Source: Citromicrobium bathyomarinum
GTDB taxonomy: Bacteria > Pseudomonadota > Alphaproteobacteria > Sphingomonadales > Sphingomonadaceae
NCBI GenBank assembly: GCA_001306305.2
Contig: CP155577.1
Location: forward strand, 558,001-622,000
Length of the DNA: 64,000 nt
Direction of reading: 5' to 3'
In this document: piece by piece, positions 1 through 64,000 of the stretch
Numbering within the stretch: position 1 is the first letter of the stretch
Layout of the letters: each line of letters opens with the position of its first letter
Notes under the pieces: model-generated
What the model was told of the DNA's origin: nothing
The model's database searches: none
Seen by the model: the letters and a program-made list of their open reading frames with translations, nothing else
Position numbers and translations under genes: made by a program

Positions 1-2
1 TC

Positions 3-251
3 AACATGGCGCTGGTCATGTCCAAGCGGCTGGTGCTGACCGGATCGACTTTGCGCCCGCGTTCGGACGCGTTCAAGGCCGCGCTGGGCAGCGAGATCGC
101 GCGCGAGGCGTGGTCGCTGGTCGAAGAAGGCGCGGTGCGCCCGGTGATGGACGAGATCTTCCCGCTGGCCGAAGCGGCCGCGGCACACACGCGGATGGAG
201 GCGGGCGATCACATCGGCAAGATCGTGCTCGCGGTCGACGAAGAACTCTAG
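3..251 (+). CDS. NAD(P)H:quinone oxidoreductase, C-terminal fragment (cut by window edge)
   Basis: This is the last ~82 residues of a zinc-type alcohol dehydrogenase/quinone oxidoreductase family protein (PIG3-like); the rest lies left of the window. The segment KRLVLTGSTLRPRS, then a helix containing VEEGAVRPVMDEIFPL, then AAAAHTRMEAGDHIGKIVL is the standard end of this family: the first part follows the cofactor-binding Rossmann fold and the last is the closing strand region. The family reduces quinones or enones with NADPH in the cytosol. The frame ends at a TAG at 249-251. No terminator is obvious after it. Substrate cannot be told from this fragment. Confidence 0.8.
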   Translation, partial: NMALVMSKRLVLTGSTLRPRSDAFKAALGSEIAREAWSLVEEGAVRPVMDEIFPLAEAAAAHTRMEAGDHIGKIVLAVDEEL

Positions 252-452
252 GCACGTTCAAAGTCGCCGACTTCATGGCGATATGACGGACAAGGCTGTG
301 GAAATTAGCGGTACTGTAACCGTTCTGTGAGTCGCCTGTAACAATAGCGGTCTACCCCACGCCCAATATACCGCACGGAATACGAGATATTCTTTGCGGG
401 CTTTTGGACGACGAACCTCCCTTCAGAGGGACAACAGGGGCCGCCCACCGCC

Positions 453-1388
453 ATGTTCGACCAGACCACGCCCGACGGCTTGCCAAAGGAATTCGCCGCC
501 TTCGCGGGCGGTGCCGACAACGTCTCCGCCTTTCCCTCGATCGAGCCTTCGGTGCCCGAGCCACAGGACGGCAAGCGCCGCCGTTTCCGCACGATCTGGA
601 TCAGCGACGTGCATCTGGGCACCAAGGGCTGTAATGCGGAGATGCTGATCGATTTCCTCGACAGCACCGATTCCGAAACAATGTATCTGGTCGGCGACAT
701 CATCGACGGCTGGCGGCTGAAGAAGAAGTTCTACTGGCCCGCCGCGCATAACGACATCGTCTGGCGGATCCTCAAGCGGTCCAAGCGCGGCACGCGGATC
801 GTCTATATTCCGGGCAACCACGACGAGGTCGTGCGGCCGTTTTGCGGGATGAACTTCGGCGATGTCGAAATCCGCCGCGCCGCGTTCCACACCACCGCCG
901 ACGGGCGCCGGCTGATGGTTCTGCATGGCGACGAATTCGATACCGTGATGCTCACCCACAGGTGGCTCGCATTCGTGGGCGATACCGCCTACCATCTGAT
1001 GATGGCGCTGAATCAATGGGTCAACAAGGCCCGCACAGCGCTGGGGATGCCCTACTGGTCGCTGTCGAAGGCGGCCAAGCACAAGGTGAAGAATGCGGTC
1101 GAGTTCATCTCGAAATACGAGGAAATCGTTGCCCGCGCCGCCGGAGAGCGCGGAGTCGACGGGGTCGTGTGCGGCCATATCCACACCGCAGAGCACCGCA
1201 TGTTCGCGCATCACGGGCGCGAGATCGAATACTGGAACGATGGCGACTGGGTCGAAGGGTGCAACGCACTGGTCGAACATTTCGACGGGCGGATGGAAAT
1301 CCTCCACTGGCCGGACGAGATCGCGAAGCGCGAAACCGCCCCTGCCGCGCATGACGACGCGGCGGACGATGTGCGGGCGGTCGCCTGA
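453..1388 (+). CDS. LpxH-like metallophosphoesterase (UDP-2,3-diacylglucosamine diphosphatase family)
   Basis: A 311-residue calcineurin-like phosphoesterase. The metal-binding motifs are in order: SDVHLG (51-56), GDIID (81-85), GNHDE (121-125), a HGDEFD segment near 158-163 and GHIHTAEH near 240. This is the UDP-2,3-diacylglucosamine diphosphatase superfamily, which removes UMP from the lipid A precursor. The protein is longer than E. coli LpxH (about 240 residues), with a ~45-residue polar N-terminal extension and an acidic, alanine-rich tail. Its stop overlaps the next start by one base (TGATG), so it is translationally coupled to a glycosyltransferase. That pairing suggests envelope glycolipid metabolism, but a substrate other than lipid A precursor is possible. 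No strong ribosome binding site precedes the ATG. Confidence 0.82.
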   Translation: MFDQTTPDGLPKEFAAFAGGADNVSAFPSIEPSVPEPQDGKRRRFRTIWISDVHLGTKGCNAEMLIDFLDSTDSETMYLVGDIIDGWRLKKKFYWPAAHNDIVWRILKRSKRGTRIVYIPGNHDEVVRPFCGMNFGDVEIRRAAFHTTADGRRLMVLHGDEFDTVMLTHRWLAFVGDTAYHLMMALNQWVNKARTALGMPYWSLSKAAKHKVKNAVEFISKYEEIVARAAGERGVDGVVCGHIHTAEHRMFAHHGREIEYWNDGDWVEGCNALVEHFDGRMEILHWPDEIAKRETAPAAHDDAADDVRAVA

Positions 1389-2461
1389 TGCTGCTGGTCG
1401 AACCGGGGGGCCTGGCTGAGTTGGCCGAACTGCCGCCCAAGTCGATCGCGATCGTCACCGACGCGTGGTATCCGCAGATGAACGGCGTGGTCCGCACGCT
1501 GACCACCACCTGCGACATCCTGCGCGCGCACGGGCACCAAGTGGATATGATCACGCCTGATCAGTATCCCTCGCTGCCCTGCCCGACCTATCCCGAAATC
1601 CGCCTTGCGCTGACCCTGCCCGGCACCGTGGGCCGGCGGCTGTCGGACCTGCACCCCGATGCGGTGCATATCGCCACCGAAGGCCCGCTGGGGCTGGCCG
1701 CGCGGCGATACTGCATGGCCAAGGCGGTGCCGTTCACCACCGCCTATCACACGCAGTTTCCCGACTATGTCGCGCGGCGCACCTCGCTGCCCTCGGATGC
1801 GTTCTGGCCCTATATCCGCTGGTTCCACCGCCCCGCGCAGCGGGTGATGGTGGCGACCGAGAGCATCCGCGAGGAACTGCGCGCGCAGGGCCTCACCCGG
1901 CTGCACCACTGGGGACGCGGGGTCGATCTGGAGGCCTTCCATCCCGATGTCGGGCCCTGCGAGGATTACGAGGGGCTGGTCCGTCCGATTCAGCTTTATG
2001 TCGGCCGGGTCGCGGTCGAGAAGAATATCGAGGCCTTCCTGCGCACCACGAGGCCGGGCACCAAGGTTGTGGTCGGCGACGGGCCTGCCCGCGCCGATCT
2101 GGAGGCCCGCTATCCCGAGGCGGTGTTCCTCGGCAAGCGCAGCGGAGACGCGCTCGCCCGCTGCTATGCCAATGCCGACGTGTTCGTGTTCCCCAGCAAG
2201 ACCGATACCTTCGGGCTGGTCATGATCGAGGCACTGGCCTGCGGCACGCCGGTTGCCGCCTTCCCCGTGCCGGGCCCGCGCGACGTGCTGAGCGAGGAAG
2301 CGGGCGCGATGCGCGACGATCTCGACGATGCGATCGCCAATGCGCTGCTGCGCGACCGCCAGACCTGTGCCCAGTATGGCGCGCAGTTCAGCTGGGAAAA
2401 GGCGACCCTGCAGTTCGTCGCCGGGCTGGAAGAGTTCGATGGAGAAACCCTCACTCCCTGA
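1388..2461 (+). CDS. Glycosyltransferase family 4 (GT-B), mannosyl/glycolipid type
   Basis: A 357-residue retaining GT4 enzyme. The N-terminal domain opens with the strand SIAIVTDAWYPQMNGVVRTL, typical of the PimB/MgtA/SqdX branch that glycosylates lipid acceptors at the membrane. The C-terminal nucleotide-sugar domain has YVGRVAVEKNIEAFL and the E-x7-E region around FPSKTDTFGLVMIEALACGTP. Its ATG overlaps the stop of the phosphoesterase gene. A hairpin terminator follows at 2528-2560, so the two genes form a short operon. The donor and acceptor cannot be read from sequence; a glycolipid role is an inference from the branch and from the partner gene. Confidence 0.85.
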   Translation: MLLVEPGGLAELAELPPKSIAIVTDAWYPQMNGVVRTLTTTCDILRAHGHQVDMITPDQYPSLPCPTYPEIRLALTLPGTVGRRLSDLHPDAVHIATEGPLGLAARRYCMAKAVPFTTAYHTQFPDYVARRTSLPSDAFWPYIRWFHRPAQRVMVATESIREELRAQGLTRLHHWGRGVDLEAFHPDVGPCEDYEGLVRPIQLYVGRVAVEKNIEAFLRTTRPGTKVVVGDGPARADLEARYPEAVFLGKRSGDALARCYANADVFVFPSKTDTFGLVMIEALACGTPVAAFPVPGPRDVLSEEAGAMRDDLDDAIANALLRDRQTCAQYGAQFSWEKATLQFVAGLEEFDGETLTP

Positions 2462-2527
2462 GCGAGTCCCTGAAATGCCGATCTTCCTTGCCCAAAGGCG
2501 GCGCGATCCTTACAATGGCGCTTACGA

Positions 2528-2560
2528 GGCCGCTCCTGCATGGGGCGGCCCTTTCATTTT
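2528..2560 (+). terminator. Rho-independent terminator after the phosphoesterase/glycosyltransferase pair
   Basis: GGCCGCTCC (2528-2536) pairs with GGGGCGGCC (2542-2550), one G-U pair, around a 5-base loop. The T-rich CTTTCATTTT follows at 2551-2560. It separates the glycosyltransferase from trcR and argues that trcR starts downstream of it. Confidence 0.75.
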
Positions 2561-2607
2561 CAGGGCTCCGCCAACAGATCGGGGCCGAGCAGTTCAGGAT
2601 GACCGTC

Positions 2608-3420
2608 ATGGCCGACCAACCCACTCCGCTGATGCCGCACGCGACCGCCACCTGGCTGGTCGACAATACCGGCCTGAGCTTCGAGCAGATCGCCGAATTC
2701 TGCGGGCTGCACATCCTCGAAGTGCAGGCGATGGCAGACGATCTGGCGGGTAGCAAATATACCGGGCGCGACCCTGTCTATGCCGGCGAGCTGACCCAGG
2801 AAGAGATCGAGCGCGGTCAGGCAGACAGCACCTACAGCCTCAAGATGCAGAAGGCTCCTGCGGAAGTGACCCGGACCAAGGGGCCGCGCTACACCCCCGT
2901 GTCCAAGCGGCAGGACAAGCCGGACGGCATCGCCTGGATCCTGCGCAACCACCCCGAGGTTACCGACGCGCAGATTTCCAAGCTGATCGGGACCACCCGC
3001 AACACGATCGGCGCGATCCGCGAACGCAGCCACTGGAACATCCAGAACATCCAGCCGAAAGACCCGGTGACGCTGGGCCTGTGCTCGCAGCGCGAGCTTG
3101 ACGCGGTGGTCAAGGCTGCGGCGAAGAAGGCCGGGCTGGAAAACGCCGTCTCCGACCCCGCGGTCGAAGCCAGCGACAAGGCGCGTCTGATCGAGGAACT
3201 GCGCCGCGAACGCGACGATAACGAGAAGGCCGCCGCCGAAGCCGCGCAGGAAGCCGAAGCCGCCGCATGGCTGCAGGCCAAGCGCGCGAGCGAGGAAGAG
3301 CAGCTGAGCGGCATGCCGGTCGGCACCGCAAGCGAAGCGCCCGCCGAGCCGGAAGCCGAAGCGGCCCCCGCCGAAACGCCAGCCGAAGTCGACGACGCCG
3401 AGGAGCAGACGGAAGAATAA
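2608..3420 (+). CDS. trcR: Cell cycle transcriptional regulator TrcR (DUF1013 family)
   Basis: A 270-residue protein of the DUF1013/TrcR family, found in alphaproteobacteria and linked to cell-cycle transcription. The conserved core is TATWLVDNTGLSFEQIAEFC near residues 13-32, then GRDPVY, GPRYTPVSKRQDKPDGIAW, and a helix-turn-helix-like TDAQISKLIGTTRNTIGAIR near 120-139. The C-terminal ~80 residues are acidic and alanine/glutamate-rich, probably a flexible or coiled segment. I chose ATG 2608 because AGGA lies about 8 bases upstream and the family normally begins shortly before PLMP; ATG 2599 is the alternative. An upstream in-frame ATG at 2488 would read through the terminator hairpin and is rejected. 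Confidence 0.85.
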   Translation: MADQPTPLMPHATATWLVDNTGLSFEQIAEFCGLHILEVQAMADDLAGSKYTGRDPVYAGELTQEEIERGQADSTYSLKMQKAPAEVTRTKGPRYTPVSKRQDKPDGIAWILRNHPEVTDAQISKLIGTTRNTIGAIRERSHWNIQNIQPKDPVTLGLCSQRELDAVVKAAAKKAGLENAVSDPAVEASDKARLIEELRRERDDNEKAAAEAAQEAEAAAWLQAKRASEEEQLSGMPVGTASEAPAEPEAEAAPAETPAEVDDAEEQTEE

Positions 3421-3443
3421 TCCGCCTGCGCTCAAGCAAATAC

Positions 3444-3472
3444 TTGCCGAGCCGCGCGCGCGTCTGCATCAT
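3444..3472 (+). promoter_or_regulatory. Candidate sigma70-type promoter for fadD
   Basis: TTGCCG (3444-3449) and CATCAT (3467-3472) are 17 bases apart. Each matches the housekeeping -35 and -10 hexamers at 4 of 6 positions. The predicted start site falls at about 3479, the fadD ATG itself, and no Shine-Dalgarno sequence lies between. The transcript may therefore be leaderless. This is inferred from sequence only. Confidence 0.4.
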
Positions 3473-3491
3473 GCTTACATGGATGTAAGCA
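3472..3491. promoter_or_regulatory. 20-bp inverted-repeat operator over the fadD start codon
   Basis: TGCTTACAT, a GG spacer, then ATGTAAGCA forms perfect 9-base arms. The repeat covers the fadD ATG (3479) and adjoins the candidate -10 box. Size and symmetry suit a TetR-family dimer. Acyl-CoA metabolism genes are often controlled by such repressors, but no regulator gene lies nearby and the binding protein is unknown. Confidence 0.5.
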
Positions 3492-5146
3492 GCAGCAATT
3501 ATCACCACCCGCGCCCGTGGGACACGCCCATCGAATCGACCACCATGCCCGCGCTGCTGGCGCGGGCGGTGGCGGCGCACCCTGACCGCACGCTGATCGA
3601 TTTCCTCGGCCGCAAGCTCAGCTATCAGGCAATGCATGCCGAGGCGCGGCGCTTTGCCGCTGGACTGCAGGCGGCGGGGATCGGGCGCGGCGACCGGGTC
3701 GGGCTGTTCCTGCCCAACGTGCCGATCTACCTTTCCGCCTATTACGGCGCGATGCTGGCGGGCGCGACGGTGGTCAATTTCTCGCCGCTCTATTCGGTCG
3801 ACGAGCTTTCGCATCAGGTGGAGGATTCGGGCACCCGGCTGCTGGTCACGGTCGACGCGAACGCGCTTTACGGCACCGCGCAGGCGGTGCTCGAAGGTTC
3901 TTCGCTGGAAACGCTGGTGGTGGGCGAACTCGCCGGCATGCTGCCGACGCTCAAGGCGCTGGGCCTCAAGCTGTTCAAACGTAGCGCGATCGCCAAGCCC
4001 GCCTATGGGAAGAGCATCGTGCGCTGGGACGGGATGCTGCCGCGCAGCGAGCCGACCCCGCTCGACATCACGCCCGACGAAATCGCGCTGCTGCAATATA
4101 CCGGCGGCACCACGGGCCGGCCCAAGGGCGCGATGCTGAGCCACGGCAACCTTGCTGCCAATGCCCAGCAGGTCGATGCGATCGACCCGTTCGAGCGTGA
4201 CGAGCCGGACATCATCATGGGCGCGCTGCCGCTGTTCCATGTCTTTGCGAACACCTGTGTGCTCAACCGCAGCATCGTGCGCGGGGCAACCATCGCGATG
4301 GTGCCGCGGTTCGAAGCGGGCGACGTACTCAAGACGCTCAGTCGCGCAAATGTGACCGGTTTCCCGGGCGTGCCGACCATGTTTCAGGCGCTGCTCGACC
4401 ATCCCAAGGCGGCGACGACCGACTTCTCCTCGCTCAGAATCAGCATTTCGGGCGGCGCGCCGCTGGCCGATCCGCTGCGCGACAAGTTCGAGACGCTCTC
4501 CGGCGTGCGGCTGGTCGAAGGTTATGGCCTGACCGAGAGTTCTGGCGTGGTTTCGACCAATCCCTACCTCGCCACGCGCAAGACGGGCACCATCGGTCAG
4601 CCGATTCCGGGCACGAGACTGCTGTTGCTCGACAAGGAGGACGAAACGAAGCTCGCCCCCGAGGGTGAGCCGGGCGAGCTGGCGATCAACGGCCCGCAGA
4701 TCATGCAGGGTTACTGGAACCTGCCCGAAGCCGACGCCGAGGTGTTCATCGAGCATCAGGGCCGCAAGTGGCTGCGTACCGGCGATGTCGCGCGGATCGA
4801 TGCGGACGGCTTCATCGAGATCGTCGACCGGATCAAGGACATGATCGCGGTCGGCGGGTTCAAGGTCTTCCCCAGCCAGGTGGAGGACGTGCTCCAGACC
4901 CATCCCGCCATTCGCGACGTGCTGGTGATCGGGGTGCCAGACGATTACCACGGTGAGGTTCCGCGCGCCTACGCGACGCTGCAACCCGATCAGGAAGCCC
5001 CCACCGCCGAGGCGCTGCGCGACTGGCTCAACACCCGCGTGGGCAAGCACGAGCGGGTCGACCAGGTGGTGATTCGCAAGGAACTGCCGGTGACGATGGT
5101 CGGCAAGCTCGACCGCAAGGCGCTGAGGGCTGAAGTGCTTGGCTGA
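3479..5146 (+). CDS. fadD: Long-chain fatty acid-CoA ligase
   Basis: A 555-residue member of the acyl-CoA synthetase/AMP-forming ligase superfamily. It activates fatty acids with ATP and CoA for beta-oxidation or lipid synthesis. Motifs: the P-loop-like YTGGTTGRPKGAMLSH (near 206-221), the linker and adenylate site GYGLTESSGVVSTNP (near 350), the hinge RTGDVARIDADGF with IVDRIKDMI, and the C-terminal catalytic lysine in VGKLDRKALR. Length is normal. The tryptophan in PRPWDTP near residue 14 fits the N-terminal region of FadD proteins, so ATG 3479 is kept; ATG 3545 is an alternative. The start codon lies inside a palindrome and lacks a ribosome binding site. A strong bidirectional terminator follows. 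Confidence 0.9.
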   Translation: MDVSSSNYHHPRPWDTPIESTTMPALLARAVAAHPDRTLIDFLGRKLSYQAMHAEARRFAAGLQAAGIGRGDRVGLFLPNVPIYLSAYYGAMLAGATVVNFSPLYSVDELSHQVEDSGTRLLVTVDANALYGTAQAVLEGSSLETLVVGELAGMLPTLKALGLKLFKRSAIAKPAYGKSIVRWDGMLPRSEPTPLDITPDEIALLQYTGGTTGRPKGAMLSHGNLAANAQQVDAIDPFERDEPDIIMGALPLFHVFANTCVLNRSIVRGATIAMVPRFEAGDVLKTLSRANVTGFPGVPTMFQALLDHPKAATTDFSSLRISISGGAPLADPLRDKFETLSGVRLVEGYGLTESSGVVSTNPYLATRKTGTIGQPIPGTRLLLLDKEDETKLAPEGEPGELAINGPQIMQGYWNLPEADAEVFIEHQGRKWLRTGDVARIDADGFIEIVDRIKDMIAVGGFKVFPSQVEDVLQTHPAIRDVLVIGVPDDYHGEVPRAYATLQPDQEAPTAEALRDWLNTRVGKHERVDQVVIRKELPVTMVGKLDRKALRAEVLG

Positions 5147-5179
5147 TCACACGGCCTCGTTGCGAGGATACAGCGCATG

Positions 5180-5221
5180 AAAAAGGGGGCCGTCACGCGA
5201 TCCGCGACGGCCCCCTTTTTT
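5180..5221. terminator. Bidirectional intrinsic terminator between fadD and the bactofilin gene
   Basis: GGGGGCCGT (5185-5193) pairs with ACGGCCCCC (5207-5215), and an inner CGCG/CGCG can extend the stem. An A-run precedes it (5180-5184) and a T-run follows (5216-5221), so it can stop transcription from both convergent genes. Confidence 0.9.
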
Positions 5222-5235
5222 CGTAAGATCGGCGA

Positions 5236-5811
5236 TCAGTAGTAGTTGGCGCTCGCGCTGGCACTCTTCTCGTCCGAGGAGTCATCCGAGGAGAAGGGCG
5301 AAATGCCCAGATCGGCGGTGGTCGAACCGCCCGCCGAAGAGGTGCTTTCGCTGCTGCTCTCGCTCTGGGCGCTCGCCTGGCTCGAAGAGGCACTGGCGGA
5401 ACCGGCTTCGCGCGGGGCGAAACGGCCCTGGACCGAGGCACCCTGTTCCACGGTCAGCGCTTCGTAGTGGACATCGCCGTTGATCGTCGCGCTGCGCAGG
5501 ATCACCAGCTCACGCGCGTGGATCGATCCGTCGACCCGCCCGGCAAGGCGCGCGCTTTCCGCCTTCACTTCGCCGGCGATCTGGCTGGCTTCGCCCTGCA
5601 CCAGCGAGGCGCAGTCGATATCGCCTTCGACCGTGCCGTCGATATGCAGTTCGGTCGAGGCCGCGATGTTACCGGTGATGGTGACGTCGGCGCCGAGCAC
5701 CGAGAAGCTCCCCGAGGAGGACGACGACTTAGACACCGGCGTTGCCCTGGGTGTCGCTGGCCGTGCGGGTGCGCTGGGCGCCGGAGTTTCGGCGGACTTT
5801 TTTGAGAACAT
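5236..5811 (-). CDS. Bactofilin (polymer-forming cytoskeletal protein)
   Basis: A 191-residue bactofilin. The central beta-helix domain runs from about residue 34 (GSFSVLGADVTITGNI) to about 130, with repeating short strands such as HIDGTVEGDI and ELVILRSATINGDVHYEALT. Both tails are disordered and low-complexity: an N-terminal Pro/Ala/Ser stretch and a C-terminal Ser-rich stretch. Bactofilins polymerise without nucleotide and scaffold cell-wall enzymes. The gene follows an M23 endopeptidase, as in the known bactofilin/M23 shape modules of Helicobacter and Hyphomonas. The ATG at 5811 has GGAG ten bases upstream but lies 83 bases inside the M23 gene. A GTG at 5736 would cut the overlap to 8 bases and still encode the whole domain. 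Confidence 0.9.
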   Translation of the reverse strand: MFSKKSAETPAPSAPARPATPRATPVSKSSSSSGSFSVLGADVTITGNIAASTELHIDGTVEGDIDCASLVQGEASQIAGEVKAESARLAGRVDGSIHARELVILRSATINGDVHYEALTVEQGASVQGRFAPREAGSASASSSQASAQSESSSESTSSAGGSTTADLGISPFSSDDSSDEKSASASANYY

Positions 5812-6976
5812 CGGGGGCTAACTCCAAGAATGTGCGCGGATTGACTGCTGTGCCGTTCACTCGAACCTCGAAATGCAAGTGCGGGCCGGTCGAACGACCG
5901 GTGCTACCGATTGCGCCGATAACCGTACCTGCTTCAACCCGCTGCCCGACCCGCGCCTCAAAACGCGACATGTGGGCGTAACGGGTTAAGAGACCTTGCC
6001 CGTGGCTGATTTCGACCACGTTACCATAGCCGCCCTTTCGGCCCACAAATGTCACGGTTCCCCGCGCGGTGGCGAAGATCGGCGCGCCCATCCTGGCGGG
6101 GAAGTCCAGCCCGCGGTGCATCGCGGCGCGCCCGGTGAAGGGGTCACGGCGATAGCCGTAGGAGGAATTGACCGCCGCCGCCTTGGTCGGTGCGAACTGC
6201 GGCACGCCCTGCAGCGTCGCTTCGAGTGTGGCCATGCGCGACAGGCTCGCGCCGAGGCGTTCGAATCGCGGATCGATCTGCTCGTCCTTGCCGAACAGCG
6301 CTTCGAGCGGGCCGCCGCGCGCGCTGGTGTCGGCCGAGGCGAGCATCCGGTCCGGATCGAGGCCAAGCTCGCGCAGCGCCCACATCGCGCGGCGCGATCG
6401 CTGGTCGGCGTAGCGGGTCAGCCCTTCGACGAAGGCGAGCTGGCGTGATTCGATCCGCGCAAGCGAGGCCGCTTCGGGCACTGCGGCGGAGACCTTCTCG
6501 ACCAGTTCGTCGGTCTCGTTGGTGCTGTCGGTGACATTGTCGTGCTTGACTGCATCGGGGGGCAGCATCTCGATCATGCCCTCGATGAAGTCCTGCCGCT
6601 TCTCCAGATCCTGCGTCACCTCGCCGATATTGGCGCGGTAGGCCTTCAGCCGCTCTTCCGAAGTGGCGACATCCGCCTCGCGCTCCAGCAGCGCGACCCG
6701 CTCCACGCTGGAGCGGTATTGCAGCACGCTCATCACGCCCATGCTGCCCACGAAGGCGACCGAGGCGGTCAGCGCCAGTGCGGCGGTGCGTTTCTGAAGT
6801 TTCGAACTGATCTTGATGAAACGGACCTGGCCTTGCGAGCGCATGAAAAACTCACGCTCCGGAAACCAGTTTTCCATCCGCTCACGCCAGGTGAGCCGGT
6901 GCTGCTGTTCGTTGCTCAAGTCGACCCCTACCGTTGTCCCGGTCCCGATTCGGGGGTTAACAGTGGGGCCCGACAC
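5729..6976 (-). CDS. M23 family metallopeptidase (LytM-type peptidoglycan endopeptidase)
   Basis: A 415-residue membrane-anchored murein endopeptidase. One transmembrane helix lies near residues 65-87 (TAALALTASVAFVGSMGVM). A helical, probably coiled-coil, periplasmic stalk follows, then a C-terminal M23 domain (about 265-385). The zinc ligands are visible: the H and D of MHRGLDFP and the HLHFE motif, so it should be active. It most likely cleaves stem-peptide cross-links. It is co-transcribed with the bactofilin that follows, which probably localises it. The gene is divergent from nadD with about 66 bases between starts. Upstream in-frame starts are absent; ATG 6976 gives the usual short cytoplasmic segment. 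Confidence 0.9.
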   Translation of the reverse strand: MSGPTVNPRIGTGTTVGVDLSNEQQHRLTWRERMENWFPEREFFMRSQGQVRFIKISSKLQKRTAALALTASVAFVGSMGVMSVLQYRSSVERVALLEREADVATSEERLKAYRANIGEVTQDLEKRQDFIEGMIEMLPPDAVKHDNVTDSTNETDELVEKVSAAVPEAASLARIESRQLAFVEGLTRYADQRSRRAMWALRELGLDPDRMLASADTSARGGPLEALFGKDEQIDPRFERLGASLSRMATLEATLQGVPQFAPTKAAAVNSSYGYRRDPFTGRAAMHRGLDFPARMGAPIFATARGTVTFVGRKGGYGNVVEISHGQGLLTRYAHMSRFEARVGQRVEAGTVIGAIGSTGRSTGPHLHFEVRVNGTAVNPRTFLELAPDVLKKVRRNSGAQRTRTASDTQGNAGV

Positions 6977-7042
6977 GGTCGAATCCCGCGCCGAGTCGTT
7001 AGGACGAACGGAACCCTACCTACGATGAACTGTTAAATACCG

Positions 7043-7813
7043 ATGGCGTTAACCATGTTTACGCGGGAACCACTTGGTCATTCGCGGGTTCCGCTGCGCT
7101 TGACCGACCGTCCGCCTCCACCATTCCACGCGTCCACCACCCGACGCAGGAGGCGGCGCGTCGGCCTGCTCGGGGGCAGCTTCAACCCGGCGCATGGCGG
7201 CCACCGGCGAATCTCGCTGTTCGCGATGGACGCGCTCGGGCTGGACGAGGTGTGGTGGCTGGTCTCGCCCGGCAATCCGCTCAAGCCGAAAGAGGGCATG
7301 GCTCCGCTGGCCGCGCGTTATGCCTCGGCGGTGGCGCAGGCGCGCCGCGCGCCGATCCGGGTGACCGCTATCGAGCGCGAGCTGGGCACGCGCTATACGG
7401 TCGACACCATCGCAGCGTTGCAGAATCGCTTCTCTGCCCACGAATTCGTGTGGCTGATGGGGTCTGACAATCTGGTGACATTCCACAAGTGGCGGGCGTG
7501 GCGCCGGATCGTATCGAGCGTGCCGATTGCGGTGATCGCCAGACCGGGGTATGAGATGGCAACCGTCGCCAGCCCCGCGGCGGCCATGCTGCGGCGTTTC
7601 CGGGTGGATCCGGCGCAGCTCAGGAAACGGGGCGAGTGGAGCGCACCTATTCTGGTGACATTGCGTTTTGATCCCGATGCCCGGTCCGCCACCGCGATTC
7701 GCGCTGGCGCGCCAGACTGGGCCGCCGATTATCGTGACGCTGCGCTCCGCGATCAGATTACCCATCGCCCCATCACAGATTTCAGTATCGATCCGGAGCC
7801 GGGCAGCGCATGA
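7043..7813 (+). CDS. nadD: Nicotinate-nucleotide adenylyltransferase
   Basis: A 256-residue NadD. It transfers AMP from ATP to nicotinate mononucleotide, the penultimate step of NAD synthesis. The nucleotidyltransferase signature GLLGGSFNPAHGGHRRIS begins near residue 34, with the (H/T)xGH motif as HGGH. The segment WWLVSPGNPLKP and the C-terminal SATAIRAG (ISSTxIR equivalent) are also in place. The N-terminal ~33 residues are extra, basic and proline-rich. ATG 7043 and ATG 7055 are both possible; the latter directly follows TTAACC. It heads the series nadD-rsfS-rlmH, a common alphaproteobacterial order. Confidence 0.92.
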   Translation: MALTMFTREPLGHSRVPLRLTDRPPPPFHASTTRRRRRRVGLLGGSFNPAHGGHRRISLFAMDALGLDEVWWLVSPGNPLKPKEGMAPLAARYASAVAQARRAPIRVTAIERELGTRYTVDTIAALQNRFSAHEFVWLMGSDNLVTFHKWRAWRRIVSSVPIAVIARPGYEMATVASPAAAMLRRFRVDPAQLRKRGEWSAPILVTLRFDPDARSATAIRAGAPDWAADYRDAALRDQITHRPITDFSIDPEPGSA

Positions 7814-7849
7814 CTCGCATATGCTCCCGGCCATTCCCATATCACTGGA

Positions 7850-8296
7850 ATGACAGGAGTATCGACCTCGCCCATGACCAATGTGCAAGCCGCCATCATG
7901 CCCGCCACCAAAGCCCCGAGAGTTTCTGCCATGACTGAAGACAGGTCCGACGCGCTCCACGCGCTGGTGATGCAGCAGCTCGACGACGATCAGGCTCAGG
8001 ACATCGTCAGCATCGACCTGGCCGGCAAATCGAGCATGGCCGATCACATGGTGGTCGCCTCCGGCCGGTCGACCCGGCAGGTCGCCTCGATCGCGCAGAA
8101 GCTGGCCGAGAAGATCAAGCAGGACGGCTACGGCTCGGTCCGGCTCGAAGGCTTGCCCGCCGCCGACTGGGTGGTGATCGATGCGGGCGACGTGGTGATC
8201 CACCTGTTCCGCCCCGAAGTGCGCAGCTTCTACAATATCGAGCGGATGTGGTCCTTTGGCGACGACGAGAACCGGACCGTCGCAGGCAACGCCTAG
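7850..8296 (+). CDS. rsfS: Ribosome silencing factor RsfS (Iojap family)
   Basis: The conserved domain runs from about TEDRSDALHALVMQQLDDDQ (starting near 7931) to the end. It includes DIVSIDLAGKSSMADHMVVASG, ADWVVIDAGDVVIHLFRPEVR and FYNIERMW, the Iojap/RsfS signature. RsfS binds ribosomal protein uL14 and blocks subunit joining when nutrients run low. The start is uncertain: ATG 7850 gives 148 residues, ATG 7874 has AGGAG about 15 bases upstream, and ATG 7931 gives 121 residues, closest to the family length. The order nadD-rsfS-rlmH is the usual one. Confidence 0.92.
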   Translation: MTGVSTSPMTNVQAAIMPATKAPRVSAMTEDRSDALHALVMQQLDDDQAQDIVSIDLAGKSSMADHMVVASGRSTRQVASIAQKLAEKIKQDGYGSVRLEGLPAADWVVIDAGDVVIHLFRPEVRSFYNIERMWSFGDDENRTVAGNA

Positions 8297-8323
8297 GTTT
8301 CCTCCTGGTGCGAGCGCTGAACA

Positions 8324-8746
8324 ATGCTGCTTCACATCATCGCGCGCGGCAAGATCGGACGCTCGGCCGAGGCACAGCTGGTCGACCGCTATCTGACGCG
8401 GATTGCGTGGGACACCAAACTGACCGAACTGCCCGACACCGGCGGCAAAATCCCGCCGACCAAGGATCCGCACCGCACCGTCGCGCTCGACGAGAAAGGG
8501 CGCGATCTTTCCTCCGAACAGCTTGCCGAAATCCTCGGCCAGTGGCGCGATGGTGGGATTCGCGAGACGCGTTTCCTGATCGGTGCCGCCGACGGGCATA
8601 GCGAGGCCCAGCGCCAGGAGGCGGACCTGCTGCTCGCATTCGGCAGCGCGACCTGGCCGCACCTGCTGGCGCGCGCGATGCTGGCCGAACAGCTCTATCG
8701 CGCGACGAGCATTCTTGCAGGACATCCCTATCATCGGGCAGGGTAG
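8324..8746 (+). CDS. rlmH: 23S rRNA pseudouridine1915 N3-methyltransferase
   Basis: A 140-residue SPOUT methyltransferase that methylates pseudouridine 1915 in helix 69 of 23S rRNA on assembled ribosomes. Family features seen: ALDEKGRDLSSEQLAEIL, the SAM-binding FLIGAADGHS knot region, and the C-terminal LLARAMLAEQLYRATSILAGHPYHR, which is nearly invariant. Length is normal (about 140-155). Only five bases separate its TAG from the GTG of the next gene, and a 16-bp palindrome covers that junction. Confidence 0.95.
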   Translation: MLLHIIARGKIGRSAEAQLVDRYLTRIAWDTKLTELPDTGGKIPPTKDPHRTVALDEKGRDLSSEQLAEILGQWRDGGIRETRFLIGAADGHSEAQRQEADLLLAFGSATWPHLLARAMLAEQLYRATSILAGHPYHRAG

Positions 8747-8758
8747 CACGCGTGCTAC
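8743..8758. repeat. 16-bp perfect palindrome at the rlmH/envC junction
   Basis: GTAGCACG followed directly by CGTGCTAC. It contains the rlmH stop (8744-8746) and the GTG start of the next gene (8752). In RNA it could form a small hairpin at that start. No function is assigned. Confidence 0.5.
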
Positions 8759-9981
8759 ACCGCCTCGCCCTGCTTGCCGCGCCGATTGCCGCGATCGCGC
8801 TGGTCGTCGCCGCGCCGCAGGTGCGTGGGCAGGGCGTCGAGGCCTACGAGAATGCGGACGCGGTGCGCGCCGCGATCGAGCGGGCGCAGCAGGCGTCGCA
8901 GCGGGCTGCTCAGCGCGCCCGCTCGCTTGAAGCTGCTGCCGCCGAGGCGGAGCAGGAGGCAGCGAAGGTCGCCCGCCAGTCCGCCGCGCTTGCCGCACGG
9001 ATTCAGGAAACCGAGGCGCAGATCGCGGTGGCGCAAGGCCGCCTGTCGCTGATCGCGCGCCAGCAGCGCGCGCTCGATGCACGGCTGGCCGAGCGGCGCG
9101 AACCGCTGATCCGACTGACCGGCGCGTTGCAGAACGTCTCGCGCAGGCCGCTGGTGCTGTCGGTGTTCCGACCCGGATCGATCCGCGACAGCATGTATCT
9201 GCGCGCGGTTCTGGAGACGACCATCCCCGAAGTGCGCGGGCGCACCGCCGCGCTGCGCGGAGAGATCGACCGCAGCCGCGCGCTGCGTGATCGGGCCGAA
9301 ACCCTGCTCGCCAAGCTGGCCGAGGAAGAGGGGCGCCTCGCGCTGCGCCGCAAGCAGCTGGCCGAGATCGAGACCCGCAAGCGGCTCGCCGCGCGCCGCC
9401 GGGGCGGGGAGGCCGACCGGCAGGAAGAGCGCGCGCTCGCCTTCGCCGAACAGGCGCGCGATCTGGACGGGCTGGTGGCGCGGATAGATGCAGCGGGCAC
9501 ATTGCGTGAGGAGCTGGCCGCGCTACCCGGCCCGGTGATGCGCCCGTCCGACCCGGGTCGTGCGCGCACACGCGCCATACCGATGCCCGCACCGACGCGC
9601 GAGCAGATCCGCTCGCCCGCAGGCCTGCGCCTGCCGGTCGATGGGCGCACGCTGCGCGGTTTCGGATCGGTCGACAGCTCGGGCGTGCGCAGCGATGGCA
9701 TCCTGCTGCGCGCGGGCGGCGGAGCGCAGGTCGTCACCCCCGCACCGGGCCGGGTCGCCTTTGCCGGGCCGTTTCGCGGCTATGGCCGGATCGTTATCGT
9801 CGAACACCCGGGCGGCTGGACCAGCCTCGTCACCGGGCTCGCGCGCACCGACGTGACCGTGGGCGAGCAGCTGACCGAAGGCGCATCGCTGGGGGTCGCC
9901 CCGTCTGCGGGCGGTCCGATCGGGTTCGAACTGCGGCTGGGCGGGCGCCCGGCGAACCCTCTCGACCACCTGTCGAACTGA
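8752..9981 (+). CDS. EnvC-type murein hydrolase activator (degenerate LytM)
   Basis: A 409-residue exported protein. It has an N-terminal signal or anchor (LLAAPIAAIALVVAAP), a long coiled coil (about 25-260) rich in Ala, Arg and Glu, and a C-terminal LytM domain (about 295-405). The active-site metal ligands are missing: HLHFE is replaced by GFELRLG, and no HxxxD motif is seen. This matches EnvC/NlpD-type factors that activate amidases during septal wall splitting and are not enzymes themselves. A GTG start lies five bases after rlmH. The ctpA protease follows, as in many alphaproteobacteria. Confidence 0.85.
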   Translation: MLHRLALLAAPIAAIALVVAAPQVRGQGVEAYENADAVRAAIERAQQASQRAAQRARSLEAAAAEAEQEAAKVARQSAALAARIQETEAQIAVAQGRLSLIARQQRALDARLAERREPLIRLTGALQNVSRRPLVLSVFRPGSIRDSMYLRAVLETTIPEVRGRTAALRGEIDRSRALRDRAETLLAKLAEEEGRLALRRKQLAEIETRKRLAARRRGGEADRQEERALAFAEQARDLDGLVARIDAAGTLREELAALPGPVMRPSDPGRARTRAIPMPAPTREQIRSPAGLRLPVDGRTLRGFGSVDSSGVRSDGILLRAGGGAQVVTPAPGRVAFAGPFRGYGRIVIVEHPGGWTSLVTGLARTDVTVGEQLTEGASLGVAPSAGGPIGFELRLGGRPANPLDHLSN

Positions 9982-10072
9982 GCTTGCCCCCTCGCGGCAC
10001 CGTCCCAAGTGCATCTGGCGTTAATGGCTTGCTCCCTATAAACGGGGGCGAATGTCCGGAAGGCTTGAGACT

Positions 10073-11410
10073 ATGAAACTGCCCGTCGTCGCCCGCTCGC
10101 TCGCGCTGGTCACCGCCGTAGCGATGATTCCCATCGCCACCGCCGGCATGGCCCAGGTCGACAGCCGCGTGGCGCCCGAGTTCGCCAAGCTGTTCGCCAC
10201 CTATCAGCGGATTCAGGCGAGCTATGTCGACGAAGTCGATGACGAGAAGCTGATTCGCGGCGCGATCGACGGGATGCTCGCGAGCCTCGATCCGCATTCG
10301 GCCTATCTCGACGGCAGCGATCTGGAGCGGCTCGAAACGCTGATCGACGGCAATTATTCAGGGCTCGGCCTGTCGGTCGTGATGGAAGACGGCGCGGTCA
10401 AGGTGATCAGCCCGTTCCGCGGCAGCCCCGCGGAAAAGGCCGGGATCAAGGCGGGCGACTTCATCACCCACCTTGATGGCAAGCTGATCTACGGCGGCGA
10501 TCTGGACGAGGCGGTGCAGCAGATGCGCGGCCCCGCCGGCACCTCGATCAATCTGACGATCTTCCGCCCTGGCAGCGACGAGCCGATCGAAACCAGCGTG
10601 ACGCGCGGCGTGATCGAGCTGGAGCCGGTCACCTACGAAGTGAAGGACGGCAAGATCGGGGTCATCACCGTCAACGAATTCTCGCGCGATGTCGGCGCGG
10701 ACGTGTTTGCGGCGTGGAACGATATCCAGCGCGAGGCGGGCGGCCGGGTCAACGGCCTGGTGCTCGACCTGCGCTCCAACCCTGGCGGTTCGTTGGACGA
10801 GGCGATCGCGCTGTCGGACCTGTTCCTCGACGAGGGGCGGATCGTCTCGCAGCGCGGCCGTGCGCGGGGCGAATCGATGTCGTTCAACGCGGAGACGGTT
10901 TATCGTGGGCAGATCGCCAAGGATGTGCCACTGATCGTGCTGATCGACGCGGGCTCCGCCTCGGCAAGCGAGATCGTCGCGGGCGCGCTGCAGGATCACC
11001 GCCGCGCGCTGATCATGGGCGAACGCAGCTTCGGCAAGGGCAGCGTGCAGTCGCTGGTCCCGCTGGGGCCGGACGCCGCGCTCAAGCTGACCACCGCGCG
11101 TTACTACACGCCGTCGGGCCATTCGGTGCAGGAAGGCGGGATCAAGCCCGACATCCGTGTGCCGCAGCTGTCCGATCCGGACATGGAACGGCGCCGCAAG
11201 TACCAGCTGCGCGAAAGCGACCTGCGCGGTCACCTGATCAACGAGGCCGATCTGAAGGACGACGATCTGGAGAACGACATCCGCCAGGATCCGCGCTTCA
11301 CCCAGACCGCCGCCGAGCTGGAAGAGCAGGGGATCGAGGATTTCCAGCTCGACTACGCGCTCAAGACGCTGCGCCGGACCACGCCCAGCTCGGTCGCGCT
11401 GCGCAAGTAG
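10073..11410 (+). CDS. ctpA: S41 family C-terminal processing peptidase
   Basis: A 445-residue periplasmic serine protease. It has a signal peptide (to about AGMAQ, residue 28), a PDZ domain near 85-165 (GLGLSVV...IKAGDFITHLDGK) and the tail-specific protease fold. The catalytic pair is visible: Ser in GSASASEIVAGAL and Lys in ERSFGKGSVQSLVP. LDLRSNPGGSLDEA is the core S41 signature. Such proteases trim or degrade envelope proteins, including cell-wall hydrolases, which fits the envC neighbour. I chose ATG 10073 because GGAAGG lies 11 bases upstream; ATG 10052 would precede that site. Confidence 0.92.
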   Translation: MKLPVVARSLALVTAVAMIPIATAGMAQVDSRVAPEFAKLFATYQRIQASYVDEVDDEKLIRGAIDGMLASLDPHSAYLDGSDLERLETLIDGNYSGLGLSVVMEDGAVKVISPFRGSPAEKAGIKAGDFITHLDGKLIYGGDLDEAVQQMRGPAGTSINLTIFRPGSDEPIETSVTRGVIELEPVTYEVKDGKIGVITVNEFSRDVGADVFAAWNDIQREAGGRVNGLVLDLRSNPGGSLDEAIALSDLFLDEGRIVSQRGRARGESMSFNAETVYRGQIAKDVPLIVLIDAGSASASEIVAGALQDHRRALIMGERSFGKGSVQSLVPLGPDAALKLTTARYYTPSGHSVQEGGIKPDIRVPQLSDPDMERRRKYQLRESDLRGHLINEADLKDDDLENDIRQDPRFTQTAAELEEQGIEDFQLDYALKTLRRTTPSSVALRK

Positions 11411-11426
11411 TCCGGGCGATACAGGC

Positions 11427-11909
11427 ATGATCGATACGCCCACCGCGCGCACCGCACGCTGGATCGTCCTGCTCGTCCCCGCGCTGCTCCTGGGCGGGGC
11501 CTATGTCAGCCAGTACGTCTTCGGCCTGTACCCGTGCGAAATGTGCTGGTGGCAGCGCTATCCGCATTTTGCTGCGTTGGCACTGGCGCTGCTCGCCTTC
11601 ATCGCCCCTCCCCAGCGGGTCTGGATCGCCCTTGCGGCGCTGGCGATCATCGCCTCGGGCCTGATCGGCCTGTTTCACGCAGGGGTGGAGTATCACTGGT
11701 GGCAGGGGATCACCGGCTGCGCGGCAATCCCCTCGGCCAGCGAAGGGGGCAGTGCGCTCGACGCGATCATGAACACGCCGCTGGTGCGCTGCGACGAGGC
11801 GGCGTGGCGACTGTTCGGGATCTCGCTGGCGGGCTATAACTTCCTGATATCGACTGCGGCGGGAATCGCCGCGATTTCGCTGCTGGCGAAGAAGGGCAAG
11901 CGCGCATGA
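11427..11909 (+). CDS. dsbB: Disulfide bond formation protein B
   Basis: A 160-residue inner-membrane protein with four predicted helices. The first periplasmic loop carries LYPCEMCWWQRYPH, with the CxxC pair typical of DsbB. The second loop has paired cysteines in ITGCAAIP and LVRCDEAAW. It would reoxidise DsbA and pass electrons to ubiquinone. Its end overlaps the coq7 start by four bases (ATGA), an apt pairing because Coq7 makes the quinone DsbB uses. No DsbA is in the window. Confidence 0.9.
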   Translation: MIDTPTARTARWIVLLVPALLLGGAYVSQYVFGLYPCEMCWWQRYPHFAALALALLAFIAPPQRVWIALAALAIIASGLIGLFHAGVEYHWWQGITGCAAIPSASEGGSALDAIMNTPLVRCDEAAWRLFGISLAGYNFLISTAAGIAAISLLAKKGKRA

Positions 11910-12424
11910 AAGACCATATCCACCGGATGATCCGGGTCGATCAGGCAGGCGAGTTCGGCGCAACGCGCATCTATGCCGGGCAGCTGGCGGTGATGGGCGA
12001 TCGCGGGCCGCATTCGGGCGAGATCGCCGCGATGGCGCGGCAGGAAGACGAACATCACGAAGCGTTCAACCGGCTGGTCGCAGAGCGGGGCGTGCGCCCG
12101 ACCGCGCTGCACCCGTTCTGGTCCGTCGCCGGCTATGCGCTGGGCGCGGCGACCGCGCTGATCGGGCCCAAGGCCGCGATGGCCTGCACCGCCGCGGTCG
12201 AGACCGAGATCGACCTGCATTATTCCAAACAGCTCGACGAGCTGAAGGATGCCGACGAAGATCCCGAACTGCAGGGCATGATCGAACAGTTTCGCGAGGA
12301 AGAGCGTGAGCATCACGATGCCGCGATCGCTGCTGGGGCAGAGGAAACCCCCGGCTATCCGCTGCTCTCTGCCGCGATCCGGCTGGGCTGCCGCGCCGCG
12401 ATCCGCCTGTCCGAGCGGGTGTGA
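11906..12424 (+). CDS. coq7: Demethoxyubiquinone hydroxylase Coq7
   Basis: A 172-residue di-iron carboxylate protein that adds the C6 hydroxyl in ubiquinone synthesis. The ligand motifs are present: the E of VDQAGEFGATRIYAGQ, EDEHH near residue 48, ETEIDLHY near 98 and EEREHHDAA near 132, i.e. two sets of E and ExxH. The length is typical of the short bacterial Coq7 form. It overlaps dsbB by four bases. A secreted protein gene follows about 110 bases later. Confidence 0.93.
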   Translation: MKDHIHRMIRVDQAGEFGATRIYAGQLAVMGDRGPHSGEIAAMARQEDEHHEAFNRLVAERGVRPTALHPFWSVAGYALGAATALIGPKAAMACTAAVETEIDLHYSKQLDELKDADEDPELQGMIEQFREEEREHHDAAIAAGAEETPGYPLLSAAIRLGCRAAIRLSERV

Positions 12425-12534
12425 TGCGCGGGAACCGCCCCTCGCGCTCGCTCGCTTCAGTCACAGTTCAGCCATCCGGCGCGCTTATGCAGTGCGCCCA
12501 CAGACCATCCCATTCCTTGCCGCAGAGGCCCACC

Positions 12535-13110
12535 ATGAAAATCTTCGCAACCGCCGCCATTGCCAGCCTGATCGCCCTTGGCGCAGGCGCGCCCGCCGCC
12601 GCACAGGACGAGGCCGGGGACAAGGTCAGCATGGTCATCGCCTATGGCGACGATGAGGTCGACTGCCCGGAAGACACGATCTGCGTCGTCGCGCGGATGG
12701 ACGAGAGTGAACGCTTCCGCATCCCCGAAAACCTGCGCTACAGCAACGACCCGGCCAATACCGCCTGGGCCAAGCGGGTCGAAAGCTTCGAATATGTCGG
12801 CAAGTTCGGCGCGATGAGCTGCTCGCCCTCGGGCGCGGCGGGCTTCACCGGCTGCACCCAGAAGATGATCGACGCCGCCTACGAAGCGCGCGAAGGCGGG
12901 TCCGCCGCCCGCTTCGGCCAGCTGATCGCTGAAGCGCGGGCGGAGCGGCTTTCGACCATAGACGAGGATGCCGCCGCCGAGCAGGAGCGCGTCGAACAGA
13001 TCGAGCGCGAATACATGGAGCGGATCGAGCGTGAGCGGGAGGCCGAAGTCGCTGCCGAGGCGCTGCCGCAACCCACCACGCAGCAGCCTGATGGTTCGGG
13101 CGACGAGTAA
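12535..13110 (+). CDS. Secreted protein of unknown function, coiled-coil tail
   Basis: A 191-residue protein with a clean signal peptide (MKIFATAAIASLIALGAGAP, cleavage after AAA-Q). The mature part has four cysteines: DCPEDTICVV, then AMSCSPSG and GCTQKM, likely two disulfides. The C-terminal ~60 residues are a charged helix (EQERVEQIEREYMERI and similar) followed by a Pro/Gln tail. I do not recognise a named family; similar small exported proteins are common in sphingomonads. Although the frame is open from 12421, ATG 12535 is chosen because the signal peptide starts there. A near-consensus EcfG-like element lies about 100 bases upstream. Confidence 0.75.
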   Translation: MKIFATAAIASLIALGAGAPAAAQDEAGDKVSMVIAYGDDEVDCPEDTICVVARMDESERFRIPENLRYSNDPANTAWAKRVESFEYVGKFGAMSCSPSGAAGFTGCTQKMIDAAYEAREGGSAARFGQLIAEARAERLSTIDEDAAAEQERVEQIEREYMERIEREREAEVAAEALPQPTTQQPDGSGDE

Positions 13111-13174
13111 GGCCCTCGCACGCAGTTAACGCGCCGTCTCGGCTTGTTAACCGATTTTGCGTAAGCGGGGCGAC

Positions 13175-14314
13175 ATGGCCCGCACGAACACCAACGCGCC
13201 GCTCAAGATTGCAATCGTCTTCGGCACCCGGCCGGAGGCGATCAAGCTCTTCCCGCTGATCCACCTGCTGCGCGAAGACCCGCGCTTTGCGCCTGTAGTC
13301 GTCTCTACCGGGCAGCACCGCGCAATGCTCGATCAGGTGCTCGATATTGCGCAGGTTGTGCCCGATCACGATCTCGCGGTGATGCGCGCGGACCAGAGCC
13401 TCGACGCGCTGACCGCGCGGCTTCTGACCGGAATCGGCGAAACGCTGGATGCCGAGTCGCCCGACTGGGTGGTCGTGCAGGGCGACACGGCCAGTGCGAT
13501 GTGCGGCGCACTCGCCGCGTTTTACCGCAAAATCCCGATCTGCCATGTCGAGGCGGGCCTGCGCAGCGGCGACATCCACCATCCCTGGCCCGAAGAGGTC
13601 AACCGCAAGGTGATCGGCACGATGGCCGCGCTCCACTGCGCACCGACGCAGACCGCCGCCGACGCGCTACGACGCGAGAATATCGACACTGCCAGCATTC
13701 ACGTCACCGGCAACACGGTGATCGACGCGCTCCACTGGGTACTCGGCGCGATCAAGCGTAAGCCCGATCTTGCGGCGGATCTGCACACGGCGGCGCAGCG
13801 CTTTGCAGGCAAGCGGATCATAGGCGTCACCACCCACCGCCGCGAGAATTTCGGCGAGGGGATGCGCGCGGTTGCCCGGGCGATCCGCGCGATCGCGGAG
13901 CGGGACGACACCGCCGTGCTGTTCCCCGTCCACCTCAACCCCAATGTCCGCGCCACCATGCATGACGAGTTGGAGGGGCTGGACAATGTCGCGCTGCTCG
14001 AACCACTCGACTATCCCAATTTCGCCGCGCTGATGCAGGCGAGCACGCTGATGCTGACCGACAGCGGCGGCGTGCAGGAAGAAGCGCCCGCACTGGGCAA
14101 GCCGGTGCTGGTGATGCGCGCGACGACCGAGCGGCCCGAAGGGGTCGAGGCAGGCACGGCCAAGCTGGTCGGCACCGATCCCGAAGCGATCCAGCGCGAG
14201 GTCTTCCGCCTGCTCGACGACGAGGCTGCCTATGCTGCGATGGCGCAGGCGCACAATCCGTTCGGCGATGGCCACTCATCGCAGCGGATCGCGCAGCTGA
14301 TGGCTCAGCACTAA
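13175..14314 (+). CDS. wecB: Non-hydrolysing UDP-N-acetylglucosamine 2-epimerase
   Basis: A 379-residue GT-B fold epimerase that interconverts UDP-GlcNAc and UDP-ManNAc in the cytosol. Family motifs: GTRPEAIKLFPLIHLL, VVQGDTASA, HVEAGLRSGDIHHPWPEE, TTHRRENFG and LTDSGGVQEEAPALGKPVL with the following TTERPEG. The WecC partner lies 1.1 kb away, beyond a divergent epimerase gene, so together they would supply UDP-ManNAcA. It could also serve the missing WbpI step (see the amidotransferase genes). A TTG lies six codons upstream, but ATG 13175 is normal for the family. Twin GTTAAC elements 21 bases apart lie upstream. Confidence 0.9.
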   Translation: MARTNTNAPLKIAIVFGTRPEAIKLFPLIHLLREDPRFAPVVVSTGQHRAMLDQVLDIAQVVPDHDLAVMRADQSLDALTARLLTGIGETLDAESPDWVVVQGDTASAMCGALAAFYRKIPICHVEAGLRSGDIHHPWPEEVNRKVIGTMAALHCAPTQTAADALRRENIDTASIHVTGNTVIDALHWVLGAIKRKPDLAADLHTAAQRFAGKRIIGVTTHRRENFGEGMRAVARAIRAIAERDDTAVLFPVHLNPNVRATMHDELEGLDNVALLEPLDYPNFAALMQASTLMLTDSGGVQEEAPALGKPVLVMRATTERPEGVEAGTAKLVGTDPEAIQREVFRLLDDEAAYAAMAQAHNPFGDGHSSQRIAQLMAQH

Positions 14315-14331
14315 CGGCGCTCAGCGCACGC

Positions 14332-15333
14332 CTAGTCGATCCCGTGATAGGCCTTGAACCAGCTGACGAAGCGCGGGAAGCCTTCGTCGGCGCTGGTTTC
14401 GGGCTGGAAGCCGTGGTCACGCGCGATCGCATCGATATCGGCGAAGGTGCGCGGCACGTCGCCCTTCTGCATCGGCAGCAGCTCGATCTGCGCCTTGCGA
14501 CCACACGCGGCCTCGATGATCCCGATCACCCGCATCAGCTCTTCGGAGCGGTTGTTGCCGATATTGTAGAGCGCGTGCGGCGCTACGCTACCACCCGGCT
14601 TGGTCGCTCCGTCGTCGCCCGGCGGTCCGTCGAGGCAGGCGACGATGCCGCGCACGATATCGTCCACATAGGTGAAATCCCGGCTCATCTCGCCATTGTT
14701 GAACACCGGAATCGGCTCGCCTTTCAGGATCTTCTGCGTGAAAATCCACGGCATCATGTCGGGCCGGCCCCACGGGCCGTAGACGGTGAAAAACCTGAGG
14801 CCGGTCTGCGGCAGGCGGTAGAGATGGGCGTAGCTTTCGCTCATCAACTCGTCCGCCTTCTTGGTCGCGGCGTAGAGTGAGTAGGGGTGATCGACCCGGT
14901 CCTCGACCGCGAAGGGCACCTTCTCGTTCCCGCCATAGACCGAGCTTGAGCTAGCATAGACGAGGTGGTCGACGCCGCGTTCGCGCCCCAGTTCCAGCAT
15001 GTTGAGATGGCCGGAAATGTTCGAATGCGCATAGGCGCGCGGGTTCTCGAGCGAATAGCGGACCCCCGGCTGGGCGCCGAGATGGACGATCCGGTCGAAG
15101 TCGTGTCCGTCAAGCGCGCGCGCCAGCGCCTCGTGATCGCCGAAATCGCATTCGATGAAGCGGAACGCCTCGCCCGCCGTCGCCGCCACCCGCGCGAGAC
15201 GGTCGCGCTTCAGAGAGACCGCGTAATAGGGGTTGAGATTGTCGATCCCGATCACGCGATGGCCACGCGCCACCAGTGCCTCGGCCAGCGAGGCACCGAT
15301 GAAGCCCGCCGCTCCGGTAACCAGAATGTTCAC
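14332..15333 (-). CDS. NAD-dependent UDP-sugar epimerase (UDP-glucuronate 4-epimerase type)
   Basis: A 333-residue extended SDR enzyme. GAAGFIG (residues 7-13) binds NAD. IDNLNPYYAVSLKRDRL is characteristic of UDP-glucuronate 4-epimerases, which yield UDP-galacturonate. The catalytic set is S in YASSSSVYGG and YSLYAATKK (YxxxK). FFTVYGPWGRPDM is the usual substrate loop. The start is GTG 15333, with AAGGAGA seven bases upstream in the right orientation; longer in-frame extensions lack a ribosome site. It is convergent with wecB and divergent from wecC, so it forms its own unit. Confidence 0.87.
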   Translation of the reverse strand: MNILVTGAAGFIGASLAEALVARGHRVIGIDNLNPYYAVSLKRDRLARVAATAGEAFRFIECDFGDHEALARALDGHDFDRIVHLGAQPGVRYSLENPRAYAHSNISGHLNMLELGRERGVDHLVYASSSSVYGGNEKVPFAVEDRVDHPYSLYAATKKADELMSESYAHLYRLPQTGLRFFTVYGPWGRPDMMPWIFTQKILKGEPIPVFNNGEMSRDFTYVDDIVRGIVACLDGPPGDDGATKPGGSVAPHALYNIGNNRSEELMRVIGIIEAACGRKAQIELLPMQKGDVPRTFADIDAIARDHGFQPETSADEGFPRFVSWFKAYHGID

Positions 15334-15443
15334 GCAGGTCTCCTTGCTCGCGCATGCCCCTAGCATCGGGGCCGTTACCATAAATTTTACCCGCGCCATG
15401 CAAAAGCGATGCGGAAGACTAGGCCACAGGGGCACGCAGACGC

Positions 15444-16745
15444 ATGACCAACGACACACCCACGGTTGCCGTGGTCGGGCTCGGCTATATCGGCTTGCCC
15501 ACCGCTGCAATCATCGCGCGCACCGGATGCGCGGTCACCGGCGTCGATGTCTCGCCCGAAGTGGTCGAAACGATCAACCGCGGCGCGATCCATATCGAGG
15601 AAGTCGATCTGGACGGGCTGGTCCAAGCGGTGGTCTCGCGCGGGACGCTGTGTGCCTCTACCCAGATGCCGCGCGCCGATGTCTATGTCATCGCGGTGCC
15701 TACCCCGTTCGAGAAGGATGGCGAGCATACGCCCGATACCGGCTACGTGATGGCCGCTGCCGACGCGATCGCCCCGGTTCTGGATGCGGGCGCGCTGGTG
15801 ATCTGCGAGAGCACCTGTCCGGTCGGCACGACCGATGCGGTGCGCGACCGTCTGGCCGCGCTACGCCCCGATCTTGCGATGCCGGGGCTGGCGGCGGGCA
15901 CGCCCGATATCGCCATCGCCTATTGCCCGGAGCGGGTGCTGCCGGGCCGCATTCTGGAGGAACTGGTCCATAATGATCGCTCGGTCGGCGGGGTCACGCC
16001 GCGCTGTGCGCGCAAGGCGATCGCCTTCTACAAGCGCTTCGTGCGCGGGGAATGCATCGCCACGGACGCACGCTCGGCAGAGATGACCAAGCTGGTCGAA
16101 AACGCGTTTCGCGACGTCAACATCGCCTTTGCCAACGAATTGTCGATGATCGCCGACAAGCAGGGGCTGGACGTGTGGGAGGTGATCCGCCTCGCCAACC
16201 GCCACCCGCGGGTCAACGTTCTCCAGCCCGGGCCCGGTGTCGGCGGCCACTGCATCGCGGTCGACCCGTGGTTCATCGTCCACGGCGCACCCGAAGACGC
16301 CCGCGTCATCCGCACCGCGCGTGAGGTCAATGATGCCAAGATGCAGCACGTGCTGGAGCGCGCGAGTGCGCTGATCGAAGAGAACCCGCGGGTGCCGGTC
16401 GCGTGCCTTGGGCTCGCGTTCAAGGCGAATATCGACGATTTTCGGGAAAGCCCCGCGCGCTTCATCGCCGCGCGGCTGGCGCGCACATTCGGCTCGCGGA
16501 TCAATATCGTGGAGCCGTTTGCGCGCGAACTGCCGATCGAATTCGGGGAAACCGGCGCGAAGCTTGTCGACATCGACACCGCGCTGGAAACCTGCGGCAT
16601 CCTGATCGTGCTGGTCGACCACGACCTGTTCCGCTCGATCCCGGCGGAAGAGCGCGCCCACGCGCTGGTTTACGATACGCGCGGTATCTGGGCGGCGGAT
16701 ACGCCTGCACCGGGCCGGGCGACTCCGCTACGCCTTGCAAGCTGA
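15444..16745 (+). CDS. wecC: UDP-N-acetyl-D-mannosamine dehydrogenase
   Basis: A 433-residue nucleotide-sugar 6-dehydrogenase that oxidises UDP-ManNAc to UDP-ManNAcA in two NAD-dependent steps. It has the N-terminal Rossmann motif GLGYIGLP, VPTPFEKDGEHTPDTGYV, ESTCPVGTT, the central TKLVENAFRDVNIAFANELS, and the catalytic cysteine in GPGVGGHCIAVDPWF. The last form (HCIAVDPWF) is the WecC variant rather than the Ugd or WbpA variant. The C-terminal domain (NIDDFRESPA) is complete. It ends 23 bases before the convergent wzc copy, with no visible terminator between. Confidence 0.9.
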   Translation: MTNDTPTVAVVGLGYIGLPTAAIIARTGCAVTGVDVSPEVVETINRGAIHIEEVDLDGLVQAVVSRGTLCASTQMPRADVYVIAVPTPFEKDGEHTPDTGYVMAAADAIAPVLDAGALVICESTCPVGTTDAVRDRLAALRPDLAMPGLAAGTPDIAIAYCPERVLPGRILEELVHNDRSVGGVTPRCARKAIAFYKRFVRGECIATDARSAEMTKLVENAFRDVNIAFANELSMIADKQGLDVWEVIRLANRHPRVNVLQPGPGVGGHCIAVDPWFIVHGAPEDARVIRTAREVNDAKMQHVLERASALIEENPRVPVACLGLAFKANIDDFRESPARFIAARLARTFGSRINIVEPFARELPIEFGETGAKLVDIDTALETCGILIVLVDHDLFRSIPAEERAHALVYDTRGIWAADTPAPGRATPLRLAS

Positions 16746-16768
16746 AGATGTGAAGCGGCCGGCGTGAC

Positions 16769-19027
16769 TCAGGCCTTGGCCTTGCCGCCCTTCTCCTCAT
16801 CCTCTTTGCCGTATGAGTATCCGTATTCGTAGCCGTAGGAATAACCGTAGGCGGATTTCTTGGCTTCGAACTTGGTGAGGAGGGCGCCGAAGATGCGGAT
16901 GTTGGCGGAGTTCAGGCGTCCGATGGCGTTCTTGACGAGGCCGGCGCGGATATTGTGGGATTCGACCACGTAGAGCACGCCTTCGACATGGGTTGCGATG
17001 AGCGGCGCGTCGGCGAGGCCCATGACCGGTGGCGAGTCGATCACGACATGGTCGTAGGTTTCCAGCAGGCGGCGCATCAGCAGGTCGAGGCGGTTGCCGG
17101 TCAGCAGTTCGGCGGCGTTGGGCGGGATCGGACCGGCCGACATCGCGGTGAACCCCAGGTGGGTCATCGGGAAGGTCATGGTCTCGATCTCGTCGTCGCC
17201 GGCGAGGAAGTTGGACAGGCCGCGATCGTGATCGACCCCGCCCAGCTGGTGGACCGAGGGTGAGCGCATGTCGCCATCGACCAGGATCACGCTCTTGCCC
17301 GCACGCGCCAGCGTGGTGGCAAGCGCCAGCGAACTGGTCGACTTGCCTTCCGCAGGCCGGGTCGAGGTGACCGCGAACGAGCGCGGCACGCCGTGTTCGG
17401 TGGTGAAGCCCAGGTTGGTGAACGCGGCGAGATAGGCATCGACCAGGCTCGACTTGCGATCGAGCAGCGCCTCGTCCGGACGCCCCTCGGCAACCGTGGG
17501 GATCGTGCCCAGCAGCGGCAGGCCGAGCTTGCGGCGCACCTCCGTGGGATCGGTGATCGCCTCGTCGATCTGTTCGAGCAGGAAGGCCAGCGCCGCGCCC
17601 AGACCCGCGCCCACGATCAGCGAGAGCAGGATGTTCATCAGCAGGTTGGGGCTGGAGGGGGCCTGCGGGACATCGGCCGGATCGATGATCGAGACATTGT
17701 TGACCCCGACCCCGCCGGCAACGCCGATCTCCTTGAAGCGCTGCAGCAGCCCGTCATAGAGCGCGCGGTTGGTATCCACCTCCTGCTGGTAGATATTGTA
17801 CTGGATCGAGCGGCGACGCAGGTCGAGATAGTCCGCCTTGAGGCGATTGACCCGCGCCTGGAGCGTCTGTTCGCGCTCCAGCGCGGCGCGGTAATCGCCC
17901 TGCAGCGAGCCCGAGACGCGCGCTTCCTCGCGTGCGATCGCCCGGTCGAGCTCGTCGATCTGCGATTGCAGCGCGCGCGCCTGCGGATAGCCCGGCTCGA
18001 ACCGGACCATCAAAAGCTCGTACTGGCCGGCCAGATCGGCGCGCTTCTCGCGCAAGTTGTTGATCGCCGGGTTGGACAGCGATTCGGTGGAGGAGGAGCC
18101 GCCGCCCGCCTGGCGTGCGCGCGCCTCGGCCTGGATCCGGTCGGCGGTCGCCTCGGTCAGCGCGGCGTTGAGCGCGGCCAGATCGTCGGCCACGATCGAG
18201 CGTTCCTGCGTGCGCCCGTCGGCCCCGGGCTGTGCGGGCAGGTTGATGATCTCCTCGCTCGAGGCGTAGGTCACCAGCTGGCGCTGGGACTCATCGAGGC
18301 GTTCCTTGTAGTCGGCCAGCTGCGCCTGCAGCTGGTCGCGCCCGTAGGAGGTCGCCTGGACCTTGCGCTCGAGGTTGGACTGGATGAAGTTTTCCGCCCA
18401 GCTGTTCGAGACCCGCGCGGCAAAGGCGGGATCGGGCCCGGTAAAGCTGATGTCGACCAGCCGCGAGAGGCGCGCGGGCGCAACGCTGATATTGGCGAGC
18501 AGGATCTCGCCCGCGATCCGCTGACGGTCCTGGCGGCCCTGCGCGGTGTAGCGCCCGTTATCGAGCGCGAAGGCGGGGTCGTCTCCGCCTTCCACGCCGT
18601 AGGATGCGAAGAACTCGGGATTGTCGATCAGGCCCAGCTGGCCTGCCACCCGCTCGGCCAGGGTGCGCGCGCGCAGCAGGCCGTACTGGGTCTGGTAGAA
18701 CTCCTGGTCGGAGATGGAGACCTCGCGCTCGACCCCTTCGAAGTTGGTCACCTGGCTGCCTTCGCGCGAGATCTCGATCGTCGCGGTGGCGGTGTATTGC
18801 GGGGTCATCAGCAGGGTCGCGACCAGGCCCAGCGCAACGCAGGCCGCGATCGAACCCAGGATCAGCCAGCGCCAGCGCTGCGCGATCCGCAGGTAATGCT
18901 GCACGATCGAGGGCCCATCGCCCTCGCCCGGCTGGCCCGCCTGCACGCCCAGCGGATTGCCGCCACCCTGCGGGGGCTGGTCGGAAGGGCCGGACTCGCT
19001 GCCGAACCGGGAGGCCTGGATGTTCAT
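16769..19027 (-). CDS. Wzc-like polysaccharide co-polymerase / BY-kinase, copy 1
   Basis: A 752-residue inner-membrane protein. A Wzz domain with the first transmembrane helix (LILGSIAACVALGLVATLL, near 55-73) is followed by a long periplasmic coiled coil. The GNVR segment and second helix lie near 470-490 (LLMNILLSLIVGAGLGAALA). The C-terminal tyrosine kinase has Walker A STRPAEGKSTSS, Walker A' VILVDGDMRSPS and Walker B HVVIDSPPVMG. The tail is a tyrosine cluster, YGYSYGYEYGYSYG, the autophosphorylation site. It controls chain length and export with the Wza-type gene upstream (52-base gap). It is almost entirely within a 2,981-bp repeat; only the last residues (EEKGGKAKA) differ from copy 2. 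Confidence 0.92.
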   Translation of the reverse strand: MNIQASRFGSESGPSDQPPQGGGNPLGVQAGQPGEGDGPSIVQHYLRIAQRWRWLILGSIAACVALGLVATLLMTPQYTATATIEISREGSQVTNFEGVEREVSISDQEFYQTQYGLLRARTLAERVAGQLGLIDNPEFFASYGVEGGDDPAFALDNGRYTAQGRQDRQRIAGEILLANISVAPARLSRLVDISFTGPDPAFAARVSNSWAENFIQSNLERKVQATSYGRDQLQAQLADYKERLDESQRQLVTYASSEEIINLPAQPGADGRTQERSIVADDLAALNAALTEATADRIQAEARARQAGGGSSSTESLSNPAINNLREKRADLAGQYELLMVRFEPGYPQARALQSQIDELDRAIAREEARVSGSLQGDYRAALEREQTLQARVNRLKADYLDLRRRSIQYNIYQQEVDTNRALYDGLLQRFKEIGVAGGVGVNNVSIIDPADVPQAPSSPNLLMNILLSLIVGAGLGAALAFLLEQIDEAITDPTEVRRKLGLPLLGTIPTVAEGRPDEALLDRKSSLVDAYLAAFTNLGFTTEHGVPRSFAVTSTRPAEGKSTSSLALATTLARAGKSVILVDGDMRSPSVHQLGGVDHDRGLSNFLAGDDEIETMTFPMTHLGFTAMSAGPIPPNAAELLTGNRLDLLMRRLLETYDHVVIDSPPVMGLADAPLIATHVEGVLYVVESHNIRAGLVKNAIGRLNSANIRIFGALLTKFEAKKSAYGYSYGYEYGYSYGKEDEEKGGKAKA

Positions 19028-19786
19028 GCTCGGCTAAAACCTTGTTGCAGGCGCACGATTGCGCGCGCCCGGAAAAACCTACTGCAAAATCGTGACCAGC
19101 GGCGATGCCAGCAGCGGCGCCACCGTCAGGAAGTCGCGGAACAGACGTCGCTGGGGGGAGTCGCCCACCACCACGATGTCGTTGGCGTAAATCGCGGGGT
19201 CGTCGTACAGCCCGCGCTCGATCGCCTCAAGGCTGTAGAGCCCGGCCATCCGCCGGCCGTTGACCGTGCGCAGGATCACCACCTCGTCCTTGCGCGCAAA
19301 CTCGCTCGTCCCGCGCGCCGCCGCGATCGCACGCAGCAGCGTCGTCTGGTTGGTCACCGGATACAGGCCCGGGGTCTCGACCTCGCCCGACACGGTCACC
19401 ACCTGGCTGACCGAGTTGACGATGTTCACCGTCACCTCCGGATCGCGCACGTAACGCGCATCCAGCGCCCGCTCCACATCCATCGCCAGCTCGCCCGCGG
19501 TCTTGCCGCCAGCCTCGACCGTGCCCAGAAACGGCAGCGCAATCCGCCCGCTCGCATCCACCTGCACATCGCGCGTGAACTCGGGATAGTTGAATACCTC
19601 GATCCGGATCGTGTCCAGCGGACCAATCAGCGCAGGACGATCCGGCGCCACTAGATCATCCCGATTGGGAATAGGCAGCCCATCCGCAGCCTCCACCACC
19701 GTCATACGGTCCGTCGATACCAACGGCTCACGAGAACCGCACCCCGACAAAACCAGCACACACAATAGCAATATCAATCGATGCAT
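16806..19786. repeat. Long direct repeat, left copy (2,981 bp, wza-wzc)
   Basis: This segment recurs at 44302-47282 in the same orientation, offset 27,496 bp. I found no mismatch at any place compared, including the 52-base gap between the two genes. The right edge stops exactly at the wza start codon. The left edge lies about 12 codons before the wzc stop, where the two tails diverge. Confidence 0.95.
19079..19786 (-). CDS. Wza-type polysaccharide export lipoprotein, copy 1
   Basis: A 235-residue outer-membrane-associated export protein of the Poly_export/SLBB class. The signal peptide ends in the lipobox VLSGC (Cys near residue 16). The export domain is GPLDTIRIEVFNYPEFTRDV to about 140, followed by an SLBB-like segment, VTVSGEVETPGLYPVTNQTT. 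It is shorter than Wza (about 380) and lacks the C-terminal amphipathic helix, as GumB/BexD-like proteins often do. ATG 19786 has AAGGGA at a good distance; an upstream ATG at 19816 is possible but would place residues before the lipoprotein signal. The sequence is identical to copy 2, but the DNA upstream of its start codon is unrelated. Confidence 0.9.
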   Translation of the reverse strand: MHRLILLLCVLVLSGCGSREPLVSTDRMTVVEAADGLPIPNRDDLVAPDRPALIGPLDTIRIEVFNYPEFTRDVQVDASGRIALPFLGTVEAGGKTAGELAMDVERALDARYVRDPEVTVNIVNSVSQVVTVSGEVETPGLYPVTNQTTLLRAIAAARGTSEFARKDEVVILRTVNGRRMAGLYSLEAIERGLYDDPAIYANDIVVVGDSPQRRLFRDFLTVAPLLASPLVTILQ

Positions 19787-20044
19787 CGCCAATCCCTTGC
19801 GGGCTTCTCCCCCCATGCGGGCGCTTGGTTAGGCCAAGAAGCCGAAAGAATAAAGCCCTCGCCAAGACTTGCCGCATGCAGACCCGCCGGGGTTGCGCGA
19901 TTGCGGGACGCGGGCGGACAAAAGAGATGCGCGGATGCCACGCCTTTCCTAACGCCTTAAATACACGGTTGGAAAGCTTCGGCGGCCCAGCTAGAGGAGC
20001 GCCGCATCGGGCGCTGTGCTGATTGTGCGGATCGAGTATTGAAA

Positions 20045-21355
20045 ATGGGACAAAACGCTGTTGACGCGGCATGCTCGTCGCGGGCGGCGGGCGCGGTTGG
20101 CCGAAGACGGCACACGACGCGGAGAAAAATCAAACGTTCGGTGACGATCAGCTTGCTTGCAGTGCTGGTGGCGATCCTGCTGCGCATCGTCATTTTCGGC
20201 ATGCCCGAGGCGAGCCTGTTTCAGGTCGGCTACGCCTGCCTGGCGGCCTTCGCCTCTTCGCTGATCGGTGTCCTGCTGATCGAGAACGTCAACCGCTATC
20301 CAGGCGTTGAGCGCGCTTCCGCAATCGTTCCGTCCTTTGCGCTGGCCTACGGGCTGATCGCGATCGGCCTGCTGATGTTCAAGCTCGATTACAGCCGCTT
20401 CGTGCTGATCGGCAGCTTCGTGGCGGTGGTGCTGCTCTCGTACCTCGAACATTTCCGCTACAAGGATGAGCTGGTGCTGCGCATCAGCGTGCTTGCGCAG
20501 CCCGACGGGGCAGCGCTCCCGCAGCTCCCCTCGATCGACTGGCTGAAACATTCGGACCATGCCGGCTTCGACCATGCCGATGCGATCGCGGTCGACTTCC
20601 GGCTCCCGCTGACCGACCGCCAGAGCGAGATGCTGGCCGACGCCGCGCTCGCGGGGATTCCGGTCTACAACCTGCGACATCTGATCGAATCGGTGACCGG
20701 CGAAGTGACGCTGGAGCATATCTCCGAGACCGCGTACGGATCGCTCACGCCCTCTCCTGTCTACCAGACGATCAAGCATGTGCTCGATCGTCTGATCGCG
20801 CTGGTCGTGCTGATCCCGCTGCTGCCGTTCCTGCTTCTGGCGGGGATCGCGATCAAGCTCGACAGCCCGGGCCCGATGATCTTCCGCCAGAGCCGGATGG
20901 GCTATCGGGCGCAGCCCTTCACCGTCTACAAGTTCCGCACCATGCAGCATTGCACCGCTCCCACGCCTGCCGGGCTGGACGATCTCGTGACCAAGGATGC
21001 GGATGCGCGGGTCACCCGGATCGGGCGCATCTTCCGCCGCACACGGGTCGACGAACTGCCGCAGATCGTGAACATCCTGCTGGGACAGATGAGCTGGATC
21101 GGCCCGCGTCCCGAGGCCGAGAAGCTGTCACGGTGGTATGAGGAGGAAATTCCCTATTACCGCTATCGCCACGTGGTGCGCCCCGGCATCAGCGGCTGGG
21201 CACAGACCGTTCAGGGCCATGTCGCCGATGTCGACAGCGTGAGCACCAAGCTCAATCACGATTTCTTCTACATCAAGAATTTCTCCCTTTGGCTCGACCT
21301 GCTGATCCTCGCCAAGACGCTGCGCGTGATGGTCAGCGGGTTCGGCTCGAAATAG
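20045..21355 (+). CDS. Undecaprenyl-phosphate sugar-1-phosphate transferase (initiating enzyme)
   Basis: A 436-residue polyprenyl glycosylphosphotransferase that attaches the first sugar phosphate to undecaprenyl phosphate on the inner membrane. The N-terminal half has four predicted helices (from SLLAVLVAILLRIVIFGM). A cytoplasmic segment follows, then a fifth hydrophobic helix (LIALVVLIPLLPFLLL). The catalytic bacterial sugar transferase domain has KLDSPGPMIFRQSRMG, FTVYKFRTM, VDELPQIVNILLGQMSWIGPRPE and PGISGWAQ. The starting sugar cannot be told. It is divergent from the wza copy with a 258-base gap and heads the cluster. The start has no clear ribosome site; TTG 20039 is an alternative. 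Confidence 0.9.
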   Translation: MGQNAVDAACSSRAAGAVGRRRHTTRRKIKRSVTISLLAVLVAILLRIVIFGMPEASLFQVGYACLAAFASSLIGVLLIENVNRYPGVERASAIVPSFALAYGLIAIGLLMFKLDYSRFVLIGSFVAVVLLSYLEHFRYKDELVLRISVLAQPDGAALPQLPSIDWLKHSDHAGFDHADAIAVDFRLPLTDRQSEMLADAALAGIPVYNLRHLIESVTGEVTLEHISETAYGSLTPSPVYQTIKHVLDRLIALVVLIPLLPFLLLAGIAIKLDSPGPMIFRQSRMGYRAQPFTVYKFRTMQHCTAPTPAGLDDLVTKDADARVTRIGRIFRRTRVDELPQIVNILLGQMSWIGPRPEAEKLSRWYEEEIPYYRYRHVVRPGISGWAQTVQGHVADVDSVSTKLNHDFFYIKNFSLWLDLLILAKTLRVMVSGFGSK

Positions 21356-21439
21356 CTATCATCGACCTGTCACACGAAGCGCACAGGCGGGCGGCCGATG
21401 CCCTTCGCAAGCGCGAACCGAGATTGAGGAACACAGCCA

Positions 21440-22747
21440 TTGCATAGCCAGCAACTGATCGATCGCCTGAACAACGGCACCGCCACCATCGGGGTGGTCG
21501 GCCTGGGCTATGTCGGCCTGCCTCTGGTGCTGCGCTATTGCGAAAAGGGCTACAAGACGATCGGCTTCGACGTCGATTCCCGCAAGGTCGAGAAGCTGGC
21601 CAAGGCGCAAAGCTATATCGAGCATATCTCGGGCAAGGATATCGCCGCCGCCAACGAGACGGGCTTCGAGGCGACCACCGACATGGGCCGGATCGACGAA
21701 GTCGATGCAATTATCCTGTGCGTGCCCACCCCGCTCAACAAATATCGCGAGCCCGACCTTACCTACGTGCTCAACACGACCGAGGCGATCGTGCCGCACA
21801 TGCGCGCCGGGCAGGTCGTCTCGCTCGAAAGCACCACCTGGCCGGGCACGACCGACGAAGAGCTGAAGCCGCGGATCGAGAAATCCGGCCTGACCGTGGG
21901 TGAAGAGGTGTTTCTGGTCTATTCGCCCGAGCGCGAGGACCCGGGCAACGAGAAGTTCGAGACCGCGACCATTCCCAAGATCGTCGGCGGGGTAACCGAA
22001 ACCTGCCATGCGGTGGGCCAGGCGCTGTATGGCGGGGTGATCGACACGGTGGTCCCGGTCAGCTCGACCAAGGTTGCCGAGCTGACCAAGCTGCTCGAAA
22101 ACATTCACCGCGCGGTCAATATCGGGCTGGTCAACGAGATGAAGATAGTCGCCGACCGGATGGATATCGACATCCACGAGGTGATCCGCGCGGCGGCGAC
22201 CAAGCCGTTCGGCTTCGTGCCCTATTACCCCGGCCCGGGCCTCGGCGGTCACTGCATCCCGATCGACCCGTTCTACCTCACGTGGAAGGCGCGCGAATTC
22301 GGCCTGCACACCCGCTTCATCGAGCTGGCGGGCGAAGTGAACAGCTCGATGCCCGATTTCGTGGTCAACAAGCTGGCGCTGGCGCTCAACGGCAAACACA
22401 AGTCGATCGCGGGCTCGAAGATCCTCGTGCTCGGCATCGCCTACAAGCCCAATGTCGATGACATGCGCGAATCTCCCTCGGTCGAGATCATGGAGAAGTT
22501 GCGCGATCTGGGCGCTGACATTCACTACAGTGACCCGCACATCCCGGTCTTCCCCGAAACGCGCGAGCATGATTTCGACCTGTCCTCGGTCGATCTGACG
22601 GCGGACTCGCTGGCCGGGTTCGACGCGGTGGTTCTGACCACCGACCACAAGGCCTTCGACTACGACCTGATCCTCGAACACGCCGCCGTCATCCTCGACA
22701 CGCGCGGCAAGTTCGATCGCAACCACGAAAAGGTGTTCCCGGCATGA
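21440..22747 (+). CDS. wbpA: UDP-N-acetyl-D-glucosamine 6-dehydrogenase
   Basis: A 435-residue nucleotide-sugar dehydrogenase making UDP-GlcNAcA, the first step towards di-N-acetylated uronic acids. It has [60 protein letters not shown] and the catalytic [16 protein letters not shown]. The phrases NKYREPDL and SPEREDPGN are the WbpA/WbpO-type forms and differ from the WecC paralogue in this window. The start is TTG 21440, with GAGGA about ten bases upstream. It is followed by wbpB (4-base overlap), wbpD and wbpE in one transcript. Confidence 0.92.
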
Positions 22748-23727
22748 GCAACACGCGCATCGCCCAGATCGGCGTCGGCCACTGGGGCAAGAACCTTGCG
22801 CGCAATTACGCGCAGCTGGGCGCGCTGGCGGCGGTGGCCGACTATCACGCGCCGACGGCGGAGCGGATCGCGCAGGAGCACGGGACCGAGGCGCGCAGCT
22901 TCGAGGATATCCTCGCGGATGACAGCATTCACGGCGTGTCGCTGGCGACACCGGCGGAAACCCATGCCGATGTGGCGATTGCCGCGCTCGAAGCGGGCAA
23001 GCATGTCTATGTCGAAAAGCCGCTTGCCCTGCTGCCCGCCGACGGAGAGCGGATGGCGGCCAAGGCCGAAGAGGTGGGCAAGATCCTGATGGTCGGCCAC
23101 CTGCTGCAATACCACCCGATCTTCCGCAAGGCGAAGGAGCTGGTGGCGGGCGGCGCGATCGGCCAGCTGCGCTATGTCTATTCCAACCGCCTCAGCCTGG
23201 GCAAATTCCGCACCGAGGAAAACGTCATGTGGTCCTTCGCGCCACACGATTTCTCGATGCTGCTCGCGATGGTGGGTGAAGCGCCCGATGCCGTGACGGC
23301 CGAAGGCGCGGCGTGGATCACGCCGGGCATCGCCGACTGGTGCACCGCGCACCTGCAGTTCCCCGGAGGCGTGCGCGGCCATGTGCAGACCTCGTGGAGC
23401 CATCCTTTCAAGGAGGCGAGGCTGGTCGCCGTGGGCGATGAGGGCATGCTGGTGTTCGAAGACAGCGCGCCCGACTGGGATCGCAAGCTTTCGATCTATC
23501 GCCACGGGATCGACCGCTCCGGCCCGGCCCCCGCACCGATCAAGGCCGATCCGGAATATATTGCGGTCGAACAGGGCGAGCCGCTGCGTTCCGAATGCCA
23601 GCACTTCATCGATTGCATCGAACAGGGCACGCAGCCGCTTACCGATGTGGCCGAGGGACTGCGCGTTCTCGAAGTCCTCGACCGCGCGGAAGCCGCGCTG
23701 CAGGCCTCGCTGGGAGAAAACAAATGA
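22744..23727 (+). CDS. wbpB: UDP-2-acetamido-2-deoxy-glucuronate 3-dehydrogenase
   Basis: A 327-residue Gfo/Idh/MocA oxidoreductase. It oxidises C3 of UDP-GlcNAcA to the 3-keto sugar that WbpE aminates. The NAD-binding start is [17 protein letters not shown]. The family lysine is in YVEKPLA (EKP motif), and [10 protein letters not shown] leads into the catalytic domain. [13 protein letters not shown] carries the His/Asp pair. Its start overlaps the wbpA stop (ATGA) and its stop overlaps the wbpD start. In the known pathway the cofactor is recycled with 2-oxoglutarate. The neighbours make this assignment much firmer than homology alone. Confidence 0.9.
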
Positions 23728-24311
23728 CCGACAAGAAGCCCTATTTCGCGCACGAAAGCGCCTATGTCGACGAGCCCAGCACGATCGGCGCTGGTACCAA
23801 GATCTGGCATTTCAGCCATGTCCTGCCCAACACCACGATCGGCGAGAACTGCGTGCTCGGACAGAACGTGGTCGCCGGGCCCGACGTGACGATCGGCAAT
23901 AACTGCAAGATCCAGAACAACGTCTCGCTCTACAAGGGTGTGGAGCTGGCCGACGGGGTGTTCTGCGGCCCGTCCTGCGTCTTCACCAACGTGCTGACCC
24001 CGCGTGCGGAGATCGAGCGCAAGTCCGAATTCGCACCCACTCCCGTGGGCCGCGGCGCGACCATCGGGGCCAACGCGACCGTCGTGTGTGGCCACCGGAT
24101 CGGCGATTATGCGATGATCGCGGCCGGTGCCGTGGTTACCAAGGATGTAGCCGATTTTGCGCTGGTCGCGGGCGTTCCGGCAAAGCGGATCGGCTGGGTT
24201 TCGCGCACGGGCGAGCGTCTCGACGAGACGCTGGTATGCCCGCGCACGGGCGAGAAATACGAATATGACGCGAGCAGCGACACACTCCGGCTGACGGAAG
24301 AAAGGGCCTAA
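23724..24311 (+). CDS. wbpD: UDP-2-acetamido-3-amino-glucuronate N-acetyltransferase
   Basis: A 195-residue left-handed beta-helix acetyltransferase. Hexapeptide repeats run from about residue 18 to 160 (TIGAGTKIWHFSHV, TIGENCVLGQNVVAG, TIGNNCKIQNNVSLYKGV, TIGANATVVCG). The catalytic-site segment is FTNVLTPRAEI. It acetylates the C3 amine to give UDP-GlcNAc3NAcA. The frame is open from 23595, but ATG 23724, overlapping the wbpB stop, fits the family start. The order here is wbpA-B-D-E. Confidence 0.93.
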   Translation: MTDKKPYFAHESAYVDEPSTIGAGTKIWHFSHVLPNTTIGENCVLGQNVVAGPDVTIGNNCKIQNNVSLYKGVELADGVFCGPSCVFTNVLTPRAEIERKSEFAPTPVGRGATIGANATVVCGHRIGDYAMIAAGAVVTKDVADFALVAGVPAKRIGWVSRTGERLDETLVCPRTGEKYEYDASSDTLRLTEERA

Positions 24312-24315
24312 CCCC

Positions 24316-25443
24316 ATGCAATTTATCGATCTCGCCGCGCAGCAGCAGCGTATCCGGCCTGCTCTCGACGCGCGCATCGCCGCCGTGCTCGACCACGGCA
24401 AATATATCATGGGCCCCGAAGTGGCCGAGTTCGAAGGCAAGCTCGCCGAATTCTGCGGCGCGAAGCACGCGCTGGGCTGCGCCAACGGCACCGACGCGCT
24501 GCAGCTGGCGCTCATGGCGCTGGGCGCCGGGCCTGGCGACGCGGTATTCTGTCCCACCTTCACCTTTGCATCCACCGCAGAAATCGTGCCGATGACCGGC
24601 GCGACCCCGGTGTTCGTCGATGTCGACGAGCGGACCTACAACCTCGACGTCGAAAGCCTGAAGCGCGCGATCGCCTTCGCCAAGGCCGAGGGGATGAAGC
24701 CCGCCGGGGTGATCGCGGTCGACCTGTTCGGCCTGCCCGCCGATTACGACGCGATCGAGGCGGTTGCACAGGAAAACGGCATGTGGGTCGTGAGCGATTC
24801 GGCGCAGGGCTTCGGCGCGGATTACAACGGCCGCCGCACCGGTTCGATCGGCACCATTGCGACCACCAGCTTCTTCCCGGCCAAACCGCTTGGCTGCTAT
24901 GGCGATGGTGGTGCGGTGTTCACCGATGACGACGAGCTGCGCGCGCTGCTCGATTCCTACCGCGTGCACGGCAAGGGCACGCACAAGTACGATAACGAGC
25001 GGATCGGCCTCAACTCGCGGCTCGACACGCTGCAGGCGGCGATCCTGCTGGAAAAGCTGGCGATCTACGAAGACGAGATCGAAGCCCGCCAGGTGGTCGC
25101 CAACCGCTATACCGATGCGCTGGGCGACCTGCTGATCACCCCGCACGTGCCCAATGGCTGCCGTTCGGTGTGGGCGCAGTACACGGTGCGCACCCGCGAC
25201 GGTTCGGGCCGCGATGCGGTGATGGCGACCCTGAAAGAACATGGCGTTCCCTCGGTCGTCTACTACCCGCGCCCGCTGCACCTACAGACCGCCTATTCCT
25301 CCTTCCCCGGCGACCCCGAAGGGCTCGCCACGTCGGAGCGGATGGCCAATGAGGTCTTCAGCCTGCCGATGCACCCCTACATGGACGAAGGCACGCAGGC
25401 ACAGGTGATCGAGGCGCTGCGCGCGGCGGTCGTCCCGGCCTAG
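24316..25443 (+). CDS. wbpE: UDP-2-acetamido-3-keto-glucuronate aminotransferase
   Basis: A 375-residue DegT/DnrJ/EryC1/StrS PLP aminotransferase. The PLP lysine is K190 in SFFPAKPLGCYGDGGA, with the phosphate-binding region CANGTDAL (64-71) and the aspartate of SDSAQGFG near 171. It adds the C3 amino group. The start follows the wbpD stop by four bases. Length and motif order are normal for WbpE and for other sugar aminotransferases; the wbpABD context sets the specificity. Confidence 0.93.
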   Translation: MQFIDLAAQQQRIRPALDARIAAVLDHGKYIMGPEVAEFEGKLAEFCGAKHALGCANGTDALQLALMALGAGPGDAVFCPTFTFASTAEIVPMTGATPVFVDVDERTYNLDVESLKRAIAFAKAEGMKPAGVIAVDLFGLPADYDAIEAVAQENGMWVVSDSAQGFGADYNGRRTGSIGTIATTSFFPAKPLGCYGDGGAVFTDDDELRALLDSYRVHGKGTHKYDNERIGLNSRLDTLQAAILLEKLAIYEDEIEARQVVANRYTDALGDLLITPHVPNGCRSVWAQYTVRTRDGSGRDAVMATLKEHGVPSVVYYPRPLHLQTAYSSFPGDPEGLATSERMANEVFSLPMHPYMDEGTQAQVIEALRAAVVPA

Positions 25444-25474
25444 CGGCGGAGGGCCCAGGTGACAGGCGCAAATC

Positions 25475-26767
25475 GTGGTGCAGGACGAGGCAGGGATTTC
25501 CGGTATTCGCGAGATCGGCGCGCGCATGGTCGCGGCGACACCGCAAGATAGCGCGAATTTCTTCGGCTTTTACGATCTCTGCCCGTTCTCGCCCGATGGG
25601 CGCGACCTGCTGTTGCTCAATTGCCCTGCCGACTGGGTGACCCTGCCCGTGGGGGAGCCTGCACTGGTGCGCCGCTGGCGGCCAGAAGACGCCACTTTCG
25701 AGACGCTCGGCGAAACGCGCGGCTGGAACTGGCAGCATGGCGCACGCCAGCAATGGCGGCGCGACGGATCGATCCTGTACAACGACGTCGACGGGCAGGG
25801 GCATGCGGTTGCGCGCAATGTTAGCCCGGATGGCACGCCGATCCGGACGCTCGATATGGCGATCGGCGCGCTGTCCCCCGACGAATCGATTGGCGTTGGG
25901 GGCAATTACGCGCGCCTCGCCCGGCTCGACCCGACCTATGGCTATGGCGCCGCCGTCGATCGCCATCTCGGCGAGGGGCCGACGCAGGACGGGCTGTGGA
26001 GCGTCAGCATGGCCGATGGGGCCGTGTCGCTGCTGCTCTCCTATGCCGAACTTGCCGAGACTGTAGGTTCGCCCCATTCGGATCGCCGGTTCGTCACCCA
26101 CCCGGTCTTCTCACCCGACGGGACCCGGCTGGCCTTCTTCGTGACCGATGCGGGCGAGGGCGGGACCACCTATGCCCGGCTGCTGGTGCGCGATTGCGAC
26201 AGCGGCAAGGTTCGCGTGGTCGCGCAGGAAAGAGTCAGCCATCCGGCGTGGATCGGTGAGGACCGGATCTGGTATTGGGGCCGCAATTCCGGGGCGGTGC
26301 GCGCGCTTGCGACTAATCGGCTGCTCGCCAACCCGGCGGTGCGTGCGGTCGCCAGGTTTGCCCGTCGCCTGCTGCGCGCGCGGATGAACCAGCTGGTGGC
26401 CGAAGGGTTCTACGTGTCCGATCTGAACGACGACACGCGCAAGCGGGTCGCCGAGCATACCCTCACCGAAGACGGCCATTACAGCTGGCGTGGACACGGA
26501 TCGGTCTTGCTGGGCGATACCTATCCCGACGAAGACGCGTGGCTGACCCTGTTGCTGTTCGACCTCGCCTCTGGCCAGCGGGTGGATCTGGCCCGCATCC
26601 GGCACGAGGTCGCGACCCGGGAAGAGCCCATGCGGTGTGACCTCCACCCGCGCTGGGATCGATCCGGCACGCGGGTGTGCATCGACTTCGTCACCGACGG
26701 ATGCCGCCGCACCGGCATTTTCGACGTTGGCCCTGCGCTCTCCCGGCTGGCAACGGCCGGCGCATGA
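25475..26767 (+). CDS. Beta-propeller-like protein of unknown function in the polysaccharide cluster
   Basis: A 430-residue protein without signal peptide or membrane helix. Repeated SPDG-type blade turns are visible (PFSPDGRDLL, ALSPDESIGV, VFSPDGTRLAFF), as in TolB/WD-like propellers. The opening NFFGFYDLCPFSPDG, then RGWNWQHGARQQW, ILYND and GYGAAVD resemble an uncharacterised propeller family I know from surface-polysaccharide clusters, distantly like oligogalacturonate lyases; this is from memory. The start is GTG 25475 (a tandem GTGGTG) or ATG 26-base-codon-later at 25526. It overlaps wzx by four bases, so it belongs to the operon. It could bind, trim or modify the glycan or a nucleotide sugar. 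No catalytic residue can be assigned. Confidence 0.65.
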   Translation: MVQDEAGISGIREIGARMVAATPQDSANFFGFYDLCPFSPDGRDLLLLNCPADWVTLPVGEPALVRRWRPEDATFETLGETRGWNWQHGARQQWRRDGSILYNDVDGQGHAVARNVSPDGTPIRTLDMAIGALSPDESIGVGGNYARLARLDPTYGYGAAVDRHLGEGPTQDGLWSVSMADGAVSLLLSYAELAETVGSPHSDRRFVTHPVFSPDGTRLAFFVTDAGEGGTTYARLLVRDCDSGKVRVVAQERVSHPAWIGEDRIWYWGRNSGAVRALATNRLLANPAVRAVARFARRLLRARMNQLVAEGFYVSDLNDDTRKRVAEHTLTEDGHYSWRGHGSVLLGDTYPDEDAWLTLLLFDLASGQRVDLARIRHEVATREEPMRCDLHPRWDRSGTRVCIDFVTDGCRRTGIFDVGPALSRLATAGA

Positions 26768-28206
26768 ACGAAGAGCCGCCTGTGACCCCCGCGCCCGATT
26801 CTGGCGCGACCCCGCCAATTGGGCGGATTGCGGCGCTGCGTGGGCGCGTGTCCGCGCTCGCCCAGCAGGGGCTGGTTCGTTCCACTGGGGTGCTGATCGG
26901 TGGCACGGTCGGTGCCAATCTCATCACCGCACTCTCGCTCCCGGTGGTGACGCGCCTCTACACCCCCGTGGAGATGAGTGTGCTGGCGGTTTTCGCCAGC
27001 CTGCTCCAGACGCTTTATGTGTCTATCTGTTTGCGGTTCGACATCGCCCTGTCGATGCCCGAAAGCGATGATGATGCGATCAATCTGCTGGCGCTGGGGG
27101 CCTTTTTTGCGGCCGTCCTGTCAGGATTGATTGCGCTCGTTCTGCTCGTCCTCCCGGCATCCGCCTATGACGCATTCGGCCATCCCGAACTCGTCAATCT
27201 TATCTGGTTCCTGCCTCCCTCGCTCGCGCTGGCCGGAATCTACAGCCTGATGCAGCTGTGGTATGTGCGCAGAAAGGGCTTCGGTCCGATTGCGCGAAGC
27301 CGGATGGCGCAGGCGGGCAGCGGTGCCGCGACCCAGATCGCACTTGGGCTCCTGCATACCGGACCGTTCGGCTTGCTGCTCGGCTATGCGATCAATTTCA
27401 GCGCAGGCTCAATCCTGCTCGGCACACGCTTCCTACGCGGTGAGTTAGACCTTCTCCGGAAGGTTTCGGTGTCCAGGATGCGCGCATTGTTCCGCGAGTA
27501 CAGACTGTTTCCCGCCTACTCGGCACCCGAGGCACTGGCGCACTCTGCGGCGTGGCAGCTACCCATCGTGCTCATCGCCGCGCTGGCGATCGGGCCTGAG
27601 GCGGGTTACCTGACGCTCGCGATGTTCGTTGTCCAGGCGCCGATGTCGCTACTCGGCAATGCACTGTCTCAGGTCTACCTGTCCGAAGCCCCGGCCCGTC
27701 ACCGTGATGGGGCGCTCGGCCCGTTCACCGTGCAGGTGGTCGGCGGACTGATGCGGATCGGGGTCGGGCCATTGATCGCGCTGGCAATCATATCGCCCTT
27801 CGCCTTCGCCTTCGTCTTCGGGTCGGAATGGTCGCGCGCGGGTGTGCTGGTAGTGTGGCTGACCCCCTGGTTCATCGCGCAGCTGTTGACCGCGCCTGTG
27901 TCCATGGCGCTGCAGGTGACCAACCGCCAGCGTACCGCCTTCGTCCTGCAGTTCGTCGGCCTCGCCCTGCGGGTGGGACTGGTGGTGGCAGTGGGCATTC
28001 TTTCCCCCCGGTTCGTTTCGGAAGCCTATGCCATTTCGGGGGCGATCTTCTATTTCGGTTATCTGGTGCTGCTGCTCCACGCGGTCGGTGCGCACGCGGG
28101 CGATGTCGTGCGCGAGATGCGCAGGGCTTTGCTCCCGATCACCGCATTTTGTGTGCTGGGTGTGATCGGTGCGTTCGCGGTGCACTGGCTGGACACCGTG
28201 CTGTGA
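26764..28206 (+). CDS. wzx: Wzx-type oligosaccharide flippase
   Basis: A 480-residue polytopic membrane protein with about 12-14 hydrophobic helices. It starts with STGVLIGGTVGANLITALSL and LPVVTRLYTPVEM, the usual opening of Wzx/RfbX-type MOP flippases. It moves the lipid-linked repeat unit across the inner membrane. Overlaps of four bases upstream (ATGA) and three downstream (GTGA) couple it to two proteins of unknown function. Assignment rests on topology, the opening motif and its place in the cluster. Confidence 0.87.
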   Translation: MNEEPPVTPAPDSGATPPIGRIAALRGRVSALAQQGLVRSTGVLIGGTVGANLITALSLPVVTRLYTPVEMSVLAVFASLLQTLYVSICLRFDIALSMPESDDDAINLLALGAFFAAVLSGLIALVLLVLPASAYDAFGHPELVNLIWFLPPSLALAGIYSLMQLWYVRRKGFGPIARSRMAQAGSGAATQIALGLLHTGPFGLLLGYAINFSAGSILLGTRFLRGELDLLRKVSVSRMRALFREYRLFPAYSAPEALAHSAAWQLPIVLIAALAIGPEAGYLTLAMFVVQAPMSLLGNALSQVYLSEAPARHRDGALGPFTVQVVGGLMRIGVGPLIALAIISPFAFAFVFGSEWSRAGVLVVWLTPWFIAQLLTAPVSMALQVTNRQRTAFVLQFVGLALRVGLVVAVGILSPRFVSEAYAISGAIFYFGYLVLLLHAVGAHAGDVVREMRRALLPITAFCVLGVIGAFAVHWLDTVL

Positions 28207-29729
28207 AGCGCCGCGTCTTTCTTGGCGCGACGGCCGCGATGCCGCTGGTGTTTGCCGGTGGAGCGTGGACGAGCCGTGCGCGGAGCGTGCGCTGGCTCGA
28301 TCTGCTGGACGAGCGGCAGCGCCGCCAGGTGCTCGTCGGCAGGCCGGATTTCGACGTTGCCGCCAGCCTGCGCCAGGCCCTCGAATCCCTGCCCGATGAC
28401 GCAACGCTCGACGCGCGCGACCTGACCGGAGTGGTCGATCTGGCGAGCGATCCGTTTCCGCAGGCCCAGCGCCGCGCCTTTGCACTTCGCACGGGCGATG
28501 CGACATTCCGCTTCGATTTCAATCAGGGTTCGATCGCCTTGCCCTCGCGCGCGACCTGGCAGGGTGAGCGCACGCGGATCGAGCCTGCCCGCCCGATCGA
28601 GCGCGTGCTGACCGACGCCTCGCCCGCGGGAGGACTGGTCACCACCGCCATCGCCCCGGGCCTGTGCAGTGGGCGTGCGGGTAGCGACACGATCGAATTG
28701 TCGCACCCGATCGAGGCGCAGAGTCTGGTCCCGGGAATGCGGATCGCGATTTTCGGGCTGCGCGAGACGCCATCGCTGGCAACTTCGCTGGCATCCTCGA
28801 TCGGACCGCAAACCCAGGAATTCGCCTTCGCCGGGAATGTCGATGCAACCATCGGGGCATCGCAGGTCTATCTGAGGATCGGCGAGGAAATCGTGCTCGG
28901 TACGGTTGCACAGGGTCGTCTGCGCGTCTCCGCCGATGGTCGCGGTGCGCTGGGCACGCAGCCCGCCGCGCACCGGGCTGGAGAGCAGATCGTACCGCAG
29001 CTGAGCTTCCTCGCCTCCATCACCGGAGTTACAGGCACATCGGTGACGCTCGACCGGCGGCTACCGCGCACTATTGTGCGGGCGCCGTTCCGCGCGGGCT
29101 CGGTCGGTTCACGGCTGGTGGGCCGGTTTGAGATCGACGGCGCCTACCGGGGCGGCGAGGCGGGGGCGTTTAGCTGCCTTGCCTCGACCCTCTCTCAAGA
29201 TTTCATGGTCGAAGGAGAGATCGTCCTGTCCCGTGCCTCGCATGGCGGGTTCATGGGCTTTGGCTGTTCGGACGCGAAGATTGCGCTGGCGAGCGTGACC
29301 GCGATCGGCCGTCCGCAAGAGCAGTTCGGGGGCAGCATCTGGCTCTATGGCTCTGCGAGCGGCAACCGGGTCTCGGCCGGAAGTCTCAGCGATGGCAATG
29401 GCGGCATTTTCATTGACGACAAGTCCTACGGCGTGTCGCGATACGCGCTCGAAGGGCCGTGTGACGACAACACCGTGAGCATCGGGCAGATCGTCCGGCA
29501 CCGGGTTGCCGGGCAGATCAGCGGCTCGAGCGGCAATACGGTGACCATCGGCCTCGCCCAGGTGAGCGACACCGCGTTCATCGTCGACAAAGGTGCAGCC
29601 CAGTCGTCTCGCGGGGTCGGCACCGAGCGCAACATGGTCGATATTGGTCAACTGACCGGGGCCGATCGCATGTTCGGCGATGCCTTGAACGAGACCGAGC
29701 TGCGCGGCCCGTTCCGCATCGAGCAATAG
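28203..29729 (+). CDS. Tat-exported beta-helix-like protein of unknown function
   Basis: A 508-residue protein starting at GTG 28203, inside the wzx stop. The N-terminus MKRRVFLGATAAMPLVFAGG looks like a twin-arginine signal (RRxFL), so it is probably exported folded. The middle and C-terminal parts are rich in short Asn/Gly/Ser turns: GSASGNRVSAGSLSDGNGGI, CDDNTVSIGQIV and SGSSGNTVTIGLAQV. That spacing suggests a right-handed parallel beta-helix, as in polysaccharide lyases, hydrolases and phage tailspikes. I do not recognise the family and see no certain catalytic residues. A periplasmic glycan-processing or glycan-binding role is inferred from the location between wzx and wzy. Confidence 0.7.
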   Translation: MKRRVFLGATAAMPLVFAGGAWTSRARSVRWLDLLDERQRRQVLVGRPDFDVAASLRQALESLPDDATLDARDLTGVVDLASDPFPQAQRRAFALRTGDATFRFDFNQGSIALPSRATWQGERTRIEPARPIERVLTDASPAGGLVTTAIAPGLCSGRAGSDTIELSHPIEAQSLVPGMRIAIFGLRETPSLATSLASSIGPQTQEFAFAGNVDATIGASQVYLRIGEEIVLGTVAQGRLRVSADGRGALGTQPAAHRAGEQIVPQLSFLASITGVTGTSVTLDRRLPRTIVRAPFRAGSVGSRLVGRFEIDGAYRGGEAGAFSCLASTLSQDFMVEGEIVLSRASHGGFMGFGCSDAKIALASVTAIGRPQEQFGGSIWLYGSASGNRVSAGSLSDGNGGIFIDDKSYGVSRYALEGPCDDNTVSIGQIVRHRVAGQISGSSGNTVTIGLAQVSDTAFIVDKGAAQSSRGVGTERNMVDIGQLTGADRMFGDALNETELRGPFRIEQ

Positions 29730-29806
29730 CGCGATGGGAGGATTGGTCCTGACTGCAGGCTCTGCTAACCCGGGCCCGTCCAAACCCTTGCCCGACCGAA
29801 TGCAGC

Positions 29807-29825
29807 CGCGTCACCGCGTGACGCG
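29807..29825. repeat. Short inverted repeat just upstream of wzy
   Basis: CGCGTCAC, a 3-base spacer CGC, then GTGACGCG: perfect 8-base arms ending 18 bases before the wzy ATG. It could be an operator or an mRNA hairpin limiting translation. Short GC-rich palindromes are common in this genome, so its meaning is uncertain. Confidence 0.35.
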
Positions 29826-29843
29826 ATATACCGGAACACCATC

Positions 29844-30561
29844 ATGCTAGATCGCGCCCAGCCAACCGCCGCACACCGGTCACCGGCCGCACGCACCGGC
29901 CAGGTCGTGCTGGAATCGCTGGATTCGAGCGCGGCGGTCGTGATCTGCTCGCTCATCTTCGCATGGGCCATCCACCAGGCGCACATCACGATTCTTCAGC
30001 CGCAGTGGGATTATGTTGGCTTCAGCTACGCTGCTCCCGGTCTTGGCACGATCGCGATCATGATACTGCTGATTTCGATCGGATCGGTGGCCATGCCAAG
30101 CCGGATCGAGCGGCCCTCGTCGATGATCCTGCTTTTCCTTCATGTATCTGTATTCATACCCGGCGTAACCATTGCGCTGTGCCTGCGGATCGACAGTGTG
30201 CAGGCCTACGCGCCGATGCTGGCCGTGCTGACGCTGGTTCACGTCATAACCGGCGTGGTGTCGCGCAATGGCCCGGCACCGCCCCAGGGGGAGCGTTTCG
30301 TTCCGGGACCCGAGGTCACGCTTCTGCTGATCGGAGTGTGGGCGCTGGTCACTTTGCTGATCATTTACGTCTTTGGCGAGATCATGCGCTTCGCAAGCCT
30401 TACCGAAGTGTACGACCAGCGGTTCGCCGTCGATCGCTCGACCAGCATCATCGGCTACATCCGGTCCTATTACGTCAACTTGATCTGCCCCGCGCTGGTC
30501 GCGATCGGACTGCTGCGGCGCAACGTTGTCGTGGTTGGAATTGGCTGTGTCGGTTGCCTTA
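29844..30561 (+). pseudogene. wzy: wzy-type polysaccharide polymerase, N-terminal part, interrupted by an insertion sequence
   Basis: Codons 1-239 of an O-antigen polymerase-like protein with about six hydrophobic helices (for example AAVVICSLIFAWAI and LLIGVWALVTLLIIYVFG). The segment DRSTSIIGYIRSYYVNLICP resembles the periplasmic loop region of Wzy proteins. The native frame is cut at 30561 by an IS5-family element, and the hybrid frame stops at a TGA (30567-30569) inside it. Joining 30561 to 31520, which removes the element and one TTA copy, restores the frame: CTT, ATC, GCC, TAC, ATG. The intact gene would encode 460 residues. Its position between wzx and transferase genes supports the polymerase role. 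Confidence 0.85.
30559..30561. repeat. TTA target-site duplication, left
   Basis: TTA lies directly outside the left end of the insertion sequence and is repeated at 31517-31519. IS5-family elements of the IS1031 type duplicate a TNA target. Confidence 0.8.
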
Positions 30562-31516
30562 GAGCCTGACTCAGAAGTTTATGCGATCTGGCAGTGGCTT
30601 GCGATGAGGCGGGTGAGGCGGCGGATGTGGGCGATGGTAGTCCATGCGGTGGAACTTTCGATAGTTCTTTCCCAGTCCTTTGCGAGCCGTCGACATCTGC
30701 CGAGCCAGGCGAAGGTGCGCTCGACCACCCAGCGGCGCGGGAGCAGAACAAAGCCCCTGGCGGTGTCGCAGCGGCGCACGATCTCGAGCGTCCATTGCCC
30801 ATGCCCTTGAAGCGCGCCGATGAGCTTGTCGCCTGCGTAGCCCCCATCGGCGAAGAGGTGGCGCAGCCACGGGAAGCGGTAGCGGATTGCCTTGATGAGA
30901 TCGACCGCCCCGTCGCGATCCTGAATGCTGGCAGCGTGGATGGTGACGAACAACATCAGTCCGAGCGTATCGGTGATGATGTGACGCTTGCGTCCCATGA
31001 TCTTCTTGCCCGCATCGTAGCCCCGTGGGCCGCCACTCTCGGTGGTCTTGACGCTCTGGCTATCGATCACCCCGGCGCTGGGGCTGGCCTCGCGCCCTTC
31101 GATCTGGCGCGCAGCCATCACCAGCAGGTGATTGATCGTCTGCCATAGGCCGCTGTCGCGCCAGGCATAGAAATAGCGTTGAACCGTCGAGAGCGGAGGG
31201 AAATCCTTGGGCAGCATCCGCCATTGGCAACCGCTTGTTGCCAGATAGAGGATCGCGTTCATCACCTCGCGCAGGTCGGCGCAGCGCGGCCTGCCGCCAG
31301 GTTTCGCGGGCGGCAACAGAGGCTCGATCAAGGCCCACTCGGCATCGCGCAAATCGCTTGGATAACGTAGACCCGGGCGGCTATGCTGCTGCCGGGAGGT
31401 ATCGGTCCACATCGCTTATTCCTCGGTCGTTTCTGGCGAAACCCCGGAATCAGCGATGCACCAGCGCGTCAAGCGCAACCAGCTGATATCTCCCAACTAC
31501 TTTTGAAGACAGGCTC
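30562..31516 (-). mobile_element. IS5-family insertion sequence inside wzy (955 bp)
   Basis: The element is bounded by imperfect inverted repeats beginning GAGCCTG: GAGCCTGACTCAGAAG on the left, and GAGCCTGTCTTCAAAA as the complement on the right, about 12 of 16 matching. TTA is duplicated at both sides. It carries one intact transposase gene on the minus strand, opposite to wzy. Size, single gene and TNA target suggest the IS1031-like subgroup of IS5. The undamaged transposase, clear ends and exact duplication indicate a recent insertion. Confidence 0.92.
30579..31412 (-). CDS. IS5-family transposase
   Basis: A 277-residue DDE transposase. The N-terminal domain is LRYPSDLRDAEWALIEPLLP, typical of IS5/IS1031 proteins. 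Catalytic residues: the first Asp in AGVIDSQSVKTTES, the second Asp in LFADGGYAG, and the Glu in RRWVVERTFAWLGRCRRL. The reading frame is complete, so the element could be active or supply transposase in trans. It lies antisense to the interrupted wzy gene, and transcription from the element would run against it. Confidence 0.93.
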   Translation of the reverse strand: MWTDTSRQQHSRPGLRYPSDLRDAEWALIEPLLPPAKPGGRPRCADLREVMNAILYLATSGCQWRMLPKDFPPLSTVQRYFYAWRDSGLWQTINHLLVMAARQIEGREASPSAGVIDSQSVKTTESGGPRGYDAGKKIMGRKRHIITDTLGLMLFVTIHAASIQDRDGAVDLIKAIRYRFPWLRHLFADGGYAGDKLIGALQGHGQWTLEIVRRCDTARGFVLLPRRWVVERTFAWLGRCRRLAKDWERTIESSTAWTTIAHIRRLTRLIASHCQIA

Positions 31517-31519
31517 TTA
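31517..31519. repeat. TTA target-site duplication, right
   Basis: The second TTA copy, directly outside the right end of the element. After it, the wzy frame resumes at 31520. Confidence 0.8.
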
Positions 31520-32184
31520 TCGCCTACATGGTCGATGCTCAGAAAGCCGCGCTCGCGCTGCCTGTGCTCATGATCGCGATGTACTACGCGCTACGTTACG
31601 CCCCGAACGTGGCGAAGCTGTTCACCGTCCCGATCCTGTTCCTGGCATTTCTAACGCTGGTCTGCATCGTTTTGCGGAGCACGGAGGTTGGCTTTGCGCT
31701 TCAATCGGTGTTTTTCACCCGCGGGATTGCCATCCCTTCGCTGACCCTGGTGCAGTATTACGACCTGTTTTCCACCTACGGATATACATGGTGGAGCAAT
31801 ATTACCGGGCTGTCGCTGGTTCTGCCGGCGCCGCCGGCATTCGCCAACGACCCGTCATGGCCCGCGCTCGGCCAGATCGTGGGCGATCACTACTATGGCG
31901 CGAGCATCAACCTGAACGCCAACGCAAACCCCTATTCGGGTGAGGGGCTCGCCGCAGGCGGGCTTGTCGGCCTGCTGGTGATTGGCGTGATTATGGCGGC
32001 TTTCCTACGGGTCTACGACCTGTGCGTTGCCGGATGGGATCGCCTGTTCGTGCTGCTGATCGCGGTGCCGGTGGGCTTCGCGCTGAGCAACGCGCACCTC
32101 AGCACCGTGCTGGTATCCTTCGGGCTCGCCGCCTGGCTGCTGATTTTCGCCTTCTACAAACCGGGCAGGGGTGGGTGGCTCTGA
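31520..32184 (+). pseudogene. wzy: wzy-type polysaccharide polymerase, C-terminal part
   Basis: The remaining ~221 codons of wzy, frame-continuous with the N-terminal part if the insertion is removed. An ATG at 31528 could allow reinitiation of a 218-residue fragment. It has helices such as VPILFLAFLTLVCIVL and GLVGLLVIGVIMAAFL, and the loop SINLNANANPYSGEGLAAGG, which resembles the conserved late periplasmic loop of Wzy proteins. Neither half alone is expected to polymerise. The stop overlaps the next start (TGATG), which shows that wzy was part of the coupled operon. Confidence 0.85.
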
Positions 32185-33386
32185 TGAGGATCTTCATGCT
32201 GTGCGATTTCTTCAACGAGGAACTCGAATATCAGGAAAATCATCTCGTCGATTATTACCGCCGGCACGGCCACGAGGTGATCGTGGTGTGCTCGCTCTAC
32301 GAGAACGTGTTCGACTATTACACGGACAAGAAGGTCGGCGGGCCGGGCCGCGATTACGAGGTCAACGGTGCGCGGATCGTTAAGCTGCCCTATCGCTACA
32401 ACATTCTCAACCGCATGCGCGCCTACCCGAAGATCGATGGGTTGCTGGAGGAATTCGAGCCCGACCTGATCTTCGTCCACGACATCATGCTCAACCTGCC
32501 GGAATGCATCGCCTATGTGAAAAAGCATCCGCAGACCAAGATGATCATGGACTATCACGCGGATTATTCGAACAGCGGCAAGAACTGGGTCTCGCTGAAG
32601 ATTCTGCACGGAGTGCTGCGCAAGCGCTTCCTCGACAAGGCGCGCCCGCATCTCTCGATGATCTATCCCATCGTCCCCGCCGGGTTCGACTTCCTGAACG
32701 AGGTCTATGGCGTCCCGCGCGACGAGATGAGCCTGCTGCCGCTGGGAACGGACCTGGAATATGGCGCGCAGGTTCACGCTTCAGGGGCGGGCAGGGCAAT
32801 CCGGCGCGAACTGGGCATCGCGCAGAGCGACTTCGTCATCTTCACCGGTGGCAAGCTGACCCCTTTCAAACGGACCGAAACGCTGGTCGAGGCGGTTAAC
32901 GCGCTGGATCGTGCCGATGTGCACCTGCTGGTGGCGGGTGCGGCAGGCCCCAACGAAGCGGAGTATTTCGCCGGGCTCGAACAGATGGCCCAAGGCAATC
33001 CGCGCATCCATTTCCGCGGCTGGCAGGACAAGCTGGGCGTCTACCGCCATCTCGACGCGGCGGACATCGCGGTGTTTCCCGCCAGCCAGTCGATCCTGTG
33101 GCAGCAATCGATCGGCATGGGACTGCCCGTGATCGTGGGCGACCGCTCCGAATTCATGGTCCCGTCCGATGCCAGCTACCTCAACCGCAACGGCAATCTC
33201 ATCGTGCTCGACCATGAAGAGGATACCGCCCCCCAGATCGAGCGACTGCTGCGCGGCCTGATCGAGGATCGCGAAGCGCTCGCGAAAATGGCCGAAGGCG
33301 CGCGCCGCACGGCTGCCGAGATGCTCGACTGGAATAAGCTGATAGACGAGACGCTACGCCATGTGCCTGAGGAGGTAAGGTCCTAA
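32184..33386 (+). CDS. Glycosyltransferase family 4
   Basis: A 400-residue GT-B transferase. The N-terminal domain begins MRIFMLCDFFNEELEYQENH and has VDYYRRHGHEVIVVCSL. The C-terminal donor domain has FTGGKLTPFKRTETLVEAV and the conserved late segment FPASQSILWQQSIGMGLPVI. It would add one sugar of the repeat unit at the cytoplasmic face; donor and linkage are unknown. Its start overlaps the wzy stop by one base, so expression may suffer from the upstream insertion. The frame is open from 32022, but ATG 32184 fits the conserved beginning. Confidence 0.87.
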   Translation: MRIFMLCDFFNEELEYQENHLVDYYRRHGHEVIVVCSLYENVFDYYTDKKVGGPGRDYEVNGARIVKLPYRYNILNRMRAYPKIDGLLEEFEPDLIFVHDIMLNLPECIAYVKKHPQTKMIMDYHADYSNSGKNWVSLKILHGVLRKRFLDKARPHLSMIYPIVPAGFDFLNEVYGVPRDEMSLLPLGTDLEYGAQVHASGAGRAIRRELGIAQSDFVIFTGGKLTPFKRTETLVEAVNALDRADVHLLVAGAAGPNEAEYFAGLEQMAQGNPRIHFRGWQDKLGVYRHLDAADIAVFPASQSILWQQSIGMGLPVIVGDRSEFMVPSDASYLNRNGNLIVLDHEEDTAPQIERLLRGLIEDREALAKMAEGARRTAAEMLDWNKLIDETLRHVPEEVRS

Positions 33387-33388
33387 CA

Positions 33389-34267
33389 ATGACACCCGCA
33401 AACGACGCTCGAACCGGAACGGGCACACATCGCTCTCTTATCGAGATTCCATGCCCCTACTGCTCAGGGACAAGCCATTCTTTCTGGGCCGAAGAGCGCG
33501 GATATACCGTGGTCCGGTGCGACGGTTGCCGTTTCCTGTATCTCAACCCGGCGCCACCACCCGAAAGCGTCTCGGAAGCCGTGATGACGGGTTTTCACCA
33601 CGATGAGGCTGGCGATCTCGATGTGAGGGCGCATCGCAGCGAAAAGAAGGTCGATCATTACGAGGCCATCATCAAGACCATGTTCGCGGACAAGTGGAGC
33701 AGCGAACAGCCGATCCACTGGCTCGATATCGGCTCTGGCTATGGCGAAATCATCGAGGCGGTTTCACGGCTGGCGCCGAAAGGCAGCACGATCGAGGGGA
33801 TCGAGCCGATGAAGCCAAAGGCCGATGCCGCGCGCGAGCGCGGCCTCACCGTTACCAATGATTATCTGCGGCGCGATCATCCCAAGGTCGACATCGCGTC
33901 TTCGATCGACGTGTTCTCTCACATCCCGGACTATCGGGCCTTCCTCGCGGACGTGGTGGCAGTACTGAAGCCGGGCGGCGAATTTCTGATCGAAACGGGC
34001 AACCTCGCCGACGTCGACGAGCGCTCACAGTTTCCGTTCGAACTTGGGGTTCCCGATCACCTGACCTTCGCCGGACGCGCGCACCTCGAGGGCCTCCTCG
34101 ACGAGGCCGGCTTCGAAGTGGTGACTGTACAGGAACGCCGCGTCGACGACTTGATGGGCGCGGCCAAGAATCTGGTGAAGATCCTCATCGGTCGCCCGGG
34201 CGTGCTTTCGGTCCCCTACCAGTCGAAGTATCGGCAGCTGGTGATCAGGGCGCGCTTGCGCGAGTGA
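33389..34267 (+). CDS. Class I SAM-dependent methyltransferase with zinc-ribbon start
   Basis: A 292-residue protein. The N-terminal CPYCSG...RCDGC (near 23-50) forms a probable zinc ribbon. The following Rossmann fold has WLDIGSGYGEIIEAV (motif I, near 110), IEGIEPMKPKADAARERG, DIASSIDVFSHIPDYRAFL and LKPGGEFLIETGN (post-motif). This domain pair occurs in methyltransferases of sugar and polysaccharide clusters. It starts two bases after the transferase stop. It could methylate a sugar of the repeat unit or act as a capping enzyme; nothing in the sequence settles the acceptor. A 211-base gap with no recognised element follows. Confidence 0.8.
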   Translation: MTPANDARTGTGTHRSLIEIPCPYCSGTSHSFWAEERGYTVVRCDGCRFLYLNPAPPPESVSEAVMTGFHHDEAGDLDVRAHRSEKKVDHYEAIIKTMFADKWSSEQPIHWLDIGSGYGEIIEAVSRLAPKGSTIEGIEPMKPKADAARERGLTVTNDYLRRDHPKVDIASSIDVFSHIPDYRAFLADVVAVLKPGGEFLIETGNLADVDERSQFPFELGVPDHLTFAGRAHLEGLLDEAGFEVVTVQERRVDDLMGAAKNLVKILIGRPGVLSVPYQSKYRQLVIRARLRE

Positions 34268-34478
34268 AGGACGCTGGCGGCTTGCGTTTACGGTTCTTCG
34301 TCGGGAAAAAGGTCTTGGCGATGAAGAAGAAATCGATCCGCAGGGTCGGTCCGCGAGAGCCGAAGGCGCACTGGTGATGCCGCATTGCGCCATGGCCGGG
34401 CGACCACCCATTGAGGGGTTGGTTCACCCGGCCTTGTCCGCTATCAGCCCGCCGAACATCCCTTGAGGTTTCCCGAAC

Positions 34479-35633
34479 ATGTCCGAGATCTCCGCCCAGG
34501 CGCGGCCCTACCAGATATGCACGAACTGCATCATGGACACGAGCGATTCGAAGATCGTGTTCGATGAAAACGGTGTGTGCGAATACTGTAACAACTACTA
34601 CAGCAATATTCTGCCCAACTGGCACACCGACGAGCGTGGCGAGCGCGAGATCATGGCGCAGATCGAGAAGATCAAGCGCGACGGCGAGGGCAAGGATCAC
34701 GACTGCCTGATCGGCCTCTCCGGTGGGGTCGATTCCAGCTACGTCGTCCACCACGCGAAGGAAAAGTTCGGCCTGCGCCCGCTGCTCTACCACGTGGATG
34801 CCGGATGGAACTCCCAGCAGGCGGTCAACAATATCGAAAAGCTGGTCGATGGGCTCGACCTCGACCTGTACACCGAGGTCGTCAACTGGCCCGAGATGCG
34901 CGACCTCCAGCTCGCCTTCTTCAAGGCGCAGGTGCCGCATCTCGACACCCCGCAGGACCACGCCTTCTTTGCCGGGCTGTACAACTTTGCGGCCAAGAAC
35001 AAGGTCAAGTACATCCTGACCGGCGCGAACTATTCGACCGAATGCGTGCGCGAGCCGCTCGAATGGCATTATCACGCGTCGGACTTGCGCCAGCTGAAGG
35101 ACATCCACAAACGCTTCGGCACGCGTCCGCTCAAGACCTTCCCTCTCGCAGGGATCTTCAAGTTCAAGATCTACTACCGCTACGTGCACGGCGTGCAGGT
35201 GGTGAAGCCCTTGAACTACATGCCTTACCACAAGGAACAGGCGATCGAGGAGCTGGTCGGCATCTACGGCTGGCAGCGCTATGCCCACAAGCACTATGAA
35301 TCGCGCTTCACGCGTTTCTACGAAGGCTACTGGCTGCCGAGCAAGTTCGGTTACGACAAGCGCCGCGCGCACTTCTCCTCGCTGATCCTGACCGAGCAGA
35401 TGAGCCGCGAGGAAGCGCTCGAAAAGATCGCGATCCCCGCCTACACACCGGAGCAGATCGCCGAAGACTTCGAATATATCGCGACCAAGCTGGGCCTTAC
35501 GGTCGAAGAGCTGCAGGCGCTTCACGACGGTCCGAACAAGACCCACTTCGACTACAAGAACAACACTGCCTTGATCGATCTGGGCACCACGGTGATGCGC
35601 AAGCTTGGCCTGCAACGTTCGGTGATGCGTTGA
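34479..35633 (+). CDS. wbpG: N-acetyl sugar amidotransferase (WbpG-like)
   Basis: A 384-residue PP-loop amidotransferase. Two cysteine pairs (C14/C17 and C34/C37: ICTNC and VCEYC) form a zinc site. The ATP-pyrophosphatase loop is SGGVDSSY (81-88). The segment ILTGANYSTECVREP is typical of the WbpG/PseA/LegA group. Together with the HisH-like glutaminase and the HisF-like partner that follow, it would turn an acetamido group into an acetamidino group using ammonia from glutamine. With wbpABDE present, the substrate is likely a 2,3-diacetamido uronic acid, as in P. aeruginosa O5. A pseudaminic or legionaminic acid substrate is less likely because no such pathway is seen. Confidence 0.9.
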   Translation: MSEISAQARPYQICTNCIMDTSDSKIVFDENGVCEYCNNYYSNILPNWHTDERGEREIMAQIEKIKRDGEGKDHDCLIGLSGGVDSSYVVHHAKEKFGLRPLLYHVDAGWNSQQAVNNIEKLVDGLDLDLYTEVVNWPEMRDLQLAFFKAQVPHLDTPQDHAFFAGLYNFAAKNKVKYILTGANYSTECVREPLEWHYHASDLRQLKDIHKRFGTRPLKTFPLAGIFKFKIYYRYVHGVQVVKPLNYMPYHKEQAIEELVGIYGWQRYAHKHYESRFTRFYEGYWLPSKFGYDKRRAHFSSLILTEQMSREEALEKIAIPAYTPEQIAEDFEYIATKLGLTVEELQALHDGPNKTHFDYKNNTALIDLGTTVMRKLGLQRSVMR

Positions 35634-36244
35634 TCACCATCGTCGACTACGGCCTCGGCAATATCGCCGCCTTCCTGAACATGTACAAGCGCCTGAACAT
35701 TCCGGCGCGGGCGGTTCAGACGGCGGCGGAGCTGGCAACGGCGGAGCGGATCGTGCTCCCCGGCGTGGGCGCGTTCGACTATGCGATGGACCTGCTCGAT
35801 GCATCGGGCATGCGTGAAACGCTCGACGAGATGGTGACGCAGAAGAAAGTCCCCGTGGTAGGCATCTGCGTCGGCATGCAGATCCTCCTCGATGGCAGTG
35901 ACGAGGGCACGCGCGAAGGGCTCGGCTGGGTGCCCGGGCGGACCCGCGCCTTTGCCACTCGCAACGATATGGAAGGCCTGCCGCTGCCGCATATGGGCTG
36001 GAACGACGTGACGCCGGGCAGCGGGCGCGTGCTGTTCGATGCGCTGGACGAAGATCCGCGCTTCTACTTCCTCCATTCCTATTACGTCGAGCCGGCGGAG
36101 CAGTCCGATGTCGCGGCGACCGCGCATTACGGGTTCGACTTCGCCTGCGCGATCCATCGCGACAATGTGTGGGGCGTGCAGTTCCACCCGGAAAAGAGCC
36201 ACCATTTCGGCGCCGCCGTGCTGAAGAGCTTTGCGGAGCTGTAA
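35630..36244 (+). CDS. HisH-like glutamine amidotransferase for sugar amidination
   Basis: A 204-residue class I glutamine amidotransferase. The catalytic triad is C80 in GICVGMQ, H186 and E188 in FHPEKS. The oxyanion region is LPGVGAF. It would release ammonia for WbpG through the HisF-like partner. The start is TTG 35630, overlapping the wbpG stop by four bases (TTGA). It is a HisH paralogue: no other histidine gene is nearby, and the wbpG neighbour points to the polysaccharide-specific HisH2 type. Confidence 0.9.
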   Translation: MITIVDYGLGNIAAFLNMYKRLNIPARAVQTAAELATAERIVLPGVGAFDYAMDLLDASGMRETLDEMVTQKKVPVVGICVGMQILLDGSDEGTREGLGWVPGRTRAFATRNDMEGLPLPHMGWNDVTPGSGRVLFDALDEDPRFYFLHSYYVEPAEQSDVAATAHYGFDFACAIHRDNVWGVQFHPEKSHHFGAAVLKSFAEL

Positions 36245-36250
36245 GACCAG

Positions 36251-37042
36251 ATGCTGCGTCCCCGGATCATCCCCTGCCTGCTGGTGCACGAAGGCGGCCT
36301 CGTGAAGACGGTCGGCTTCGGCAATCCGAAATATGTCGGCGACCCGATCAATGCGGTGAAGATCTTCAACGAGAAGGAAAGCGACGAGCTGATCGTCGTC
36401 GATATCGACGCGAGCGTGACCGGCGCGGAGCCCGATTTCCAGATGATCGCGCACCTGGCCGCCGAATGCCGCATGCCGCTGTGCTATGGCGGCGGGGTGA
36501 AGACTGCGGCGCAGGCCAAGCGGATCGTCAGCCTGGGCGTGGAAAAGGTTGCGGTCAGCGCCGCAGCGGCCGAGCGCCCGGCACTGATCGGCGAAATGGC
36601 CAACGAGGTCGGCCGCCAGAGCGTGGTCACCGTGATCGACTACAAAAAGCGGCGGCTGCGCGGCGGCTACGAAATGGTCACCCACAACGCGACCCGCAAC
36701 GCCAAGCGCGATCCGGTGGAATTCGCGATCGAAGCCGAGGCGCAGGGCGCGGGCGAGATCGTGCTCAACTCGGTCGACAATGACGGCAAGATGACCGGTT
36801 ACGACCTGACGCTGGCCAAGCAGCTGCGCGAGAAGGTCGATGTGCCGATTACAATTCTGGGCGGGGCTGGGTCGCTCGACGATATTGCCGAGGCGATCCG
36901 CGAAATGGGCATCATCGGCCTGGCGGCGGGCAGCCTGTTCGTATTCAAGGGCAAGCTGCGCGCGGTGCTGATCAGCTATCCGCAGCCCGATGCCAAGGAA
37001 CAACTCATCCGCGACGCCATGGCGGCGCGCGGGCAAGCGTAA
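36251..37042 (+). CDS. HisF-like ammonia-channelling partner for sugar amidination
   Basis: A 263-residue TIM-barrel protein of the HisA/HisF family. It opens MLRPRIIPCLLVHEGGLVKT. Where histidine-pathway HisF has a DxxA segment, this has VVDIDASVTGAEPD. It also has YGGGVKTAAQAKRIVSLGVEKV, the second phosphate-site region LNSVDNDGKMTGYD, and GGAGSLDDIAEAI. It probably forms a complex with the HisH-like glutaminase and passes ammonia to WbpG. The gap to the previous stop is six bases. The PCLLV opening (in place of PCLDV) is the form I associate with the HisF2 type. Confidence 0.9.
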   Translation: MLRPRIIPCLLVHEGGLVKTVGFGNPKYVGDPINAVKIFNEKESDELIVVDIDASVTGAEPDFQMIAHLAAECRMPLCYGGGVKTAAQAKRIVSLGVEKVAVSAAAAERPALIGEMANEVGRQSVVTVIDYKKRRLRGGYEMVTHNATRNAKRDPVEFAIEAEAQGAGEIVLNSVDNDGKMTGYDLTLAKQLREKVDVPITILGGAGSLDDIAEAIREMGIIGLAAGSLFVFKGKLRAVLISYPQPDAKEQLIRDAMAARGQA

Positions 37043-37062
37043 GCCGAGGGGACACGCGAGAC

Positions 37063-38103
37063 ATGTTTACCGACAAGACCCTGCTGATCACGGGCGGGAC
37101 CGGCTCTTTCGGCAATGCCACGCTGCGCCGGTTCCTGGATTCCGACATCAAGGAAATCCGCATCTTCTCGCGCGACGAGAAGAAGCAGGACGATATGCGC
37201 AAGGCCTATGCCAGCGACCGGCTCAAGTTCTACCTCGGCGACGTGCGCGACGAGGCGAGCGTTTCCGCAGCGATGCGCGGGGTCGACTATGTGTTCCACG
37301 CCGCTGCGCTGAAGCAGGTGCCGAGCTGCGAATTCTACCCCATGCAGGCGGTTAAGACCAACGTGATGGGCACGGAGAACGTGCTGCGCAGCGCGATCGA
37401 TGCCGGGGTCGAACGGGTGGTGTGCCTGTCGACCGACAAGGCGGTCTACCCGATCAACGCGATGGGCATTTCCAAGGCGATGATGGAAAAGGTCATGGTC
37501 TCCTCCTCGCGCAATCTCGAAGGCTTCGACACGACCATCTGCGGCACCCGCTATGGCAATGTGATGGCCTCGCGCGGGTCGGTGATCCCGCTGTTCGTAC
37601 GCCAGATCCTCGATGGCAAGCCGATCACCATCACCGACGATCAGATGACCCGGTTCATGATGACGCTCGACGATGCGATCGAGCTGGTCCTCTACGCGTT
37701 CGAGCATGGCAATAATGGCGATATCTTCGTCCAGAAGGCACCCGGTGCGACGGTCGGGATCCTCGCCGAGGCGCTGCGCCAGATGCTTGGCAAGCCGGAG
37801 CACGAGATCCGCATCATCGGCACCCGCCATGGCGAGAAGCTGCACGAATCGCTGCTCAGCCGCGAAGAGCGCGCGGTGGCCGAGGATCTGGGCGAATATT
37901 ACCGCGTGCCCCCCGACGGGCGCGACCTCAACTACGAAAAGTTCGTCGACGAGGGCGAGAAGCGCCTGAGCACGGGCGAGGAATACAACTCGCACAACAC
38001 CCACCAGCTCGACGTCGAAGGGATGAAGCAGCTGCTGATGAAGCTGCCCTTCATCGTCCGGCTGGTGAATGGCGAAGACGCCGAGATGGAGCTGCTGGGA
38101 TGA
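37063..38103 (+). CDS. fnlA: UDP-GlcNAc 4,6-dehydratase/5-epimerase (FnlA/CapE/WbjB)
   Basis: A 346-residue SDR enzyme catalysing the first step to UDP-L-FucNAc: C4/C6 dehydration and C5 epimerisation of UDP-GlcNAc. It has the NAD motif GGTGSFGN (residues 11-18), RDEKKQDDMR, and AALKQVPSCEFYP. The active-site segment is STDKAVYPINAMGISKAMME, the form shared by CapE/FlaA1-type dehydratases. The C-terminal GTRHGEKLHESL and the late NSHNTHQL segment fit CapE. The next two genes complete the FnlABC route. It overlaps fnlB by four bases (ATGA). Confidence 0.93.
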   Translation: MFTDKTLLITGGTGSFGNATLRRFLDSDIKEIRIFSRDEKKQDDMRKAYASDRLKFYLGDVRDEASVSAAMRGVDYVFHAAALKQVPSCEFYPMQAVKTNVMGTENVLRSAIDAGVERVVCLSTDKAVYPINAMGISKAMMEKVMVSSSRNLEGFDTTICGTRYGNVMASRGSVIPLFVRQILDGKPITITDDQMTRFMMTLDDAIELVLYAFEHGNNGDIFVQKAPGATVGILAEALRQMLGKPEHEIRIIGTRHGEKLHESLLSREERAVAEDLGEYYRVPPDGRDLNYEKFVDEGEKRLSTGEEYNSHNTHQLDVEGMKQLLMKLPFIVRLVNGEDAEMELLG

Positions 38104-39209
38104 GCATTGCGCTGGTGACCGGGGCCGAGGGCTTTATCGGCCGCAACCTCACGATCCGGCTGGGCGAGCTCGGCCACGAAGTGATCCCGATCGGGCGCGG
38201 CCACGATGCGTCCGATCTCGCCGACGCGGCGAAACGCGCCGGTTTCGTGTTCCATCTGGCAGGTGTGAACCGGCCGCAGGACCCGGCGGACTTCGCGACC
38301 GGCAACCGCGATTTTACCAGTGAGGTGTGCGAAGCGCTGGCCGCAGCGGGCAACACCGCGCCGATCGCCTATACCTCCTCGATCCAGGCCGCTGCCGACA
38401 ATCCCTATGGGGAGAGCAAGCGCGGGGCCGAGCAGGCGCTGGAGCGCCACGGCGAGGCAACCGGCGCGCCGGTGCTGATCTATCGCCTGCCCAACGTGTT
38501 CGGCAAATGGGCGCGGCCCAACTACAATTCCGCGGTTGCGACCTTCTGCCACAATATCGCGCACGGGCTTGAGATCACGGTCAACGATCCCGCCGCGCCG
38601 CTGCGGCTGGTCTATGTCGACGATGTGGTCGCCGCTTTCGCCGCGCTGCTTGAAGACGGCGCCAAGCGGGACAGCGGTTTTCACGAAGTTCAGCCTGTTT
38701 ACGAGACCACGGTGGGCGAGGTCGCGGAGACGATCCGCAGCTTCCCCGGCAGCCGCGATACGCTGGTCTCTGCGCGCGTGGGCACCGGGCTCACCCGCGC
38801 GCTCTATTCGACCTACCTGAGCTATCTCGAGCCCGAGCAGTTCAGCTACGGCCTGCCGATCCATGCGGACCCGCGCGGAGCCTTCGTGGAGATGCTCAAG
38901 ACGCCCGATGCCGGGCAGTTCTCCTACTTCACCTCCGGCCCGGGCGTGACCCGCGGCGATCACTACCACCACACCAAGGCGGAGAAATTCCTGGTCATCC
39001 AAGGCACCGCCCATTTCGGCTTTCGCCATATCGTCACCGGCGAAACCTACGAGGTGGTGACGAAGGGCGGCGAGGCCAAGATTGTCGAGACCATTCCAGG
39101 CTGGACGCACAATATCACCAATATCGGCGAGGACGAGCTGATCTGCATGCTCTGGGCGAACGAGATTTTCGATCGCGACCGGCCCGATACCATCGCCGAG
39201 AAGGTTTGA
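38100..39209 (+). CDS. fnlB: UDP-4-keto-6-deoxy sugar reductase with C-terminal cupin (FnlB/CapF/WbjC)
   Basis: A 369-residue two-domain enzyme. The N-terminal SDR domain has GAEGFIGRN (8-16), [16 protein letters not shown] and [11 protein letters not shown] (YxxxK). The C-terminal cupin begins near residue 250 and has [17 protein letters not shown], the metal-binding set seen in CapF. It performs C3 epimerisation and C4 reduction in UDP-L-FucNAc synthesis. Length matches CapF (about 369). The start overlaps fnlA; fnlC follows after four bases. Confidence 0.95.
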
Positions 39210-39213
39210 GATT

Positions 39214-40347
39214 ATGGGCAAGATGAAGGTCATGACGGTCGTCGGGACACGGCCCGAGATCATCCGCCTGTCGCGCGTACTGATCGCGCTGGATGAGGCG
39301 TGCGAGCATATTCTGGTCCACACCGGGCAGAACCACGATTATGAGCTGAGCCAGGTCTTCTTCGACGATCTGGGCATCCGCAAGCCCGACCATTTCCTCC
39401 ACGCAGCCGTCGCCGGAGCGCCGGTCGCGACGATCGGCAACATCATGATCGGGATGGAAAAGCTGCTCAAGGAGGTCCAGCCCGAAGCGCTGCTGGTGCT
39501 GGGCGACACGAACAGCTGCTTGTCCGTCCTCCCCGCCAAGCGCGCCAAGATCCCGGTGTTCCACATGGAGGCGGGCAATCGCTGCTTCGACCAGCGCGTG
39601 CCGGAGGAAATCAACCGCCGGATCGTGGACCACACCGCCGATATCAACCTGACCTACAGCGATATTGCGCGTGAATACCTGCTCGCCGAAGGCCTGCCGC
39701 CCGATCGCGTGATCAAGACCGGCAGCCCGATGTACGAGGTGCTGCACGCCTATATGGACCGGATCGATGCGTCCGACGTGCTCGACCGTCTCGAGCTCGA
39801 GGAGCACGAGTACTTCGTGGTCAGCGCGCACCGCGAGGAGAATATCGAGAGCGATGCGAACTTCCTTCGGCTGGTCGCGATCCTCAACCGGATCGCCGAA
39901 ACCTACGACCGGCCCGTGATCGTCTCGACCCATCCGCGCACCCAGAACCGGATCGACCGGGCGGGGGTGGAATTCCATCCCAACGTGCGCCTGCTAAAGC
40001 CGCTGGGCTTCCACGACTATGTGCGGCTGCAGAAATCGGCCCGCGCCGTGCTGTCGGACAGCGGCACGATCACCGAGGAATCCTCGATCCTCAACTTCCC
40101 CGCGCTCAACATCCGCGAGGCGCACGAGCGGCCCGAGGGGATGGAAGAAGGCACCGTGATGATGACCGGGCTCAGCATCGACCGGGTCGAGCAGGGCCTC
40201 GAAATCATCGCCTCGCAGGCGCGCGGCGAAGAGCGCGATCTGCGGCTGGTGGCGGATTATTCGATGCCCAACGTCTCGGCCAAGGTGGTGCGGATCATCC
40301 ATTCCTACACCGATTACGTGCGCCGCACGGTCTGGAAGGAATACTGA
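39214..40347 (+). CDS. fnlC: UDP-N-acetyl sugar 2-epimerase (FnlC/CapG/WbjD)
   Basis: A 377-residue non-hydrolysing 2-epimerase. It has [56 protein letters not shown] and [20 protein letters not shown] with [29 protein letters not shown] is the CapG/WbjD form, distinct from the WecB paralogue (HVEAGLRSG). It converts UDP-L-PneNAc to UDP-L-FucNAc. The order fnlA-B-C followed by a WbuB-like transferase and WbuC matches known FucNAc clusters. Confidence 0.93.
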
Positions 40348-40462
40348 CGCGCAGGCCGACGCCGGGCCGCCTGCATGGACTCGCAGGGGCCGGGGGCATA
40401 TATCGACCTGCGACACGCGGCGGAGCGGGGCCGATAATCACGCCGCGGAGCAAGGAAATCCG

Positions 40463-41197
40463 ATGAACGAGATGGTGACGCAGAAGAAGCTGGCGGATGC
40501 CCAGATCGAAGCCTTCTACCACGACGAATTCGTCGAGGATCAGGTGCGCGACTTCGGCAACCTCAACGACGCGGATTCGGGCGGCAAGGCGATCGTCGAT
40601 ATCGGCGGCGGCTGCGGCTTCTTCGCGCGCAGCCTGAGCGACGTCCATGGCTATCGCACCCGCGTGCTCGACATGGACACCCGCTCGGTCGCGAAATGCC
40701 ACGAGATCGGCGTCGACGCCGAACTGGGCGATGCGCTTGCCCCGGAGCCGACCGGCGACGAGGACGTGGTCTGCTTCAACCTGATCCTCCACCACCTCGT
40801 CGGCAAGAACGAGGCGGAGACGCGCCGCCTGCAGATCCAGGCGCTCAAGGCGTGGCACGGCAAGGCCCGGCGCGTGTTCGTGAACGAATATATCTACCAG
40901 AGCTTCGTCCCGCACCTGAGCGGGCGGTGGATCTTCGAAATCACCTCGAGCAGCCTGCTGTCGGCAGTGGGCAGCGCGATCGGCAAGGTTGTACCCGCAC
41001 TGCGCGCCAACACCTTCGGCGTCGGCGTGCGCTTCCGCTCCAACGAGCAATGGCGCGAGCTGTTTGCCGAAGCGGGATACAAGGTCGTGGGCCATGCCGA
41101 AGGCAAGCCAGAGCCGATCTCGCCGCCGCTGCGCGGTCTGCTGATCAAGACGATCCGCCGCGACAGCTACCTCCTTGAGCCGATCCCCGCCGCCTGA
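40463..41197 (+). CDS. Class I SAM-dependent methyltransferase
   Basis: A 244-residue protein with a Rossmann core: motif I is IVDIGGGCGFFARSL (near 46-60), VLDMDTRSV binds the SAM ribose, and EDVVCFNLILHHLVG is the motif-II-like segment. The C-terminal half is unusually diverged (LSGRWIFEITSSSLLSAVG). It sits between fnlC and the WbuB-like transferase, where known clusters have no gene, so it probably modifies FucNAc or the growing unit. An AAGGAAA ribosome site precedes ATG 40463. Function is inferred from context. Confidence 0.78.
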   Translation: MNEMVTQKKLADAQIEAFYHDEFVEDQVRDFGNLNDADSGGKAIVDIGGGCGFFARSLSDVHGYRTRVLDMDTRSVAKCHEIGVDAELGDALAPEPTGDEDVVCFNLILHHLVGKNEAETRRLQIQALKAWHGKARRVFVNEYIYQSFVPHLSGRWIFEITSSSLLSAVGSAIGKVVPALRANTFGVGVRFRSNEQWRELFAEAGYKVVGHAEGKPEPISPPLRGLLIKTIRRDSYLLEPIPAA

Positions 41198-41216
41198 CAC
41201 GCAAAGGGGGCAAGCG

Positions 41217-42533
41217 ATGAACGATATCCGCCATCCGGCGGCCCAAGGAGCGGCTGATGTCCCCGCGGATGACGCCCGCAAGCTGAAGATTCTCATCCTC
41301 AGCCAGTATTTCTGGCCCGAGGGTTTCCGGGTGAACGACCTCGCCAGCGAACTGATCGCGCGCGGCCATGAGGTCACCGTGCTGACCGGCCTGCCGAACT
41401 ATCCGGATGGCGAGGTCTTCCCCGACTTCCGCGAGAATCCCGAGAAATACGCCAGCTTCGAAGGAGCCCCGGTGCACCGCGTGCCGGTGATTCCGCGCGG
41501 GAACAGCAGCCTGAAGCTGATGCTCAACTATATTAGCTTTGCACTTTCAGGCACGATCTTCGGCCCAGGCAAGCTGCGCGGTCAGCGCTTCGACGCGATC
41601 TTCGTCTTCCAGACCTCGCCGATCACCTCGGCGCTGCCCGCGCTGTGGATCGGCTGGCGCAAGCGCGCGCCGGTGCTGATGTGGGTCCTCGACCTGTGGC
41701 CCGATACGCTCTCCGCCATCGGGGTGGTCAAATCGCCCGCGCTGCTGGGGCTGGTCGGCAAGCTGGTCAGCTTCATCTACAAGCGCTGCGCCCGCATCCT
41801 CGTCCAGTCGCGCGCCTTCTACGACAATGTCGAGCGCTATGCGGGCGGCACGGACACGATCCGTTATTTCCCCGGCTGGCCCGAGCCCGTGTTTCAGAAC
41901 GCGGTCGACGGGCTCGCCCCTCCGCCCGAGCTCTCTCCCTATGCGGATGACTTCAAGGTGATGTTCGCCGGTAATCTGGGCCAGGCACAGGACATTCCGG
42001 CGATCATCGAAGCAGCCGACGTGCTGCGTGACGAGCCGGGCCTGCGCTGGATCATCGTGGGCGACGGGCGTGCGGGCGAAGATGCGCGCGCCGAGGTCGC
42101 CAAGCGCGGGCTGGGGGACAAGGTGATCTTCGCGGGCCGTCACCCGCTCGAACGCATGCCATCCTTTTTCAGCGCCGCCGACGCGCTGCTGGTGACGCTG
42201 CGTGACGAGCCGATCTGGTCGATGACCATCCCCGGCAAGGTCCAGTCCTACCTCGCCTCCGGCCGCCCGCTGCTCGGCATGTTCAACGGCGAAGGCGGGC
42301 GCGTCATTCGTGAGGCCGAAGCCGGGATGACTGCACCCGCCGGCGACTATTGCACGCTGGCAGACAATGTCCGCACAATGATGCGCATGTCGCGTGAAGA
42401 GCGCGCCGAGCTTGGCAGGAACGGGCGTGCCTACGCGCAGGCCCATTTCAACCGCGCTGCGTTAATCGCCAGTCTGGAAGAATGGATTGTCGAACTTGGT
42501 GACAAGACGACTGTGGAGCGACAGCATGCCTAA
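41217..42533 (+). CDS. wbuB: WbuB-like glycosyltransferase (probable L-FucNAc transferase)
   Basis: A 438-residue GT4 enzyme. The N-terminal domain begins ILILSQYFWPEGFRVNDLAS and has LTGLPNYPDGEVFPDF. VLDLWPDTLSAIGV is a characteristic WbuB/WcaI-type stretch. The donor domain has MFAGNLGQAQDIPAIIEAAD and IPGKVQSYLASGRPLLG. WbuB-type enzymes follow fnlABC in E. coli O26 and related clusters and are thought to transfer FucNAc. The protein has an extra ~20-residue N-terminal tail before the fold. AAAGGGGG precedes ATG 41217. It overlaps wbuC by eight bases. Confidence 0.87.
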   Translation: MNDIRHPAAQGAADVPADDARKLKILILSQYFWPEGFRVNDLASELIARGHEVTVLTGLPNYPDGEVFPDFRENPEKYASFEGAPVHRVPVIPRGNSSLKLMLNYISFALSGTIFGPGKLRGQRFDAIFVFQTSPITSALPALWIGWRKRAPVLMWVLDLWPDTLSAIGVVKSPALLGLVGKLVSFIYKRCARILVQSRAFYDNVERYAGGTDTIRYFPGWPEPVFQNAVDGLAPPPELSPYADDFKVMFAGNLGQAQDIPAIIEAADVLRDEPGLRWIIVGDGRAGEDARAEVAKRGLGDKVIFAGRHPLERMPSFFSAADALLVTLRDEPIWSMTIPGKVQSYLASGRPLLGMFNGEGGRVIREAEAGMTAPAGDYCTLADNVRTMMRMSREERAELGRNGRAYAQAHFNRAALIASLEEWIVELGDKTTVERQHA

Positions 42534-43014
42534 TCTCGCCGATCTCACCCCTGCCTTCCTCGACGAGTTGAGCGAGGCGGCGCTCCGGTCCGACCGGCGG
42601 CGGATGCACTATTGCATCCACGCCGACCACTCCGACCCGGTGCAGATGATGGTCAATGCGGTTGCGCCCGACAGCTACATCCGCCCGCACCGCCATAGCC
42701 TCGATCCGAAAGTCGAGCATCTGAGTGCGCTGCGCGGAACCTTTGCCTGTTTCGTATTCGACGATGCGGGAGAGGTCCTGTCCAGCAAGATTTTCGGCGA
42801 GCACGGCGATGCGCCTTTCGGCATTACCCTGCCGCCCGAGGCATGGCACACGGTGGTCGCGCTGGATGATGGCGCGATCCTGCTCGAAGTGAAGCAGGGC
42901 CCGTTCCGGCCCGAACTGGCGAAGGAGCCTGCCGACTGGTCGCCCGAGGAAGGCACGGCGGAAGGTGCCGCGCTGATCGAGCGGCTGCGCGCCGGGCTTC
43001 CCCCGCTCAGTTAG
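42526..43014 (+). CDS. wbuC: WbuC family cupin-fold protein
   Basis: A 162-residue cupin of the WbuC family, found next to FucNAc genes. Metal-binding candidates are in YIRPHRHSLDPKVEHL and the later GITLPPEAWHTVVAL. The biochemical role of WbuC is not established; a sugar-processing or isomerase-like role is usually assumed. GGAG lies nine bases before ATG 42526. It is the last plus-strand gene of the cluster and ends inside the end of the convergent gene (8-base overlap), with no terminator between. Confidence 0.88.
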   Translation: MPNLADLTPAFLDELSEAALRSDRRRMHYCIHADHSDPVQMMVNAVAPDSYIRPHRHSLDPKVEHLSALRGTFACFVFDDAGEVLSSKIFGEHGDAPFGITLPPEAWHTVVALDDGAILLEVKQGPFRPELAKEPADWSPEEGTAEGAALIERLRAGLPPLS

Positions 43015-44284
43015 AGCCCGCGCCGACCCGCGTGATCGTGGGGCTGGCGAAGGACGTGTTCTGTGCCTGGAATCCGCTCGACTGGCGCGCCGTGAGCGTC
43101 AGCGTCTGCTGCGGGCAGTCGGCGGGCACGGTGAAGGCTGTGCGATAGGCCTGCGTGCCCTGTCCTTCGGCGAGGTCCACCATCGCGAAGGGCTGGCCAT
43201 CCGTGCAGGCGATTTCCCAGCGATAGGCGGAACGATCGCTTCCCTGCGGCGCCTCGAAGCTGCCCGCAAGGCGATAGCGGCCCGGGGCGAGCCGCAATGC
43301 CTGACTGGCGACCGCACCCGATGATGATGGGACCTTGCTCACGTCGAGGACGTAATCGTCCCCCGAACGGATAATCGTGGGCAGGATGCCCGTCGGTTCG
43401 TCCAGCTTCCAGTCGAAGGATGTCGAATAGGCCCGCGTCTGGCTGAAGGGCCGGATCGTGCCTGGCTTCCGGTTGATCCGGCTGGTGTAGTAATCCCAGG
43501 CGTCCTGGCGGAAGCCCCGGTTGTACAGGTTGGTCGCAAGCAGCTGATCGGCGGGATAGGCGATCTTGGTGCCCGCACGCCGCAGTTCTTCGACCAGCAG
43601 CGCGATATCCTTGGGGTTACTGGCGCTCATCGCCGCAACGTTGATGAAGTTCTGACCCCATGGTGGGTTGCTGCGAAACAGGCGGATGAGTTCCTTGCGC
43701 ACCAGCGGCTCGCTCGCCGCACTGGCCAGCGTCGGGAAGAGGACGTCGGTTGCGTTCTCTTCGGTCCGAAGCGCGAGGTCGTAGTGCTCCAGCGCGCCGC
43801 GGATGTCGCCCCGCATGGCCGCCTGCTCGATCGCCCAGATATGCGCGCGGGTCTCGCGGCGCGACATCCGCAGCGCATAGGCGAATGCTTCGTCGGTTTG
43901 TGCCGGTTGGTTGTTGAGCTGGCTCGCAAGGCCGATCGCGACCGCAGCGTCGACCGCAGTCGGGTCTTGCTCCAGCGCGCGCGCCGCGACTTCGCGAAAA
44001 TTGGTCGGACGATCACCTTGGATCGGGTTTGACACCTCGGAGAGGGCAAAGCGGCCCGCGATCACTGGATTGGACGGATCGACCGCATAGGCGAGATCGA
44101 TCGACCGTCGCGCCATCGCCGAACCCAGCGAATAGACCCCGCTGGCCACGCCGCTCAGCACTGCGAGGGCAGCAATGACGTAACGGGTCCGTCTGCCCAG
44201 CGGCAGCGAAAAACCGGACGCGGAAGCTCCACCCGCGGCCGAGGCACTCGCTTTCGCGGTGCGAGCTGGTTTGGCGTCAGGCAC
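43007..44284 (-). CDS. Membrane-anchored repeat protein of unknown function, downstream of wzc copy 2
   Basis: A 425-residue protein. One transmembrane helix near 33-55 (YVIAALAVLSGVASGVYSLG) follows an Ala/Ser-rich cytoplasmic tail. The periplasmic part has helical pairs like TPR units (ARALEQDPTAVDAAVAIGLA, GALEHYDLALRTEEN). The last ~130 residues look like a beta-sandwich (ALRLAPGRYRLAGSFEAP, FTVPADCPQQTLTLTARQ), as in carbohydrate-binding folds. Its start overlaps the wzc copy 2 stop by eight bases, so it is co-translated with that copy; copy 1 has no such partner. It may support export or bind the polymer. I do not recognise a named family. Confidence 0.7.
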   Translation of the reverse strand: MPDAKPARTAKASASAAGGASASGFSLPLGRRTRYVIAALAVLSGVASGVYSLGSAMARRSIDLAYAVDPSNPVIAGRFALSEVSNPIQGDRPTNFREVAARALEQDPTAVDAAVAIGLASQLNNQPAQTDEAFAYALRMSRRETRAHIWAIEQAAMRGDIRGALEHYDLALRTEENATDVLFPTLASAASEPLVRKELIRLFRSNPPWGQNFINVAAMSASNPKDIALLVEELRRAGTKIAYPADQLLATNLYNRGFRQDAWDYYTSRINRKPGTIRPFSQTRAYSTSFDWKLDEPTGILPTIIRSGDDYVLDVSKVPSSSGAVASQALRLAPGRYRLAGSFEAPQGSDRSAYRWEIACTDGQPFAMVDLAEGQGTQAYRTAFTVPADCPQQTLTLTARQSSGFQAQNTSFASPTITRVGAGSN

Positions 44285-46523
44285 TCTTGCCTTCGTCCTC
44301 CTTGCCGTATGAGTATCCGTATTCGTAGCCGTAGGAATAACCGTAGGCGGATTTCTTGGCTTCGAACTTGGTGAGGAGGGCGCCGAAGATGCGGATGTTG
44401 GCGGAGTTCAGGCGTCCGATGGCGTTCTTGACGAGGCCGGCGCGGATATTGTGGGATTCGACCACGTAGAGCACGCCTTCGACATGGGTTGCGATGAGCG
44501 GCGCGTCGGCGAGGCCCATGACCGGTGGCGAGTCGATCACGACATGGTCGTAGGTTTCCAGCAGGCGGCGCATCAGCAGGTCGAGGCGGTTGCCGGTCAG
44601 CAGTTCGGCGGCGTTGGGCGGGATCGGACCGGCCGACATCGCGGTGAACCCCAGGTGGGTCATCGGGAAGGTCATGGTCTCGATCTCGTCGTCGCCGGCG
44701 AGGAAGTTGGACAGGCCGCGATCGTGATCGACCCCGCCCAGCTGGTGGACCGAGGGTGAGCGCATGTCGCCATCGACCAGGATCACGCTCTTGCCCGCAC
44801 GCGCCAGCGTGGTGGCAAGCGCCAGCGAACTGGTCGACTTGCCTTCCGCAGGCCGGGTCGAGGTGACCGCGAACGAGCGCGGCACGCCGTGTTCGGTGGT
44901 GAAGCCCAGGTTGGTGAACGCGGCGAGATAGGCATCGACCAGGCTCGACTTGCGATCGAGCAGCGCCTCGTCCGGACGCCCCTCGGCAACCGTGGGGATC
45001 GTGCCCAGCAGCGGCAGGCCGAGCTTGCGGCGCACCTCCGTGGGATCGGTGATCGCCTCGTCGATCTGTTCGAGCAGGAAGGCCAGCGCCGCGCCCAGAC
45101 CCGCGCCCACGATCAGCGAGAGCAGGATGTTCATCAGCAGGTTGGGGCTGGAGGGGGCCTGCGGGACATCGGCCGGATCGATGATCGAGACATTGTTGAC
45201 CCCGACCCCGCCGGCAACGCCGATCTCCTTGAAGCGCTGCAGCAGCCCGTCATAGAGCGCGCGGTTGGTATCCACCTCCTGCTGGTAGATATTGTACTGG
45301 ATCGAGCGGCGACGCAGGTCGAGATAGTCCGCCTTGAGGCGATTGACCCGCGCCTGGAGCGTCTGTTCGCGCTCCAGCGCGGCGCGGTAATCGCCCTGCA
45401 GCGAGCCCGAGACGCGCGCTTCCTCGCGTGCGATCGCCCGGTCGAGCTCGTCGATCTGCGATTGCAGCGCGCGCGCCTGCGGATAGCCCGGCTCGAACCG
45501 GACCATCAAAAGCTCGTACTGGCCGGCCAGATCGGCGCGCTTCTCGCGCAAGTTGTTGATCGCCGGGTTGGACAGCGATTCGGTGGAGGAGGAGCCGCCG
45601 CCCGCCTGGCGTGCGCGCGCCTCGGCCTGGATCCGGTCGGCGGTCGCCTCGGTCAGCGCGGCGTTGAGCGCGGCCAGATCGTCGGCCACGATCGAGCGTT
45701 CCTGCGTGCGCCCGTCGGCCCCGGGCTGTGCGGGCAGGTTGATGATCTCCTCGCTCGAGGCGTAGGTCACCAGCTGGCGCTGGGACTCATCGAGGCGTTC
45801 CTTGTAGTCGGCCAGCTGCGCCTGCAGCTGGTCGCGCCCGTAGGAGGTCGCCTGGACCTTGCGCTCGAGGTTGGACTGGATGAAGTTTTCCGCCCAGCTG
45901 TTCGAGACCCGCGCGGCAAAGGCGGGATCGGGCCCGGTAAAGCTGATGTCGACCAGCCGCGAGAGGCGCGCGGGCGCAACGCTGATATTGGCGAGCAGGA
46001 TCTCGCCCGCGATCCGCTGACGGTCCTGGCGGCCCTGCGCGGTGTAGCGCCCGTTATCGAGCGCGAAGGCGGGGTCGTCTCCGCCTTCCACGCCGTAGGA
46101 TGCGAAGAACTCGGGATTGTCGATCAGGCCCAGCTGGCCTGCCACCCGCTCGGCCAGGGTGCGCGCGCGCAGCAGGCCGTACTGGGTCTGGTAGAACTCC
46201 TGGTCGGAGATGGAGACCTCGCGCTCGACCCCTTCGAAGTTGGTCACCTGGCTGCCTTCGCGCGAGATCTCGATCGTCGCGGTGGCGGTGTATTGCGGGG
46301 TCATCAGCAGGGTCGCGACCAGGCCCAGCGCAACGCAGGCCGCGATCGAACCCAGGATCAGCCAGCGCCAGCGCTGCGCGATCCGCAGGTAATGCTGCAC
46401 GATCGAGGGCCCATCGCCCTCGCCCGGCTGGCCCGCCTGCACGCCCAGCGGATTGCCGCCACCCTGCGGGGGCTGGTCGGAAGGGCCGGACTCGCTGCCG
46501 AACCGGGAGGCCTGGATGTTCAT
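44277..46523 (-). CDS. Wzc-like polysaccharide co-polymerase / BY-kinase, copy 2
   Basis: A 748-residue protein identical to copy 1 except for the last residues, where DEGKSA replaces DEEKGGKAKA. The Wzz, coiled-coil, GNVR and kinase parts and the tyrosine cluster are therefore the same. It lies in a minus-strand operon with an O-antigen ligase-like gene and the wza copy upstream and a membrane repeat protein downstream. This complete context suggests that copy 2 is the ancestral one. The tail next to the tyrosine cluster is the only protein difference between copies. Confidence 0.92.
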   Translation of the reverse strand: MNIQASRFGSESGPSDQPPQGGGNPLGVQAGQPGEGDGPSIVQHYLRIAQRWRWLILGSIAACVALGLVATLLMTPQYTATATIEISREGSQVTNFEGVEREVSISDQEFYQTQYGLLRARTLAERVAGQLGLIDNPEFFASYGVEGGDDPAFALDNGRYTAQGRQDRQRIAGEILLANISVAPARLSRLVDISFTGPDPAFAARVSNSWAENFIQSNLERKVQATSYGRDQLQAQLADYKERLDESQRQLVTYASSEEIINLPAQPGADGRTQERSIVADDLAALNAALTEATADRIQAEARARQAGGGSSSTESLSNPAINNLREKRADLAGQYELLMVRFEPGYPQARALQSQIDELDRAIAREEARVSGSLQGDYRAALEREQTLQARVNRLKADYLDLRRRSIQYNIYQQEVDTNRALYDGLLQRFKEIGVAGGVGVNNVSIIDPADVPQAPSSPNLLMNILLSLIVGAGLGAALAFLLEQIDEAITDPTEVRRKLGLPLLGTIPTVAEGRPDEALLDRKSSLVDAYLAAFTNLGFTTEHGVPRSFAVTSTRPAEGKSTSSLALATTLARAGKSVILVDGDMRSPSVHQLGGVDHDRGLSNFLAGDDEIETMTFPMTHLGFTAMSAGPIPPNAAELLTGNRLDLLMRRLLETYDHVVIDSPPVMGLADAPLIATHVEGVLYVVESHNIRAGLVKNAIGRLNSANIRIFGALLTKFEAKKSAYGYSYGYEYGYSYGKEDEGKSA

Positions 46524-47282
46524 GCTCGGCTAAAACCTTGTTGCAGGCGCACGATTGCGCGCGCCCGGAAAAACCTACTGCAAAATCGTGACCAGCGGCG
46601 ATGCCAGCAGCGGCGCCACCGTCAGGAAGTCGCGGAACAGACGTCGCTGGGGGGAGTCGCCCACCACCACGATGTCGTTGGCGTAAATCGCGGGGTCGTC
46701 GTACAGCCCGCGCTCGATCGCCTCAAGGCTGTAGAGCCCGGCCATCCGCCGGCCGTTGACCGTGCGCAGGATCACCACCTCGTCCTTGCGCGCAAACTCG
46801 CTCGTCCCGCGCGCCGCCGCGATCGCACGCAGCAGCGTCGTCTGGTTGGTCACCGGATACAGGCCCGGGGTCTCGACCTCGCCCGACACGGTCACCACCT
46901 GGCTGACCGAGTTGACGATGTTCACCGTCACCTCCGGATCGCGCACGTAACGCGCATCCAGCGCCCGCTCCACATCCATCGCCAGCTCGCCCGCGGTCTT
47001 GCCGCCAGCCTCGACCGTGCCCAGAAACGGCAGCGCAATCCGCCCGCTCGCATCCACCTGCACATCGCGCGTGAACTCGGGATAGTTGAATACCTCGATC
47101 CGGATCGTGTCCAGCGGACCAATCAGCGCAGGACGATCCGGCGCCACTAGATCATCCCGATTGGGAATAGGCAGCCCATCCGCAGCCTCCACCACCGTCA
47201 TACGGTCCGTCGATACCAACGGCTCACGAGAACCGCACCCCGACAAAACCAGCACACACAATAGCAATATCAATCGATGCAT
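44302..47282. repeat. Long direct repeat, right copy (2,981 bp, wza-wzc)
   Basis: Right-hand partner of 16806-19786, same orientation. The first difference on its right is the base after the wza start codon (47283). On the left, similarity decays just below 44302 (44301 and 44295 differ while neighbouring bases still match), so the wzc 3' ends are related but not identical. Confidence 0.95.
46575..47282 (-). CDS. Wza-type polysaccharide export lipoprotein, copy 2
   Basis: The same 235-residue lipoprotein as copy 1: lipobox VLSGC, export domain and SLBB-like segment. Upstream DNA differs: AGAGG about nine bases before the ATG serves as ribosome site here. The O-antigen ligase-like gene lies 105 bases upstream on the same strand. 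An identical protein encoded twice may raise export capacity or keep export when one operon is silent. Confidence 0.9.
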   Translation of the reverse strand: MHRLILLLCVLVLSGCGSREPLVSTDRMTVVEAADGLPIPNRDDLVAPDRPALIGPLDTIRIEVFNYPEFTRDVQVDASGRIALPFLGTVEAGGKTAGELAMDVERALDARYVRDPEVTVNIVNSVSQVVTVSGEVETPGLYPVTNQTTLLRAIAAARGTSEFARKDEVVILRTVNGRRMAGLYSLEAIERGLYDDPAIYANDIVVVGDSPQRRLFRDFLTVAPLLASPLVTILQ

Positions 47283-47387
47283 TATCTGCCTCTGGCGTGA
47301 ATGGTCGAGTGGAAGAAATCCGGGCAGACCCGATGCGCCCCCAGACTGGCGGCGCAGATAGGCCTAAACGCTATTCCGGTAAAGTGC

Positions 47388-48833
47388 TCATTGGGAAGGG
47401 TTCGTGTTTCGCCGCCGGGTGCCACCGCCGGACTTGCGCTTGCCTGAACCGGATTTTCCGCTGCCGGCGATGCGCTCTTCGCGCGGGTATCCGCCCGCCA
47501 GCCAGACCGCCGCGATCGCGCCCAGCGCCATGATGATCGGCGTGCGCGCGGGGTAATCGACGAAGCTGGCCGCGAACACCAGCAGCAGCATCCACGATCC
47601 CAGCACCGCCAGCCCGCGCCCGGCAATCCATGCGCGCACGCTGGCATAGGCCCACCAGCCGATCCCCACCACCAGCAGCAGTGCTCCCAGTACACCGCCT
47701 TCGAGCACCACCTGCAGGAAATCATTATGCGCAAGGTTGTAATAGCGGAACTGGAGCATCGCGTCGGGCTCGGCGATGCGGAAGACCGGATCGAAAGTGC
47801 CGAAGCCGCTGCCCACGGGGGCGAATGTGGCAGCCATCATCGACACCACCCCGGAGAGATCTTCGCGCGCATCGCCGGAGATCGATGCGGAGCCCAATCT
47901 TTCGAAGGACTCTGCCCGTCCGAGCACGACGCTCGCGACAACCAGGCCGATCAGGATCGCCGCGCCCACAAGCAGCGCGGATCGTGGAATCTTCGGCGCA
48001 TTGCCGCCCGGGATGACAAAGACCGAGGCGCCCGCCACCAGTGCAAGCGCGCCAAGTGCCAGACCGGCGCGCGACCCCGTGGCGAGGATCACCAGCACCA
48101 TCAGCACGATGGAGAGCCCGCCACCGCCCAGCGCGAAAGCGGGAGAGAAATGGCCCCGGCGAACGCCGCGCGCCGCGACGAAAAACACGGCGACAATCGC
48201 CATGGCGAGCATCAGCGCCTGATGGTTGCGGTTGGCGAACACCCCGCTTGCCTCGCCCGCGCTGTCGTTGATCAGCGGGTGGTCGAGGCTGATGCCGGAA
48301 AATTCTCCGAGCCCGACAAGCAGTGAGAGCACAGCCATAACAATCAGAGCCTGTACGATGCGCCACTGCGCCTTTTCGGGCAGGTAGGCAGCGAAGGCGA
48401 CCGCTGCGACCGGTACTACCAGCGACATCAAGGCGTTCATCGTACCCGGAGGCGAAAGGCTGATCGGCCGCCATGGCTGTGTGCCAAGCCCGGCGACATC
48501 GGCGGCGTCCAGAAACAGGTCGCGCCCCGGCATGGCGGTCCACAATCCCGGCGGCAGGGGGATCAGCTGCACCGCGACCAGCAGCGCTGCGCCGGCGAGC
48601 AGGATCAGCGGCATGCCCAGCTTGAAGTGCGTCGGCCGAGCCTTGAGCACGAAGAACACCAGCACGGCCCAGGTGCCCACGCGGGTAACCATCTGGCCCA
48701 GCGCATCGGCGCGCGACGCGCCGCCGGCCAGCCAGACAATGGCGAGCAAAACCAGCAGGCACACGAAGGCGAGGCTTTCCGGGCCGCCGCTACGTTCGAA
48801 CGGAAGCCAGGATTTCAGAACATTGCGCTTCAT
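47388..48833 (-). CDS. O-antigen ligase/polymerase family protein (Wzy_C type)
   Basis: A 481-residue polytopic membrane protein with about ten or more helices. The segment GVFANRNHQALMLAMAIVAV and a large periplasmic loop with GSGFGTFDPVF...RYYNLAHNDFLQVVLEGGVLG are characteristic of the WaaL/Wzy_C superfamily (HND loop). The tail is basic and Gly/Ser/Lys-rich (SGKSGSGKRKSGGGT). The family includes ligases that join polymer to lipid A core and true polymerases, and sequence alone does not separate them. It heads the minus-strand wza-wzc operon, so it may act as the polymerase of that system or partly replace the disrupted wzy. Confidence 0.85.
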   Translation of the reverse strand: MKRNVLKSWLPFERSGGPESLAFVCLLVLLAIVWLAGGASRADALGQMVTRVGTWAVLVFFVLKARPTHFKLGMPLILLAGAALLVAVQLIPLPPGLWTAMPGRDLFLDAADVAGLGTQPWRPISLSPPGTMNALMSLVVPVAAVAFAAYLPEKAQWRIVQALIVMAVLSLLVGLGEFSGISLDHPLINDSAGEASGVFANRNHQALMLAMAIVAVFFVAARGVRRGHFSPAFALGGGGLSIVLMVLVILATGSRAGLALGALALVAGASVFVIPGGNAPKIPRSALLVGAAILIGLVVASVVLGRAESFERLGSASISGDAREDLSGVVSMMAATFAPVGSGFGTFDPVFRIAEPDAMLQFRYYNLAHNDFLQVVLEGGVLGALLLVVGIGWWAYASVRAWIAGRGLAVLGSWMLLLVFAASFVDYPARTPIIMALGAIAAVWLAGGYPREERIAGSGKSGSGKRKSGGGTRRRNTNPSQ

Positions 48834-48886
48834 TTTGAAATTGTTTCCGTCCGGGGTATGCGACGCGCGTCTTTAGGGAAGTTTCA

Positions 48887-49354
48887 ATGATCAAGCGAAT
48901 CATGCTGCTGGTTGCAGCCTTGGGATGTCAGGCATGCGGCCAGGAGACCATCGAGCCGTACAAGGTCGATAGCTTCGCCGGTCGTGAAATTCCAGCGGCG
49001 CAAAAGAAGGCTGCCCAGGCGCTCTCGATCGGCAACGCGTCTGCGCTGACCTATTCGGACAGCCCCTATACCCAGGCGGTGCTGTGCGATGTGGCGACCG
49101 ACACCGTGCTGGGCCCCTATCGCAATTCCGCCCAGCTCGACCAGACGCAGCAGGCGGCGATGGGGCAGTTGCTCGAGCTGTTCGACAAGCGGGTGCAGAC
49201 CCAGGCACGCGAAGCGCAAAAGAGCGCGAGCGAACTGGCGCAGGATCGCGAATCGCTGGCCGAGCAATTAATGCCTACCCGCCCGGCCAAGGCGAAGGTC
49301 GCGCTTGCCTGTATTCGTGAGATCGAAGGCTTCGGCGACCTCCCCGGGATCTAG
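48887..49354 (+). CDS. Putative lipoprotein of unknown function
   Basis: A 155-residue exported protein. The N-terminus MIKRIMLLVAALGCQACG is a lipoprotein-like signal with Cys 14 and Cys 17 as candidate lipidation sites. The mature part has a helical region rich in Gln, Ala and Glu (QTQAREAQKSASELAQDRES) and two more cysteines (VLCDVATD, LACIREIE). AGGGAAG precedes the ATG. It is divergent from the ligase-like gene and convergent with fabI. I know no named family for it. Confidence 0.7.
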   Translation: MIKRIMLLVAALGCQACGQETIEPYKVDSFAGREIPAAQKKAAQALSIGNASALTYSDSPYTQAVLCDVATDTVLGPYRNSAQLDQTQQAAMGQLLELFDKRVQTQAREAQKSASELAQDRESLAEQLMPTRPAKAKVALACIREIEGFGDLPGI

Positions 49355-49377
49355 CCCCGGGATCTGGCCCAGGGAAG

Positions 49378-50181
49378 CTAGCCGAGCGCGATATCGGGCG
49401 CGTCTTCCTGCTTCATCCCGACGACGTGGTAGCCCGCGTCGACATGGTGGACCTCGCCGGTGACGCCCGATGACAGATCGCTCAGGAAATAGAGGCCCGA
49501 GCCACCGACATCTTCGATCGTGACATTGCGGCGGAGCGGGGAGTTGAGCTCGTTCCACTTGAGGATGTAGCGGAAATCGCCGATCCCGCTGGCGGCCAGC
49601 GTCTTGATCGGCCCCGCGCTGATCGCGTTCACCCGAATGTTGTCCGGCCCCAGATCATTGGCGAGATATTGCACGCTGGTTTCCAGCGCGGCCTTGGCGA
49701 CGCCCATCACGTTGTAATGCGGGATGACCTTTTCCGCGCCGTAATAGGTGAGCGTCAGGATGCTGCCGCCATCAGGCATCATCGCCGCCGCACGCTTGGC
49801 CACCGCGACCAGCGAATAGGCCGAGATGTTCATGGTCATGAGGAAATTGTCGAGGCTGGTGTCGACATATTTGCCGCGCAGCTCGCTCTTGTCCGAAAAG
49901 CCGATCGCGTGGACCACGAAATCGAGGCTGTCCCAGTGGCCCTTGAGCGTCTCGAACGCGGTGTCCAGATTGTCCATGTCGCTGACATCGCACGGGAACA
50001 CGATTTCCGAGCCGAGCTGCTCGGCCAGCGGGCGGACCCGCTTTTCCAGTGCCTCGCCCTGATAGGTGAAAGCCAGCTGCGCGCCCTGCGCGGCGCAGGC
50101 CTTGGCGATGCCCCAGGCGAGCGACTTGTCGTTGGCGAGCCCCATGATGAGCCCCCGCTTGCCTTCCATCAGACCGGTCAT
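49378..50181 (-). CDS. fabI: Enoyl-[acyl-carrier-protein] reductase (NADH)
   Basis: A 267-residue SDR enzyme completing each fatty-acid elongation cycle. It has the FabI-type cofactor segment GLANDKSLAWGIAKA, HAIGFSDKSELRG, the catalytic Tyr pair in LTYYGAEKVIPHYNVMGVAK (YxxxxxxK), and SAGPIKTLAASGIG. AAGGAG lies seven bases upstream of ATG 50181; longer frames to 50811 overlap the YihY gene and are rejected. It is the target of triclosan-type inhibitors in other bacteria. It overlaps the YihY gene by four bases. Confidence 0.95.
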   Translation of the reverse strand: MTGLMEGKRGLIMGLANDKSLAWGIAKACAAQGAQLAFTYQGEALEKRVRPLAEQLGSEIVFPCDVSDMDNLDTAFETLKGHWDSLDFVVHAIGFSDKSELRGKYVDTSLDNFLMTMNISAYSLVAVAKRAAAMMPDGGSILTLTYYGAEKVIPHYNVMGVAKAALETSVQYLANDLGPDNIRVNAISAGPIKTLAASGIGDFRYILKWNELNSPLRRNVTIEDVGGSGLYFLSDLSSGVTGEVHHVDAGYHVVGMKQEDAPDIALG

Positions 50182-51218
50182 GGTTTCTCCTTTTCGTATC
50201 CCAGCGCCTCTGGCGCGATCCGCGGCTCGTGCGCGCTCATCGTCGCCAGCCGCTCTTCCTCTGGCGTCTCTGCGAGCGCCGCGTTCAATTGCGCCCCGAT
50301 AACGACGCCGAGCCCTACCAGCCAGAAAAACAGCAGCGTGATGATGATTCCGGCGAGCGAACCATAGGTGAGGTTGTAGCTGAAAAAGCTGCGCAGCACC
50401 TGCGGCAGCGCGACCGTCACGCCGACCCACCATAAGGTGACCGCCAGCGCGCCGGGCCATTTGGGATAGCGTTTCTTGCGGTACTGGCCGGGCGTCAGCA
50501 CGTAGAACAGCGCGTAGAAAGAACCGAACAGGCCGAAACCGGGGACGAAGCGCGCCAGTGCCAGCTTGCCCAGCGCATCGCTGAGGGGCGGGAAATAGGC
50601 TGCAATGATTTGCTGCGCCGTGCCGATCATCACCTGCGCGATTAGCGAAAGCATCAGCACGATGACCGCCGCGATGATGATCCCGGTGGAGGCGAGGCGG
50701 TACCGCCAAAAGGCCTGGGTCGCCTCGGTGCCGTAGGACCGGCGCAGCAGGTCGCGAATCGTTTCGATCAGGCTGCCCACGGTCCACAGGCCCAGCAGCC
50801 CGCCCGCCCACAGCAGCCAGCCCTGCCGCGCGTCGATCACGTTGCGCGCCACGGGCTCGATCACCTCCGCCACAACCGGCGGCATCGCGAGCAGGAGGGC
50901 GTTGATGCTGGCCGCGCGCTCGCTGCTCTCGCCGAACGCGGCGAAGATTGCCGCACCGGTGATGAAGAAGGGAAAGATCGCGAGCATCGCGAGATAGGCA
51001 AGGTTGCCCGCGTAGAGGAAGCCGTCGTTGAACGTGCCCACCAGCACCCGGCGCGCAACCTCGTAGGAGCGGAAATACTTGTGTTCCGGCGCGCCGCGCG
51101 AGGTCCGCAGGGCCTGCGCCTCACGCCGCCGGTCTTCGGGGGTCAGCGAGTGGATCTGCCGGTTTTCAGGGTCGGGAAGCGCCTGTCTGAGGCGCGGAAT
51201 GAGGCGGCCCATCGCCAC
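50178..51218 (-). CDS. YihY/BrkB family inner-membrane protein
   Basis: A 346-residue membrane protein with about six helices. It has the family features YAGNLAYLAMLAIFPFFITGA, LLWAGGLLGLWTVGSLIETI and FGSFYALFYVLTPGQ. The N-terminal ~45 residues are polar and cytoplasmic. Despite old names (ribonuclease BN, virulence factor BrkB), no enzymatic activity is established for the family. It is coupled to fabI (ATGA overlap) and begins just before the stop of the dnaJ-like gene, so the three form an operon. ATG 51218 and ATG 51212 are both possible starts. Confidence 0.88.
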   Translation of the reverse strand: MAMGRLIPRLRQALPDPENRQIHSLTPEDRRREAQALRTSRGAPEHKYFRSYEVARRVLVGTFNDGFLYAGNLAYLAMLAIFPFFITGAAIFAAFGESSERAASINALLLAMPPVVAEVIEPVARNVIDARQGWLLWAGGLLGLWTVGSLIETIRDLLRRSYGTEATQAFWRYRLASTGIIIAAVIVLMLSLIAQVMIGTAQQIIAAYFPPLSDALGKLALARFVPGFGLFGSFYALFYVLTPGQYRKKRYPKWPGALAVTLWWVGVTVALPQVLRSFFSYNLTYGSLAGIIITLLFFWLVGLGVVIGAQLNAALAETPEEERLATMSAHEPRIAPEALGYEKEKP

Positions 51219-51219
51219 C

Positions 51220-52170
51220 TCAGGTGCTCAGGTCCGCGCGTGGATCGCTTGCGTCGGTCCATCCCTCGAGTGCTTGCTGAAGCGGGCCGATATCCTCGGG
51301 CAGGACGATCTGGATCGTTACCAGCTGGTCGCCGCGGCCACCGGTCTTGCGGGAGAAGCCCTTGCCCGACAGGCGCATGGTCGTGCCGCCGCTGGTACCC
51401 GGCTTGATCGTCAGCATGACCGGCCCGTCGACCGTGGGCACGCGGACCTTGCCGCCGCGAACCGCCTCGCTCAGCGTGATCGGCAGTTCGAGCCGGACGC
51501 GGTCACCGTCGCGTTCGAAATGGGGGTGCTTGTCGATTTCGACCGTGACCAGAGCATCGCCTGCGCCGCCGGGCCCCTGTTCGCCCTTGCCGCGCAGCCG
51601 CATCTGGGTGCCGCTCTCGACCCCGGCGGGCAGTTTCAGGTCGATCGTCTTGCCGTCGGACAGGGTGATCCGCTGATCGATCAGCCTTGCCGCATCGACG
51701 AAGGGCACGCGCAGGCGATAGGCGATGTCCGCACCCTTGCGCGGGGGTGCGCTGCGCGAGCCGAAGCCGCCGCCTCTGGCGCTCCCGCCGCCCATCGGCC
51801 CGGTCCGGCCGCCGCCGAACAGGCCTTCGAACAGGTCGCCCAGATCCACGTCTTCACCGCCGAAGCCGCGAAAATCCTGGTTCGAATAGCCGCCGCGCGG
51901 CCCTGCGCCGCTGCCGCCGAACCCGCCGCCACCGAAGGGATTGGTCGGATTGCCTTCGAGGTCGATCTCGCCGCGATCGTAGCGGGCACGCTGTTCCTTG
52001 TCGGACAGCAGATCATAGGCCTTGGTGATGTCGGAAAAGCGCTCGGCCGCCTTGGGATTATCCTTGTTGCGGTCGGGATGCAGCTGCTTTGCGAGCGTGC
52101 GATAGGCGCTCTTGATCTCCTTTTCGGACGCACTGCGCCCGATGCCGAGGATGTCGTAAGCGTCTGCCAT
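51220..52170 (-). CDS. DnaJ-like co-chaperone (CbpA type)
   Basis: A 316-residue J-protein. The J domain (4-68) has the HPD motif in QLHPDRNKDNP. A long Gly/Phe-rich linker follows (FGGGGFGGSGAG, FEGLFGGG). The C-terminal substrate-binding domains run from about 145 (KGADIAYRLRVPF) to 300. The cysteine-rich zinc domain of DnaJ is absent, so it is CbpA-like. It would present clients to DnaK in the cytosol. It precedes the YihY and fabI genes on the same strand. Confidence 0.92.
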   Translation of the reverse strand: MADAYDILGIGRSASEKEIKSAYRTLAKQLHPDRNKDNPKAAERFSDITKAYDLLSDKEQRARYDRGEIDLEGNPTNPFGGGGFGGSGAGPRGGYSNQDFRGFGGEDVDLGDLFEGLFGGGRTGPMGGGSARGGGFGSRSAPPRKGADIAYRLRVPFVDAARLIDQRITLSDGKTIDLKLPAGVESGTQMRLRGKGEQGPGGAGDALVTVEIDKHPHFERDGDRVRLELPITLSEAVRGGKVRVPTVDGPVMLTIKPGTSGGTTMRLSGKGFSRKTGGRGDQLVTIQIVLPEDIGPLQQALEGWTDASDPRADLST

Positions 52171-52244
52171 GAGCTGCTAGCTAGAATTCGCACCGGGTCC
52201 GCGCAAGGCGCTTGGCGACATAAGCCGGGTTACGCACAGCACAA

Positions 52245-53057
52245 TCAGGCATTTGCAACGCGGGTCTCCTCGACCAGAATGGCACTCGCGTCGGGTCGCA
52301 GCGCAAGGCCGCGCAGCCCGCGCGCAAGCGTACAACTGCCCACGGGCAGCGGCTGTTCGTCCAGCGTGACTCCGTCGGACAGCGGCAGGACCAGGCACTC
52401 GCGCCCGAAACGCCGTTCGGGCAAAGCGGCAGAACCGGTGAGTTTCGCGACCCGGAAAAATGGCCCGTCGATGAGTTCGGCATAGTCACCGCTCGTCTCC
52501 CCGGCACGGGTCAGCAGAGCGTCGTCGAACGGCTGACGCCGGGCGACCCGCAGCGCCTCTTCGAGATGCAGGTCGCGCGGGCGCCCGTAATCGTACAGGC
52601 GATAGGTCACATCGCTGTTCTGCTGCACCTCCAGCAGGCTGATGCCCGGGCCGATCGCGTGGATCGTGCCGGCGGGGATTGATACGAAATCGCCCGGCTG
52701 CACTTCGAGCCACCGCACCGCGCTCTCGATCGATCCGTCGAGCGCGCATGCACGCAGTTCGTCCACGCTCATCGTCCGCTCCAGCCCGACCGCGATGGTC
52801 GCGCCGGGCTGCGCATCGAGGATGTACCAGCACTCGTTCTTGCCGCGCTGGCCCGCCGGGGCCTGCGCATCGTCGGGGTGGACCTGCACCGACAGGGCGG
52901 CATCGGTGAAGATGAATTTGACCAGCAGGCTGTCGAGCTCGGGCGGCGGATCGAACCATATTTCGCCCAGCGGCTCTTCGCCCGGATTGGTGAAAGGCGC
53001 AGGCGGCATCTGCCGACCCCACACCTTGTGCACCAGATGGGCCGGGAGCGTCCTCAT
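52245..53057 (-). CDS. manA: Class I mannose-6-phosphate isomerase
   Basis: A 270-residue type I phosphomannose isomerase of the short bacterial form. Zinc ligands are expected in VQVHPDDAQAP (His) and the later PAGTIHAIGPGISLLEVQQ (His, Glu). VHKVWGR and GEIWF near the start are family marks. It converts fructose-6-P to mannose-6-P. It overlaps the manC stop by four bases, so the two act together in GDP-mannose supply. A longer frame reaches 53432 but overlaps manC; ATG 53057 is chosen. Confidence 0.9.
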   Translation of the reverse strand: MRTLPAHLVHKVWGRQMPPAPFTNPGEEPLGEIWFDPPPELDSLLVKFIFTDAALSVQVHPDDAQAPAGQRGKNECWYILDAQPGATIAVGLERTMSVDELRACALDGSIESAVRWLEVQPGDFVSIPAGTIHAIGPGISLLEVQQNSDVTYRLYDYGRPRDLHLEEALRVARRQPFDDALLTRAGETSGDYAELIDGPFFRVAKLTGSAALPERRFGRECLVLPLSDGVTLDEQPLPVGSCTLARGLRGLALRPDASAILVEETRVANA

Positions 53058-54070
53058 GAGAGAGAGGCTCCGTCCAGCTTGCCGACATCCTGCGCCGCAT
53101 CGGCCCGCATGACGAGAATTTCGTCGCCGTCGACCACCACGATCACGTCGTCCAGCCCAACCACCGATACCCGGGGCCCGTCGCTGTCGACCATCACTCC
53201 GCTGCAATCGAGCAGTTCGTAGGGCCCGCGAGAGGCGCCTCCGCGCGCCTCGCGCAGAGCATTCCAGCTGCCGATATCGGACCAGCCCATGGAGACGGGG
53301 ACCATCGCTGCATGGGCGGTGTTTTCCATCACTGCGTAATCGATCGATTCGCTGCGGATCGTCTCGAACACGTTGGCATCGGGGCGGAACAGCGCCCCGT
53401 CCTCGGCGCCCTGCGCCACCGCAGCCTCGCACAGGGCCGCCATTTCCGGTCGGTGCCTGCGCAGCTCTTCCAGAAATACGTCGCGGCCGAAGGCGAAGAT
53501 GCCGCCATTCCAGCTATAGCGGCCATCGGCGAGGAACCGCTGCGCTGTGGCAAGGTCGGGCTTCTCGACGAACGCGTCGAGCCGGAAGCCGTCTGCGAGC
53601 GCTTCCCCCCGCTTAAGGTAGCCATAGCCGGTGTGGGGCTTGCTCGCCTCGATACCGAAGGCCACCAGCGAGCCCTGCTGCGCCAGCTGTGCTGCGGTGC
53701 GCGCGGCCTCGCGGAATGCGCGCGCGTCGGCAATGTAATGGTCGCTGGGGCAGACCAGCAGGACGCTTCCCTCCGGTGCGCGCAGCGCGGCCAGCGCGAT
53801 CGCGGGCGCGGTGTTGCGGCCTATCGGTTCGGCGATAATCGCAAGCTCTCCGCCGCCCTGCTCGCGCACCAGCGGCACGTGTGGCTCGCCCGCCACCACC
53901 ATCGCAGGCGCGAATTGATCGGGATCTGCCACCCGGTCGAGCGCCTGCTGGAACAGCGTCCGCTCTCCCAGCAGCGGCAGGAAGGGTTTGGGCCGGGCAA
54001 GGCGAGAGCGCGGCCAGAGGCGTGTGCCTCCGCCGCCGCACAGGATCACGGGCTTGATTAACGCCGACAT
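53054..54070 (-). CDS. manC: Mannose-1-phosphate guanylyltransferase
   Basis: A 338-residue nucleotidyltransferase making GDP-mannose from GTP and mannose-1-P. The pyrophosphorylase signature is ILCGGGGTRLWPRSRLARPKPF, split here as CGGGGTRLWPRSR plus the KPF that follows. Later motifs are EPIGRNTAPAIALAAL, CPSDHYIAD and FVEKP. It lacks the C-terminal isomerase cupin of the long (about 480-residue) form; the separate manA gene supplies that activity. ATG 54070 is the conserved start, but a GTG at 54091 with an adjacent AAGGAG is also possible. No phosphomannomutase is in the window. Confidence 0.92.
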   Translation of the reverse strand: MSALIKPVILCGGGGTRLWPRSRLARPKPFLPLLGERTLFQQALDRVADPDQFAPAMVVAGEPHVPLVREQGGGELAIIAEPIGRNTAPAIALAALRAPEGSVLLVCPSDHYIADARAFREAARTAAQLAQQGSLVAFGIEASKPHTGYGYLKRGEALADGFRLDAFVEKPDLATAQRFLADGRYSWNGGIFAFGRDVFLEELRRHRPEMAALCEAAVAQGAEDGALFRPDANVFETIRSESIDYAVMENTAHAAMVPVSMGWSDIGSWNALREARGGASRGPYELLDCSGVMVDSDGPRVSVVGLDDVIVVVDGDEILVMRADAAQDVGKLDGASLS

Positions 54071-54149
54071 GGCCGGGTGTTTACCAAGCACTCCTTACCA
54101 AATGAATGCGCCAATTGCGGCTCTGCACGGGCGGGGCTAGGGACCGGGC

Positions 54150-54770
54150 ATGAGCGACACCCCCCATACGCCCGCCACCAGCAGCGCGCTGCCCACGGAT
54201 GGCCCGCTGGCGCTGTTCGACCAGTGGTATGCCGAAGCGCGCGCGAGCGAGCCGAACGATTCGAACGCAATGGCACTGGCAACCGCCACGCCGGAGGGTC
54301 GCCCGTCGGTGCGGATGGTGCTGCTGAAGGACTTCGGCGAGGGCGAGTTCACCTTCTACACAAACGCGCAGAGCCGCAAGGGCGAGGAAATCCGCGCCAA
54401 TGCGCATGCCGCGCTGCTGTTCCACTGGAAGAGCCTGCGCCGCCAGATCCGCATCGAAGGCCCGCTCACCCAGGTAAGCGACGCGACCGCCGACGAGTAT
54501 TTCCACTCGCGCTCGCGCCCGGCGCAGCTTGGCGCGGTCGCCTCCGACCAGTCGCGCCCGCTCACGGATCGCGAGGCCTTTGTCGCGCGCTACCACGAAG
54601 CCGAAGCACGCTTTGCGGGCGGCGAAGTGGAGCGGCCCGCGCACTGGACCGGGTTCACCCTGCACGCCGAGCGGATCGAATTCTGGCTCGACCGCGACAA
54701 CCGCCTGCACGATCGCCGCGTGTTCCTGCGCGAGGGCGACGGCTGGACGAGCACGCTGCTGTTCCCATGA
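54150..54770 (+). CDS. pdxH: Pyridoxamine 5'-phosphate oxidase
   Basis: A 206-residue FMN enzyme that oxidises pyridoxine or pyridoxamine phosphate to pyridoxal phosphate. Family features: AMALATATPEGRPSVRMVLLKDF (FMN-binding strand region), FTFYTNAQSRKGEE, RQIRIEGPL and the C-terminal RIEFWLDRDNRLHDR. Length matches the family (about 200-220). Its stop overlaps the next start by four bases, coupling it to a cation-efflux gene with no obvious functional link. Confidence 0.94.
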   Translation: MSDTPHTPATSSALPTDGPLALFDQWYAEARASEPNDSNAMALATATPEGRPSVRMVLLKDFGEGEFTFYTNAQSRKGEEIRANAHAALLFHWKSLRRQIRIEGPLTQVSDATADEYFHSRSRPAQLGAVASDQSRPLTDREAFVARYHEAEARFAGGEVERPAHWTGFTLHAERIEFWLDRDNRLHDRRVFLREGDGWTSTLLFP

Positions 54771-55714
54771 GGAGCGGGTCGGCCAGCGAGAGGGCAAACC
54801 TCGGCCGCGCCGCCGCCATCGCATCGATTTCGACCGCGCTGCTGCTGGTCGCGCTCAAGCTATGGGCGGTGTGGCAGACCAGTTCGGTGTCGCTGCTCGG
54901 CAGCCTGGCGGACAGCGCGCTCGATCTGGTGGCGAGCCTTGTCACCCTGCTTGGCGTCATCGTCGCTGCGCGCCCGGCGAGTTCCACCCACCGTTTCGGG
55001 CACGGCAAGGCGGAGGCGCTGGCAGCGATCTTTCAGGTGATGCTGATCGCGGTGTCCGCCGCAGGCATCGCCATGCGATCCGGGCAGGCGCTGGTCGAAG
55101 GCGAGCGGGTGGTCGCCGCGCAGGAAGGGATCGTGGTCAGCGTGATCGCGATCCTTGCAACCTTCGCGCTGCTTGCCTTTCAGCGTTACGTTCTCGCGCG
55201 GACGGGCTCGCTCGCGATCCATGCCGATCATGTGCATTACCAGTCGGACCTGCTGCTCAATCTCGCGGTGATCGCGGCGCTGGTGCTCGATCGCTATATC
55301 GGCGTGGCCTGGGCGGATCCGTTGTTCGGCCTCGCGATCGCCGCGTGGCTGCTGTGGGGCGCATGGCGCGCAGGCTCGGAAGCGGTCGATCATCTGATGG
55401 ATCGCGAATGGCCGGAGGAAAAGCGCCGCCGCTTCGTCGAGGTCGCAGCGCACCATCCGGAACTCGCCCGCCTGCACGATCTGCGCACGCGCACCAGCGG
55501 CGGAATCGATTTTGTTCAATTTCATGTGGACCTCCCCGGCGACTACACCGTTGAGAAGGCTCACGATATCATCGACCGGGTCGAACAGGAGCTGGGCCTC
55601 GAATTTCCAGAGGCCGAGCTGCTGATCCACATCGACCCTGCCGGTCATGTCGATGAGCCCGGAAACACGCTCGTCGAGCAAGACGAGTTCGCCAAGCTGG
55701 AGAGCAAACCATGA
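54767..55714 (+). CDS. Cation diffusion facilitator transporter (FieF/YiiP type)
   Basis: A 315-residue metal/proton antiporter with six helices. The first metal-site segment is LGSLADSALDLVASL; the second is HADHVHYQSDLLLNLAVI (HxxxD). HRFGHGKAEALAA between helices is the family signature. The C-terminal cytoplasmic domain (about 215-300) has the ferredoxin-like fold. It exports zinc, iron or related divalent cations. The frame is open far upstream through pdxH, but ATG 54767 (ATGA overlap) is right for the family. Confidence 0.93.
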   Translation: MRSGSASERANLGRAAAIASISTALLLVALKLWAVWQTSSVSLLGSLADSALDLVASLVTLLGVIVAARPASSTHRFGHGKAEALAAIFQVMLIAVSAAGIAMRSGQALVEGERVVAAQEGIVVSVIAILATFALLAFQRYVLARTGSLAIHADHVHYQSDLLLNLAVIAALVLDRYIGVAWADPLFGLAIAAWLLWGAWRAGSEAVDHLMDREWPEEKRRRFVEVAAHHPELARLHDLRTRTSGGIDFVQFHVDLPGDYTVEKAHDIIDRVEQELGLEFPEAELLIHIDPAGHVDEPGNTLVEQDEFAKLESKP

Positions 55715-56535
55715 CCACGCTGCCTTACTGGCACGTCGACGCCTTCGCCAACCGGCCCTTCGCCGGCAACCAGGCGGCGGTGATGCCGCTCGCCTCGTGG
55801 TTGTCGGATGCGACGCTGCAGGCGATCGCAGAGGAGAACAATTTCGCGGAAACCGCCTTCGTGGTGCGCGATACCAGCGGCGGGGCCGACTGGGAGCTGC
55901 GCTGGTTCACCCCGACCAGCGAGGTCGCGCTGTGCGGCCATGCCACGCTGGCCGCGGGGCACGTGCTGCTGGACCCGGCCAACCGCTTCGGAAACGAAAG
56001 CGGCGACAGCGATTCTGTCACCTTCCGCACCCGCAAGGCGGGCCTGCTCGAAGTGCGGCGGGTCGAATCGGGTTATGAGCTCGCGCTGCCGATCACCAAG
56101 GTGGAGGAGGGCGAGTATCCCTCTCTGCTCAATGCACTGCACGTCTCCGCGCCGTTGTTCGAATCGGTCAGTGGGGCGGAACAGACCACCATCGTGCTGC
56201 TCGAGAACGAAGCGGAGGTCCGCGCGCTGGAGCCGGACATGCGTGCGCTCGCCAAGATCGACCGGATGGTCATCTGCACCGCGCCGGGCGACGAGACAGA
56301 CATCGTCAGCCGCGTGTTCGTGCCCGCTTGGGGCGTGGCGGAAGACAGCGTGACCGGATCGGCCCACGCCGCGCTGGCCCCGTTCTGGGCCGAGCGGCTG
56401 GGGCGCGACACGATGAGCGCTTTCCAGGCCTCCGCCCGGGGCGGGCATCTGCATTGCCGGATGGATGGCGAGCGGGTGTGGCTCGGCGGACCATGCGTCA
56501 CCGTGGTCGAGGGTAATTTCCACCTGCCCGAATAG
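55711..56535 (+). CDS. PhzF family isomerase-like protein
   Basis: A 274-residue protein of the PhzF/diaminopimelate epimerase fold. It begins WHVDAFANRPFAGNQAAV and has the catalytic Glu in EENNFAETAFV, ELRWFTPTSEVALCGHATLA, and the second-domain motif GVAEDSVTGSAHAAL. Most PhzF homologues have no known substrate, and no phenazine genes are near. It overlaps the cation-transporter gene by four bases, so pdxH, the transporter and this gene form an operon. Confidence 0.9.
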   Translation: MTTLPYWHVDAFANRPFAGNQAAVMPLASWLSDATLQAIAEENNFAETAFVVRDTSGGADWELRWFTPTSEVALCGHATLAAGHVLLDPANRFGNESGDSDSVTFRTRKAGLLEVRRVESGYELALPITKVEEGEYPSLLNALHVSAPLFESVSGAEQTTIVLLENEAEVRALEPDMRALAKIDRMVICTAPGDETDIVSRVFVPAWGVAEDSVTGSAHAALAPFWAERLGRDTMSAFQASARGGHLHCRMDGERVWLGGPCVTVVEGNFHLPE

Positions 56536-56567
56536 GGCGTGTGGGCGGGGCCGCGCCCTCCCCTGCG

Positions 56568-57713
56568 TTACGGAGTGGGGTAGAGTTCCACCAGATCGTT
56601 GATCTGGCGCAGCAGCGCGCGACGCTCTTCCGCGTCCGAATGGCCCAGCCGCACGATCGTCAGCTTCTGCTTGGGCGAGACCACGATGTACTGGCCCATG
56701 TGGCCGATCGCGGCGAAGATGCCTTGCGGGTTGTCGATCGGATAAAGCTGGTTCTGCGGATCGGAGGCTTGCGTGTTAAGCCAGATCTGCCCGCCATAGA
56801 ACGGCGCGGGCAGACTGGGTTCGAGCATGAAGTCGATCCACTGGCGCGGGACCAGCTGGGTCCCGCGATAGCTGCCGTGATTGCGCAGGAATTCGCCGAA
56901 GCGCGCCCAGTCGCGCAAGGTGCCGTGGATCGCGCTGCCGCCGATCAGCGTGCCCGCCGCGTCGTACTCGGGCACCATCGAGGTCATGCCCAGCGGGCCG
57001 AACAGGCGAGTGCGCAGGTAGGTGTCGACCGCCTTGCGCCGTTCCTCCGGGTCCTGGCTGTCCCTGGTCAGCACGTCGGCGGCGATATCGGCGAGGATCA
57101 CGGTGGTGTTGCTCGAATATTCGAACTTCTCGCCCGGCTCGGCCTCCAGCGGCTGTTCCTCGGCGAACTTCGCCATATCGTCGCGCTGGTCGAGGAACAG
57201 CATGCGCACTTCGCTCGATTCGTAGGGCACCTCGCCGCCCTCTGTATGGTCGAGGCCGGAGCGCATCTGGAGGAGGTCGCGCAAAGTGATCTCGGCGCGC
57301 GCATCGCCGGGGCGCTGCCACTCGGGCACCGGCGCGGGCGCATCCAACTCCAGCGCACCATCGGCGACCAGCATGCCGATCATCACTGCGGTCACCGTCT
57401 TGGCCATCGACCAGCTGATGAAGCGGGTGTCTGCATCATAGCCGTCGGCATAGCGTTCGCCGACGATCTCGCCTGCGTGCATCATCAGCGCGGCGCGGGT
57501 TTCGCCAAGGCCCTGCTCATCCTCGAACAGGTCGCCGAATTCCATCGCCAGCCGCTCCCGCCCGACGCCGGGATTGTCTCCGATCACCGACAGTTCGGCC
57601 TCGGTTGCGCCCGGATCGGTCTCCGCGCCCCCACCGCACGCAGCGAGGCACAGAGCGAGGGGGAGGGTGAGGCAGACAGGGCTTGCAAGCGCACGGACGC
57701 GGGGCGAGAACAT
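56568..57713 (-). CDS. Serine hydrolase lipoprotein, class C beta-lactamase/esterase family
   Basis: A 381-residue secreted protein. The lipoprotein signal ends in CLAACGGG. The catalytic SxxK is SMAK (in FISWSMAKTVTAVMIG), and the second motif is in FEYSSNTTVIL. The third, KTG-like motif is replaced by GHMGQY, common in this family. Such proteins are esterases, D-aminopeptidases or penicillin-binding homologues, and true beta-lactamase activity is not implied. ATG 57713 gives a normal signal peptide; the frame opens 12 codons earlier at 57749. It is divergent from a small membrane protein gene. Confidence 0.87.
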   Translation of the reverse strand: MFSPRVRALASPVCLTLPLALCLAACGGGAETDPGATEAELSVIGDNPGVGRERLAMEFGDLFEDEQGLGETRAALMMHAGEIVGERYADGYDADTRFISWSMAKTVTAVMIGMLVADGALELDAPAPVPEWQRPGDARAEITLRDLLQMRSGLDHTEGGEVPYESSEVRMLFLDQRDDMAKFAEEQPLEAEPGEKFEYSSNTTVILADIAADVLTRDSQDPEERRKAVDTYLRTRLFGPLGMTSMVPEYDAAGTLIGGSAIHGTLRDWARFGEFLRNHGSYRGTQLVPRQWIDFMLEPSLPAPFYGGQIWLNTQASDPQNQLYPIDNPQGIFAAIGHMGQYIVVSPKQKLTIVRLGHSDAEERRALLRQINDLVELYPTP

Positions 57714-57742
57714 GCGCAGCAATTCGCACGAGAGAAGCCCGC

Positions 57743-58123
57743 TTGGCAACGACAGATACCCATTCCGCTTACACCGCCAGCCGCCAGGGCGCCCGCCGCC
57801 GCCTGTGGCCGCGCATCCTGCTGGTCGCGCTGCTGGTGCTGGCGAGCATTGCCGCGATCGCGTTCTTCGCCAATCGCACGGCGATCAACGGTTATGCCGT
57901 GACCGGCGCGGCCTACGCGGCGCGGGTCGGCTGCTCGTGCCGCTATATCGGTGGCCGCCCGAGCGGTGATTGCGCGAAAGACAAGGTCGCCGGGATGGAG
58001 CTGGTCCGCCTGTCCGACGATCCGGCGACGAAGAGCGTTACCGCCACGTTCCCGCTGCTCGCCAGCCAGACCGCGACGTATCGCGAAGGCTATGGCTGCG
58101 TGCTGGAGAAGTGGGACGACTAG
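57743..58123 (+). CDS. Small membrane-anchored cysteine-rich protein of unknown function
   Basis: About 126 residues. A basic cytoplasmic start is followed by one helix (ILLVALLVLASIAAIAFFA) and a periplasmic domain with four cysteines: GCSCRYIGG, DCAKDK and YGCVLEKW. Two disulfides are likely. The start is uncertain: TTG 57743 (giving MATTDTHSAY) is plausible with GAGAAG upstream, and no ATG fits before the helix. It resembles short proteins found beside serine hydrolase genes in sphingomonads, but I know no function. Confidence 0.6.
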   Translation: MATTDTHSAYTASRQGARRRLWPRILLVALLVLASIAAIAFFANRTAINGYAVTGAAYAARVGCSCRYIGGRPSGDCAKDKVAGMELVRLSDDPATKSVTATFPLLASQTATYREGYGCVLEKWDD

Positions 58124-58139
58124 CGCGGGTTGGCGCGTG

Positions 58140-59294
58140 TCAGGCCGCGGGCCGGGTGCTGTCGATCCAGCCGCCGCCGACTGCCCGGTCGCCCGCATAG
58201 ATCACCGCCGCCTGCCCCGGGGCGACGCCGTATTCGGGCGTCTCGAAGGTGATCGTGACGGGTGATCCCTCGCCCAGCGAGCCTTCCAGCGTGACCGGTA
58301 CCGGCTTGGCGAGCGAGCGGACCTTCGCCGTCAGCGGCAGGTCGGGCAGCGGGCCGATCCGGTTGGTGTCGACCAGCTGCGCGCTCGCGGTGGCAAGCAT
58401 GGCCTTGGGCCCCACGCGCACTTCCGCGGAGTTCGCATCGAGTTCGACCACGTAAAGCGGCTCGGGCTGGCCGCCGATTTCCAGCCCGCGACGCTGGCCG
58501 ACGGTGAAGTGGACCACGCCTGCATGCTCGCCCAGCGTCTCGCCGGTGCGCGCGTGGACGATGGCGCCGGGGGTCGCGCCCTCTGGCCGCAACTTCTTGA
58601 CGATGCCGGCATAATTGCCGTCGGGCACGAAGCAGATGTCCTGGCTGTCGGGCTTGGCCGCGTTGCGCAGGCCCGCTTCCTCGGCGAGCGCGCGGACCTG
58701 CGACTTGGGCATTCCGCCCAGCGGGAAGCGCAGGAAATCGAGCTGCGGCTGGGTGGTCGCGAACAGGAAATAGCTCTGGTCGCGCCCCGCGTCTTCGGCC
58801 CGGTGTAGTTCCGATCCGCCCGCACCCATGACCCGGCGCACATAGTGCCCGGTGGCGAGGCAATCGGCATCCAGTTCGCGCGCCATGGTCAGCAGATCGG
58901 TGAACTTGGGGCCCATGTTGCAGCGGATGCAGGGCACCGGCGTGCGTCCGGCGAGGTAATCGTCGGCAAACTGCTCGACCACCGATTCGCGAAACGCGCT
59001 CTCATGGTCGAAGACGTAATGCGCGATCCCCAGCCGGTCCGCCACGGCGCGCGCGTCGGCGATATCGTCGCCCGCGCAGCAGGCACCCTTGCGCCCCGTC
59101 GCGGCACCATAATCGTAGAGCTGCAGGGTGATGCCGACCACGTCGGCGCCCGTCTTCGCCGCCAGCGCGGCGACAACCGAACTGTCGACCCCGCCCGACA
59201 TCGCGACCACGATCCGGCACTCGGAGGCCGGGCGCGGCAGATCGAACAGGTTCGCGGCCTGATCGGCGTTGGAGAGGAAGGTGGTGTCGGTCAT
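58140..59294 (-). CDS. mnmA: tRNA-specific 2-thiouridylase
   Basis: A 384-residue enzyme that thiolates U34 of tRNAs for Lys, Glu and Gln. The PP-loop is [15 protein letters not shown]. The two catalytic cysteines are in [11 protein letters not shown] and [19 protein letters not shown] and [13 protein letters not shown] are family marks, and the C-terminal beta-barrel is complete. ATG 59294 is chosen over the longer frame to 59342. It is divergent from the small gene upstream of sciP. Confidence 0.95.
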
Positions 59295-59451
59295 GGGGAT
59301 ACTCGCAAGCCCCGCATATAGACCCGCGGGCCCAAGAGACAAGAAAAGCGCCGTTTGCGGGCACCCGTCACGTTAACCCAGGCCCGCGCCAAGCGACTGA
59401 CTTATGGCGGCATTTACCCTCTCTTGACCATATTTGGGTTAGGCAGGGTGC

Positions 59452-59736
59452 ATGTTCGAGGGAGCAGACAAGATCGCCGCGGCCAAGCCAGCGGCAGACG
59501 AGCACGGCCTCAGGCGAGTCGGGTGGTCCGAACTGGCCGCCGCGATCAGCCTTTCGCGTGCCCTGCGTACGCAGGACCCGGGCCTCCTTTCGCAGTCCGG
59601 CCCGTCCTTCGACCGAACCGAAGCAAAAGACGAACGCGGCGTTAACCTTGTGTCTTTAGCGCGCCGCAAAGCGAGCAGGGGTAGGGCTTCTTCCAGCGCC
59701 AACCCGTCCCCCGAGCGCCATCGAGAGAATCCATGA
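59452..59736 (+). CDS. Small hypothetical protein coupled to sciP
   Basis: A 94-codon frame. The N-terminal part (GLRRVGWSELAAAISLSRAL) looks folded and helical; the C-terminal part is basic, Ser/Arg-rich and probably disordered. Its stop overlaps the sciP start (ATGA), which favours a real, coupled gene. I recall similar short proteins with a GWSEL motif before sciP in sphingomonads, but that is not certain. A TTAACC element at 59642 lies inside it and may belong to the sciP promoter, in which case the frame could be partly incidental. Confidence 0.5.
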   Translation: MFEGADKIAAAKPAADEHGLRRVGWSELAAAISLSRALRTQDPGLLSQSGPSFDRTEAKDERGVNLVSLARRKASRGRASSSANPSPERHRENP

Positions 59737-60032
59737 TCGAGAACCAGAAAATCAAGCCCGACCAGGTTATCGGCCCGCTGGGCGAGCCGCTGACGCTGGC
59801 CGATCTGCCCAGCCCCAAGACCAAGCGCTGGGTCGTTCGCCGCAAGGCGGAGGTCGTCGCCGCAGTCAATGGCGGCCTGCTGACCATCGACGAAGTGCTG
59901 GAACGCTACGGCCTGACGCTGGAGGAGTTCGCCTCCTGGCAGCGCGCGGTCGACCGCTCGGGCATGCAGGGCCTGCGCGTCACCCGAATCCAGCACTATC
60001 GCGATCTTTACGAACGCCAGTTGAAATACTGA
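59733..60032 (+). CDS. sciP: CtrA inhibitor SciP (DUF1153 family)
   Basis: A 99-residue helix-turn-helix protein of the DUF1153 family. The core is GPLGEPLTLADLP, then KTKRWVVRRKAEVVAAVNGG, LLTIDEVLERYGLTLEEFASW and the end HYRDLYERQLKY. In Caulobacter SciP binds DNA near CtrA sites and prevents CtrA from recruiting RNA polymerase, which separates cell-cycle phases. Together with trcR it marks this genome as alphaproteobacterial. Its start overlaps the upstream small gene. A long hairpin follows its stop. Confidence 0.93.
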   Translation: MIENQKIKPDQVIGPLGEPLTLADLPSPKTKRWVVRRKAEVVAAVNGGLLTIDEVLERYGLTLEEFASWQRAVDRSGMQGLRVTRIQHYRDLYERQLKY

Positions 60033-60052
60033 TTTCGCCACGTTCCCGGCGG

Positions 60053-60083
60053 CCCGACAGGCGACAATTCGTCGCCCGTCGGG
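60053..60083 (+). terminator. Long hairpin after sciP (possible terminator)
   Basis: CCCGACAGGCGAC (60053-60065) pairs with GTCGCCCGTCGGG (60071-60083), 13 bases with one mismatch and a 5-base loop AATTC. No T-run follows, so it is a weak or Rho-dependent terminator candidate. Its last two bases belong to the GGAAC box of the next promoter. Confidence 0.45.
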
Positions 60084-60107
60084 AACCTCCTGTCCCTCGC
60101 TCCCGTT
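60082..60107 (+). promoter_or_regulatory. EcfG-type general stress response promoter
   Basis: GGAAC (60082-60086) and CGTT (60104-60107) are exactly 17 bases apart. This matches the alphaproteobacterial EcfG consensus GGAAC-N16/17-CGTT at all nine fixed positions. The GlsB/YeaQ stress gene starts 48 bases downstream, giving a leader of about 40 bases. The promoter would be active when PhyR sequesters the anti-sigma factor NepR. Confidence 0.75.
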
Positions 60108-60154
60108 GCTGACCCGTGACCCGAACGGGGTAGAATAAAAACAGGAGCTGGGAC

Positions 60155-60424
60155 ATGTTGAGTTGGATTATCGCGATTATCATCGGCGGTGTGGCGGGCT
60201 GGATTGCCTCCATGATCATGGGCCGCGATGCCTCGATGGGCATCTTCTGGAACATCATCGTCGGCCTTATCGGCTCGCTGATCGGTAACTGGGTCGGCAA
60301 CGCCTTCTTCGGCGTGGGTGGCCCGATCGGCGAATTCAGCCTGACCGGCTTCATCGTCGCCATCGTCGGTGCCGTGATCCTTCTCGCGATCGCCAATCTG
60401 GTACAGCGCGGGCGCGTTCGCTAA
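60155..60424 (+). CDS. GlsB/YeaQ/YmgE family stress-response membrane protein
   Basis: An 89-residue protein with three hydrophobic helices and glycine-rich turns: IIAIIIGGVAGWIASMIMG, IFWNIIVGLIGSLIGNWVG and LTGFIVAIVGAVILLAI. This is the usual layout of the transglycosylase-associated (GlsB/YeaQ) family, small inner-membrane proteins induced by stress whose activity is unknown. The perfect EcfG promoter just upstream and the terminator just downstream make it a single-gene stress unit. Confidence 0.92.
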   Translation: MLSWIIAIIIGGVAGWIASMIMGRDASMGIFWNIIVGLIGSLIGNWVGNAFFGVGGPIGEFSLTGFIVAIVGAVILLAIANLVQRGRVR

Positions 60425-60449
60425 GCTCGGCACGTCATAGAGACACCGG

Positions 60450-60486
60450 AAAAGGCGGTGCGGCCAGCAGGTCGCACCGCCTTTTT
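60450..60486 (+). terminator. Rho-independent terminator after the stress protein gene
   Basis: GGCGGTGCG (60454-60462) pairs exactly with CGCACCGCC (60473-60481) around a 10-base loop, followed by TTTTT (60482-60486). AAAA precedes the stem, so it could work in both directions. Confidence 0.9.
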
Positions 60487-60659
60487 GCTGTGCGCTGCGC
60501 GGCCCCGAACACAGCTCTCGTTCGTCAGGCTTGCTAGGCAGTTGGTAGAGGAGCCGATTGCCGGTTGCGAATAGCGGCCCTAAGGCAAGTCCGGATCGAT
60601 AAATCGCCCCCGACCTGCGTCGGAGAGGCGAAGCAACCGCCAGTGCGAACGGACCGAAC

Positions 60660-61853
60660 ATGAATTATCAGCCGACGGTCGGACACGACGAGAATGAGGG
60701 CAGGATGAGCAACCCCTACACGACCACTCCAGACAGTGAATCGAAGGGTGGGCGGACACGCATTGTCATCATCCTGGCGGTCGTCGTGGTCGCGCTGCTT
60801 ATTGGCGGCTGGTTCTACCTCAGCTCGACCAACGAGGCCCCGGCCCCGGTCGATGCGGGCTCCCAGGCGGCCGACATCACGGTCATGAAGCCGGGCAGGG
60901 GCGCGATCGAGGGCACCATCACCGCGACCGGCACCATCGCCGCGCGGCGTTCGCTCCCCGTCGGCGTGGTCGGCGAAGGCGGCCGGGTCGTTTCGGTCAA
61001 CGTCGAACAGGGCCAGTGGGTCAATGCCGGGCAGGTGCTCGCTTCGATCGACCGCTCTGTCCAGAACCAGCAGGCGCGCGCACAGGCCGCGCAAATCCAA
61101 GTCGCCCGGGCCGACGCCGAGCTGGCCCAGAGCAATCTCGACCGTGCGCTCCAGCTGGTCGAGCGCGGGTTCGTCTCGCAAGCCGATGTCGACCGTCTGA
61201 CCGCGACGCGCGATGCAGCCCGTGCACGGGTTGCGGTGGCACAGGCCCAGCTGGGCGAGCTGCGTGAGCGCAACGCGCGGCTCAACATCGTCGCGCCCGC
61301 ATCGGGTCTTATCCTGGAACGCAATATCGAGCCCGGGCAAACGGTGGGCGGTGGCACGCCATCGGTCTTCGTGATTGCCCAAGGTGGCCAGATGGAACTG
61401 CGCGCGCAGGTTGGCGAAAACGAGCTGCAGAAGCTGTCTGTCGGGATCCCGGCAGAGGTCTCTCCGGTCGGATCGAACGAGACCTATACCGGCCAGATCT
61501 GGCAGATCGAGCCGACCGTCGACGCGCAGAGCCGCCAGGGAGTCGCCCGGATCGCACTGAAGTACGCACCCGGTTTGCGGCCCGGCGGCTTTGCAACCGC
61601 AACCATTCGCAGCGGCACCACGGTTGCTCCGCTGCTGCCCGAAAGCGCGGTCCTTGCCGATGACGAGGGCAGCTATGTCTACATCGTCGGCCCGGACAAC
61701 ACCGTCGTCCGCCGCGCGATCGAGACCGGCATGGTTACCTCGCGCGGGGTCGCGATCACCGGTGGTCTGTCGGGCGACGAGCAGGTCGTGCTGCGCGCAG
61801 GCGGCTTCCTCAATCCGGGCGAGCGGGTGAACCCGGTCGCGCAGAAGGACTGA
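60660..61853 (+). CDS. RND efflux periplasmic adaptor (membrane fusion protein)
   Basis: A 397-residue adaptor. A cytoplasmic tail is followed by one helix (IVIILAVVVVALLIGGWFYL). The split lipoyl domain flanks an alpha-hairpin rich in Ala/Gln/Arg (about 120-205). The barrel and membrane-proximal domains follow, with LNIVAPASGLILERNIEPGQ and VEPTVD/QSRQG-type strands. It links the RND pump to an outer-membrane channel. The pump gene starts five bases after its stop. ATG 60705, with AGGGCAGG directly before it, is an alternative start. Substrate is unknown, and no outer-membrane factor is in the window. Confidence 0.9.
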   Translation: MNYQPTVGHDENEGRMSNPYTTTPDSESKGGRTRIVIILAVVVVALLIGGWFYLSSTNEAPAPVDAGSQAADITVMKPGRGAIEGTITATGTIAARRSLPVGVVGEGGRVVSVNVEQGQWVNAGQVLASIDRSVQNQQARAQAAQIQVARADAELAQSNLDRALQLVERGFVSQADVDRLTATRDAARARVAVAQAQLGELRERNARLNIVAPASGLILERNIEPGQTVGGGTPSVFVIAQGGQMELRAQVGENELQKLSVGIPAEVSPVGSNETYTGQIWQIEPTVDAQSRQGVARIALKYAPGLRPGGFATATIRSGTTVAPLLPESAVLADDEGSYVYIVGPDNTVVRRAIETGMVTSRGVAITGGLSGDEQVVLRAGGFLNPGERVNPVAQKD

Positions 61854-61858
61854 GCACG

Positions 61859-64000
61859 ATGAACTTCCGCAACATCTCCGCCTGGTCGATCCGCAACCCG
61901 GTCATTCCGCTGGTCTTCTTTACTGCGCTATTGCTGGCGGGTCTGCTCAGCTTCAGCCGGATGGACGTGGTCAACAACCCGGAGATCGAATTCCCTGCGG
62001 TCAACGTCAATATCTCGCAGCCCGGCGCGGCGCCGACGGAGATCGAGAACCAGATAACCCAACTGGTCGAATCCGCGGTCCGCTCGATCAACGGCGTGAA
62101 AAACATCAATTCGACCGCGTCGGAAGGCAATTCCAGCACCTTCATCGAATTCGAGATCGGCACCGATCCGAATGATGCGGTGTCCGAAGTGACCAACGCG
62201 ATCAATACGGTTCGCGGCTCGCTGCCCGACGGAATCCTCGAACCACGCGTTTCGAAGGAAGAGATTTCCGGAGGTTTCCTGGGGATCTACGCGGTCGAAG
62301 CCGACGACATGACGCTGGAGCAGCTCAGCTGGTTCATCGACGATGTGGTGGCCAAGCGCTTGCTCGGCGTGGAAGGCATGGCCGAGGTCAATCGCTTCGC
62401 GGGGGTCGATCGCGAAATCGAGGTGATCCTCGATCCCCAAGCCATCCAGTCCTACGGAGTCACCGCCAGCCAGTTGAACGGTGTGCTGCGGCAGAACAAC
62501 CTCAATGCCGCAGGCGGTGCAGCCGAGGTTGGTGGCACGCGCCAGTCTGTGCGCGTGCTGGGCAATAGTCAGGACGCCTATGCCCTTTCGCAGCAGCAGA
62601 TCCAGCTGGGCGACGGGCGCACGATCAAGCTCGCCGATGTTGCGACCGTGCGCGACGGCTATTCCGAGCAGACCTCGATCAGCAAGGTCCGCGACAAGGA
62701 AGTCGTCAACTTCGCCATGTCGCGTGCCAAGGGCGCGTCCGATGTTTCGACCTTCCATGACGCGCTTGAGGAAATCGAGAAGATCGAGGCGGAAAACCCG
62801 GGCGTCCACTTCATCCAGCTGTTCAACACGGTGAAGTATACCGAGGAACAGTACGAGAGCTCGATGGCGATGATGATCGAGGGCGCTTTGCTCGCGGTCG
62901 TGGTGGTGTTTTTCTTCCTGCGCGACTGGCGCGCGACGTTCATTTCCGCGGTTGCTATCCCGCTCTCGGCGATCCCGACCTTCTGGTTCATGGATCTGCT
63001 CGGGTTCAACCTGAACTCATTATCTTTGCTGGCGCTCGCGCTGGTGGCAGGCGTGCTGGTCGACGATGCGATCGTGGAGATCGAGAACATCGTCAGACAC
63101 ATGCGAATGGGCAAGGACGCCTACGAGGCGTCGATCGATGCGGCGGATGAGATCGGTCTGCCGGTGGTCGCGACCAGCTTCTGCATCGTCGCGGTCTTCC
63201 TGCCTGTCGGCCTGATGCCGGGCATTTCCGGACAGTTCTTCAAGAACTTCGGGATCACCGTGGTGGTTGCGGTGCTGATGTCGCTGGCGGTCGCCCGCAT
63301 GATCACGCCTATGCTCGCGGCCTACTTCCTCAAGTCCAAGGGCCATGCCAGCCATGGTGAGGGCCCGATGATGGACCGCTACATGGGCATCCTCCACTGG
63401 ACGCTCGAACGTGGCAAGATGCTCCGTCGTCGTGAAGGCATCGAACCCCCGAAAAAGCGGTTTGCCTACCTGCCGGCGCTGCTGGTGACGGCGCTGGTGC
63501 TGATTGCGGTGACCGCCGTGGCCTTCTTCGGCGTGAACGGCGCGCTGAGCGGGCTGGGTCTTGCCGAGAAGGTGGGTGGCGCGGTCGCCTCTTCACCCGA
63601 GTCCGTGGCGGGCACATTCTATAACCGGATCGTTGGGATCGTGCAGATGGCGCTGGCCGCCGCGATCGCCTTCGCCGCCGGCTGGATCGTGCTCAAGCTG
63701 CTCGGCTTGCTGAGCTCGGTGTTCGGCCCGCGCGCCCGCGAAGTGTGGCGCTATCTCGAGGCGCGCTTCTACGACCATCGCGTGTGGATGCTGATGATCG
63801 GCTATTTCGCGCTGCTGCTGACCGTGCAGCTGTTCATGAGTGTGCCTGGCCAGTTCCAGCCGAATGTCGACAGCGACAACAGCCAGGTCCAGATCGAAAT
63901 GGTCCCCGGTACGACGCTGGAAGATACCGAGGCAGTCGCAGACCGGGTCGCCACGCTACTGTACGAACAGCCCGAGGTGGAGCGTGCGCTGGAGCGGGTG
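61859..64000 (+). CDS. RND efflux transporter permease, N-terminal part (cut by window edge)
   Basis: The first 714 codons of an AcrB/HAE1-type proton-driven pump; the frame is open to the window end. The opening is SIRNPVIPLVFFTALLLAGL (helix 1). The porter segments follow, and the proton-relay helix has AGVLVDDAIVEIENIVRH. The next helices end at ARMITPMLAAYFL. An insertion of about 115 residues (63430-63775) carries two additional hydrophobic segments before the helix WMLMIGYFALLLTVQLF, which matches helix 7 with the following PGQFQPNVDSDNSQV. Most RND pumps have only a short linker there. It is coupled to the adaptor gene. Confidence 0.9.
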   Translation, partial: MNFRNISAWSIRNPVIPLVFFTALLLAGLLSFSRMDVVNNPEIEFPAVNVNISQPGAAPTEIENQITQLVESAVRSINGVKNINSTASEGNSSTFIEFEIGTDPNDAVSEVTNAINTVRGSLPDGILEPRVSKEEISGGFLGIYAVEADDMTLEQLSWFIDDVVAKRLLGVEGMAEVNRFAGVDREIEVILDPQAIQSYGVTASQLNGVLRQNNLNAAGGAAEVGGTRQSVRVLGNSQDAYALSQQQIQLGDGRTIKLADVATVRDGYSEQTSISKVRDKEVVNFAMSRAKGASDVSTFHDALEEIEKIEAENPGVHFIQLFNTVKYTEEQYESSMAMMIEGALLAVVVVFFFLRDWRATFISAVAIPLSAIPTFWFMDLLGFNLNSLSLLALALVAGVLVDDAIVEIENIVRHMRMGKDAYEASIDAADEIGLPVVATSFCIVAVFLPVGLMPGISGQFFKNFGITVVVAVLMSLAVARMITPMLAAYFLKSKGHASHGEGPMMDRYMGILHWTLERGKMLRRREGIEPPKKRFAYLPALLVTALVLIAVTAVAFFGVNGALSGLGLAEKVGGAVASSPESVAGTFYNRIVGIVQMALAAAIAFAAGWIVLKLLGLLSSVFGPRAREVWRYLEARFYDHRVWMLMIGYFALLLTVQLFMSVPGQFQPNVDSDNSQVQIEMVPGTTLEDTEAVADRVATLLYEQPEVERALERV

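Follow-up and report, generated by a model that had tools for sequence, protein, structure and literature searches.

A beta-propeller protein related to WbgV and PL22 lyases and a candidate Tat-exported beta-helix protein encoded on either side of wzx in Citromicrobium bathyomarinum

Gene order at the wzx locus and its occurrence in related genomes

In a polysaccharide gene cluster of Citromicrobium bathyomarinum the gene for the flippase Wzx lies between two genes for which Pfam, NCBIfam, and PHROGs searches yielded no usable family. This raises the question of what the two encoded proteins, here called propeller protein and helix protein, contribute to polysaccharide formation. The first-pass annotation had regarded them as parts of a coupled triplet with wzx, which might modify or proofread the lipid-linked unit and represent an undescribed activity. 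We analyzed a stretch of 64,000 nucleotides (contig CP155577.1, positions 558,001 to 622,000, forward strand; the window), whose own numbering is used in the following. The genes relevant here are:

20039-21355: polyprenyl sugar-phosphotransferase, upstream of the WbpA-like gene
21440-22747, plus strand: nucleotide-sugar 6-dehydrogenase, WbpA-like (TIGR03026, 430 bits)
22744-23727, plus strand: Gfo/Idh-type 3-dehydrogenase, WbpB-like (NF040723, E 3.9e-42, below cut-off)
23595-24311, plus strand: hexapeptide N-acetyltransferase, WbpD-like (PF00132, E 7e-23; NeuD/PglB/VioB family, 91 bits)
24316-25443, plus strand: DegT aminotransferase, WbpE-like (PF01041, E 2.9e-105)
25475-26767, plus strand: propeller gene, beta-propeller, PL22-like and WbgV-related, proposed uronate C5-epimerase
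26764-28206, plus strand: wzx flippase (Pfam Polysacc_synt_3, PF13440, E 1.3e-11)
28203-29729, plus strand: helix-protein gene, Tat-type signal and candidate right-handed beta-helix, which contains a phage-tail-type insertion at about residues 188-338
34479-37042, plus strand: WbpG/HisH/HisF2 acetamidino modification set (TIGR03573, TIGR01855, and NF038364, all over curated cut-offs)

The true start of the WbpD-like reading frame likely lies about 130 bases further in, and the GTG start of the propeller gene is tentative. Downstream of the helix-protein gene follow wzy, a GT4 gene, a methyltransferase gene, the WbpG/HisH/HisF2 set, and then genes for an FnlA-like dehydratase and a WecB-type 2-epimerase. 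The gene order wbpA-B-D-E is that of established pathways to UDP-2,3-diacetamido-2,3-dideoxy-D-glucuronate. The upstream wbpABDE-like set of the window should yield a 2,3-diamino-uronate, and we infer the final sugars of the cluster from such gene content. As had been noted before, start/stop overlaps join the propeller gene, wzx, and the helix-protein gene; all three reading frames are open and overlap by 4 bp each, whereby the TGA stop of the propeller gene (26765-26767) meets the ATG of wzx (26764-26766) and the TGA stop of wzx (28204-28206) meets the GTG of the helix-protein gene (28203-28205). Since dN/dS against relatives amounts to 0.17-0.22 for the propeller protein as well as for the helix protein, both flanking genes encode maintained proteins.

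Two features of the window strain concern the cluster as a whole. The wzy gene (29844-32184) is split by an IS5-like element (break at about 30525-31519; transposase at 30579-31412 on the minus strand), while it is intact (about 460 aa) in the related genomes G001, G002, and G008. Because wzy is interrupted, the window strain may make no polymer. Furthermore, a direct repeat of 2990 bp (16797-19786 and 44293-47282, 99.93% identical), which carries genes for a wzc-type kinase and of wza type, flanks the whole cluster, and recombination between the two copies could lead to its loss.

All three genes are present in the window genome, in G001, and in G002. The sister species G008 has a colinear cluster, consisting of wbpA-B-D-E, wzx, the helix-protein gene (product 77% identical), wzy, and the GT4 gene, which is devoid of the propeller gene; there, the wbpE stop (L024:7737) is followed by the wzx ATG (L024:7767). 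The remaining six genomes of this genus encode neither the propeller protein nor the helix protein. Elsewhere in the family, at the loci L136, L139, and L140, wbp genes are followed by a related wzx without either of the two genes. Thus, a conserved functional unit of propeller gene, wzx, and helix-protein gene, whose conservation across genomes the first-pass annotation had suggested examining, is ruled out by G008 and by these three loci. As the cluster of the sister species lacks exactly the propeller gene, the propeller protein is not part of the flippase and its gene represents an optional tailoring gene. G008 also carries a membrane-acyltransferase-like gene (L024, 13497-14498) in place of the window methyltransferase gene (33389-34267). 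In addition to the propeller gene, this is a second difference of serotype type.

Fold, active site, and relatives of the propeller protein

The AF2 model of the propeller protein, which was calculated with a 60-sequence alignment, is all-beta and consists of a single propeller (mean pLDDT 93.1, pTM 0.91). Together with a PD40 trace at residues 208-222, it bears out the earlier fold call. Also the previously noted NFFGFYD opening is present and lies within a family-conserved motif (F29, F30, D34). A fold search, which the first-pass annotation had recommended, identified the PL22 oligogalacturonate lyase 3pe7 as the best structural match. Among the Foldseek matches, ranks one, two, and five belong to structures of oligogalacturonate lyase (E 1.9e-10 to 3.0e-10, with 3c5m at 1.9e-10), and a second structural aligner superimposed 331 residues of 3pe7 at an rmsd of 3.5 (Z 29.1), whereby the PL22 structures reached Z values of 29.1 and 28.4 and the next protein 25.1. 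An independent sequence profile of the propeller protein likewise finds 3pe7 (E 1.6e-5). The Pfam model PF14583 (Pectate_lyase22) gave no match to the window protein at E <= 1 and matched one of the 60 aligned relatives (E 0.008).

The profile alignment assigns R217, H242, H287, H353, and H355 of 3pe7 to R235, H256, H335, D389, and H391 of the propeller protein, and Q350 to R387. In oligogalacturonate lyase we take H242 to be the base, which is assisted by R217, and H287, Q350, H353, and H355 to hold Mn2+. The metal site and base of PL22 are therefore preserved in part: H242, H287, and H355 are kept, as is R217, whereas H353 is replaced by Asp and Q350 lies opposite an Arg. Among the 60 aligned family sequences H209, H256, H335, D389, and H391 are invariant, and R235 occurs in 55. 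Apart from the two exchanged ligands, the propeller protein differs from the PL22 lyases 3pe7 and 3c5m by an overall identity of just 15-16% and by its genetic context, which is polysaccharide assembly instead of pectin use.

In the genome collection, the propeller family is encoded at no fewer than 553 loci, from bacteria as well as archaea, and it has no family of its own in the Pfam and NCBIfam libraries searched; a scan of viral contigs with the propeller protein gave no relatives. The closest member that bears a name is WbgV from Shigella sonnei (tblastn E 3e-18, 24.5% identity across 93% of the length), which retains all six residues (H209, R235, H256, H335, D389, and H391). WbgV is annotated as “UDP-GalNAcA C5 epimerase” and its gene is part of the S. 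sonnei O-antigen cluster, where it adjoins a gene for a TviB-type UDP-GlcNAc 6-dehydrogenase. Some Shigella records name it “glycosyl transferase,” and the other annotated relatives that we saw are labeled either “hypothetical protein” or “glycosyl transferase.” The S. sonnei O-antigen genes stem from Plesiomonas shigelloides O17, for which UDP-L-AltNAcA is predicted, whereby one analysis of the O17 cluster attributes the C5 step to WbgZ instead of WbgV (PMC6467956; PMC9723277). Literature searches on the biochemistry of WbgV, on propellers with C5-epimerase activity, and on sphingan lyases yielded nothing useful, and no test of the annotated WbgV activity was found. The propeller protein and WbgV thus have in common the homology along 93% of the length, the six identical putative active-site residues, and a cluster of the Wzx/Wzy type that also encodes a nucleotide-sugar 6-dehydrogenase. 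They differ in that they are far apart in a quick tree and that the neighbors of the propeller gene should make an amidinated 2,3-diamino-uronate. Because of these neighbors, the substrate of the propeller protein should differ from that of WbgV.

In this quick tree, the window propeller protein falls into a clade of 13 proteobacterial relatives with 100% support, 10 of which are encoded near glycosyltransferase genes. WbgV does not adjoin it; together with a Parabacteroides protein it sits on a long branch, and the backbone forks are open. Across the family, the relatives mostly have glycosyltransferase genes or an unrelated context next to them instead of wzx. About two thirds of the sampled members have no glycosyltransferase gene nearby, which means that the function varies within the family. 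Many relatives (L032 8989-10278, L033 8950-10221, L056, and others) are located away from glycosyltransferase genes and adjoin genes for dehydrogenases, aminotransferases, or Gfo/Idh oxidoreductases; such neighborhoods suggest other substrates and perhaps catabolic roles. An assumed linkage of the nearest relatives to a nucleotide-sugar dehydrogenase gene was ruled out, since none lies within 10 kb; in those nearest relatives that were checked, such a dehydrogenase is encoded elsewhere in the genome. Among the 31 relatives with glycosyltransferases nearby, one is close by in only seven.

Proposed role of the propeller protein

On balance, we lean towards the propeller protein being a cytosolic C5-epimerase of a hexuronic acid, which would act before Wzx transfers the repeat unit. 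A cytosolic location is suggested by the absence of a signal sequence, and the first-pass annotation had likewise placed the propeller protein in the cytoplasm and the helix protein, with its Tat-like start, in the periplasm. For an epimerase speak the genes for uronate and diamino-uronate formation that surround the propeller gene, and the clean absence of the gene in G008 fits a tailoring enzyme. The likely substrate would be the UDP-2,3-diacetamido-2,3-dideoxy-D-uronate from the upstream wbpABDE-like genes or its 3-acetamidino form, and the enzyme might act either at the stage of the nucleotide sugar or at that of the lipid-linked sugar. By analogy to PL22, a metal at H335, D389, and H391 would neutralize the carboxylate and stabilize the intermediate, R235 would assist, and H256 would abstract the C5 proton. 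From there, the paths would diverge: a lyase eliminates, while the propeller protein would return a proton on the opposite face and thereby convert the D- into the L-uronate. The gene might thus be understood as an optional cassette that alters one residue of the polysaccharide.

It could also be that the propeller protein acts as an intracellular lyase or hydrolase with true PL22 chemistry, which clears faulty uronate-containing lipid-linked or stray oligosaccharides. This comes near to the proofreading that had been proposed earlier, and it would agree with a lyase as the closest solved fold, whose base and the larger part of whose metal site are shared, and with the many relatives away from glycosyltransferase genes. 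However, the clade of the window protein is found almost entirely in polysaccharide-assembly clusters, two metal ligands of the lyase are changed (D389, R387), and WbgV belongs to a small O-antigen cluster whose predicted L-altruronate product needs a C5 step (PMC6467956). We therefore consider a lyase or hydrolase improbable. A role as an unusual glycosyltransferase, or as a scaffold for glycosyltransferases, appears even more doubtful: relatives are often encoded between glycosyltransferase genes and some WbgV records bear that label, but the model is a single propeller without any glycosyltransferase fold and the invariant His and Asp residues match the lyase active site.

With respect to the lipid-linked unit, the idea of a modification gains support from the propeller fold, from the active-site match pointing to uronate C5 chemistry, and from the nucleotide-sugar annotation of WbgV. 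Proofreading finds no such support, given that G008 lacks the propeller gene, that relatives mostly lie elsewhere than beside wzx, and that the active-site match is to C5-uronate chemistry. To speak of an undescribed activity is too strong for the propeller protein, because WbgV already carries a name for that activity; for the helix protein, it may be justified.

The helix protein and the meaning of the locus

The N-terminus of the helix protein, MKRRVFLGATAAMPLVFAGG, starts with MKRRVFLG and combines a twin-arginine motif with a moderately hydrophobic stretch. The RR pair is invariant in all four copies of the protein, in agreement with the RRxFL signal described earlier; PF10518 was not matched in the Pfam search. 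Judged from this motif, the helix protein is predicted to be exported by the Tat system in folded form. The Asn/Gly-rich rungs were also recovered, as N-x-V-x-[IAV]-G repeats at residues 388, 423, 445, and 477; four such motifs were reached in none of 5000 shuffles, with the motif chosen after inspection. For the beta-helix itself, homology speaks in favor. Residues 75-483 align with a BppU-type tail protein of the Staphylococcus phage SAP3, namely with its beta-helix part (E 2e-6, 23% identity); this phage protein has a weak PF13229 (Beta_helix) match below the cut-off (E 4e-4). The AF2 prediction from the single sequence (pLDDT 34) does not support this fold. A further weak resemblance to an Erwinia phage tail fiber covers residues of about 188-338.

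The SAP3 tail protein is the sole outside relative found that covers most of the helix protein. Both proteins are collinear over residues 75-483 and share an RGAxGT..H..GE module as well as SIWL and IDD motifs. In contrast, the SAP3 protein also contains BppU and collagen-like regions, whereas the helix protein has a Tat-type signal and is encoded in a bacterial polysaccharide operon. In searches of overlapping sets from the order (298 genomes), the family (398), and the class (385), the full-length protein was revealed in only four genomes, all from the genus, where it always follows wzx. Short matches of the helix-protein profile in other genomes of the family were attributed to chance after inspection of L116 and L118, where the frames overlap genes resembling those for glucose-6-phosphate dehydrogenase and a transporter. 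Plasmids searched with the helix protein gave no match, nor did viral contigs that were scanned with it and with the phage beta-helix yield relatives. A sequence search of the PDB found nothing, and with a profile including the phage relative solely a weak match to a phage tail tip was obtained (E 0.09).

The periplasm is probably where the helix protein encounters the polymer. As a component separate from the propeller protein, it might bind or trim the newly made chain or act on it in another way, and its position would resemble that of WcaM. One possibility, which we put forward with some reserve, is an enzyme of the periplasm that acts on the cell's own polysaccharide, be it as a lyase, as a hydrolase, or as a polymer-level epimerase, and that is related to phage receptor-binding beta-helices. 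The homology to the BppU-type tail protein argues for it, as does the occurrence, elsewhere in the family, of unrelated proteins with Pect-lyase_RHGA_epim or Beta_helix matches close to wzx, but no characterized lyase or epimerase family was matched, no solved relative was found, and the predicted model reached a pLDDT of 34.

More tentative still, the helix protein might bind the polymer in the periplasm or serve as its chaperone without being an enzyme, in a position like that of WcaM. The colanic-acid protein WcaM of E. coli is a predicted Tat substrate (PMC7549933; PMC3027627). Like the helix protein it has a Tat-type signal and its gene lies within a wzx cluster, that of wzxC, so that the resemblance is one in kind, and within the genus the helix protein always accompanies this wzx. 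However, the two have no sequence similarity (BLASTP E 0.46; hhalign probability 0.5%), the wcaM gene does not adjoin wzx, and the function of WcaM itself is, to our knowledge, unproven. These two assessments apply solely to the helix protein and should not be summed with those given for the propeller protein.

Beta-helix proteins that are not homologous to the helix protein are also encoded near wzx at L138 (6894-8330) and L139 (17598-18722), with matches to Pect-lyase_RHGA_epim and Beta_helix, and at L136 (4405-6489) a protein of 694 residues with an RR start appears similar by look and has no family match. Going by this pattern, which is made up of a few cases and is no statistic, such clusters may recurrently have a periplasmic beta-helix protein as a replaceable partner.

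Taken together, we tentatively propose, with less confidence than for the epimerase reading itself, that the propeller family constitutes widespread metal-dependent uronate C5-epimerases, which would share a common origin with the PL22 lyases and have no profile model in the searched libraries. The product of the window member would be a 2,3-diamino-uronate in the L configuration (L-ido or L-gulo), formed while the sugar is either nucleotide-bound or lipid-linked, and the adjoining Tat-exported relative of phage receptor-binding beta-helices might have been recruited for the cell's own polysaccharide. Linking the propeller family to PL22-type C5 chemistry would make L-uronates predictable from sequence in many O-antigen, capsule, and exopolysaccharide clusters. 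In this context, the sister species with and without the propeller gene, whose clusters are otherwise colinear, provide a natural experiment on the sugar that the propeller protein controls.
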